Shown: one piece after another, positions 1 through 33,764 of the stretch
Numbering within the stretch: the stretch's first letter is position 1
Layout: each line of letters starts with the position of its first letter
DNA from: Spirochaetes bacterium ADurb.Bin218
Lineage (GTDB): Bacteria > Spirochaetota > UBA4802 > UBA5550
Length of the DNA stretch: 33,764 nucleotides
Direction of reading: 5' to 3'
NCBI GenBank assembly: GCA_002069965.1
Contig: MWCI01000036.1
Span: 1-33,764 of the forward strand
The notes under the pieces: generated by a model
Databases searched by the model: none
What the model was told of the DNA's origin: nothing
The model's input: only the letters and a program-made list of their open reading frames with translations
Position numbers and translations under genes: made by a program

Positions 1-351
1 ATTACTCTTTTCCCATTCCCAGAAGTGATTTTTACCAGGAGGGAAAGGATCATAGGCAATGACATCTGCTCCAAGTATGCTTAAACATCTTGCCCAATAT
101 CCACTGCCAGCACCTATCTCAACAATAGGTGAAAAGGAGGCAACTTTGGAAAGCACTTCATAATATGGTATGGTAAAGCTATATTCAGAAACAAAATCAA
201 AGCGTAAATTACAGAGAAGTTTACTAAGCTCTTCTTCTGGCAGATGACTGTTGTTATGGATTAGCTTTTGGATCTTTTTAAGATATGGGTTGTCCATAGA
301 TAGATCATCCCGAGAGAGTTTGTAGTAGATTATGTTCTTTGTAAGTTTCAT
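1..351 (-). CDS. SAM-dependent methyltransferase, N-terminal part (cut by window edge)
   Basis: An open frame of 117 codons starts at the ATG at 351-349 and runs without a stop off the left edge, so the 3' end is missing. It contains a class I SAM-binding motif, VEIGAGSGYWARCL (about residues 79-92), followed after one strand by an acidic residue in IAYDPFPPG, as expected for motif II. The N-terminal ~75 residues are polar and have no signal peptide or membrane segment, so the enzyme is probably cytoplasmic. The methyl acceptor cannot be told from this fragment. It is divergent from the signalling gene at 533, with about 180 AT-rich bases between them that must hold both promoters. Confidence 0.75.
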   Translation of the reverse strand, partial: MKLTKNIIYYKLSRDDLSMDNPYLKKIQKLIHNNSHLPEEELSKLLCNLRFDFVSEYSFTIPYYEVLSKVASFSPIVEIGAGSGYWARCLSILGADVIAYDPFPPGKNHFWEWEKSN

Positions 352-532
352 TTTGTTTCCAACAACCGGTAGTATCGCTTTACATTATACATTTTTAGAA
401 ATTATTAGCAGTGGATATTTGTCAAAAAATATTTTTTTAGGGATTTTATTTTACAGATTTTAAACAATATACTTATAAAAAATAAATTTTATAATTGTTT
501 CTGTTAGCTAAACAAAAGGTGGATCTTAAGTT

Positions 533-2296
533 ATGAGAGCTAACAGAGTTTTTGTCTTACTAAAGTCATTCTTTAGTCCTTCAAGGAGTGAGGCCTATAT
601 TTTAATAAGGGTTGGCCTTTCGAGTTTTTTTGCCATATTCATTCTCAATTCAATAATCGCGATATATTCAATTTTTGGGATATCATCACAGCTCTCAGAA
701 AACATAGCAGGAGTCTCTATGGCGAGAAATGCCCAGGTGGTGCTTCAGGAACAGGTTATGGCATGGCAAAACATTCTATTTACCGGAAATAAATTCACTG
801 AGTTTCAGAGCAACTACCATAAATTTTCCAAAAAGAGCGATGAGGTTCAGGATTTTCTCTTTAATCTTAGACTTCAGTATTCTGACGATAATAATATCTC
901 GGAGCAATTGTTAAGATTATCAATTCTGCATAAGGAAATGACATCCATTCTATCCCGTCATATATCAGAGATGGAAGAGAATAATTTTTCCAATACCTAT
1001 ATGAAGGCTATACTCACTAAGGGGATGGAGAGTAATGTATTGGATGCTCTGAATGATATGGTGGTTAAGATTGAAGAGTTTAGTCACAAAAATAGTATAC
1101 ATCTCATGATGCGATATATGCTATTTTCATTTTCTATATCACTTTTCTTTTTAGCCTTTGTTATAATTTATGGAAAAGAAATAGGAAGGCGGCTTATTAA
1201 GACAAATGCTATTTTAGAGACACTGGTTCAGGAAAGAACAAAAGAGTATGTAGAGGCAAATCTCTCTCTCCAAAATGAGATCAAAGAACATAAACTGACT
1301 CAGGAAAAGTTATTGTCCTCAAAATTAGAGGTTGAAGAAAAGAATAAACTTCTGTCAATATCTGAAAGAAAATATAGGCACATAGTAGAAGGGACAAGTG
1401 AGATAATATTTACTCTCGATGAAAACTGGTTTTTTAAAAGTGCAAATGATGCAATCAAAACAGAACTCAAGATTAATCCCGATTATCTATCATCCTATTG
1501 TTTTGTTGATTTGATTTGTGATGAAATTACAGATACAGCATTAATGAGAAAGATATTAATAGAAAAGCTGGAGGAAGCAAAAAGGGAAAAGAAAATTTTG
1601 AAATTCAATGCTTTACTTAAAACACCAAATTTAATAGAGCCTGTGGAATATAAGATAAAGATTGAATTCATAGAGATCGAAGGCGAAAGTGAAATTATAG
1701 GTAAGGCAAGTAAAGTTTCAGATAGCAAGTTTCTTGATGCCTTTATTAGTGAAAAGTGTGAATATATGATTCGCAATCTGCTTTTTGAGGCTGATTCCAT
1801 TTCTCATAGAATTACGGATAATCTGCAGAAGTATATGGATAAGAGTGAGGTTAACCTTATAAGAATTGGTTTAAGAGAGATTATCATAAATTCCATAGAA
1901 CATGGAAATTTAAATATTACCTTTGAAGAAAAGTCAGAGGCAATTATGAATGATAGATATTTTTCTTTCCTTAATCAAAGACAAAATCATCCAGAATACA
2001 AAGACAGACGTGTTCGCATAGAGTATCTTATCTCTCCAACAAAGGCCGTTTATAAGATTACAGATCAGGGAAAGGGATTTAATCATAAAAAGTATATGAA
2101 TAATGAACTTTTAAAAGACAATCTTGCCCATGGCAGAGGTATTGCCATGGTAAGAAATATCTTTGATGAGGTGAGATATAATTTTAGAGGGAACCAGGTC
2201 TTGCTTGTAAAGTATTTAGGTGATGATGATTTGAAACAGGTAAATGATATATCTGATTCCATTCAAGAGGAGCAAGTCAATGCTGAGGTCAGTTGA
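533..2296 (+). CDS. Membrane sensor with PAS and RsbW-type HATPase_c domain
   Basis: A 587-aa protein. Membrane segments lie at about residues 25-50 and 192-215 and enclose a ~140-residue presumably extracytoplasmic helical domain. A coiled coil (about 228-278) and a PAS-like domain (about 278-400; begins ERKYRHIVEGTSEIIFTLDE) follow. The C-terminal ATP-binding domain has an N box (REIIINSIEHGN, ~449-459), a G1 box (DQGKGF, 511-516) and a G2 box (HGRGIAMV, 533-540). I see no HisKA phospho-acceptor histidine box, so this resembles the RsbW/SpoIIAB serine-kinase type rather than a classical histidine kinase. The start is supported by AAGGTGG upstream of ATG 533. Its stop overlaps the next gene, a PP2C phosphatase, by 17 nt, which suggests a kinase/phosphatase partner-switching pair. 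The phosphorylation target is not visible in the window. Confidence 0.85.
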   Translation: MRANRVFVLLKSFFSPSRSEAYILIRVGLSSFFAIFILNSIIAIYSIFGISSQLSENIAGVSMARNAQVVLQEQVMAWQNILFTGNKFTEFQSNYHKFSKKSDEVQDFLFNLRLQYSDDNNISEQLLRLSILHKEMTSILSRHISEMEENNFSNTYMKAILTKGMESNVLDALNDMVVKIEEFSHKNSIHLMMRYMLFSFSISLFFLAFVIIYGKEIGRRLIKTNAILETLVQERTKEYVEANLSLQNEIKEHKLTQEKLLSSKLEVEEKNKLLSISERKYRHIVEGTSEIIFTLDENWFFKSANDAIKTELKINPDYLSSYCFVDLICDEITDTALMRKILIEKLEEAKREKKILKFNALLKTPNLIEPVEYKIKIEFIEIEGESEIIGKASKVSDSKFLDAFISEKCEYMIRNLLFEADSISHRITDNLQKYMDKSEVNLIRIGLREIIINSIEHGNLNITFEEKSEAIMNDRYFSFLNQRQNHPEYKDRRVRIEYLISPTKAVYKITDQGKGFNHKKYMNNELLKDNLAHGRGIAMVRNIFDEVRYNFRGNQVLLVKYLGDDDLKQVNDISDSIQEEQVNAEVS

Positions 2297-3434
2297 AAAG
2301 GAAATATCTAAGGGTGAGGTAATTGCCAGGAGATGTTCATCTTTTTTTTATATCTCAGATAAAATTACTATTGGTGAGGCTGCTGAGCTTTTTCTGGATA
2401 ATAGTCATATTGATGTTTTGGGCGTCACAGATGAGGATCGCCTTGTAAAGGGTATTGTTCTCCGTAACGATCTATTTTCTCTCATAGGGCAGAAGTTTGG
2501 CAGAGAGCTTTATCTCAACAGAAATATAAGTGAGGTATTGAAAGAGGCTCCGTTGATTTATTACAGGAGGAATACATTTTCTGTTATAGAAGAAATTTCC
2601 AGCGAGCTTAATTCACCTGTGAATAGATATTATGTACTGGTAGATGATAAAAATAGATTTTGTGGCATAACCTCAAGCCGCGATCTGGTATTTTTTTTGT
2701 CCGATATGATGAGGCGGGAGATCAAAATGACTCAAAGCATTCATTCCTCGCTGGTAGTAAAAGCTATTAGAGAGGAAAGTTCAAGTTTTCAGATTTTTGG
2801 AGCTGTTATGCCTGCTGGAGATATAGGGGGGGATTTTCAATATTGTAGATGTATAAATAATGAACGATGGTTTTTTTCTCTTTGTGATGTAAGCGGAAAA
2901 GGGTTAAATGCTGGGATGATTGCTGGAGCTGTTAGTGGGATGTATGCTGTTTATGATTTTTCAAAGGGACTATCTGATATACTTAAAAGGATTAATTCAC
3001 ATATCTACGATTTATTTGGTGGCGAAATATTTCTTACTGGAATTTTTTTTGAAGTAGATGAGCTTGATTTTAAGATAAGGCTTTTTGATATGGGGCATTC
3101 TTTTTTATATATACTCAGGGATGGCAGATTATATGCTCCTTCTACATCAAAAGAAAATATGCCCCTTGGAGTTTTACCTGAGATTGAACCGGAAGAGGTT
3201 TTGATCAAAATTAAAAGTGGTGATATGATTATTGCATTTAGTGATGGCTTAATTGAACAGACAAATATATCAGGAGAGCCCTTTGGTCAGCAGAGAGTTC
3301 TCTCTTTTGTATCTCGATATAGAAATACTCCTCCTGAAAAAATATGGAAACTTATTCATTCAGATTTTGAATCATGGAGAATGGGGAATTCTCAGTCTGA
3401 TGATGTTTCTATGCTAATTATGAAAATTAAATAG
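2280..3434 (+). CDS. CBS-pair PP2C (SpoIIE/RsbU-type) serine phosphatase
   Basis: A 384-aa soluble protein. Residues ~20-145 form two CBS repeats (GVTDEDRLVKGIVLRNDLF; VLVDDKNRFCGITSSRDLV), the adenine-nucleotide-sensing module. Residues ~165-384 are a SpoIIE-type PP2C phosphatase with the metal-binding motifs GDIGGDF (D181, D185), DVSGKG (203-208), SDGLIEQ and QSDDVSML. I place the start at ATG 2280, preceded by AGAGGAG at a good distance; an in-frame ATG at 2244 lies deep in the upstream gene and has no such site. The 17-nt overlap with the HATPase_c gene implies translational coupling. The inferred role is to dephosphorylate an anti-sigma antagonist or similar STAS protein in response to nucleotide level. 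Confidence 0.88.
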   Translation: MLRSVEKEISKGEVIARRCSSFFYISDKITIGEAAELFLDNSHIDVLGVTDEDRLVKGIVLRNDLFSLIGQKFGRELYLNRNISEVLKEAPLIYYRRNTFSVIEEISSELNSPVNRYYVLVDDKNRFCGITSSRDLVFFLSDMMRREIKMTQSIHSSLVVKAIREESSSFQIFGAVMPAGDIGGDFQYCRCINNERWFFSLCDVSGKGLNAGMIAGAVSGMYAVYDFSKGLSDILKRINSHIYDLFGGEIFLTGIFFEVDELDFKIRLFDMGHSFLYILRDGRLYAPSTSKENMPLGVLPEIEPEEVLIKIKSGDMIIAFSDGLIEQTNISGEPFGQQRVLSFVSRYRNTPPEKIWKLIHSDFESWRMGNSQSDDVSMLIMKIK

Positions 3435-3561
3435 ATGATATTAACAAAATTTTTATATAAAATTAACATAACTTTATGATTTAAAAATCATTAAAAATTA
3501 AAAATAACCTGCTGATTCAAAAAAGTTGAAACAGCTATAAATTCTATGAAGAGGCAGGTTT

Positions 3562-5280
3562 ATGCAAAAATTTTGGCTCTCCTTAAGACTGCGAAGCAAG
3601 ATAATGATTCTTGGAATTTCTTCTCTACTGCTCTTTGTGACTATTACACTGGTATATTTTATCCCTTCAATCAGGGATGCTGCAATTGAAAAGAAGAGGG
3701 AAGGCTTAAAAGATAATGTCCAGATGGCAGTAAACCTTTTTGAAGCACTCAAATTTGAAGAAGAAAATGGTAGAATTAGCCCTGATGAGGCTTTGTTTAA
3801 AGGCATATATTACACAGGCAAATTCCGATTTGGAAAGGACAAAATGAGCACTGTCTGGATAATTAATGGGGATGGTGGTATATGCTCAATGCCCTTTAGA
3901 GAGGATCTTGTTGGCAAAAATATATCAATTTTTGATAAAGATTCAAGGGAGAATATTTATAGAGCGATGATAGAGCTTTCCAGAACAAAGGGGGAAGCCT
4001 TTTTTGAATATCGCACTCAGTATAAGTCAGAGGTTACCAAAGTCGTTCCTGTGATTTCTTATGTAATTTATTATAAACCCTATGATATAATAATAGGTTC
4101 AACAATATATATAGAGGATATTCGCAGTGAGATTGCGACTCTTTATATTAAGGTCATTGCAGTTACCATTTTTCTATCTCTTGTCTTTATAGCAATTCTC
4201 TTCCTTGCCTCGGGGCGCATAGTCAGGCCTGTAAAAAAGATAATAGAGGGAATCTCCAATGGTAATCTCAATACAGTTTTGACTACAGAATTGAGAGATG
4301 AGATAGGTGAATTAGTTGATAAATTTAACCTCTTTGTTTCAAACATTAGAGGGGTTGTTCTTGAGATTAAAGAAACAACCGATAAATTAGCTACATCCTC
4401 AGAAGAGCTCTCTGCATTATCGTCAAATTTTGCAATTCAGTCTGAAGAGCAAAACAGGTATTCTGCAGAGGTGAGTCGCACGGTGGGTGAAATAACTCAT
4501 GAGGTCGAACTTATTGCCATGCAGATTGATAGGGAATTTGAAAAGATGAATAATCTTATAAGAATATTAAGCACCCTTTCTGATTTAATTGATAACCTTG
4601 AGGGAAGCGCTCAAAAGGCTCTTGATACAATAAGCAAAATATCCATTGACGCAATGAGTGGGGAAAATTCATTAAAGCTAATGCTTGATAGTATTGTCCA
4701 TATAGAGAAACGTTCAGAAAGCATGAATGAGATAGTTGATATGATAAACAGCATATCTGATAATATCAATTTGCTTTCACTCAATGCCTCAATAGAAGCT
4801 GCCCGAGCTGGGAATGCTGGACGAGGCTTTGCTGTGGTTGCTGAAGAGATCTCAAAACTTGCTGACGCTACATCAAGCAGTATATCCAGAATAAGTAGCA
4901 TAATAACAGATAATCATAATGAACTAAAGGATGGATTTGCCCATATCCAGACTACTGTCAATATAATTGAAAGCATACTTGAGGGATTTTCTGGAATAAA
5001 GCTCTGGATAGAAAGCTTTTCTTTACAGATTAAAGAACAAATCGGGACAAAGGAAAGCATAGAAAATGAAGTGCGAGAAATAAGAGATATGTCTGACATG
5101 ATTAGAAAAACAATAAGAGAACAAAAGGCCTCAGTGCTTGAAATTAATAAGCTTATGGCAAACATAAATGAAGGGACAGAGTCAATAAGCTCTGGCTCTG
5201 AGGAACTTGCCACTGGAGCTGGAGAGGTAACAGCAGTTGCAGAAAGCCTTAGAGAGAAGGTGAGTATTTTTAAATTATAA
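3562..5280 (+). CDS. Methyl-accepting chemotaxis protein with periplasmic Cache sensor
   Basis: A 572-aa transmembrane chemoreceptor. An N-terminal membrane helix (~14-33) is followed by a periplasmic single-Cache-like domain (~40-185; contains [14 protein letters not shown] and [17 protein letters not shown]). A second membrane helix (~190-215), a HAMP domain (~216-270; [15 protein letters not shown]) and the long MCP signalling coiled coil complete it. The kinase-contacting hairpin tip is clear at ~403-425 ([23 protein letters not shown]). It probably senses a small extracellular ligand and controls CheA and flagellar reversal. GAGGCAGG sits before ATG 3562. It stands alone, about 130 nt after the phosphatase gene, and is convergent with the GH13 gene. 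No terminator is obvious in the 43-nt gap. Confidence 0.93.
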
Positions 5281-5323
5281 AAATGGAACTGCCTCTAACT
5301 TGTAGCTCCCACATAATTTCTAT

Positions 5324-6931
5324 TTAAAGCTCGCCTATTTTCATTATCACTGTTGCTTCATAAGGAGCAAGTGTGAGAGAGAGATTTGTGAGATGCTCAC
5401 GATTTGATCTATGGGTAGAAAGCATTACCCTCCATTGACCTCTTTCATTTATGTGAATCTTTTTTTCTTTTTTTGAGAAATTGAGTGCAATAAAAAATTT
5501 TTCATCTTCGTAAAATCTGAAATATGCAAGAGATCCGTTAAAGCCTTTTATGGCAGCAGAAATTTCACCAACAGCAAGGGCTTTATGTTTTTTTCTGAGA
5601 TGGATCAGGTTTCTGTAGAGATTTAAAATGGAGTAGCGATCTTTCATCTGAGATTTAACATTAATTTTTTTATAGTTGCTATCAACAGGAAGCCATGGTC
5701 TTGTCTCAGAAAAGCCAGCATTCTCTTTAGAATTCCACAGCATTGGAGTTCTGGAACAATCTCTACCTGAATATACAGGCCAGTATCTTTTCCCGAGGGG
5801 ATCAACTATTTCACTTCGTCTTAATCTGGTATTTGTCATCCCAAGCTCTTCTCCATAATATATGAATGGAGTCCCTTTTATAGTGAGTAAAAATACTGCA
5901 GCTACTCTCGCCCTTTTTTCTGAGTCACTTCCCCCAAGAAATCTTGTTCTGCTTCGTGGTTGATCGTGATTTGACAAAACATTACATGGCCATCCCTCTG
6001 GAGGAAGTGCTTTATACCATTTCTTAATACAAGTATAAAATTGTCTTGCACTCCATAATCTATACATAATAGAAAAATCAAAGGCCATATGCAGTTCATC
6101 GTGGCCGTTACCAAGGAATGAAGCAGACAGTTCAGGATCTCCTGGGGGCAAAGTAAAGACTTCTCCAACAGTCATTCTGTTGTCATACTCATCAATAACC
6201 TTGCGAAGTTCTTTGAGATATTGATGAACCTCCGGTCTGTTTCGATCATATTTATGTCTTTCTGGATTAAGAGGCCTGATTGTCCATGGATTATCTCTGA
6301 ATTTTTCATCCTTAACGAACCAGTTAACAACGTCAAGTCTAAAGCCAGCAACTCCTTTATCAAGCCAGAATCTCATCATTTTATAAATTGCATTGCGCAT
6401 ATCACTGTTTCGCCAGTTTAGATCTGGCTGTTCCTTTAAGAAGGAGTGGAGATAGTATTCACCTGTTTCGATATCAAGCTCCCATGCACTTCCCCCAAAA
6501 GCGGATTTCCAGTTGTTTGGAGGAGCCCCATTTTTTCCTTTGCGCCATATATACCAGTTTCGTTTATCGTTATCAGGGGATGAACGTGACTTGATAAACC
6601 ATTTATGCAGGTGAGAGGTGTGATTTACTACCAGATCCATTATTATCTTTATATTCCGTTTATGAGCTTCTTCTATAAGTCTGTCAAAGTCTTCCATTGT
6701 TCCGTATGAGGGATCTATATCATAATAATCAGATATATCATAACCAAAATCATACATTGGAGATTTGTTTATAGGAGAAAGCCAGATTGCCTCAATACCA
6801 AGCCACTGTAGATAATCTAATTTTTGAATTATGCCATTGATATCTCCTATGCCATCGTTGTTACTGTCAAAGAAGCTTCGGGGATATATCTGATATATTA
6901 CGCCACTTTGCCACCATTTATAGTCTTTCAT
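5324..6931 (-). CDS. GH13 alpha-glucosidase / oligo-1,6-glucosidase-like
   Basis: A 535-aa cytoplasmic enzyme of glycoside hydrolase family 13, close to the usual ~550 aa of oligo-1,6-glucosidases and related enzymes. It begins KDYKWWQSGVIYQIYPRSF. Visible conserved regions are DLVVNHTS (region I), GFRLDVVNWF with the nucleophile Asp (region II), TVGEVF with the acid/base Glu (region III) and VLSNHDQPR (region IV). The (beta/alpha)8 barrel is followed by a C-terminal beta domain ending about residue 535. No signal peptide is seen, so it probably acts on imported oligosaccharides or an internal glucoside. Its ATG overlaps the stop of the PHP-glycosyltransferase gene by one base (TAATG), so the two are translationally coupled and probably act on the same glycoside. 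Exact substrate (isomaltose, sucrose, trehalose or other) is undetermined. Confidence 0.92.
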   Translation of the reverse strand: MKDYKWWQSGVIYQIYPRSFFDSNNDGIGDINGIIQKLDYLQWLGIEAIWLSPINKSPMYDFGYDISDYYDIDPSYGTMEDFDRLIEEAHKRNIKIIMDLVVNHTSHLHKWFIKSRSSPDNDKRNWYIWRKGKNGAPPNNWKSAFGGSAWELDIETGEYYLHSFLKEQPDLNWRNSDMRNAIYKMMRFWLDKGVAGFRLDVVNWFVKDEKFRDNPWTIRPLNPERHKYDRNRPEVHQYLKELRKVIDEYDNRMTVGEVFTLPPGDPELSASFLGNGHDELHMAFDFSIMYRLWSARQFYTCIKKWYKALPPEGWPCNVLSNHDQPRSRTRFLGGSDSEKRARVAAVFLLTIKGTPFIYYGEELGMTNTRLRRSEIVDPLGKRYWPVYSGRDCSRTPMLWNSKENAGFSETRPWLPVDSNYKKINVKSQMKDRYSILNLYRNLIHLRKKHKALAVGEISAAIKGFNGSLAYFRFYEDEKFFIALNFSKKEKKIHINERGQWRVMLSTHRSNREHLTNLSLTLAPYEATVIMKIGEL

Positions 6932-9573
6932 TATAAAAGACCTGTATCCTTTAATAATTTTTCTATTATGTTTGTTGCAGTAAAATCCTTTGAACGCAAA
7001 AGCGCAGATTGACTCATCTCTGTTCTTTTGTTTTTAAGGAAGAAGTTTGTTATCACCTCTGCCATTTTTTCTCTTGTATTGACAAGATATCCTGATTTTT
7101 CGTTTTCGATTATATCCTTGGGTCCCTTTGTATTATATGATACAACAGGGCATCCGCAACTGAAGGCCTCCACAATAACATTGCCGAAGGTATCAAATCT
7201 TGAGGGTAGTATAAGAATGTCCGCTGCTGAATATAGTTCTGGAAGTCTGTCGTGGGAAACCCAGCCTGTGAATTTTGCCTCTGGCAATAAGGATCTCAGT
7301 TTTTCTTCCTCTGGGCCTTTGCCTGCAATTACAATTTCTAAATCAGGAATCTGCTCTTTCACTTTTGAATATATAAATGGCAGATCCATTATCCCTTTTT
7401 CTTCGCTAATCCTGCCAACAAAAAGCATTATCTTCTTTTGGTTATCAATTCCAAAGGCTTCCTCTTTTGAGATATTACGCATGGTAAATTTTTCATCAAC
7501 CCAGTGAGAAGTAAGTCTAACATCTGTTTTTTTGAATTCCATGTCAGGTCCACTGAACCATCTCTTTTGTTCTTTATTTAGCACCAGTACTCTATCGTAA
7601 GATCTATAGAAACCTCGTAGTATTCGTCTCAGTCTACTCATTGCAGGTTGAGAAAATTTTAGGCTGTCTCTGGCAAAGGTAATCCAATCTGTGTGCACAA
7701 AAAAGAAAGCAGGAACAGTATAGGCAGATTTGAGGTATATTGAAATAAGCCCCATAGGCCCCTCTGTTGAGCATAAGATTCTATCGTATTCACCTTTGAG
7801 GAATTGTTTTTGAATATCAAGAATATTTGGAATTCTTATAGGTTGCTGTTGATAAAAAGGTGGAGTATATACAGCCACAGGTTTTATGACTATTAGATTA
7901 TCCTCTGATTTAAGAGAATCACTGCAGGTAAGTATATCTATTGGCAGATCCCTTTTTCTTATTTCATAGAGCATCTGCTGCAGGAACATGGATACTCCAT
8001 TGCCATCGTCAAATGTATCTGTAAGCCATAGCATTCGTTTTGGGTAGTGCATATAATTTAGTTTTTCTGAAAAGGCGTTGAGGAGTTTTCTTGCGCTATA
8101 CATTACCTTACTTGATGAATAGTTTGCAGCAGATATTACGGTAGAGGCAAGAAAAGGGAAGGTTAGACCATCAAGAAATTCAGGTGCATTGAACTTTTGC
8201 TTTTTGTCTTTTTTATTGCCGGCTTCAAATATCTTGCGTATATTTGCTGGAATTTCTAAGCTGTTGATTAGCTCCTCTGCGCTATTGAATTTGTACTCAT
8301 TGTCTTGTGATAGCTTTTCAAGTTTTTTATTTAGCCTTTCAAACATGAGATTGAAAAGGGTGCTGTGTATTGTCTCTATGGATTTTTCAAAGGAGGTTGC
8401 CATCTTGTCTGGCTCTTTTTTCCTTGTGTTTGCCATTGAAACAGCTTCCTTAAATACAGGGCGATAATCTTTGGGTATCATTATTTTTTTTATAAAGTTA
8501 GGGGACTCCCCCTGTAGGCATTGATGAAAGAGAGTAAGAAAGTTAACAGTGAGCTTATGCCTTTGAAGTTCTGAAAAGCCGTTTATAATCAAAAAAGATA
8601 AGAGCTTATCCTTTGCATCTCCTTTGTGTAAAAGCAGTCGCAAGAGGCCTGGATCTTTCATGTTCATGACAATCTGACAGAAATAATCAAGAAAGGCGAC
8701 AGTCATTTTTTCTGTATTGTTATATCCACCAAAAGGAGCGCTATCCCCATCGAGGAGAGCTTTTAATGTTAGTTCGCTAATTTTTGTTGTTTTAATCTTT
8801 TCTTTTAAATTTTTGACATAGAGCTTGGTGCCTGTAAGACCTGTAAAGATTCCCATGTGAGAGTCAGAGCCGCCATACATTTTCTTGCGTTGAGTATCTC
8901 TACAGAAGAATGAAGATTTTATGCAAAATTTTTTTTCAAATCTTTCAATTGACTCAGGTGTCATGGATTCTATCCATCGTTTTACAAGAAGGTTCTGCCA
9001 TGTATCCCTTTGACCGTTTATGACTTCAAACCTTTCAAAAACAAGAGTCATCTTGTCAAAAAAATCCAGAGAAAGATTGCTATTGTCCTTATAGTGATAA
9101 AGGGGATGAGCCCATATTGTTGGTATTTCATTTTCAAGTGCATATTCTTGGAATCTGTATATGTCCTGTCGAAATTTAAATAGCTTTTCTTCTTGAGCAG
9201 GTGTAAAACCATAGGCAAGAACGTGAATCTTTGCATCAAAATCAGGCACAGTGCAACTGAACTCAGCACCGCTTAATATATCATATCCTTTATCCTGAAG
9301 ATAGTAGCATGATCGTGCATTATTGTGGTTTGTTACAGTGAAGGAGTTGCATCTGTGATCCTCAAGTATGGATATAAGCTTTTCTGGTTCAAGCCATGTT
9401 TCTGGTATATTGAGCATTCTTCCAATTATCTCATCGGGCTCACTGCTGTTTTTATCGTGACAGTGAAGATCAATAGTGAGGCTTTCTTCTTCAGGGAATC
9501 TCAGTGACTGCTCATAGTTAAATACTGAAATCTCTCTGTTAATTCTTTGAAAAAAGGATTCCTTGTAATTCAT
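6931..9573 (-). CDS. PHP phosphoesterase - GT4 glycosyltransferase fusion
   Basis: An 880-aa soluble protein with two recognisable enzymatic halves. Residues ~33-250 form a PHP-type metal phosphoesterase domain with the expected ligands: DLHCH (H37, H39), TNHNN (H83), GAEFSC (E104), WAHPLYH (H156) and GGSDSH (D237, H239). Residues ~255-535 are helical and unassigned. Residues ~535-880 form a GT-B fold family 4 glycosyltransferase (FVGRISEEKG; SRFDTFGNVIVEAFSCGCPVV, the C-terminal nucleotide-sugar site with the E..F.CG..VV signature). GGAG lies 6 nt upstream of ATG 9573. It is the first gene of a two-gene unit with the GH13 enzyme. A plausible reading is that a sugar phosphate is made by the transferase and dephosphorylated by the PHP domain, giving a glycoside that GH13 later splits; this is inference only. 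Confidence 0.85.
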   Translation of the reverse strand: MNYKESFFQRINREISVFNYEQSLRFPEEESLTIDLHCHDKNSSEPDEIIGRMLNIPETWLEPEKLISILEDHRCNSFTVTNHNNARSCYYLQDKGYDILSGAEFSCTVPDFDAKIHVLAYGFTPAQEEKLFKFRQDIYRFQEYALENEIPTIWAHPLYHYKDNSNLSLDFFDKMTLVFERFEVINGQRDTWQNLLVKRWIESMTPESIERFEKKFCIKSSFFCRDTQRKKMYGGSDSHMGIFTGLTGTKLYVKNLKEKIKTTKISELTLKALLDGDSAPFGGYNNTEKMTVAFLDYFCQIVMNMKDPGLLRLLLHKGDAKDKLLSFLIINGFSELQRHKLTVNFLTLFHQCLQGESPNFIKKIMIPKDYRPVFKEAVSMANTRKKEPDKMATSFEKSIETIHSTLFNLMFERLNKKLEKLSQDNEYKFNSAEELINSLEIPANIRKIFEAGNKKDKKQKFNAPEFLDGLTFPFLASTVISAANYSSSKVMYSARKLLNAFSEKLNYMHYPKRMLWLTDTFDDGNGVSMFLQQMLYEIRKRDLPIDILTCSDSLKSEDNLIVIKPVAVYTPPFYQQQPIRIPNILDIQKQFLKGEYDRILCSTEGPMGLISIYLKSAYTVPAFFFVHTDWITFARDSLKFSQPAMSRLRRILRGFYRSYDRVLVLNKEQKRWFSGPDMEFKKTDVRLTSHWVDEKFTMRNISKEEAFGIDNQKKIMLFVGRISEEKGIMDLPFIYSKVKEQIPDLEIVIAGKGPEEEKLRSLLPEAKFTGWVSHDRLPELYSAADILILPSRFDTFGNVIVEAFSCGCPVVSYNTKGPKDIIENEKSGYLVNTREKMAEVITNFFLKNKRTEMSQSALLRSKDFTATNIIEKLLKDTGLL

Positions 9574-9727
9574 ATATTCTCCATAAAAAACTTGATTTCA
9601 AACAAAAAATAAATATCTTCAAATTTCGGTTCAAAAAAAAGATTTATTTGTTAAGAAAATATAAGGGATTTGCAAGGTTTTTGTTAATAGATTTAACTCC
9701 TGTAAGACTTTTACTTGACTTGATAGC

Positions 9728-10333
9728 ATGAGCAGAGTAATTATAGAACCAGAGAGGGATGAAATGAGCAGATTGATGAATCTTGTAACAGAATGTCATC
9801 ACCAGAGAAAAATTGAAATGAAGACGTATCCTGTCGATGACTCCCATATATTGTGCAGAGGGATTTTTACAGAGGAAAGACTTCGTCCTTATTATAAGCT
9901 TACAGGGGAGAGGGTTGAGGCAGGGCCTTTGCACAATCTTGAAATACTCCTTCTTGTAAAAACTCCAGAGCTAATTATAGAGGATATAGAGGTTCTTACA
10001 GGATCTTTACCACGAGAGGATTGCTATAAAATTTCTAATACTCTTGACTGTGTAAAAGGGCTTGCAATAAAAGGAGGATTTAGTGCAAAGGTTCGTGAAC
10101 TTGCAGGAGGCTCAAAGGGGTGCACTCATCTAACTCATTTGTTGTGCACAATGGCTCCAGCTGTTTTGCAAGGCTATTGGGCAATTAGCTATCAAAGGCG
10201 TAGTTCACAGGGCAGCGCTTTAAATAAAGAGCGGGCACTTAAAATGGCAGAAAGACTAAAAGATTCATGCTATTCCTGGAGGGAAGAGGGAGCGGCCTAT
10301 CAGAAGTTGAAATCTCTTTTGAGTAAGGAATAG
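9728..10333 (+). CDS. DUF2889 family protein
   Basis: A 201-aa protein (189 aa from the alternative start). The sequence matches the pattern I associate with DUF2889: an N-terminal strand-rich part (RKIEMKTYPVDDSHILCRGIFTEE), a middle segment in which ions or ligands might bind, and a Cys/His stretch KGCTHLTHLLCTMAP near residues 130-146. Function is unknown for the family. Two starts are possible: ATG 9728 has no clear ribosome site, while the in-frame ATG 9764 is preceded by GAGAGG at 6 nt and gives a start nearer to the conserved part, so 9764 is the better candidate. It is divergent from the PHP-GT gene and lies upstream of the fluoride operon, probably as its own transcript. Confidence 0.7.
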   Translation: MSRVIIEPERDEMSRLMNLVTECHHQRKIEMKTYPVDDSHILCRGIFTEERLRPYYKLTGERVEAGPLHNLEILLLVKTPELIIEDIEVLTGSLPREDCYKISNTLDCVKGLAIKGGFSAKVRELAGGSKGCTHLTHLLCTMAPAVLQGYWAISYQRRSSQGSALNKERALKMAERLKDSCYSWREEGAAYQKLKSLLSKE

Positions 10334-10411
10334 AATTTGTTATTTTACAGGAAAAAGCGTTTTTAAAAGTTATAAAATTCTTGCAATACAAAGCTTTTTT
10401 TATTTGATGGC

Positions 10412-10470
10412 TATTGGCGATGGGGTTCGCCATTAACCGCCAGAGGGCTGATGACTCCTGCTTATAAAGT
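10412..10470 (+). promoter_or_regulatory. Fluoride riboswitch (crcB RNA motif)
   Basis: The segment reads GGCGATGGGGTTCGCC, then TTAACCGCC, then GGCTGATGACTCCT. These are the hallmark blocks of the crcB/fluoride aptamer (GGCGATGG...CGCC stem-loop, AACCGCC pseudoknot strand, GCTGATGACTCCT). It lies 28 nt upstream of the TTG start of a crcB/fluC gene, the classical regulated target. The conserved CTCCT (10455-10459) is complementary to the AGGAG of the ribosome site at 10488-10494, so ligand-free RNA could mask initiation; no strong terminator is seen between them. Fluoride binding should switch expression on. Confidence 0.95.
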
Positions 10471-10498
10471 TTAAAATTTATTTGTATAGGAGGGATTT

Positions 10499-10873
10499 TT
10501 GGAAAAGATAATTTATGTAGCCCTTGGTGGGAGTTTAGGTGCACTTTCCCGTTATGGTATAACACTCCTTTCTGTTAAGTTTTTTTCTTCTCGATTTCCT
10601 GTAGGGACATTAATTGTTAATCTCCTGGGATGTTTTCTAATAGGTATTGTTTTTACCTTAGGTGCAGAAAAAGATTTTATTTCACCTTCTTTTCGTTTGT
10701 TTTTTATCACAGGTTTTCTGGGTGCTCTAACTACTTTTTCTACATATGGAATTGAAAGTATAAATCTTGCTCGTTCTGGAGATTTAAATGTCTCCATTGC
10801 AAATATAGCAGCTAACAATCTTGTGGGCTTTTTGTTGGTTCTTGCAGGAATCTGGATTGGGAAAAATATCTAA
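10499..10873 (+). CDS. crcB: Fluoride channel CrcB/FluC
   Basis: A 124-aa, four-helix membrane protein of the CrcB/FluC family, which exports fluoride passively as a dual-topology dimer. Diagnostic stretches are GGSLGALSRYG near the N-terminus, FPVGTLIVNLLGCFLIG (with the conserved Asn of the pore) and FITGFLGALTTFSTYGIE (with the Phe and TTFST elements of the fluoride and central sodium sites). The start is a TTG at 10499 behind a strong AGGAGGG at 10488-10494; no ATG is available nearby in frame. It is the first gene after the fluoride riboswitch and is followed 15 nt later by a DUF190/CBS gene, so the two form an operon. Confidence 0.96.
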   Translation: MEKIIYVALGGSLGALSRYGITLLSVKFFSSRFPVGTLIVNLLGCFLIGIVFTLGAEKDFISPSFRLFFITGFLGALTTFSTYGIESINLARSGDLNVSIANIAANNLVGFLLVLAGIWIGKNI

Positions 10874-10888
10874 GAGGGAGAGTGAACT

Positions 10889-12172
10889 ATGGAATTTAAT
10901 TATAATGTTATAGAGATTTTTACCAGTGAGGATGTAAAATATCAGGGTAAGCCCATTTCAACTGCAATAATTGACTGTGTCCGCAATTCAAAAATTGCAG
11001 CAAGATGTATTGTAAGCAAGGCTATTGCTGGGTGCTATGAAAATGGCGAGGTAGCGTCAAATAATATTGAATTGCTTTCTTATAATATGCCTCTTAAAAT
11101 TGAAATTATATTGCCTTCAGCAGAGCTGGATATGTTGCTTCCCAAAATAGAGGAGTTAGTTGTGGACGGTATCATCGCAGTAGAAGATATGGCAGTGAAA
11201 ACTCATAGAACCACTTCTAAATTGATACCATCATATCTCAGAGTGAAAGATGTTATGACAGCAAATCCAATTTGTGTAACAGAATCTACTACTGCAGGTG
11301 AGATATTAACTATATTGCTTGGAGCAAATTTTAATGTGGTTCCAGTGGTTGATTCCAATAAAAGGCCAATAGGGATTATAACGCAGGGGGATCTTATAAA
11401 AAAAGCAGGAGTCCCAATACATCTTGGACTTCTGGCAGAGTTTGAGAAAAGTAAAGTAGAACAATATCTTGAGGGCGTTGCATCAAAAAAGGCAAAGGAG
11501 TTTATGAGTTCGCCAGTTAAGACGGTTTTTGAAGATAAGCTCCTTTCAGAGGCTGTTGACAGGATGATCGCCAATAATCTCAAGCGGATGCCAGTTGTTA
11601 ATAAAGAAGGTCTTATTACAGGGATGTTATCAAGGCTTGACGTCTTCAAAATAATTACAGCAAAGACTCCGGACTGGAAAAGATTTAAGAGTCAAAATGT
11701 AAAGGTTTCAGATATAAAATATGTCAGAGATATTATGGAACGGGATATTCATACAGTGAAAAAAAATACACCAGTGGATGAGATAATCCGCTTTATAGAT
11801 TCAAATGAAATTGAGCATGTTGCTGTTATTGACGATAGTGGTCATCTCGTAGGTATTATATCAGACAGAGATATAGTTGGTTTTTTTGCAGAGCATAAGG
11901 CTGGTTTAATAGATTATCTCCTTGCCCTCTTGCCTCTAAGTGAGATATCAAAGCGCCATGAAGATTTGATAAAGAAAACAAAGATGAAAATAGCAGCAGA
12001 TGTAATGAAAAGTGATTTGATAACAGTAAGTGAAGAGGCAAGAATAGATGAAGCAATTAACCTCATGGTAAAACATGTTATTAAACTTTTGCCTGTTGTG
12101 GATGAAAATAATATTTTTAAAGGCATGATAAGTCGTGATGCTCTTTTAAGGGCTGGATTACATAATAATTAA
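10889..12172 (+). CDS. DUF190 (PII-like) plus four CBS domains
   Basis: A 427-aa soluble protein. Residues ~1-105 match the DUF190 ferredoxin-like/PII-type fold (FTSEDVKYQGKPISTAIIDC; CIVSKAIAGCYENGEV), a family often found next to crcB. Residues ~112-427 contain four CBS motifs in two pairs: LRVKDVMTANPICV, AKEFMSSPVKTVF, VRDIMERDIHTV and AADVMKSDLITV, each with the usual G(I/M)(I/L)(T/S)..D end. The combination suggests a nucleotide- or energy-sensing regulator that may act on the fluoride channel or another partner. GAGGGAGAG stands before ATG 10889. It is in the riboswitch-controlled operon between crcB and a HAD phosphatase. Confidence 0.88.
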   Translation: MEFNYNVIEIFTSEDVKYQGKPISTAIIDCVRNSKIAARCIVSKAIAGCYENGEVASNNIELLSYNMPLKIEIILPSAELDMLLPKIEELVVDGIIAVEDMAVKTHRTTSKLIPSYLRVKDVMTANPICVTESTTAGEILTILLGANFNVVPVVDSNKRPIGIITQGDLIKKAGVPIHLGLLAEFEKSKVEQYLEGVASKKAKEFMSSPVKTVFEDKLLSEAVDRMIANNLKRMPVVNKEGLITGMLSRLDVFKIITAKTPDWKRFKSQNVKVSDIKYVRDIMERDIHTVKKNTPVDEIIRFIDSNEIEHVAVIDDSGHLVGIISDRDIVGFFAEHKAGLIDYLLALLPLSEISKRHEDLIKKTKMKIAADVMKSDLITVSEEARIDEAINLMVKHVIKLLPVVDENNIFKGMISRDALLRAGLHNN

Positions 12173-12180
12173 ATGATCTT

Positions 12181-12834
12181 ATGACATATAAAAAATTTGA
12201 TAACATTTTTTTTGATTTAGATGGGACTTTGACAGATTCAGCACCGGGCATAATTAATTCAATAGTTTATGCTCTGTCTAAATATAATATATTTCCTGAC
12301 AGAAAACTGCTATATAAGTTTATAGGCCCTCCTCTAAGAGAGTCTTTTTCTAAATATTATGGATTTTCTTCTCAACAGGCAGAGGAGGCTGTTGCTTATT
12401 ATAGGGAATATTTTTCTGAAAAGGGGATTTATGAGAACAATTTGTATGAAGGAGTGGAGCATCTTCTCAAAGAGTTAAATGTTCGTGGCTGCAATCTATT
12501 TCTTGCCACCTCCAAGCCTTATGAATATGCCTTGCAGGTTTTAAAAAATTTTAAGATCTATAATTATTTTAAAGCTATTGGAGCAGCCTCCTTTGATGGG
12601 AGCAAGACAAAAAAGAGCGAAATTCTTAGATCTCTCATAGATGATATAGGAAATCTTGATTTAACTAAGTCAGCTATGATTGGAGATAGGCTTTACGATA
12701 TTGAAGGAGCTAAGTCTGTTGGTATTTCTTCAATTGCTGTTTTGTATGGATATGGGGATGAAGAAGAGTTAAGACAGGCTAACCCTGATTTTATGGTCAA
12801 AAGTGTTGCGGAGTTATTACAACTTTTGCTTTAA
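12181..12834 (+). CDS. HAD-family phosphatase (Gph/PGP-like)
   Basis: A 217-aa cytoplasmic HAD hydrolase. Motif I FFDLDGTLTDS carries the nucleophile and general-acid aspartates (~D12, D14). A helical type-1 cap follows (residues ~20-90), then motif II (ATSKP, ~108-112), the motif III lysine (SKTKKSEIL) and motif IV (MIGDRLYDIEGA). It is nearest to phosphoglycolate phosphatase and similar nucleotide/sugar phosphatases, but the substrate cannot be read from sequence. ATG 12181 is only 8 nt after the DUF190/CBS stop, so it is probably co-transcribed with the fluoride operon. Fluoride inhibits many phosphatases and enolase, which could explain the linkage, but that is inference. Confidence 0.88.
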   Translation: MTYKKFDNIFFDLDGTLTDSAPGIINSIVYALSKYNIFPDRKLLYKFIGPPLRESFSKYYGFSSQQAEEAVAYYREYFSEKGIYENNLYEGVEHLLKELNVRGCNLFLATSKPYEYALQVLKNFKIYNYFKAIGAASFDGSKTKKSEILRSLIDDIGNLDLTKSAMIGDRLYDIEGAKSVGISSIAVLYGYGDEEELRQANPDFMVKSVAELLQLLL

Positions 12835-12935
12835 GTTGATACTTTTGTGTTTTTAAAATTTTTCAAATATGTAAAATATCTATGTTTAATTCATTTAGCT
12901 CACCTTAATTGTTGCACTAAAATAGTAATTTTCTT

Positions 12936-12968
12936 AATCTGCCTTTAGTATAAAAATTTAAGCAGATT
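12936..12968. promoter_or_regulatory. Inverted repeat AATCTGC...GCAGATT before chemoreceptor gene
   Basis: AATCTGC (12936-12942) and GCAGATT (12962-12968) form a perfect 7-bp inverted repeat with a 19-nt AT-rich centre that contains TAGTATAAAAAT, a plausible -10 region. The right arm abuts the ribosome site GAGGGG of the downstream gene. It could be an operator or a weak translational hairpin. The rest of the 12835-12978 gap holds no other feature that I recognise. Confidence 0.35.
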
Positions 12969-12978
12969 GAGGGGATTT

Positions 12979-14457
12979 ATGTATAATTTTATAAGGCGCA
13001 AATATTTTAAGGCCCTTTCTTTTTATCTTAGAGAGTATTCTCAAGGTAGAATTTATGGTGAGATTAATTCGGAAGAGTTCCCTACATCTATTCGCTGGCT
13101 TGTAGCAGGTATTGAAACCCTGAGGAGAAAGATAAAAGAATTTTACGTTGATATAGGAGTTTCTGTTGCAAGAATAAAAAGCTCAACCAGAGAGATGAAT
13201 TTTTCATTTGAGAAAGCAATGATAAATATTAACGAGACGATTTTATGCAGCGAGCAGGCTCATGGGATTGCTAATGAATTGGTTGGTGCTTCTGAGCTGG
13301 CAGCAAGGAGTCTAAAAGAGCTTGAATGTGAGGCTGAAGATATAGTTAAGTTTGCCGATGAAATACATGAAGAGACTCAAGCTACAAGTCTACTTGCAGA
13401 TGATGCCTTTAAGGCCATGGAGGAGGCAAACGCTTCTTTTAAGGAACTTGTTGATGCTTCAAAAATAATGGCAGAAAAAGTAAAACTTTTGACAGAAAAT
13501 ACAAAAGGCATAGATGCTCTTCTGTCGACTATTCAGGATATTGCAAGTCAGACAGATATGCTGGCTCTGAATGCTGCAATAGAAGCTGCTAGAGCAGGAG
13601 CTTATGGAAGAGGTTTTTCAATAGTTGCTGATGAGATACAGAAACTTTCTGGTGAGGCAACAGCAGCTGCTGACTCTGCAAATAGACTTCTTGTAGAAGT
13701 AAACAAGGGGATATATGACACAGCAGAGTTTATGAAGCGTGGTGAAGAGATAATACAGAGGGGCTCTCATTCCCTTGGTGCTGTGAAAAATTTTGTTTCT
13801 GATTTTAAACTCCGCAGTCTTCTAATTGAAGAGAAAACAGGAAATTCAAAAGCATTGGCGTTAACGCAAAAAAAAGCAATAACTGATGTTATAAAATTTT
13901 CTGAGCAGACAGAACAGAAGAGTAAACTCTCGGACCTTCAGTCAAAAAGAGTAAGTGAGTTAATGGTTAATCAAAGAGAACTTTTTGAAAGTATTTTTAC
14001 TATGGGGAAGTATCTTGATAAAATTGCTGATGATTTGTCAATTACGCTTGGTAGCTTGCAGATAGTTGATATAAATTCGGTATCAGGCAAAGTTAAAATT
14101 GAAATTGAAAAGATAATCAAAGAACTAAAATCTCTTGCCTCGGTGTTAGCCTCAGAGCTTAGCCCGCAATTTCATAGAGTAAAGTTGCAAGCTTTGCTTG
14201 ATAGATTTGGCATACTTGAGGCTGCATGGACTAATGATCTTGATGGAAGATTTATTCTGTCGATACCTCCAGCAGGTATAGCAAATGCCTCAAGTCGCGA
14301 TTGGTTCCTTAAAGCAATAAAGGGAGAAATTTTTATTTCAGATGTGTACATTTCAGCCATCTCAAGAGGGCCTTGCGTTACCATTTCTCTTCCTCTTGTA
14401 TTTAAGCAAAAAATAGATGGGGTTTTAGGCGTAGATTTAAGGATTGTAAAACAATAA
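12979..14457 (+). CDS. Soluble chemoreceptor with C-terminal Cache-like domain
   Basis: A 492-aa protein with no membrane helix in any part. Residues ~35-400 form a long MCP-type coiled coil whose hairpin tip (DMLALNAAIEAARAGAYGRGFSIVADE, near 190-216) is standard for contacting CheA/CheW. Residues ~405-492 (GILEAAWTNDLDGRFILS ... SSRDWFLKAIKGEIFISDVYIS ... GPCVTISLPLVF ... GVLGVDLRI) look like the membrane-distal half of a Cache ligand domain, normally periplasmic and N-terminal. Here it is cytoplasmic and C-terminal. The start is ATG 12979 behind GAGGGG; an in-frame TTG at 12967 is inside the ribosome site and is rejected. The gene directly precedes the flagellar operon. Confidence 0.85.
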   Translation: MYNFIRRKYFKALSFYLREYSQGRIYGEINSEEFPTSIRWLVAGIETLRRKIKEFYVDIGVSVARIKSSTREMNFSFEKAMININETILCSEQAHGIANELVGASELAARSLKELECEAEDIVKFADEIHEETQATSLLADDAFKAMEEANASFKELVDASKIMAEKVKLLTENTKGIDALLSTIQDIASQTDMLALNAAIEAARAGAYGRGFSIVADEIQKLSGEATAAADSANRLLVEVNKGIYDTAEFMKRGEEIIQRGSHSLGAVKNFVSDFKLRSLLIEEKTGNSKALALTQKKAITDVIKFSEQTEQKSKLSDLQSKRVSELMVNQRELFESIFTMGKYLDKIADDLSITLGSLQIVDINSVSGKVKIEIEKIIKELKSLASVLASELSPQFHRVKLQALLDRFGILEAAWTNDLDGRFILSIPPAGIANASSRDWFLKAIKGEIFISDVYISAISRGPCVTISLPLVFKQKIDGVLGVDLRIVKQ

Positions 14458-14543
14458 AAAATTTATGTCACATAAAAAAATGCTCATTAAATAAACTATT
14501 TTTCCGAATATGATCATATAAAGATCTATCCGGGAGGATTTAT

Positions 14544-14975
14544 ATGTTTGAAGGAAGCAGCATGATGGGCACAAATTATATTCTGGAAAAATCCCTTGAT
14601 GTGGAATCCCTCAGGAAAAAGGTCATAGCAGATAACGTCGCCAATGTAGATGTGCCTCATTTTAAGAGGAGTGAGGTGAATTTTGAAAGTGAGCTTAAAA
14701 GGGCTCTGGATAACAACAAATACACTAATGAAAATAGAGTTCCAGCCCTTATCACAGACAATAGGCATATTCCATTTTTTGTTGAAAGGGATATAAAGTC
14801 TGTTCAGCCGAGGATAAATTTAGATTACTCCACTTCAATGCGAAATGATGGCAATAATGTTGATATAGAAAAGGAGATGGTTGATGCAGCCAAGAATAAA
14901 ATGAGATATGATGCTTTGGTGGCTGCTCTTAACCATAATTTTAAAATGATTAAGCTTGCAACAAGAACAGCATAA
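14544..14975 (+). CDS. flgB: Flagellar basal-body rod protein FlgB
   Basis: A 143-aa rod subunit of the periplasmic flagellum, exported by the flagellar type III system. It shows the bipartite rod-protein pattern: an N-terminal helix with RKKVIADNVANVDVPHFKRSEVNFE (the ANVDTPGYK-like signature), a variable centre and a C-terminal helix VDIEKEMVDAAKNKMRYDALVAALNHNFKMIK. Length is close to the usual ~135-140. CGGGAGG precedes ATG 14544. It is the first gene of the operon; flgC begins 17 nt after its stop. The 86-nt leader contains no promoter that I can call with certainty. Confidence 0.95.
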   Translation: MFEGSSMMGTNYILEKSLDVESLRKKVIADNVANVDVPHFKRSEVNFESELKRALDNNKYTNENRVPALITDNRHIPFFVERDIKSVQPRINLDYSTSMRNDGNNVDIEKEMVDAAKNKMRYDALVAALNHNFKMIKLATRTA

Positions 14976-14991
14976 GGCAGAGAGGTAGAAT

Positions 14992-15459
14992 ATGGGGATG
15001 TTTGATAGTTTTAATATATCAGCCACAGGTCTTTCAGCTCAAAGACTGAGAATGGATGTAATAAGTGATAATATTGCCAATGCCACTACAACAAGAACTC
15101 CATCAGGTGATGGACCTTATGTTCGCAAAAGAGCAATTTTTGAGCCAATGAATATCAGACCAAGGTATAAATCCCCTCTTGTTCCTGAAAGAATAGACAG
15201 TGGTGTTGGCAGAGGTGTTAGAGTGGTAAAAATTGAAGAGGACAGAAGCCCCTTTAGACTTGTATATGATCCATCTCATCCAGATGCAATACAAACAGGT
15301 CCAGAAAAGGGTTATGTTCGTATGCCAAATGTCAATATAGTAACAGAGATGACAGATCTAATCTCTGCATCGAGATCTTATGAGGCAAATGTAATGCTTG
15401 TGAATAACTCAAAGAGTATGTTTGCTAAGGCGCTGGAAATAGGCAAAACAGGGGCTTAA
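14992..15459 (+). CDS. flgC: Flagellar basal-body rod protein FlgC
   Basis: A 155-aa rod protein. The N-terminal rod signature is SATGLSAQRLRMDVISDNIANATTTRTPSGDGPYVRKRAIFE. The C-terminal helix VNIVTEMTDLISASRSYEANVMLVNNSKSMFAKALEIGK is the conserved flagellar rod/hook C-terminal motif (MI.A.R.YEAN). It is slightly longer than enteric FlgC (~134 aa) because of an insertion in the middle, as in other spirochaetes. GAGAGG lies before ATG 14992. It forms the proximal rod with FlgB, FlgF and FliE. Confidence 0.96.
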   Translation: MGMFDSFNISATGLSAQRLRMDVISDNIANATTTRTPSGDGPYVRKRAIFEPMNIRPRYKSPLVPERIDSGVGRGVRVVKIEEDRSPFRLVYDPSHPDAIQTGPEKGYVRMPNVNIVTEMTDLISASRSYEANVMLVNNSKSMFAKALEIGKTGA

Positions 15460-15474
15460 AAGTGAGGTATAATC

Positions 15475-15618
15475 ATGTTTAGAGAAAGACAACTAAGAGA
15501 GGATGTTCACGTAACTCACAATCTCTCAACAAAGGTTGATATAAAAAAGACAGATCATCTTCCAAAATCAGGGGAATTTGTCTCTTTTAACATGAAGAAT
15601 AGCAGAGAATTTAAATAA
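15475..15618 (+). CDS. Small ORF (47 aa) between flgC and fliE, unknown
   Basis: ATG 15475 is preceded by GTGAGG at a 7-nt spacing and opens a 47-codon frame ending TAA at 15616-15618. It starts 15 nt after flgC and ends 13 nt before fliE, so it fills the gap precisely like a real operon member. The product is highly polar and basic (MFRERQLREDVHVTHNLSTK...; many K, R, D), has no signal peptide or membrane segment and does not resemble a protein I know. It might be a flagellar chaperone or regulator, or a spirochaete-specific small protein. Existence is well supported by the signals; function is unknown. Confidence 0.65.
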   Translation: MFRERQLREDVHVTHNLSTKVDIKKTDHLPKSGEFVSFNMKNSREFK

Positions 15619-15631
15619 AAAGGAGTGTAAA

Positions 15632-15958
15632 ATGATAACAAATGTTTCTTTTAATGGCAATGTAATAAGAATGAATGCAAGTGATCCTTTGCATTATACA
15701 AATGACGAGCCTCTCAAAAGGGATGTAGATGATGTCTCTGGATCCTTTGCTGATATGCTGAAAAGTGCTGTAGCAAAGACAAATGATCTTCAGGTGGATG
15801 CAGAAACTCTCATGAAGAGAATGGTTGTTGAGCCAGAGTCTGTTGATATACATCAGGTAATGATCGCCACACAAAAAGCAGAAATAGCATTGGGACTTAC
15901 AAAGGCTGTGAGAGATGGTGCAATTAATGCATACCGCGAACTTATGAATTTAAGATAA
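15632..15958 (+). CDS. fliE: Flagellar hook-basal body protein FliE
   Basis: A 108-aa protein that joins the MS ring to the rod. The C-terminal signature is present: FADMLKSAVAKTNDLQVDAETL ... VDIHQVMIATQKAEIALGLTKAVRDGAINAYRELMNLR, close to the family motif DVHDVMIA.QKA...L...V.V.NK...AYQEIM.M. The AAGGAG ribosome site precedes ATG 15632. It is followed by a strong inverted repeat before fliF, so the rod genes may form their own transcript. Confidence 0.95.
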   Translation: MITNVSFNGNVIRMNASDPLHYTNDEPLKRDVDDVSGSFADMLKSAVAKTNDLQVDAETLMKRMVVEPESVDIHQVMIATQKAEIALGLTKAVRDGAINAYRELMNLR

Positions 15959-15966
15959 TTTCTGGA

Positions 15967-16001
15967 TTTAAGGTGCAAATGCTACAATTTTGCACCTTAA
16001 A
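15967..16001 (+). terminator. Perfect 13-bp hairpin between fliE and fliF
   Basis: TTTAAGGTGCAAA (15967-15979) is perfectly complementary to TTTGCACCTTAAA (15989-16001) with a 9-nt loop. The stop of fliE is only 9 nt upstream. The following GATTTTTAG is a short U-rich stretch, weaker than a textbook terminator, so partial termination or mRNA 3'-end protection is likely. A TTGACA at 16024-16029 and a TATTAT at 16053-16058 follow, but their 23-nt spacing is too long for a normal promoter. Confidence 0.55.
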
Positions 16002-16095
16002 TATGCGATTTTTAGTAAATTATTTGACATTTTTTTATTTCTTTTGTAGAGGTATTATGTCGCATTAGATTTTCATCTCTGGAGGCTTTGACATT

Positions 16096-17793
16096 ATGGA
16101 TTTTTTGAAGAAACTTTTTGAACAGGGAAAAGAGATATACAATAAGCTCTCTCGAACAAAGAGGATTATAATTGCTGTGGTGGTTGTTGTTGTAATTGCA
16201 TCTTTCGGCATATTGTTCACAGTATCCAGCAGCCAGCCAAATATATTGCTCTTTGAGCAGCTTTCCTCAGATGATTTTGGTCAGATTACCAAAAAGTTAG
16301 ATGAAATGGGCTATAAATACGAAACAGCAGGGACAAATTCCATCTATGTCAAACCGCAGGAAAGGCCAATTATAGTAACTCGACTTGCTCAGGAGAATAT
16401 GCTGCCAAAGGGTATACCTGGCTTTAAGCTCTTTGATACAACAAGCTGGACAGAAACTGACAGAGAACTGGATGTCAAATATATGAGAGCTCTGCGCGGT
16501 GAGATTCAGCGACATATTGAATCTCTGCAGAACATAGAAAAGGCAGATGTTGAAATAGCAATGTCTGAGGATAGCCTTTACTCAGATAAGGACACGCCTT
16601 ATACAGCAGCTGTAACAGTGCATCTTGCTCCAGGATATGAAAAGCTCTCCACAAAGGAAATAAAAGGTATAGTCTATTTAGTATCTCGTGCTGTGGGTCC
16701 AAGGCTAAAACCAGAAAATGTTACAGTTACCGATAATACAGGAAAGATAATTTCAGATTTTGATGATGAATTTGAAAATGAGAAGAAAGAATATACAATA
16801 ATAGAATTCAGGCGTAAAATTGAGGAACAGGCCAGAGTCAAGCTTTTAAAAGAGATAAGAGATGGTCTTGAGAGGATATATTCATCAGATAGAATTCAGA
16901 TAGTTCGTCTTAATATGGATTTTAACTGGGATAAGATAACAGAGGAACAGACAGAGCATACACCAATTACAATGGTTCCAGATGATCCAAAAACTCCATA
17001 CTCAGAGAGAAAGGTACAGGACTCCCTTGTAATTTCAGAAAAGAGCACCGAGGAGAATTTTAAAGGCCATGGATGGAACCCTCAGGGGCCTGCTGGCACA
17101 GAGGGAAACACTCCTCCGGGATATAAGGCAAGTGATGACCAGTATGCACAGTATGATAAAAAAGAGAATATTAAAAATCATGCAATTAATAAGACCATAA
17201 GGAATATTGCCAGAGATCCATACGACATAACACGTGTTAGTGTTGCCATTGCAATTGATGGGCAGCAGGATTTACCAAGAAAGGCCGACGGTGAATATGA
17301 CCTTGATCCAACAAAAAAACCCGTTCAAATACCGCTAACTGAAGATGAACTCCGCAAGGCAGAAAATATAGTAAAAAAGGCAATAAATTTTGATGAGGCA
17401 AGAGGGGATCAGGTCGCTGTAGAAAATATAATGTTTGATAGATCGGCATACTGGAACTCAATTCGAGAAGAATATAGAAAAAAAGAGCAGCTTAAGATGT
17501 TGCTCCTTGCCTCTTTGATAGGCCTTGTTGCACTTTTTGTTGGATTTATATTGTTCCGTGCTATTCAAAAAGAACTGGAGAGAAGAAGAAGAGCCAGAGA
17601 AGAAGCTCTTGCTCTGGAACAACAGCGTATGCGTGAAGCAGCTCTCCGAGCAGCAGAAGAGGAGGGTATTGACGTTGAGCTCTCTCTTGAAGAAAGGGCT
17701 CGACTTGAACTGCAACAGAGTGCTCTGCAGCTTGCAAAAGAGCGTCCTGATGATGTTGCGCAGCTTCTCAGGACATGGCTTGCTGAGGAGTAG
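16096..17793 (+). CDS. fliF: Flagellar MS-ring protein FliF
   Basis: A 565-aa inner-membrane protein forming the MS ring. Membrane helices are at ~24-44 (IIIAVVVVVVIASFGILF) and ~456-476 (MLLLASLIGLVALFVGFILF). Between them is the YscJ/FliF ring-building domain, with LPKGIPGFKLFDTTSWTETD and RALRGEIQRHIESLQNIEKADVEIA, and the FliF-specific domain with the proline-rich disordered part (HGWNPQGPAGTEGNTPPGY). The C-terminal ~70 residues are charged and end in PDDVAQLLRTWLAEE, the helix that binds FliG. Length equals the family norm. ATG 16096 is preceded by CTGGAGG. It is followed by fliG after 77 nt, in which an independent promoter is visible. Confidence 0.97.
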   Translation: MDFLKKLFEQGKEIYNKLSRTKRIIIAVVVVVVIASFGILFTVSSSQPNILLFEQLSSDDFGQITKKLDEMGYKYETAGTNSIYVKPQERPIIVTRLAQENMLPKGIPGFKLFDTTSWTETDRELDVKYMRALRGEIQRHIESLQNIEKADVEIAMSEDSLYSDKDTPYTAAVTVHLAPGYEKLSTKEIKGIVYLVSRAVGPRLKPENVTVTDNTGKIISDFDDEFENEKKEYTIIEFRRKIEEQARVKLLKEIRDGLERIYSSDRIQIVRLNMDFNWDKITEEQTEHTPITMVPDDPKTPYSERKVQDSLVISEKSTEENFKGHGWNPQGPAGTEGNTPPGYKASDDQYAQYDKKENIKNHAINKTIRNIARDPYDITRVSVAIAIDGQQDLPRKADGEYDLDPTKKPVQIPLTEDELRKAENIVKKAINFDEARGDQVAVENIMFDRSAYWNSIREEYRKKEQLKMLLLASLIGLVALFVGFILFRAIQKELERRRRAREEALALEQQRMREAALRAAEEEGIDVELSLEERARLELQQSALQLAKERPDDVAQLLRTWLAEE

Positions 17794-17801
17794 TTTTTAA
17801 T

Positions 17802-17830
17802 TTGACAAAACTTAGTATCATGACGATAAT
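17802..17830 (+). promoter_or_regulatory. Sigma-70-type promoter upstream of fliG
   Basis: TTGACA (17802-17807) and GATAAT (17825-17830) are separated by exactly 17 nt. This is a perfect -35 and a five-of-six -10 at optimal spacing. It sits in the fliF-fliG gap, 40 nt before the fliG start, so switch and export genes could be transcribed separately from the rod/MS-ring genes by the housekeeping sigma factor. Start of transcription would be near 17837. Confidence 0.6.
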
Positions 17831-17870
17831 TAATGTAATTTTGTGATTACAGGCAGGGTGAGCGGATAAA

Positions 17871-18887
17871 ATGCATCAGTCAAAGAAGACTCAACTAACA
17901 GGTCGTCAGAAGGCTGCTATATTTCTTGTTTCCCTTGGATCTGATGTATCTTCTGAAATATTTAAACATCTCCGTGAGGATGAAATAGAGCAGCTTACCT
18001 TTGAGATTGCCCGTCTTGATAAAATTGAACCTGACGACAAAGATCGAGTCTTGCAGGAATTTCAAGAAATGATGATGGCCCAGGAGTTTATATCTCAAGG
18101 TGGTATAGACTATGCCCGCGATGTTCTTGAAAGAGCCTTAGGTACTCAAAAGGCCATTGACATAGTAAATAGGCTCACTTCTTCTTTGCAGGTTAGGCCC
18201 TTTGATTTTATAAGAAGGACTGATCCGAGCCATTTGCTTAACTTTATTCAGGGGGAACATCCTCAGACAATTGCACTCATTCTTGCCTATCTTGATCCTC
18301 AAAAGGCGGCGTCAATCCTTGCTGAATTGCCACATAATGTTCAGGCGGATGTTGCCCGTCGTATTGCAGAGATGAAGAGAACTTCTCCAGATGTACTTCG
18401 TGAGGTTGAGAGGGTTCTTGAGAGAAAGCTTTCCACTCTGGCCAGTGAGGATTTTACTCAGGCTGGAGGTATTGATGCAGTTGTAGAAATTCTCAATCAG
18501 GTGGACAGAGGAACTGAAAAGATAATCATAGAGGCCCTGGAAGAGGAAGATCCAGAGCTTGCAGAAGAGATTAAGAAGAGAATGTTCGTATTTGAAGACA
18601 TCGTTCTTCTTGATGACCGCTCTATACAGAAGGTTTTGCGTGAGGTGGATTCTCAGGAACTTGCTAAAGCTCTTAAGGGTGTTGATGCTGAGGTTCAGGA
18701 AAAGATCTTTCGTAATATGTCCAAACGTGCTGCACAGCTGTTGCGTGAGGACATGGATTTTATGGGTCCAATAAGGCTCCGTGATGTTGAGGAGTCACAG
18801 CAAAAAATTGTTAATATAATAAGAAAGCTTGAGGATGCTGGCGATATAGTAATTGCAAGAGCTGGCGAGGAGGAATTAGTTGTCTAA
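17871..18887 (+). CDS. fliG: Flagellar motor switch protein FliG
   Basis: A 338-aa rotor protein. The N-domain (TGRQKAAIFLVSLGSDVSSEIFKHL) binds FliF. The middle domain holds the EHPQTIALILAYLDP motif that contacts FliM. The C-domain (residues ~235-330) carries the torque helix with charged residues (FEDIVLLDDRSIQKVLREVD) that interact with the MotA/MotB stator. Length matches the family. The start is ATG 17871, behind the promoter described. The gene overlaps fliH by 8 nt. Confidence 0.98.
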   Translation: MHQSKKTQLTGRQKAAIFLVSLGSDVSSEIFKHLREDEIEQLTFEIARLDKIEPDDKDRVLQEFQEMMMAQEFISQGGIDYARDVLERALGTQKAIDIVNRLTSSLQVRPFDFIRRTDPSHLLNFIQGEHPQTIALILAYLDPQKAASILAELPHNVQADVARRIAEMKRTSPDVLREVERVLERKLSTLASEDFTQAGGIDAVVEILNQVDRGTEKIIIEALEEEDPELAEEIKKRMFVFEDIVLLDDRSIQKVLREVDSQELAKALKGVDAEVQEKIFRNMSKRAAQLLREDMDFMGPIRLRDVEESQQKIVNIIRKLEDAGDIVIARAGEEELVV

Positions 18888-19806
18888 GCTTGTATTTAAA
18901 CCCGGAGAGATTCAACAGATTACTTCTGTAAAGCAGATTGAATTGCCTGCTAAATATCAAAAAAATCTCCTTGAAACAGAGGAGTATAATGAGTTTGAGG
19001 TTGATGAGGAAGGCAATCCTATAGATGTATATCGCGGTCCGTCCATTGAGGAGATGGAGGCTGAGCTTGAGAGATACCGCAGGGAAACAGAAGAAGAAGT
19101 TCGTCAGATGATTGAGCAGGCAAAGAAGCGAGCTGCTCAGATAGAAGAGGAAGGCAAGGCAGCAGCTTTTGCTGAGCTTGAAAAGGTGAGAGAACAGATA
19201 AAAATTGAGAAGGAACGCCATCTTGCAGAAATTGAACGTGAAATTGAAAGAAGTAAGTTTGAGGCAGAGAGAATAATCCTTGAGGCAGAAAAAAGGGTAT
19301 CTGAGATTGAACATGACGCTTACATGAAGGGCCACGAAGCAGGTAGAGAGGAGGGCTATAAGGAAGGTCAGGCAGAGGTAATGAGACTCATTGACAGGCT
19401 TGGAACAATTGTATCCTCTGCTGTTGATATAAGAGATGATATAATCAAATCATCAGAAAAGATGATGACAGAGATGATCTTGATGATTGCTCGAAAGGTG
19501 ATTAAAGATGAGATTGTTGAGCGTCGTGAGGTAGTTATTAACAACATAAAAGAAGCCATTAAGAAAGTTAAAGATAGAGACAGAATTGATATAAGGGTTA
19601 ACTTTGCAGATCTCGATATGACAACTGCTCATAAAGACGAACTTATAAAGATGATGGAATCTCTCAAGAAGGTCAATATCTATGAAGATTCTCGCGTTGA
19701 GAGAGGAGGCTGTATAATTGAAACAGATGTTGGAGCAGTGGATGCTCGAATTTCAACGCAACTTGATGCAATAGAAGAGGCTATTAGAAACACAAGCACT
19801 CTGTGA
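18880..19806 (+). CDS. fliH: Flagellar assembly protein FliH
   Basis: A 308-aa protein that regulates and tethers the export ATPase FliI. A charged coiled coil rich in E, K, R and A covers residues ~60-170, and the C-terminal FliH/YscL domain follows (MMTEMILMIARKVIKDEIVERREVVINNIKEAIKKV). The last part (ERGGCIIETDVGAVDARISTQLDAIEEAI) is the conserved HrpE/FliH motif. The start is a TTG at 18880 inside the fliG end, with GAGGAGG just upstream, giving translational coupling. It is longer than enteric FliH (~235 aa), as usual in spirochaetes. Confidence 0.93.
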   Translation: MSKLVFKPGEIQQITSVKQIELPAKYQKNLLETEEYNEFEVDEEGNPIDVYRGPSIEEMEAELERYRRETEEEVRQMIEQAKKRAAQIEEEGKAAAFAELEKVREQIKIEKERHLAEIEREIERSKFEAERIILEAEKRVSEIEHDAYMKGHEAGREEGYKEGQAEVMRLIDRLGTIVSSAVDIRDDIIKSSEKMMTEMILMIARKVIKDEIVERREVVINNIKEAIKKVKDRDRIDIRVNFADLDMTTAHKDELIKMMESLKKVNIYEDSRVERGGCIIETDVGAVDARISTQLDAIEEAIRNTSTL

Positions 19807-19808
19807 GA

Positions 19809-19831
19809 AAATCCGGATAATCTCCGGATTT
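19809..19831 (+). other. Perfect hairpin between fliH and fliI
   Basis: AAATCCGGA (19809-19817) and TCCGGATTT (19823-19831) make a perfect 9-bp stem with the 5-nt loop TAATC, starting 2 nt after the fliH stop. It is not followed by a run of T, so it is more likely an mRNA processing or stability element or an attenuator than a terminator. The fliI ribosome site AAGGAG follows at once. Confidence 0.5.
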
Positions 19832-19857
19832 ATAATTTAGCTTAAGGAGACATAATA

Positions 19858-21249
19858 TTGATAAGAATACTTCCACATGAAAAGATAGATATACTCTCTA
19901 AGTATAAAGAGATAGTAGAAGATGTTGAGGTGATAAAATTTTCTGGCAATGTGGAAAGGATTGTGGGCCTTACTATTGAATCTGTTGGGCCTGCTGTAAA
20001 ATATGGTGATCTCTGCAGAATAAAGACTGGTGAAAGTCAATATCTTTATGCTGAGGTTGTTGGCTTTAATCGCAATAGAGTTATACTTATGCCTATAGGA
20101 GACATGAAAGGGGTTGTGCCAGGTGCTGAGGTCTATGCTGTAGGCACTTCTCTCATGGTGCCTGTAGGGAAAGAGTTACTTGGCAGAGTTATTTCTGGAA
20201 TAGGTAAGCCTCTTGATGGAAGAGGTGAGATCTTTACCCGTGCAAAATATCCTGTTGAGGGGAGGGAAATTAATCCCCTAAACAGAACTGTTATATCACA
20301 GCCTCTTTCTGTGGGAATAAGGGCTATAGATGGGCTTATTACTGTTGGCAGAGGTCAAAGGATTGGCATTTTTTCTGGTTCTGGTGTGGGAAAATCAACA
20401 CTCCTTGGAATGATCGCCAGATACACAGATGCTGATGTCAATGTAATAGCTCTCATTGGAGAGAGAGGCCGAGAGGTTAAGGATTTTGTCGAAAAGGAAC
20501 TGGGTGCAGATGGACTCAAACGCTCAGTGGTAGTTGCTGCAACATCAGATCAGCCTCCGATGCTTCGTCTAAGGGGTGCATTTCTTGCTCATGCAATTGC
20601 AGAGTATTTTCGTGATCAGGGAATGGCTGTGAATCTACTTCTGGATTCTGTGACAAGGTTTGCAATGGCACAAAGGGAGGTTGGCCTTGCTGCTGGTGAG
20701 CCCTCTGCTACAAGGGGATATCCCCCTTCTGTATTTTCAATGATGCCAAGGCTTCTTGAAAGAGCAGGCACAAGCAATACAGGTGGCAGTATAACTGGTT
20801 TTTATACTGTTCTTGTTGAGGGTGATGATATGAATGAGCCTATTGCAGATGCAGCCAGAGGTATACTTGATGGCCATATAGTTCTTGATAGAAAATTTGC
20901 AAATAAAGGACATTACCCTGCAATAAATGTTTTGGCCTCTGTATCCAGGTGTATGAAGGATGTTGTTGATCCAGAGCACCTTAAGGCTGCCTATAGATTC
21001 AGGGAGTTATTGGCTGCCTATAGCGAGTCTGAAGATTTAATAAATCTTGGAGGATACGTAAGAGGTGCAAATCCAACTGTTGATAAGGCAATATCCATGA
21101 TAGGTCAGATGAATGAATTTTTGCGACAGGGGATATATGAGCATGAGACCTTTGATGGAACAAAGTCAAGGTTAATTTCAATGATGGCAGAAGAGGAAAA
21201 GCCAAAAACTCGTCAGAGGCAGCAGGCAACTTTTGCAGGTGTAAGGTAA
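19858..21249 (+). CDS. fliI: Flagellum-specific export ATPase FliI
   Basis: A 463-aa F1-beta-like hexameric ATPase that powers early flagellar export. It shows Walker A (GIFSGSGVGKSTLLGMIARY, ~175-194), a Walker B region (VNLLLDSVTRFAMAQREVGLAAGEP, a very conserved FliI/YscN block), and TGFYTVLVEGDDMNEPIADAARGILDGHIVLDRK. The start is a TTG at 19858 preceded by AAGGAG; the first in-frame ATG is far inside. fliJ follows after 9 nt. Confidence 0.98.
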   Translation: MIRILPHEKIDILSKYKEIVEDVEVIKFSGNVERIVGLTIESVGPAVKYGDLCRIKTGESQYLYAEVVGFNRNRVILMPIGDMKGVVPGAEVYAVGTSLMVPVGKELLGRVISGIGKPLDGRGEIFTRAKYPVEGREINPLNRTVISQPLSVGIRAIDGLITVGRGQRIGIFSGSGVGKSTLLGMIARYTDADVNVIALIGERGREVKDFVEKELGADGLKRSVVVAATSDQPPMLRLRGAFLAHAIAEYFRDQGMAVNLLLDSVTRFAMAQREVGLAAGEPSATRGYPPSVFSMMPRLLERAGTSNTGGSITGFYTVLVEGDDMNEPIADAARGILDGHIVLDRKFANKGHYPAINVLASVSRCMKDVVDPEHLKAAYRFRELLAAYSESEDLINLGGYVRGANPTVDKAISMIGQMNEFLRQGIYEHETFDGTKSRLISMMAEEEKPKTRQRQQATFAGVR

Positions 21250-21258
21250 AGTTAAGCT

Positions 21259-21708
21259 ATGAAGCGCTTTCAGTTTAAATTGCAAAAGCTCCTTGATTTG
21301 AGAGAGGCAAAGGAAAAGGAAATTAAAAATGAGTTGATGAAAGTCCTTTCTGAGCAAAACAGGGAAAGGAATTTTCAGCATGAACTAAATGAGAAGATAG
21401 CAGAGTATGAAGGTAAGCTCTCCGAGATGCAAAAAAAGGGAGTTTTTAATCCAGCAGAGGCAATGGCTATTTTACGATTTGCTGATGTTTCAAGGAATGC
21501 AATAGTTGCATCTGAAAAGAGAGTCCAGGCCTTAGAGCCAGAGGTTCAGAGAATAAGGGAGAGGCTTGTTGTTGCCTCAAGGGAAAAGAAGGTTGTAGAA
21601 AAGCTCAAGGAACGCAAACTTGATGAATATAACTATGAGCTTAACAGAGAAATATCAAAAGAAAACGATGATATGAATCAGAAGATCTACCACAAAAAGA
21701 TAATGTGA
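21259..21708 (+). CDS. fliJ: Flagellar export chaperone FliJ
   Basis: A 149-aa protein, almost wholly a charged two-helix coiled coil (MKRFQFKLQKLLDLREAKEKEIKNEL..., ...KVVEKLKERKLDEYNYELNREI). The N-terminal pattern F.F.LQ.LLDLRE..E and position directly after fliI identify it as FliJ, the central stalk that activates the FliI hexamer. Called FlbA in Borrelia. The stop TGA overlaps the ribosome site of the next gene. Confidence 0.88.
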   Translation: MKRFQFKLQKLLDLREAKEKEIKNELMKVLSEQNRERNFQHELNEKIAEYEGKLSEMQKKGVFNPAEAMAILRFADVSRNAIVASEKRVQALEPEVQRIRERLVVASREKKVVEKLKERKLDEYNYELNREISKENDDMNQKIYHKKIM

Positions 21709-21715
21709 GGTGTCT

Positions 21716-22297
21716 ATGATTGAAGATATGTATAATGTTCTTGCCAGAATCAATGAGATAAAGGGGAGGTTTGGTCTTAACAAAGTAGCATCTACCCCTG
21801 AGGTAAAGGCTGCCACTCAATCTTTTAGTGATATGGTAGATAATTCCTCTATTCTTTTAAAAAAGGAACTCAATATAGATCCAGATAAACCTTTAAGCAA
21901 AGGAGATATTGATAAGATTGTAGAATATTATGCCAGCAGGAATAATGTCCCTGCATCTCTTGTTAAATCAATAATCAAGGCAGAATCAGATTACAATCCC
22001 GAAGCAATTTCCCCTAAGGGTGCAATGGGGCTCATGCAGCTTATGCCAGAAACAGTTATGAGTCTTGGTATAGAAAACCCCTTTGACCCGGAGCAGAATA
22101 TCAAAGGAGGAATTATATTCTTCAAAGATCTTCTAAACAGCTATAAAGGTGATTACAAACTTGCTCTGGCTGCCTATAACTCAGGCAAAGGCAATGTAGA
22201 TAAATATGGAGGAGTTCCAGACTTTAAAGAAACAAAAGACTATGTCCGCAAGGTTATAGATTATTATGTATCTGATGAAGGGAAAATAAAGAAATAA
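21716..22297 (+). CDS. Lytic transglycosylase (SLT domain) in flagellar operon
   Basis: A 193-aa protein with an SLT/GEWL-like domain at ~75-190: SLVKSIIKAESDYNPEAISP has the catalytic Glu, followed by KGAMGLMQLMPETVMSLG, NIKGGIIFFKDLL and LALAAYNSGKGNV, all standard SLT motifs. No signal peptide is evident, so it may be exported by the flagellar apparatus, as FlgJ is in other bacteria. Its task would be to open peptidoglycan for the growing rod. I choose ATG 21716 (GAGG 5 nt upstream); a GTG at 21710 overlaps that site. Confidence 0.9.
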   Translation: MIEDMYNVLARINEIKGRFGLNKVASTPEVKAATQSFSDMVDNSSILLKKELNIDPDKPLSKGDIDKIVEYYASRNNVPASLVKSIIKAESDYNPEAISPKGAMGLMQLMPETVMSLGIENPFDPEQNIKGGIIFFKDLLNSYKGDYKLALAAYNSGKGNVDKYGGVPDFKETKDYVRKVIDYYVSDEGKIKK

Positions 22298-22313
22298 AGT
22301 CGGGGTATGACTT

Positions 22314-22907
22314 ATGGCAGTATCTGATAGATCTAAAATTATTTATCTTATGATTTTAATTCTCTTTATAATTGGTATAGGCTTTTTCTGGCTTGACCAT
22401 ATAGGGCTTATAAATGCCTCAAAGTATGTTAACTTTTTTAGAGGTGAGCCCAAGCTTGTGACAGAGGCCTCTGGTGATGAACCTTCTCTTGTTGAACGAG
22501 AGGAATTTGAAAAGGAAAAAGAGAAGTTTCAGGAAAGGGTGGAGGAATTGGATAAAAGAGAGGCTTTGCTTGCAGAGAAAGAAAAGGAGATTGAATCTCT
22601 TGGGCAAAAGCTTGAAGAGATAAGGAAAGGTCTGGAGCTTGAACAGAAAAAGCTTGATGATGAGCGGAAAAAATATTCTGGCTATAAAAAGAATGTTATG
22701 GTGCTTGCAAATAAGATGGCAAATATGCCACCTGAGGAATCAGTAAAGATCATGGTAAACTGGGATGATCCCCTTATCATTGATGTTTTAAGACAGATGG
22801 ATGCAGACTCTGCTGCTGCAGGAAGGATGAGTATAACCTCTTATCTGTTAACGCTATTTCCAAAGGAAAAGGCAAGCAGAATCATGTATCTCATGACTCA
22901 ACTATAG
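22314..22907 (+). CDS. flbB: Periplasmic-flagellar collar protein FlbB
   Basis: A 197-aa protein with an N-terminal membrane anchor (~8-29, IIYLMILILFIIGIGFFWL), a long charged coiled coil (~60-130) and a C-terminal MgtE-N/MotE-like helical domain (NKMANMPPEESVKIMVNWDDPLIIDVLRQMD ... KASRIMYLMTQL). This architecture and the place after fliJ match Borrelia FlbB, the base of the spirochaete-specific collar that holds the stators. It is the last gene of the operon; its stop lies 2 nt from that of convergent engB, with no terminator between them. Confidence 0.88.
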   Translation: MAVSDRSKIIYLMILILFIIGIGFFWLDHIGLINASKYVNFFRGEPKLVTEASGDEPSLVEREEFEKEKEKFQERVEELDKREALLAEKEKEIESLGQKLEEIRKGLELEQKKLDDERKKYSGYKKNVMVLANKMANMPPEESVKIMVNWDDPLIIDVLRQMDADSAAAGRMSITSYLLTLFPKEKASRIMYLMTQL

Positions 22908-22909
22908 AT

Positions 22910-23494
22910 TTATTTCTTAGAAAATTCATCGATAATAGAGATGAGTTCTTTTTTGCCCTTTCCTGTTTTTGCAGAGGTGGGGAATATTGAATCTTTGTCA
23001 ATTGATAACTCTTCAGTTATTCTTTTTATGCTTTTGCTCAGTTCATTGCCAGAGAGCTTATCGCATTTTGTAAGTATTATTGCTATATTTATTTTTTTTT
23101 CAGAAAGCCTTTCGATGAGTTCATGTTCAAAGTCGCCAGGTGTTCGCCTGCAGTCTATAAGCAAAAAGGCTATTTTGAGATTTTCCCTTGATTCTATGTA
23201 ATCATATATCATAGGGATAAATTTTTTCTTGATCTGCGATGGGAGTTTTGCATAGCCAAGCCCCGGGAGATCAACAAAGGAGAGATTATCATTGACAACA
23301 AAAAAATTTATAGTTTGAGTAACCCCAGGCCTTGAACCAGTTTTTACAAGACCTTTGACCCCCAGTAGCATGTTCAGAAGAGATGATTTTCCAGCATTTG
23401 ATCTGCCAAAAAAGGCAAATTCTGGATAAGGGTAAGAAGGGAATTGCTTTGAAGAAGTGCAACTTTTGAGGAAATATGCTTGTTTTATATTCAC
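22910..23494 (-). CDS. engB: Ribosome-biogenesis GTPase EngB (YsxC/YihA)
   Basis: A 194-aa TRAFAC GTPase required for large-subunit assembly. G1 (FFGRSNAGKSSLLNMLLG), G2 threonine (GVTQTINFF), G3 (DLPGLGYAKLP), G4 (TKCDKL) and G5 (TSAKTGKG) are all present. The start is a GTG at 23494 overlapping the rimI stop (GTGA, 4 nt), which points to translational coupling. Length is typical (~195). Convergent with flbB. Confidence 0.96.
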   Translation of the reverse strand: MNIKQAYFLKSCTSSKQFPSYPYPEFAFFGRSNAGKSSLLNMLLGVKGLVKTGSRPGVTQTINFFVVNDNLSFVDLPGLGYAKLPSQIKKKFIPMIYDYIESRENLKIAFLLIDCRRTPGDFEHELIERLSEKKINIAIILTKCDKLSGNELSKSIKRITEELSIDKDSIFPTSAKTGKGKKELISIIDEFSKK

Positions 23495-23952
23495 CTTAGT
23501 TTTAACTCCATCAAAATAGCATCATCATCTTTGTAATAGTTCTTTCTTTTACCTGTAATTTCAAAGCCATTTTTTTTGTAAAAATTTAAGGCATTTGCGT
23601 TTTTGCTTCTCACTTCAAGCAAAAGGCACCTTGCACCAGATTCATAACCCATATTTTTTATATAATTTACAATCAGAGTTCCAATCCCATTATTTTGTCT
23701 TTCATTACAAACAGCTATGCTATTCAGTTGAATTTCATCTGCGATCCTCCATGCAACTGCATAACCATCAATTGGATATGCAGTTGCATCGTATTTATGA
23801 ATGGACTCATCCTCTGCCACTATAAAAATTGAAAAATCCCTATTGAGCTCTTCAAGAAACTGATTGTAATCCCATGAGCCAATTGTTTTTTGCTCTATAA
23901 GCCATACAGCATCGATGTCTGTAAATTCAGCCTTTCGTATTTTATATGACAT
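23491..23952 (-). CDS. rimI: Ribosomal-protein alanine acetyltransferase RimI-like
   Basis: A 153-aa GNAT N-acetyltransferase. It has the acetyl-CoA motif A (VCNERQNNGIGTLIVNYI, R/Q-x-x-G-x-G/A), LLEVRSKNANALNFYKKNGFEITGKRKNYY, and an early SWDYNQF, the pattern of RimI (acetylates the ribosomal protein S18 N-terminus, or a related target). It has an insert (SIHKYDATAYPIDGYAV) in the middle. It overlaps engB and lies 15 nt after the receiver gene, so the three minus-strand genes are probably one operon. Confidence 0.85.
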   Translation of the reverse strand: MSYKIRKAEFTDIDAVWLIEQKTIGSWDYNQFLEELNRDFSIFIVAEDESIHKYDATAYPIDGYAVAWRIADEIQLNSIAVCNERQNNGIGTLIVNYIKNMGYESGARCLLLEVRSKNANALNFYKKNGFEITGKRKNYYKDDDAILMELKLR

Positions 23953-23967
23953 GAATTTTAGAAATTA

Positions 23968-24333
23968 TCACTTTGTAAGGTTAAGAATGCAATCAAGCAA
24001 TTCTTTGTGAGAAAAAGGTTTTTTTAGAGTTGCATCAGCACCAAGGTACTTAGCTGTGTTGAGATAACTTTCAGAGTCAATTCTCCCTCCTCCAGAGATT
24101 GCAATAAGTCGTATATTGGGGAGGTATTTTTTTGTTTCAATTATAATTTCTATACCGTCCTTGTCTGGCATTATTATATCTGTTATAAGAATATCTGGCT
24201 TAAAGCTACTTATTTTTTGCAGAAGATCAATGGAGCTTTCAATGGCCATAACCTCATAGCCATTTATTTCGAGAAATTCCTTGAGGCTTTCTCTGATTAC
24301 CTGATCGTCTTCTACTATTACAATTTTTTTCAT
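23968..24333 (-). CDS. Single-domain CheY-like response regulator
   Basis: About 121 aa from the preferred start, a complete receiver domain and nothing else. Acidic pocket in VIVEDDQ, phosphorylation Asp in DILITDIIMPDKDG, conserved Ser in LIAISGGG, conserved Lys in LKKPFSHKEL. Output is therefore by protein contact, as for CheY. In-frame ATGs occur at 24372, 24354 and 24333; none has a clear ribosome site, but ATG 24333 (MKKIVIVEDD) matches family N-termini best. Cognate kinase is not obvious; the CheA system served by the two chemoreceptors is one candidate. Confidence 0.88.
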   Translation of the reverse strand: MKKIVIVEDDQVIRESLKEFLEINGYEVMAIESSIDLLQKISSFKPDILITDIIMPDKDGIEIIIETKKYLPNIRLIAISGGGRIDSESYLNTAKYLGADATLKKPFSHKELLDCILNLTK

Positions 24334-24619
24334 AGATATATCTAACGGTATCATCTCTGTACCTATTTGCATTTTTAAATATATCAGCTAACTTTCAATA
24401 TTTTTTTTAAAATTTCTGTAAATTTTTAAGTTTTAATTCCTAAAAACGCTTTATAAAGTAAATAATATATTATATATTCAAAGAGGTCAAATTTATTATC
24501 TGAAAAAATAGCTGATAAATACTATAAATTTTAACAAAAATTCTATGGGTCAGTTAAAAAAGCAAGATCTAAAAGGAATTTTTATTGATTTTTTTTACGG
24601 TAGGTATAAGTGACATAAT

Positions 24620-25105
24620 ATGAAAAAGCTTAATCTTAAATTTGCAATAACCATACTTTTTGTGCTGCTTTATAATTTTTCTGTGGCTTTGGAATCTCCA
24701 GAGAAAATAAAATTGCAGAAAGCAGCAGATGATATGAAATTTCAAAATGGTCTTGAATTTTTTAATTTAGAAAGATATGATCGGGCTCTTAACGAATTCA
24801 AGGAGTATCTTGAAATATACTATGGAGGCTCTCATAGGGCAGAGGCCTATAGAAAGATAGCAGAGATATACATAAAAAAATATGATTACCAGAGAGCTGT
24901 TAATGCCTATATTTCTCTATATCAGGAATATGGAGATACAGAGGAAGGCCTGGATGCTTATTTTCAGGCTGGAGTTTGCTATAGGAAAATGGGGATGGAC
25001 GAGAAGGCAAAGTCAATTTTTGAGCAGATCTTTAAAGAATATCCAGGGACATCTGCTGCACAAAAGGCAGAAATGCAGCTTGAACTGCTAAAAATAGAAA
25101 ATTAA
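24620..25105 (+). CDS. Exported TPR-repeat protein (YbgF/CpoB-like)
   Basis: A 161-aa protein. Residues ~1-24 form a signal peptide (KK, then a hydrophobic core FAITILFVLLYNFSVAL). The remainder consists of three to four tetratricopeptide repeats (NGLEFFNLERYDRALNEFKEYLE; AYRKIAEIYIKKYDYQRAVNAY; AYFQAGVCYRKMGMDEKAKSIFEQIFKEYPG), the same layout as the C-terminus of CpoB/YbgF. It is probably periplasmic and works as an adaptor for envelope proteins. No tol-pal genes are nearby. The 247-nt gap upstream is AT-rich and has no feature that I can call. Confidence 0.8.
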   Translation: MKKLNLKFAITILFVLLYNFSVALESPEKIKLQKAADDMKFQNGLEFFNLERYDRALNEFKEYLEIYYGGSHRAEAYRKIAEIYIKKYDYQRAVNAYISLYQEYGDTEEGLDAYFQAGVCYRKMGMDEKAKSIFEQIFKEYPGTSAAQKAEMQLELLKIEN

Positions 25106-25115
25106 AAAAATAATA

Positions 25116-25144
25116 TTGACAAAAATGGCACCTAAACTAATTAT
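25116..25144 (+). promoter_or_regulatory. Possible promoter for fusA
   Basis: TTGACA (25116-25121) and AATTAT (25139-25144) are 17 nt apart. The -35 is perfect, the -10 weak. It would give a leader of about 145 nt before fusA, which contains no hairpin that I recognise. Confidence 0.4.
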
Positions 25145-25294
25145 GCCCTTCTAAATTGTTTGTTTTTTTATGTTTTTATTGTTATGATATTATCACTATT
25201 ACCAGCGTAAATACGTAACTCAATCGTATCTTCTGATTGTCTGGCTCAATAGTTTAACATCGTTATATTCGAAAATTTTATATGTGAGGTTTAT

Positions 25295-27370
25295 ATGCCA
25301 TTACAAAGACTTAGGAATATAGGTATTGCTGCTCATATTGATGCAGGGAAAACAACTACAACAGAAAGACTTCTCTTTTTTACTGGAGTTACACGTAAGC
25401 TTGGAGAGGTTCATGATGGTGCTGCTACCATGGATTTTATGAAGCAGGAGCAGGAACGAGGTATTACAATAGCATCTGCTGCAATTTCATGTCAGTGGAA
25501 GAATTATAATATCAACATAATAGATACTCCGGGGCACGTGGATTTTACTGTTGAGGTAGAGCGTTCTCTTCGAGTAATTGATGGAGTGATAGCATTGTTT
25601 TGTGCTGTTTCTGGGGTCGAGCCTCAAAGTGAGACTGTGTGGAATCAGGCTGATAGATATAAAGTGCCAAGAATCGCCTTTGTCAATAAAATGGACAGGG
25701 TTGGAGCTGATTTCTATGATGTTATAAGTCAGATGGATAAATATCTTGATGCAAATCCTGTTGCCTTTCATGTGCCCATTGGTGTGGAAGATACATTTCA
25801 GGGATCTATAGATGTCATTGAAAATAAGGCCTATGTATTTGAAGGCTATGAGATGAAGGAGATTCCAATCCCAGCTGATTATATGGATAAAGTCCATGAG
25901 GCAAGACAGCTTGTAATTGAAAAACTTGCAGATTACAATGAAGAGATAATGGAGATGTTTCTTGATGGAAAGGATGTGCCAAATGATCTTCTTAAAAAAG
26001 CTGCAAGGGAAGCAACAATAAAAATGATGATTACACCTGTTTTTTGTGGATCATCCTATAAGAACAAAGGCGTTCACCTTCTCCTTGATGCCATAATTGA
26101 TTATCTTCCCTCTCCAGTAGATATAGGCGCAGTAGTTGGAACAGATATTGATAATCCAGAAAAGACCCATGCTCGCCATCCCAGTTCAAAAGATCCCTTT
26201 GCAGCTCTTGCTTTTAAACTTATACACGATCCTTATGTTGGTCAGCAAACATTTATAAGGATATACTCTGGTGAGCTTAAATCTGGCATGCAGGTTTATA
26301 ACTCCACAAAAGATAAAGAGGAGCGAATTGGTAGAATTTTGAGAATTCATGCAAATGAGAGAGAGGAGATTGATCAGGCAGGACCTGGGGATATTGTTGC
26401 TCTCATTGGGCTTAAATATACAAAGACAGGCGATACACTGTGTGATCCTGCTCATCCACTACACCTTGAATCTATTTTTATTCCACCTTCAGTTATAGAG
26501 CTTAAGGTCTCTCCAATATCGAAGAAAGAAGAAGAAAAGTTAGGAATTGCTCTTCGTAAGCTTGCTATGGAAGATCCATCGTTTAATGTGCGATTCGATG
26601 AAGAGACAAATGAAACAATTATCTCTGGTATGGGTGAACTCCATCTTGAAATAATAGTAGATAGATTGAAGCATGAGTTTGGAGTTGAGGCAATAGTTGG
26701 TGAGCCTTCTGTTGCCTTCAGAGAGACAATCACTGCAGAGCATGAGATAAATTACAAACACGCCAAGCAGACTGGTGGTAAGGGTCAATATGCTCATGTT
26801 GTTATGAGGATTGAGCCAAATGAAGGCAAGGGTTTTGAATTTGTTGATCATATCAAGGGTGGAGCTATTCCTGCAGAGTATGTTCCTTCAGTTCAAAAAG
26901 GAATTGAGTCAGTCCTTGAAGAGGGAGTTCTTGCAGGATTTCCAATAGTTGATGTTCGAGTTGTTCTCATTGATGGTTCATATCATGAGGTTGACTCTTC
27001 GGATATGGCTTTCAGGGTTTGTGCTGCAACAGCTTTTAAACAGGCCTTTATGAAGTGCAATCCAATACTTCTTGAGCCTGTTATGAAGATTGAGGTAAAT
27101 ACCCCTGATGACTATATAGGTGATGTAATTGGCGATATAAACAAGAGGAGAGGAAAAATTGAGGCAATGAGACGTCATAGAAAGGGATCTCAAAAGCTCA
27201 ATGGATTTGTTCCTCTAATGGAAATGTTTGGATACGCAACTCAGCTTAGAAATATAACAAGTGGAAGAGCTAACTATTCTATGGAATTTCATAAATATGT
27301 TTCATGTCCAAAGGAAGTTCAGGAGAAGGTGCTCAAGAAACTTGAGGAAAAGAAGAAAGAGAATAAGTGA
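25295..27370 (+). CDS. fusA: Elongation factor G
   Basis: A 691-aa translational GTPase that moves tRNA and mRNA after peptide-bond formation. Domain I holds G1 ([14 protein letters not shown], ~13-26), G2 (RGITIASA), G3 (DTPGHVDF) and G4 (NKMDR); domains II-V follow, with [18 protein letters not shown] and the C-terminal [20 protein letters not shown]. All GTPase motifs are intact. GTGAGG precedes ATG 25295. It is not in a str operon (no rpsL, rpsG or tuf nearby), which is common where several EF-G paralogues exist; spirochaetes often carry two or more, so this may be one of the spd-type EF-Gs. Terminator immediately downstream. Confidence 0.96.
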
Positions 27371-27403
27371 TATTTATCTTTTAATTATCCCCCCTTTTTT
27401 TGG

Positions 27404-27429
27404 TACCCGCATTTTTATGCGGGTATTTT
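27404..27429 (+). terminator. Rho-independent terminator after fusA
   Basis: TACCCGCAT (27404-27412), loop TTTT, ATGCGGGTA (27417-27425), then TTTTATTT. It is a perfect 9-bp GC-containing stem with a T tract, 34 nt after the fusA stop. On the other strand no T run follows, so it works for fusA only. Confidence 0.88.
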
Positions 27430-27916
27430 ATTTAAGCAAATTTGAAATTTCAGATGTCCAGTTTTGACCTTGGGATTCTTCTTTTTTGAAATATAGCAGG
27501 AATTTATGAATTCTCTTACAAAGCTCTGGGGTTATATGATGTTCAATTTTACATGCCTCATTTTCAGCTTTATCGCGGGGGAGTTTAAGGACCTGAGAAA
27601 AAAATTCCGTGAGGCATACATGTCGGCTTAAGACCATATCAGCAACAATTTTGCCTTCTTCTGTTAGTTCTACATAGCCATATTTTTCGTAATCGATCAG
27701 ATTCATCTCTTTGAGCTTGTTTAGTGCTGAGGTTACACTGGGCATTTTGATCTTTAACTCTGCAGCTATATCCTTTACCCGAACAACTCTGTTATGCTTT
27801 GACAGCACAGCAATTGTTTCAATGTAATCTTCCATGTGAGGAGAAAGCTCTGTATCACCGTAAAGTTTATCAATGTCTATGGAATATATGTCTATCATCT
27901 CCTTGAGCATAAGCAT
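27428..27916 (-). CDS. DtxR/MntR-family metal-dependent repressor
   Basis: A 162-aa regulator. N-terminal winged helix at ~25-85 (MEDYIETIAVLSKHNRVVRVKDIAAELKIKMPSVTSALNKLKEMNLI) and a dimerisation/metal domain (SRHVCLTEFF ... ENEACKIEHHITPELCKRI). No C-terminal SH3 domain, as in MntR. Metal ligands look mixed: an Asp in MEDY as in MntR, but Cys-x-x-Glu-His as in DtxR, so iron or manganese is possible. Several in-frame ATGs lie within the first 7 codons, so the exact start is unsure; a strong AAGGAGG at 27961-27970 is too far upstream to serve it. No metal transporter of Feo or Tro type adjoins it. Confidence 0.88.
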   Translation of the reverse strand: MLMLKEMIDIYSIDIDKLYGDTELSPHMEDYIETIAVLSKHNRVVRVKDIAAELKIKMPSVTSALNKLKEMNLIDYEKYGYVELTEEGKIVADMVLSRHVCLTEFFSQVLKLPRDKAENEACKIEHHITPELCKRIHKFLLYFKKEESQGQNWTSEISNLLK

Positions 27917-28060
27917 TGTTGTGCAAATCAGCCTATTTTAAAAGGTTAAAAATTGCTACAACTCCTCCTTATAAATATAAAAAATAATATTTTATAATTG
28001 TGGTTAAGTTTATTGGATATGTCAATTAAAAAAGGATCGTCTGCTTTTATTTGTGGAAAA

Positions 28061-28091
28061 CCAGTGTGCTAAAGATTCAGCTGCACACTGG
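28061..28091 (-). terminator. Terminator-like hairpin after the SulP gene
   Basis: CCAGTGTGC (28061-28069) pairs perfectly with GCACACTGG (28083-28091), 13-nt loop. On the minus strand the stem is followed by TTTTCC, a short T tract, 15 nt after the stop of the transporter gene. Confidence 0.65.
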
Positions 28092-28106
28092 TCATGTTTA
28101 ATAGTT

Positions 28107-29786
28107 TTAAGCACTGAGTTGTTGATCTTGCTCTCTAATTTTTATTGCTCTTTTTGCAGCAGATTCAAAATCAGTTGTAATATTTTCTTGTCCAATTTCA
28201 TCTATAAATCTGGCTTTGGTCATTGTCTTCATTGGCTGTTCATTTACCTCAGAGAGAATCATCCTTGTGCCAACTTCTTTACATCTTGCAAGAAGTCGCC
28301 TGAGAGCGTGAAGAGCTGTAGCATCCATTGCAGGGACATGTCTCATCCTGATTATAAGAACAGGAACTGGTTTTCTGTATTGTAGAGCATTTTCAAGAAA
28401 TTTATCAGCAATTCCAAAGAAAAATGGGCCATTGATCTCATATATGCCTATGCCCTTTGGTAGATGTATGTTTTTTCTTTCAAGAAAATACTTAAGCTCA
28501 ATATTGTCATCGGTAATCTTGTCATGGGAAAAGCGCAATCTTTCGGATGTAACATCAGACATTCGTTTCATAAAAAGTAGCGCTGCAAAGATCATTCCTA
28601 TTTCTATAGCAACAACAAGATCTATTAATACTGTTAAAAAGAATGTTACAAGCAAAACTGTAATATCGCTTTTGGGTGCTTTTAGCAGCATTTTAAAGCT
28701 ATGCCATTCACTCATATTATATGCCACAAATACCAGTATTGCTGCAAGTGCTGCCATCGGTATATATTTTGCCAGAGGCATAAGCAAGACAAGCATTACA
28801 AGAAGCACAACAGCATGAGTCATCCCAGCCAGAGGAGTTCGTCCCCCATTGTTTACATTTGCAGCAGTCCTTGCTATGGCACCTGTTGCTGGTAGTCCTC
28901 CTAAAGATGCTGATGCTATATTTGCAACTCCCTGAGCAATGAGTTCTGTGTTAGGTCTGTGAGCACCACCTATCATACCATCTGCAACAACAGCAGAAAG
29001 AAGTGACTCAATCCCCGCAAGAAGTGCAATAGTCATAGCAGGCATTATTAGGTGTTCAATTTGTTCAATAGATATTTGTGGAATTGATAGGGATGGCAGG
29101 CTTGAAGAGATCTCTCCAAATTTTGAACCAATGGTTTCTACAGGTATATTAAAAAAATAGACAAAAATTGAAGATAAAATTACTGCCACAAGTGAGCCAG
29201 GAATCTTATCAGTAATTTTTGGCCACAGTAAGATTAGAGTCAAAGAAGCAAGAGCGATGCCGAAAGCCCAGTAATTTATACTATGGATGTTTAGTAAAAA
29301 TATTTTCCACATCGATATAAAACCAGAAGGCATTTTATCTATTGAAAGACCTAAAAAGTCTTTGATTTGAGTTGTAAATATAACAACTGCTATACCACTT
29401 GTAAAACCTGTTGTGATTGGATAAGGGATTAGTCTTATAAAGGTTCCAAGTTTTAATAGACCAAAAATGATTAAAAAAAACCCAGCCATTATTGTAGCAA
29501 CTAACAGCCCATCATATCCATATTTTTGTATTATGTTGAATACAATAATTACAAAGGCACCTGTAGGCCCCCCTATCTGAACTCTGCTGCCACCTAGAAA
29601 AGAAATTAAAAAGCCTGCAATTATCGCTGTATGCAGGCCTTTTTCCGGAGTAGCTCCTGATGCTATTGCAAGGGCAATGGATAGGGGTAAGGCAATTATG
29701 GCAACCACAACCCCTGCTGTAATGTCTTTGATTATTTGTTCTTTTGTAAATGTTTTAAAAAGCGAAAAAAACTTAGGCTTAAACAA
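28107..29786 (-). CDS. SulP-family anion transporter with STAS domain
   Basis: A 559-aa inner-membrane transporter. Residues ~10-430 hold the SLC26/SulP core with many helices (DITAGVVVAIIALPLSIALAIASG, PEKGLHTAIIAGFLISFLGG, QIGGPTGAFVIIV, GVANIASASLGGLPATGAIARTAANVNNGGRTPLAG). Residues ~445-555 form a STAS domain (LIIRMRHVPAMDATALHALRRLL). Substrate could be sulfate, bicarbonate or another anion. I start it at the TTG at 29786 because AAAGGAGG lies 7 nt before it; the upstream ATG at 29825 has no ribosome site and would place that site inside the gene. Alone in its transcript. Confidence 0.9.
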   Translation of the reverse strand: MFKPKFFSLFKTFTKEQIIKDITAGVVVAIIALPLSIALAIASGATPEKGLHTAIIAGFLISFLGGSRVQIGGPTGAFVIIVFNIIQKYGYDGLLVATIMAGFFLIIFGLLKLGTFIRLIPYPITTGFTSGIAVVIFTTQIKDFLGLSIDKMPSGFISMWKIFLLNIHSINYWAFGIALASLTLILLWPKITDKIPGSLVAVILSSIFVYFFNIPVETIGSKFGEISSSLPSLSIPQISIEQIEHLIMPAMTIALLAGIESLLSAVVADGMIGGAHRPNTELIAQGVANIASASLGGLPATGAIARTAANVNNGGRTPLAGMTHAVVLLVMLVLLMPLAKYIPMAALAAILVFVAYNMSEWHSFKMLLKAPKSDITVLLVTFFLTVLIDLVVAIEIGMIFAALLFMKRMSDVTSERLRFSHDKITDDNIELKYFLERKNIHLPKGIGIYEINGPFFFGIADKFLENALQYRKPVPVLIIRMRHVPAMDATALHALRRLLARCKEVGTRMILSEVNEQPMKTMTKARFIDEIGQENITTDFESAAKRAIKIREQDQQLSA

Positions 29787-30059
29787 AATAAATCCTCCTT
29801 TGGAAAATAAATATGGCGTTATCATAGATCTTCTATGTATTTGTCAAGAAGATTGGGGAAAAATAATTTTAATACAAAATGATTCACATGTAAGTAATAG
29901 AGGATAAAAAATTAATTTACATGATGGCAAATATATATTACATGAGGTAAAAAGTAATGAAGGATGACCTGTATTAGCAGGCACCTGATTTAGTTGAAAT
30001 TTTCAAGCACTTATCTAAAGATTATCTTTGATAACACAATAAATTAAAGGAGTAACCAC

Positions 30060-30403
30060 ATGTCACCGCTTCTGTATTTATTAAAAAAAGTTAAAAATAG
30101 AAAAAGAGTAATGACAGTTCTTACAAAAAATGAAAGATTACAAATATTAGAATTGATCATAAATAAAAAGCATAAATTTATGATTTCTATGCTTTACGGA
30201 TCCGGACTGAGAGTTGTGAAGTAGTCAATTTGAAAATCAAAGATATTGATTTTCAAAAAAATAAGTCGCTCATTAGAAACTCTAAATGCAAAAAAGATCG
30301 AATAACCTTGCTTTCTTCTCTTTTACATAATGATTTAAAAGAATTGATTAATATCAGAAAATTAAATGAATATTTATTTACAACTCCCCAATATCCAGTC
30401 TAG
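30060..30403 (+). pseudogene. intI: Decayed integron integrase (IntI-like tyrosine recombinase)
   Basis: ATG 30060 (AAAGGAG upstream) opens a 54-codon frame ending in LTKNERLQILELIINKKHKF and then MISMLYGSGLR, the IntI/Xer catalytic-Arg region. At ~30220 the frame breaks; the next frame continues with EVVNLKIKDIDFQKNKSLIRN, CKKDRITLL to the stop at 30401-30403, again as in IntI (VKDIDF...GKGGKDR). One base inserted or lost restores the match. The N-terminal half is missing apart from possible traces (HLSKDYL; HVTAS in another frame, from ~29985), and the C-terminal His-Arg-His/Tyr part is absent. It is therefore inactive. It lies beside the cassette array and points towards it. The flanks (29787-30059 and 30404-30549) hold no gene that I can support. 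Confidence 0.78.
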
Positions 30404-30549
30404 ACTTAATTTAGTTTTAACTTTTCCAATAAATTTTCTTTTTCTTGATTGAGTGATTTAAAACACCTTTAATGTATTAAAAGTATATATTTTTTTAAAA
30501 GACTCTAATAATGACTATCTGTATTTTATGAGGGGTATTATACAATTAG

Positions 30550-30614
30550 AAGTAACGTTTTCAGCATAAAAGAAGTTGCCGAAGCGAAGCGCAGCCGGGT
30601 AATCGCTGTTATAT
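30550..30614 (-). repeat. attC site of the GNAT cassette (end of array)
   Basis: Minus-strand reading: ATATAAC, then AGCGATTACCCGGC ... TTATGCTGAAAA, then CGTTACTT. The inner part GCGCTTCGCTTCGGCAACTTC is unlike that of the long attC sites. It is the shortest complete attC here (65 nt) and the R' box, GTTACTT, differs from the others, consistent with being the outer edge of the array. Confidence 0.75.
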
Positions 30615-30630
30615 GACGTGGTGCACATTT

Positions 30631-31107
30631 TCATATCCTTTTACGCATATGTTCCCTAAATGTATTATACCCTAATTTCTTCCAGCAACTTATACCTGTG
30701 CTATTATTTGATATGACATTTAATTCCATGTATTCAAGATGATTTTCTTTAAAGAAGTATATCATCATCTTTTCTAATTCTTTCATTATCCCTTTATTTC
30801 TATACTCATCTGTAACATAAGCAGCTGATATATATCCTACTTTATCAATTTTTAAATTTGGTAGGAAACAACTGGTAATCTCTCCAGCAATAAAGCCAAT
30901 AATATTATTGTTCTCAGCGGCAATGAATGTCTTTTTAGTCTTATCTTGAATATCTTTAATAAGTTTATCATTTATGCTTACTTGTGAAAGATCATTAAAT
31001 TCAAAATATGGATCTCTTGTCTCAAGTTTTATATACAGAAGTAAACTTTCATATAATTTCGATAACTTCGGTATATCATCTTTTATTATTTCTCTGAATT
31101 CAATCAT
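30631..31107 (-). CDS. GNAT acetyltransferase (cassette gene)
   Basis: A 158-aa GNAT protein in an integron cassette. Acetyl-CoA motif A is at AAYVTDEYRNKGIMKELEKMM (R-x-x-G-x-x); the C-terminal motif B is NVISNNSTGISCWKKLGYNTF. An open frame extends upstream to 31185, but that part reads through the attC site; ATG 31107, with TGAGG upstream, is the real start. Acceptor unknown; cassette acetyltransferases may modify antibiotics, toxins or metabolites. The attC begins 16 nt after the stop. Confidence 0.88.
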   Translation of the reverse strand: MIEFREIIKDDIPKLSKLYESLLLYIKLETRDPYFEFNDLSQVSINDKLIKDIQDKTKKTFIAAENNNIIGFIAGEITSCFLPNLKIDKVGYISAAYVTDEYRNKGIMKELEKMMIYFFKENHLEYMELNVISNNSTGISCWKKLGYNTFREHMRKRI

Positions 31108-31134
31108 TATTTTATTCCTCAGTTGCGCCATGTC

Positions 31135-31212
31135 ATATAACGGTTTTCTTATGCGAAGTTGCCGAAGGCAATTTGGGTAAAGCAAAGCGGAACCGCATAT
31201 TCGCTGTTCTAC
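31135..31212 (-). repeat. attC site between the 105-aa and GNAT cassettes
   Basis: Minus-strand reading: GTAGAAC, AGCGAATATGCGG ..., ...CGCATAAGAAAAC, CGTTATAT. The 78-nt site has inverted inner arms (ATATGCGG and CCGCAT-like; TTGCCTTCGGCAA as the tip). The outer boxes do not pair perfectly (GTAGAAC against GTTATAT), as expected where different cassettes have joined. Confidence 0.78.
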
Positions 31213-31296
31213 GCCCCGACGACTGAAAGGAGGAGAGGGAAGCGTGGCACGGAGTTAAGCGAAGTGAATTCAAAAAATATTTTTCGCTCTTACTCA

Positions 31297-31614
31297 TCAT
31301 GATCGGCTTTCCTCAATTAATTTATCCAAATCAAGAATTTCTAAATATTTTTTCCTATCTTTTTCAAAATCATCAATACCTTCATTTAAAATATTTTTTA
31401 AAGCAATATTTTTATCCTTTTTCTTTTTCTCAGGAGGAGTATTCCCAAAATGTTTTGCTAACTTTTGAAGTTGATTATTATCGATTGAATTTCCAGCTTC
31501 AGTCTCAATAAATTTATGATAATAATCATAGAAATTTGCTTTTATCTCTGTATGAACTTGTTCAATATGGGACTCTTCGTAGCAAATTTCTTCAATTGCA
31601 TTTGGATAATACAT
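31297..31614 (-). CDS. Hypothetical 105-aa cassette protein
   Basis: A 105-aa polar, acidic and lysine-rich protein, no signal peptide or membrane helix, mostly helical in appearance (EEICYEESHIEQVHTEIKAN; KNILNEGIDDFEKDRKKYLE; a KKKKDK stretch in the middle). I recognise no family. ATG 31614 is preceded by GAGGTAGG. It is the only gene of its cassette and ends about 85 nt before the attC. It could be an antitoxin-like or phage-defence accessory, but nothing in the sequence shows it. Confidence 0.7.
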   Translation of the reverse strand: MYYPNAIEEICYEESHIEQVHTEIKANFYDYYHKFIETEAGNSIDNNQLQKLAKHFGNTPPEKKKKDKNIALKNILNEGIDDFEKDRKKYLEILDLDKLIEESRS

Positions 31615-31695
31615 TTTATACCTACCTCAAAATTAGTTATCCTTACCGTGCACGGATGTGCGGTTGTCTTTTAAAAAAGATTGGCACGTCATTTC

Positions 31696-31804
31696 ACATA
31701 ACGTTCCCGGTGTATGCGACGTTTTCACCGTAGCGCAGCGAAGGTGAAAATGTGGCGAAGCCCAAGCGAACGCCAGGGAGTGAAGCGCATAAGCTTTGTT
31801 ATGT
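31696..31804 (-). repeat. attC site between HrgA-like and 105-aa cassettes
   Basis: Outer boxes ACATAAC (31696-31702) and GTTATGT (31798-31804) pair perfectly. Inner arms pair through TATGCG/CGCATA, and a tip arm TTTTCACC/GGTGAAAA lies inside. 109 nt. The first 30 nt on the + strand from 31698 are identical to 33735-33764 at the right edge. The stop codon of the upstream cassette gene is inside the outer box. Confidence 0.85.
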
Positions 31805-32797
31805 GACGTTTTTCGCCCCTTTCTTTAACTTAATCTTTATATGCTCATCAATTTTATCAATATCCATTACATCATCATATTCATGTTTGTGAATTCTGCC
31901 GCCTTCAAAATCAATTTTTACGTTCATGATGAATTTTTCAAAATCGGGATTTTGTTCGCACAATTTATTCATCAATTCCCAGTCAAGATTTTCTTTATAT
32001 CTTGCTAAACAAATAACTCTTGATGAATCTATGTCTTCAAGGTCTAAATGAATAATTCCAATACCAAAAGACATTGATAATCTTTCTAATTCGGAAAGTA
32101 AATCATCATCTTGTTTTATATCCGATGCTACCAAATAACCTTCATTTGCCCAAGACGAGTTTGAAACCGCTTGGAAAAAACATTCTCTATAATTACTTTT
32201 ATCTATTCGTTTTTTTAATTCAAAAGAATAAAATTTCAAAGTATTCGAATTTATATTTTTACTCAATCTAAAAATCGCATCATTCCATTCTTCAATAGGA
32301 ATATAAAATCCAACGATATCCGGATGAATCCATTGATTGAGTCCTATTCCTTTCTTTGATGTTTCATGATATATAGTTTTTGTGTATATTGCTTTACCTT
32401 TATTAAATTCTATATTGGTATAAGCAAAATATGATAATAATGGATGCAAATCTCTTTCGTCAAAACTTAATTGTTTATTTTCATTTTTCTCTGTTTTGAT
32501 TTCATCTTTTTGAATATTTATAATAGTTTCATTTGAAAGTTCGCTTTGTCTTTTCTTTAAAAAGAATCTTGCAGGGTTTTTTCCAACCTTAATAAATCGA
32601 CTATTCTCATTATCTCTTACATCAACGAATAACAAAGCACCTAAGCTTTGCCACGGAGTCTTTCCATTGATTTGAAGTTTGTTGTAAAAGTCTTTAGTAA
32701 TTCCAATATCCCATATTTCTTTATACGTTAAAGGTTTATCAGAAAGATTTAATACATCGTCCGCAAAGTCTAATAATGAATAATCTTTTTTAGGCAT
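31799..32797 (-). CDS. HrgA-like protein with HARE-HTH domain (cassette gene)
   Basis: A 332-aa protein (338 aa from the GTG at 32815). Residues ~1-75 fit a HARE-HTH/RpoE-delta-like winged helix (LLDFADDVLNLSDKPLTYKEIWDIG ... GKTPWQSLGALLFVDVRDNENSRFIKVGKNPARFFL), very like the N-terminus of HrgA (COG2958), known next to restriction genes in Helicobacter pylori. The rest is strand/helix-mixed (HPLLSYFAYTNIEFNKGKAIYTKTIYHE ... GLNQWIHPDIVGFY ... LKFYSFELKK) and may be a PD-(D/E)xK-type nuclease fold (DIVGFY, FELKK spacing), unproven. Start: ATG 32797, with GAGG 12 nt upstream, or GTG 32815. The stop TAA is formed by the attC box ACATAAC. Confidence 0.8.
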   Translation of the reverse strand: MPKKDYSLLDFADDVLNLSDKPLTYKEIWDIGITKDFYNKLQINGKTPWQSLGALLFVDVRDNENSRFIKVGKNPARFFLKKRQSELSNETIINIQKDEIKTEKNENKQLSFDERDLHPLLSYFAYTNIEFNKGKAIYTKTIYHETSKKGIGLNQWIHPDIVGFYIPIEEWNDAIFRLSKNINSNTLKFYSFELKKRIDKSNYRECFFQAVSNSSWANEGYLVASDIKQDDDLLSELERLSMSFGIGIIHLDLEDIDSSRVICLARYKENLDWELMNKLCEQNPDFEKFIMNVKIDFEGGRIHKHEYDDVMDIDKIDEHIKIKLKKGAKNVT

Positions 32798-32852
32798 TAG
32801 ATTTATAAACCTCACATATTTTCTTTATAGATTAAGACAGACGAAAAATGTC

Positions 32853-33011
32853 ACATAACGTTTTGCTTATGCGACGTTTGCGACGGAAAGCAAAACGCTT
32901 CTGTTAAAAAAAATATTTTGAAACTTTTAAATTCATGCTACAACAAGTTAGCAAATGTGCCGCCAGCCCAAGCGAGTCTTTTCGCGAGCGCCGCGGGTAA
33001 GCTTTGTTATC
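32853..33011 (-). repeat. attC site of the vapBC cassette
   Basis: Outer boxes CGATAAC (minus strand, 33011-33005) and GTTATGT (32859-32853); inner arms GCTTACC... and ...GTCGCATAAGCAAAAC. At 159 nt it is the longest site and has a large interior with weaker pairing. It begins 12 nt after the vapC stop. Confidence 0.8.
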
Positions 33012-33022
33012 GGCTGTTGCAC

Positions 33023-33427
33023 TTATTTCGCGATCCAGTTTTCTATTTTTAAACTTTTTACTCTTTCAAATTCTTTTGTATTATTTGTTACAAGTATTCC
33101 GTTTTTTGCTAAAACTGTTGCAGCAATGATATAGTCATTTGGCCCTATAATGTCTCCTCTCAACTCCATTGCCGATCGAATTTTTGAATAGATAATTGAA
33201 CAATCATCATCAAATGGTATTATCTCAAAAGGTTCTAAAAATCGATTGATATTAGCTAAATTTTTAGCTTTATGCTGGCTTTTTTCAGCACCATAAAGAA
33301 GCTCTGCTTTAACGATGAAAGGTATTTTAATATTATTCGGATTGGTATTTTGTATATTTTCCATTATAGAAGGATATAATCCTTTAAGAAAATATACACA
33401 TATATTTGAATCAAGATAATATATCAT
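33023..33427 (-). CDS. vapC: VapC-type PIN-domain toxin
   Basis: A 134-aa PIN ribonuclease. Acidic catalytic residues visible at YLDSN (D6), KAELLYG (E42), PNDYIIAA (Asp ~98) and the C-terminal LVTNNTKEF (Asn/Asp position). It starts within the end of vapB (4-nt overlap), the classic antitoxin-toxin order. VapC enzymes cleave tRNA or rRNA when antitoxin is lost. Position in an integron cassette is typical: toxin-antitoxin modules are frequent there and oppose loss of the array. Confidence 0.93.
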   Translation of the reverse strand: MIYYLDSNICVYFLKGLYPSIMENIQNTNPNNIKIPFIVKAELLYGAEKSQHKAKNLANINRFLEPFEIIPFDDDCSIIYSKIRSAMELRGDIIGPNDYIIAATVLAKNGILVTNNTKEFERVKSLKIENWIAK

Positions 33428-33651
33428 AAACTTTCTCTTTTTGAATCATGATCGAATGATAAATTCTTTATCTCAAACGATTTGTCTGTTATAGAACCGA
33501 ATAAATCAAAATATCCTTCAGGGTAATCTTCCTTAATTATTTTTCTAATATTATTGCCTACCCATTTTGAAATTGAAAGACGTTCTTTAGCAGCGGCTTT
33601 TTCTATCTTGGCCAAGGTATCTTTGTCGATATATAATGATATTTGTGGCAT
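33424..33651 (-). CDS. vapB: VapB-type antitoxin (ribbon-helix-helix)
   Basis: A 75-aa protein with an N-terminal RHH DNA-binding motif (PQISLYIDKDTLAKIEKAAAKERLSISKWVGNNI) and a flexible C-terminal tail (YFDLFGSITDKSFEIKNL) that would fill the VapC active site. ATG 33651 follows AGATTTCCT-type sequence without a strong ribosome site. Overlaps vapC. Probably represses its own promoter. Confidence 0.88.
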   Translation of the reverse strand: MPQISLYIDKDTLAKIEKAAAKERLSISKWVGNNIRKIIKEDYPEGYFDLFGSITDKSFEIKNLSFDHDSKRESL

Positions 33652-33669
33652 AGGAAATCTCGTATGATA

Positions 33670-33698
33670 AAGATAATAAATGGGTAGTTAAAAGTCAA
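33670..33698 (-). promoter_or_regulatory. Promoter of the vapBC cassette
   Basis: On the minus strand TTGACT (33698-33693) and TATCTT (33675-33670) lie 17 nt apart, 19 nt before the vapB ATG. The cassette therefore carries its own promoter and need not rely on an integron Pc promoter. Confidence 0.55.
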
Positions 33699-33732
33699 GT
33701 ATATTTGCAAGTATAATTCTAAGTGCAATTGC

Positions 33733-33764
33733 CGATAACGTTCCCGGTGTATGCGACGTTTTCA
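33733..33764 (-). repeat. Partial attC site at right edge
   Basis: CGATAACGTTCCCGGTGTATG and onwards: 30 nt from 33735 are identical to 31698-31727, so this is the outer arm of another attC. It shows that at least one more cassette follows beyond the window. Confidence 0.8.

Follow-up and report, generated by a model that had tools for sequence, protein, structure and literature searches.

Among the sensors that prokaryotes expose outside the cell, Cache domains are described as the largest superfamily; PMC4822843 counts 78% of them as confidently extracellular and two families, YkuI_C and Diacid_rec, as principally intracellular. The outputs of these two families are c-di-GMP enzymes or transcription regulators (a Cache domain accompanies the EAL domain in YkuI), and MCPs account for 30 of the 1274 Diacid_rec proteins (PMC4822843). 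The histidine kinase KinD of Bacillus subtilis has a double Cache sensor whose distal module was solved with pyruvate. In the amino acid receptors PctA, Tlp3 and CtaA the Cache sensor is extracytoplasmic, N-terminal and double, and in YkuI the Cache domain is C-terminal. Receptors of the TlpD type are soluble, and in them the sensor follows the ascending arm of the MCP as the last domain; PMC12871147 describes this sensor as a zinc-binding four-helix CZB domain and places a PAS domain at the N-terminus.

The window (the whole 33,764-nucleotide stretch of DNA that we analysed, from contig MWCI01000036.1 of Spirochaetes bacterium ADurb.Bin218) encodes a chemoreceptor, here called the window protein, that combines parts of these systems. 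It resembles TlpD in being apparently soluble and in the position of its sensor, but the sensor is a Cache domain and the N-terminus is a short segment. It shares the fold of the distal module with PctA, Tlp3 and CtaA, whereas its Cache is single; it is an MCP, unlike KinD; and although it has a cytoplasmic Cache in common with YkuI_C and Diacid_rec, those are other Cache families.

A chemoreceptor that ends in a Cache domain

The features of the locus are listed in Table 1. The receptor gene starts with an ATG that has a ribosome-binding-like gagggg just upstream, and the MCPsignal match of its product (E = 3.1e-25) scores 89.4 bits against a cut-off of 34.6. The C-terminus matches two Cache profiles, dCache_1 (PF02743; residues 420-489, E = 6.5e-6, 26.3 bits) and MCP-like_PDC_1 (residues 436-489, E = 9.4e-5, 23.2 bits). 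Both scores fall short of the curated cut-off, which is 45 bits for the first profile and 27 bits for the second. Four homologues exceed the dCache_1 cut-off (L047, 54.6 bits; L048, 48.7; L049, 45.4; L068, 52.7) and two fall below it (L046, 39.7; L050, 40.0). The match covers positions 75-152 of the 240 in the profile, and in the MCP relatives it never extends beyond 14-153; the window C-terminus has room for one module, not for the two of dCache_1. At E ≤ 1, Pfam found no CZB domain and no PAS family in the protein, with Cache families matched instead (PAS and Cache share a fold). It also found no HAMP domain there, and in L068 only HAMP_N3 at E = 0.024.

Table 1. Features of the receptor locus, in window coordinates
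Feature	Position	Strand	Extent	Basis or comment
Hydrophobic stretch upstream, in the receptor's frame, closed by TAG	12835..12948	+		chance or lost-anchor remnant
Chemoreceptor gene, without membrane helix	12979..14457	+	492 aa; stop codon within range	ORF, Pfam, hydropathy
N-terminal segment, where relatives have membrane helices	12979..13083	+	residues 1-35	alignments; perhaps a degenerate HAMP-like piece (weak)
Descending arm of MCP coiled-coil hairpin	13084..13590	+	residues 36-204	full-length model
MCPsignal match	13402..13803	+	residues 142-275	Pfam PF00015
Hairpin tip	13591..13611	+	residues 205-211	full-length model, alignment
Ascending arm	13612..14103	+	residues 212-375	full-length model, alignment
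Single Cache domain, C-terminal	14104..14454	+	residues 376-492	AlphaFold2, structure matches, Pfam
Pocket stretch (R440, W442, F443, Y457, S459, C466, D486)	14296..14436	+	residues 440-486	invariant in rows with letters; mapped on PctA, KinD
flgB, flgC, fliE, fliF, fliG, fliH, fliI, fliJ	14544..21708	+		Pfam; context, not conserved partner

The predicted fold is that of a distal Cache module

The AlphaFold2 model of residues 376-492 (pLDDT 84.4, pTM 0.79) has two helices followed by a sheet with one crossing helix, which is the PAS-like sheet with preceding helices of solved Cache domains; where Cache domains have one long N-terminal helix before the sheet, the model shows two, 377-391 and 396-410, with a break between them. 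Eighty-three PDB chains match this model at E ≤ 0.001. By VIA-align 2 the best of them is KinD (4jgo_B; Z = 16.1 over 114 residues, 2.1 Å), followed by Mlp24, CtaA, Tlp3, PctB, PctC, PctA, WalK and DctB with Z of about 14-15.5. Where the matched protein has a double Cache, the alignment falls in its first module (66-187 in KinD, 61-181 in PctA, for example). A profile of six C-terminal domains searched against the PDB gave a similar set: Tlp3 (1.1e-5), Bacillus velezensis McpA (1e-4), KinD (7.5e-4) and PctA (0.007). The full-length model, made with 7 sequences, is poor; it has helices at 36-128 and 134-206 with pLDDT mostly 55-86, the Cache region is under pLDDT 50, and the placement of the Cache on the hairpin is not given by it.

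The original prediction, made from the letters of the DNA, had placed Cache features in about 85 residues after the MCP coiled coil and had named structure prediction as a check. All the motifs that it cited are present and the predicted fold is a Cache fold, like those of KinD, PctA, Tlp3 and CtaA; the domain is longer than stated, at about 100-117 residues (376-492). By model and alignment, then, the C-terminus of the window protein is a single Cache domain of the distal-dCache_1 kind. Its extracytoplasmic location, usual for Cache domains, is absent in this protein, which has no membrane helix, but a cytoplasmic site does not exclude membership of the superfamily, because two Cache families are principally intracellular (PMC4822843).

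A family with a conserved sensor and a conserved tip

The homologue search that the prediction had proposed found the same architecture elsewhere. After removal of repeats (L052-L054 repeat L047, L048 and L050) there are 23 distinct members, spanning Spirochaetota and Clostridia, and in all 23 the MCP hairpin comes first and the Cache is C-terminal. One member, L051, runs into the end of its contig and is kept in the counts, so that columns missing there are given out of 22. Left out of the 23 are two divergent MCPs with a different pocket, L071 (1495-3087, minus strand) and L072 (1486-3090, minus strand). Both have N-terminal membrane helices, and their C-terminal Cache exceeds the Pfam cut-off, with 60.2 bits in L071 and 47.9 bits in L072.

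Matches at 1e-20 occur in 4 of 59 genomes of relatives, the window genome included, and the C-terminal domain matches at 1.9e-42 or better in the same four genomes from a sample of 392 in the phylum; counted at the order level, this is 4 of 46. Altogether 13 of the 392 phylum genomes matched: four with the MCP-Cache family, eight with the enzyme fusions described below and one with an ordinary N-terminal dCache receptor (L043). Six loci came from a scan of named genomes: Spirochaetia UBA5763 and UBA5550, Spirochaetota JPAS (G026), Clostridia SKW22, Bacillota FC6 and Anaerobacterium chartisolvens. Within the class of A. chartisolvens, 391 genomes yielded 16 with the domain, every match being 8e-39 or better. 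Among 247 genomes from the order that includes the clostridial genome G712 there were 5, these being the new members L069 and L070, L068, and the other-type receptors L071 and L072. Scanning viral contigs yielded no further sequences. In the window genome itself the C-terminal domain weakly matches five other places. Two of them (C24 and C30) stand beside an MCPsignal match but were rejected as C-terminal Cache domains, since by their coordinates they lie upstream of it, in the usual N-terminal order; no MCPsignal match was found at the other three.

Identity to the window protein is unevenly distributed along the receptors. Around the tip (residues 176-236) the 24 aligned relatives are 43-59% identical, and in the Cache domain the family is 46-58% identical (29-30% in L071 and L072), while the arms are only 7-24% identical; 29 of the 98 residues from 395 to 492 are invariant across the members. 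Tip motif and Cache core are separated by 209 residues in the window protein and by 207-211 in all 23 members. Because the Cache and the tip stay conserved while the arms diverge, we conclude that selection maintains the sensor and the kinase interface at the tip. The C-terminal cytoplasmic Cache is a feature of the family, and solubility is a rare feature within it.

The pocket and its candidate ligands

Residues without variation in any row that has a letter in that column (22 or 23 of the 23 members) include H399, E414, W417, N419, P430, G433, I434, N436, R440, W442, F443 and S454, and then Y457, S459, A460, I461, P465, C466, T468, P472, G481, G484 and D486. We placed PctA residue numbers on the alignment from the positions given in PMC10104139, which names Y121, R126, W128, Y144 and D173, states that R126 contacts the carboxyl group of the ligand, and reports that the equivalent of D486 contacts amine ligands in amine sensors. 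In this alignment R440 corresponds to R126, W442 to W128, Y457 to Y144 and D486 to D173, and F443 stands opposite Y129. Two positions differ in 23 of 23 members: that of Y121 is Ile (I434), and that of D146, part of the published amino-acid-sensor motif, is Ser (S459). Only three of the five dCache_1AA positions (Y121, R126, W128, D146 and D173) thus have their counterpart, in R440, W442 and D486. In the alignment with KinD, R440 stands opposite R131 (Ala in the R131A entry) and S459 opposite a Ser, and no KinD equivalent of W442 or D486 was found. By their entry titles, PDB structures of the KinD sensor exist with pyruvate and with R131A.

Because R440 matches both R126 of PctA and R131 of KinD, and KinD was solved with pyruvate, a carboxylate ligand is favoured, and we suggest, more cautiously, that it may be a small metabolite with a carboxylate group, be it pyruvate, some other organic acid or an amino acid that is bound differently from usual. 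With such a ligand the receptor would follow the metabolic state of the cell and not the nutrients outside it. The retained D486 counts against an organic acid, and the missing equivalents of W442 and D486 count against KinD as a model. The near-invariant pocket would predict one ligand class for all members.

Two other readings of the pocket have to be weighed. In the first, the ligand is a true amino acid, and the Cache is a single module that branched off from the amino-acid sensors and moved inside the cell. The four PctA residues R126, W128, Y144 and D173 are kept, and the best fold matches include PctA, Tlp3 and CtaA; the uniform Ser and Ile at the D146 and Y121 positions tell the other way. 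A standard amino acid is spoken against by the loss of D146, while the retained D486 fits either way. We regard this reading as unlikely. In the second, somewhat less probable still, the Cache has lost small-molecule binding and serves as a structural or protein-binding module, for dimerisation or partner docking. Two of the amino-acid-sensor positions are lost, as just described, and the invariant residues could also serve a partner; yet the invariant R440, W442, Y457 and D486 align with ligand contacts of PctA and KinD.

Soluble and anchored members

Only two of the 23 members are free of membrane helices, the window protein and L068, from the clostridial genome G712. The other 21 (L046-L051, L055-L067, L069 and L070) have the same hairpin-Cache order, pocket and spacing, but differ in having one or two N-terminal membrane helices, with no room for a periplasmic sensor. 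The highest 19-residue hydropathy in the window protein is 1.34 (0.47 within residues 1-108), as against 1.9-3.5 in the anchored relatives. In soluble and anchored forms alike no further membrane helix stands between the MCP arm and the Cache, which must therefore lie in the cytoplasm.

The two soluble proteins are each other's best pairwise match, at about 34-35% identity, and form one clade (support 100/99) on long branches, in a tree that was made without L051, that is not rooted for a history of loss or transfer, and in which long-branch attraction could help to join the pair. A third soluble member was not found in 20 genomes of the family of G712. Most simply, the soluble form arose by a single loss of the N-terminal anchor, followed by transfer between phyla.

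The prevalence of anchors raises the matter of whether the true gene of the window protein has one too, encoded upstream of 12946 and either cut off by a base error in the assembly or reached by read-through in the cell. The open frame of the receptor starts at 12949, after a TAG at 12946-12948, and upstream of this stop the same frame holds 37 uninterrupted codons for rather hydrophobic residues (19-residue hydropathy up to 1.84), beginning right after the stop of the preceding gene (12832-12834). When this AT-rich spacer was shuffled 2000 times by dinucleotides, the receptor frame reached a value as high in 198 cases, and any plus-strand frame did so in 518. A profile-free comparison of the stretch with the N-termini of 23 anchored sequences found no significant likeness (best E = 0.1), the ribosome-binding-like site and ATG come after the TAG, and L068, which comes from a different phylum, shares the soluble N-terminus and has, in its upstream region, several stops and no comparable hydrophobic stretch. 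We consider a hidden anchor very improbable. The hydrophobicity may be due to chance or to a remnant of a lost anchor, with a base error at the TAG possible. Correcting the start thus gave no anchor inside the open frame, and the stretch beyond the TAG is at chance level.

Gene neighbourhood

The receptor gene lies between a gene for a HAD-type phosphatase (12181-12834) and a run of flagellar genes, as had been noted, and the first of these is called as flgB from its position and a weak Pfam match (17.9 bits, under the cut-off of 20.7). With regard to a possible operon with the flagellar genes, the scanned stretch holds 6 promoter-like sites where chance predicts 6.1. This placement is not conserved: reading of ORFs, rather than a family search, showed no flagellar operon beside the gene in G712 and G002 (20 kb each) or at L050 (10 kb), so it gives little support to the prediction. 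The neighbourhood in G002 contains another MCP and CheW-like and response-regulator-like genes. That the receptor sets flagellar gene expression or assembly, and not chemotaxis, would suit the shared strand, the gap of 86 bases between its stop and flgB and the lack of a terminator-like site in the scanned stretch, but with the tip conserved and no flagellar neighbours in the other three genomes we give it the least credence of the alternatives.

Several other genes in the window drew our attention. A conventional receptor with N-terminal sCache_2, HAMP and MCPsignal is encoded at 3562-5280 (plus strand). Overlapping genes at 533-2296 and 2244-3434 (plus strand), for a protein ending in HATPase_c_2 and for a CBS-SpoIIE phosphatase, are likely to be a regulatory pair. 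At 10889-12172 (plus strand) a DUF190 domain is joined to four CBS matches, and at 6931-9573 (minus strand) there is a glycosyltransferase whose first 500 residues have no Pfam match at E below 0.03.

Enzymes with a C-terminal Cache domain

The searches also found HMGL-like enzymes of the homocitrate, isopropylmalate or citramalate synthase kind with a C-terminal Cache domain by Pfam (L037, L038, L040 and L044), and further likely enzyme-Cache fusions judged by length and motif position (L039, L041, L042 and L045). The MCP-like_PDC_1 scores of the enzyme fusions are 47.9-54.8 bits against the cut-off of 27. In the synthase fusions the Cache is likely to be an allosteric, cytosolic domain. We found nothing in the open-access literature on a Cache domain combined with isopropylmalate synthase.

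A probable cytosolic chemoreceptor

We think it probable that the window protein works in the cytosol as a chemoreceptor for a small molecule inside the cell. Counted against this are the scores of its own Cache domain, which are under the cut-offs, the rarity of soluble members and the in-frame hydrophobic stretch upstream. With 23 MCPsignal and 11 CheW-domain matches in the window genome, the kinase pathway is likely to be present and the receptor able to join an array. By analogy with other MCPs the receptor would dimerise, and its two C-terminal Cache domains would occupy the kinase-distal end of the hairpin, like CZB in TlpD. Binding of the ligand would shift the ascending helix, and at the near-fixed distance of 207-211 residues such a shift would alter the tip and thereby its control, via CheW, of CheA.

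Receptors that are soluble and have their sensor at the C-terminus, such as TlpD, were already known, as were Cache families located in the cytoplasm; the combination appears to be new. We did not find an MCP with a single Cache of the distal-dCache_1 type at its cytoplasmic C-terminus in the open-access literature searched, although an earlier mention may exist. A wider reading, which we hold only tentatively and with less than even confidence, is that the Cache was turned inward in this receptor lineage, giving a single C-terminal module with a KinD-like carboxylate pocket and receptors of metabolic state, and that, together with the enzyme fusions in the same order of spirochaetes, this points to Cache as a more general intracellular metabolite sensor. 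As a compact, partly soluble system, the family could allow Cache ligand binding and long-range signalling to be studied without a membrane.

Follow-up and report, generated by a model that had tools for sequence, protein, structure and literature searches.

We analysed the whole of a contig of 33,764 nt (C36, hereafter the window) from a draft genome of 3.03 Mb in 160 contigs. With a probability of about two in three, the integrase remains found in it represent a dead, truncated and frameshifted integrase that lacks the additional domain of IntI (patchless), situated beside the distal end of a gene cassette array of normal polarity. The array would be fed from the right, likely by the intact integrase of the patchless type I family on another contig of the same genome (C56) or by an equivalent acting in trans.

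Cassette array and its polarity

Between positions 30548 and 33764 we identified four cassettes in tandem, with all the genes on the minus strand and each closed by an attC site directly 3' of the gene. Beginning next to the relic, and with all features on the minus strand, attC A (30548-30618) is the oldest, last site of the array; its R''/L''/L'/R' arrangement was read from the sequence, its outer end CG|TTACTTC differs from the other sites, its fold z is +0.8, and this outermost attC looks degenerate. It is followed by the gene of a GNAT acetyltransferase (30631-31107; PF00583, E=3.8e-12), with an ATG at 31107 assigned from the sequence, by attC B (31129-31213; extended core GTTATATGACAT, fold z -0.84), read from the sequence as was attC D, by a gene for 105 aa without a Pfam match (31297-31614), and by attC C (31691-31807), which forms a strong bottom-strand hairpin (z -4.60 bottom, -2.01 top). 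Next come the gene of a 338-aa protein with a HARE-HTH domain (31799-32815; PF05066, E=5.6e-11), attC D (32848-33015; extended core GTTATGTGACAT, fold z -0.62) and the gene of a PIN-domain protein (33023-33427; PF01850, E=1.3e-16), which is probably the toxin of a toxin-antitoxin pair. A short ORF precedes the PIN-domain gene, and the segment 33023-33652 looks like a toxin-antitoxin cassette. The last site, attC E (33728-33764), is cut by the contig end; over its 37 nt it nearly repeats (92%) a segment of attC C. Among the four complete sites, a fold clearly better than that of shuffles was seen for attC C and not for A, B or D. Scanning for attC arms with a simple pattern yielded about 130 chance matches on each strand, and this approach was discarded.

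Read on the minus strand, the spacer from R'' to L'' measures 5 nt and the one from L' to R' is longer. The short spacer on the R'' side implies that cassettes enter from the right, and this polarity in turn places attI to the right, beyond the contig end. An excised cassette circle requires complementary ends, and self-complementary ends were found in three of the four cassettes (GTTATATGAC/GTCATATAAC, GTTATGTGAC/GTCACATAAC and GTTATCGGC/GCCGATAAC). In addition, the attC ends of the window share an extended core with the attI of type I integrases (GTTATATGACAT, GTTATGTGAAAT and GTTATGTGACAT). Cassette entry from the right, as proposed by the sequence-only reading, is thus backed jointly by the attC arm spacing, the minus-strand genes and the complementary ends, and the arm arrangement preserves the orientation which that reading had given to the attC sites. 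It had also placed the relic at the attI-distal end, convergent with the cassettes; the relic indeed sits just past the last (oldest) attC, its 3' end about 150 nt away, and being convergent with its array it does not show the reverse (Treponema-type) layout.

Elsewhere in the window, we observed a fluoride riboswitch at 10407-10467 on the plus strand (RF01734, E=3.2e-15), and a 124-aa ORF at 10499-10873, about 30 nt past it, could encode a CrcB-type channel.

The relic and its affiliation

The first half of a tyrosine-recombinase catalytic domain is preserved at 30060-30400, in two plus-strand frames separated by one frameshift. Piece 1 (30060-30222, frame 1) covers the catalytic domain from its start as far as the Arg box (MSPLLYLLKKVKNRKRVMTVLTKNERLQILELIINKKHKFMISMLYGSGLRV; TIGR02249, E=4.4e-7) and begins at an ATG at 30060 with AAAGGAG 8 nt 5' of it, whereas piece 2 (30215-30400, start approximate, frame 3) extends from the Lys box to LNEYLFTT (TIGR02249, E=1.5e-8; NF040815, E=1.3e-8). 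The alignment shows that piece 2 lacks the IntI additional domain and stops ahead of the HxxR and Tyr boxes. When the pieces are joined, the match to TIGR02249 rises to E=1.6e-21 (77 bits). With the type II profile the pieces scored 35.7 and 43.8 bits; the best score against the family profiles in 300 dinucleotide shuffles of 29985-30556, translated in six frames, was 9.2 bits. The catalytic boxes kept are only the first Arg box (YGSGLRV) and the Lys box (KKDR), while HxxR, the second His and Tyr are missing. The inventory of boxes and the profile matches therefore agree with the earlier description of IntI-like fragments in two plus-strand frames at 30060-30403 without the C-terminal catalytic part. 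No remnants of the N-terminal (core-binding) or C-terminal parts were found in 29700-30700, and no attI core was located 5' of the relic when one was sought. The relic is only about 110 aa long. It is probably inert and without a present role.

Profile scores of the relic were 99.2 bits for type II, 91.1 for type I and 77.7 for IntI, with a margin of 8 bits of type II over type I. In the alignment, the relic passes from the Lys box to LNEYLF and lacks the insertion, about 40 residues long, that is characteristic of IntI, and its junction at the expected patch site aligns closely to the patchless relatives and carries no scar. Among the catalytic residues that define IntI in the strict sense (R, K, HxxR, H/W and Y) the relic retains R and K only and the intact type I and type II proteins have all, and the additional domain between the K box and HxxR (I2, patch III region), present in 10 of 10 IntI compared, is absent from the relic, type I and type II alike. 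None of the three reaches the curated TIGR02249 cut-off of 265: the relic scores 77, type I 200.7-214.4 and type II 205.1-209.6. Since the additional domain is absent at its expected site and the patchless families outscore IntI, the relic, as judged from its sequence, is a patchless integron-type integrase and not an IntI in the strict sense. A tree of 106 columns groups it with type II plus IntI (UFBoot 87), and it probably derives from the type II lineage. The earlier description as a broken intI thus stands as regards a broken integron-type integrase but not as regards strict IntI. The outcome which would have refuted that description, a Xer recombinase rather than IntI, was observed by half: in fold class the relic is XerA/IntI-like and patchless, but its relatives are themselves integron integrases by their gene neighbourhood.

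These data bear on three other origins of the relic. A true IntI, remnant of a canonical integron that lost the additional domain during decay, might be suspected from TIGR02249 being the top NCBIfam match of the joined pieces and from the one short tree that sets type II and the relic beside IntI. Such an origin is nevertheless highly improbable given the scarless junction, the better scores of the patchless profiles and the fact that no IntI was found in the genome itself or in its family. It is improbable, too, although to a lesser degree, that the relic stems from the recombinase of another mobile element, IS91-associated or a phage integrase, rather than from an integron. The tree keeps the relic apart from the patchless short catalytic-domain recombinases of 214 aa and from the IS91-linked one, all encoded in genomes of the same order, and its identity to these proteins does not exceed that to the integron-linked ones, even though the relic likewise starts at the catalytic domain; membership of the 214-aa family, considered because of this shared start, was not supported by the tree. 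Finally, the array and the relic could once have been one integron, turned face to face by inversion or translocation. Their proximity fits this scenario, and an inverted type I-like array would look alike, as the array of type I lies on the 3' side of the integrase. The relic is, however, nearer to type II, which has its array 5' of the integrase, no attI core remains on its own 5' side, and in the four relatives examined neither a relic nor an array is present upstream of the neighbouring SulP gene. We thus regard the scenario as rather unlikely, and an inversion of the array, which had been offered as one possible reason for the unusual arrangement, is not needed to explain the layout. What we retain is a dead patchless integrase next to an array that is fed from its other end.

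Integrases elsewhere in the genome

Contig C56 encodes an intact type I integrase of 352 aa with all catalytic residues. Its N-terminus is HARP-like (PF07443, a weak match with E=2.5e-4, below the gathering score), and 121 nt past the stop codon there is a core GTTGTACGCAAT (also written AGTTGTACGCAAT), followed by a cassette with an attC of complementary end. The predicted structure is of moderate quality (pLDDT 83.5, pTM 0.54) and matches in the PDB first IntI4 and next XerA. At this locus (L012:3180-4570) an IS3-like element was seen by eye on the 5' side of the gene. Contig C51 (L014:140-5318) carries an integron of classical layout with a broken type II gene, where the attI core lies at 939 on the 5' side of the fossil and the cassettes run away from it in tandem, each closed by one of four attC. 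By eye, the C51 cassette genes appear nuclease-like, Na/H-antiporter-like and saccharopine-dehydrogenase-like. On C39 (L016:12837-14314) a heavily decayed type I gene, of which N- and C-terminal pieces remain, precedes an HNH-like cassette and an attC; this fossil directly follows a tRNA-like sequence recognised by eye near 12553-12625. With the intact gene on C56 and fossils on C39, C51 and C36, the genome therefore contains a single intact patchless integrase and three dead ones. Genome-wide, the extended core has 22 matches; seven of them lie on these four contigs, whose share of the genome is about 3%. A probable housekeeping XerC/XerD pair is encoded on C34 and C41.

In this draft genome no canonical IntI over the TIGR02249 cut-off was found; such integrases occurred in 0 of 20 genomes of its own family and are present in 35 of 296 spirochaetes. 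The search for a complete intI thus yielded an intact patchless type I gene but no canonical IntI over the cut-off, and the suggestion of an active intI elsewhere with a spirochaete layout finds a counterpart in this C56 integrase, which is intact and has the same direction as its cassettes. C36 and C56 are separate draft contigs, both ending inside an array, and we infer that the C56 locus and the window may belong to one array.

Two patchless lineages

The patchless integrases fall into two lineages with opposite layouts. In type I, with its HARP-like N-terminus, attI is at the 3' end of the gene and the cassettes have the same direction, a reverse-integron layout present on C56 and in its relatives. 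In type II, attI is at the 5' end in the classical divergent arrangement, and a TTGACA-type promoter-like sequence reads into the cassettes. Accordingly, attI adjoins the integrase gene in both types, on C56 as well as on C51. The type I gene is carried by about 20 relatives, at identities of 45-55%. Where there was enough flank, its attI core was found on the expected 3' side in 11 of 18 relatives and on the other (5') side in 2 of 20; for type II, 8 of 9 had the core on the expected 5' side and none of the 9 had it on the 3' side, against a background of 3.7% in shuffles. The stretch from the type I stop codon to the core contains direct repeats YG[AC][AC]AT (24 versus 2.6 expected), often 39 nt apart.

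Between the Lys box and HxxR there are 61-62 residues in type I (43 sequences), 63-67 in type II (9) and 66-68 in Xer, versus 103 in IntI (10). Aligned to IntI4 (2A3V), the type I profile skips chain residues 182-237, whereas XerA (4A8E) aligns throughout. Neither type is a XerC or XerD, as they score 163-200 bits with TIGR02224/TIGR02225, whose cut-offs are near 330. IntI and type II form one clade with moderate support and small sampling (UFBoot 89), and the gain of the additional domain would consequently fall inside a group already having cassette arrays. One patchless recombinase (L049:1587-2423), encoded directly before an IS91-family-like transposase gene, branches within type I, and the family may thus also serve transposons.

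Distribution beyond spirochaetes

When about 85,000 genomes were scanned for type I, 80 loci belonging to many phyla were obtained. Type I genes with attC arrays are also present in Flavobacterium, Paenibacillus, Ignavibacteria and others. Most of these lack canonical IntI, which was absent over the cut-off in 11 of the 14 type I genomes tested (non-spirochaete or distant). Across phyla, the attI core was on the 3' side in 26 of 65 loci and on the 5' side in 3 of 65, and an exact 9-base complement between the start of the first cassette and the attC end was found downstream in 21 of 61 loci, as compared with 3 upstream and 3 in shuffled sequences. Downstream of the integrase, a Flavobacterium locus (L130) carries at least 5 repeats of 120-165 nt that are 83-92% alike. 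The mean fold z of 29 attC-like sites was -2.77 for the bottom and -1.95 for the top strand (random segments +0.11), and the bottom strand was the more stable in 22 of the 29; within the window itself attC C folds better than shuffled sequence and A, B and D do not. Type I was also observed in assemblies with archaeal titles (Micrarchaeota, Altarchaeum, Undinarchaeales and Altiarchaeales; L069, L071, L075, L079 and L103), of which L069 was positive in the cassette-end complement test.

Comparison with known systems

Like classical chromosomal integrons, type II has attI and a promoter-like sequence on its 5' side and cassettes that run away from the gene, but it lacks the additional domain and has its own N-terminal extension. 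Clusters of attC lacking an integrase are called CALIN, a label that a survey requiring the IntI domain would give to the window and to many type I and type II arrays; unlike in CALIN, an integrase adjoins the arrays on C56 and in the relatives. Single chromosomal dif recombinases are not known to serve cassette arrays, and from these both types differ in that they sit at attI-like sites. The XerA-like recombinases (NF040815; PDB 4A8E and 5HXY) have the same domain spacing as the patchless integrases, and NF040815 is their best full-length sequence match (248.6 bits versus a cut-off of 220). This NCBIfam family covers these proteins under a name that joins "site-specific tyrosine recombinase" and "integron integrase", and part of the integron link may hence be known to curators; searches of the open-access literature turned up no account of an integron whose integrase is patchless.

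The same-direction layout of integrase and cassettes is known from Treponema, where it is termed reverse or "inverted" (Coleman 2004, as cited in PMC3607928; Wu 2013), and the comparison with Treponema suggested by the sequence-only reading places type I on C56 in that layout. The Treponema IntI, likewise from Spirochaetota, resembles type I in a HARP-like N-terminal extension (by eye) but contains the additional domain, with 103 residues between the boxes against 61-62. This extension, common to type I and the Treponema IntI L178, L179 and L180, may be connected with the same-direction layout. For archaeal integrons, the published description includes the IntI-specific additional domain (Sci Adv 2022, PMC9668308). 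They share with type I an attI immediately downstream of the integrase gene, but the type I loci that we observed in archaeal assemblies lack this domain.

Proposed function and implications

We propose that the relic is debris of a second integrase, patchless and probably a type II member, that remained next to the distal end of the array, truncated at both termini and frameshifted. The array would be fed from an attI to the right of the window, and the likely enzyme would be the intact type I integrase of C56 or a trans-acting equivalent. The C56 enzyme, which has a HARP-like N-terminal extension and no additional domain and is transcribed toward an attI with YG[AC][AC]AT direct repeats, would most likely bind attI via these repeats and join it to the attC of cassette circles. 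New cassettes would then go in beside the integrase gene and old ones would end at the far side, which is the window. The anatomy of the loci suggests that the patchless enzyme may itself recombine attI with folded attC. On balance, we lean towards patchless integrases running true integrons, with an attI and arrays of attC that fold as single strands, in Spirochaetota, Bacteroidota, Bacillota and others, in two lineages of opposite layout that would represent either another solution to cassette capture or a pre-IntI state, the latter considered because canonical IntI and the patchless type II lineage are neighbours in the tree.

The patchless recombinases might instead be bystanders, with the cassettes moved by a canonical IntI acting in trans or acquired by transfer. 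In support of this, cassette capture is considered in the literature to require the I2 domain (PMC7790495), and both kinds of integrase co-occur in 3 of the 14 non-spirochaete or distant genomes. A mere bystander would, however, hardly account for an attI core at a fixed distance and side, for the direct repeats in attI or for two lineages with opposite layouts, and in the remaining 11 of the 14 genomes, as in all 20 of the own family, canonical IntI was not found. This explanation therefore appears unlikely to us, and we prefer that the patchless integrases themselves serve the arrays.

The additional domain is held to be not only necessary for cassette capture but also unique to IntI, and because no intermediates were known, work on its origin relied on directed evolution (PMC7790495). 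If the domain is necessary, either another feature replaces it here or the patchless enzymes act differently. Moreover, integron surveys use the IntI additional domain as their entry criterion (PMC8352920; PMC2426708), so that arrays with a patchless integrase would be missed or counted as orphan attC clusters. On the evidence of gene sequences and their arrangement, this spirochaete and many other bacteria place beside their cassette arrays an integrase without the part thought to be essential for capture. If the patchless integrases work, integrons would be more widespread in Bacteroidota and Bacillota than reported, and the origin of single-strand recombination would become testable on natural enzymes.
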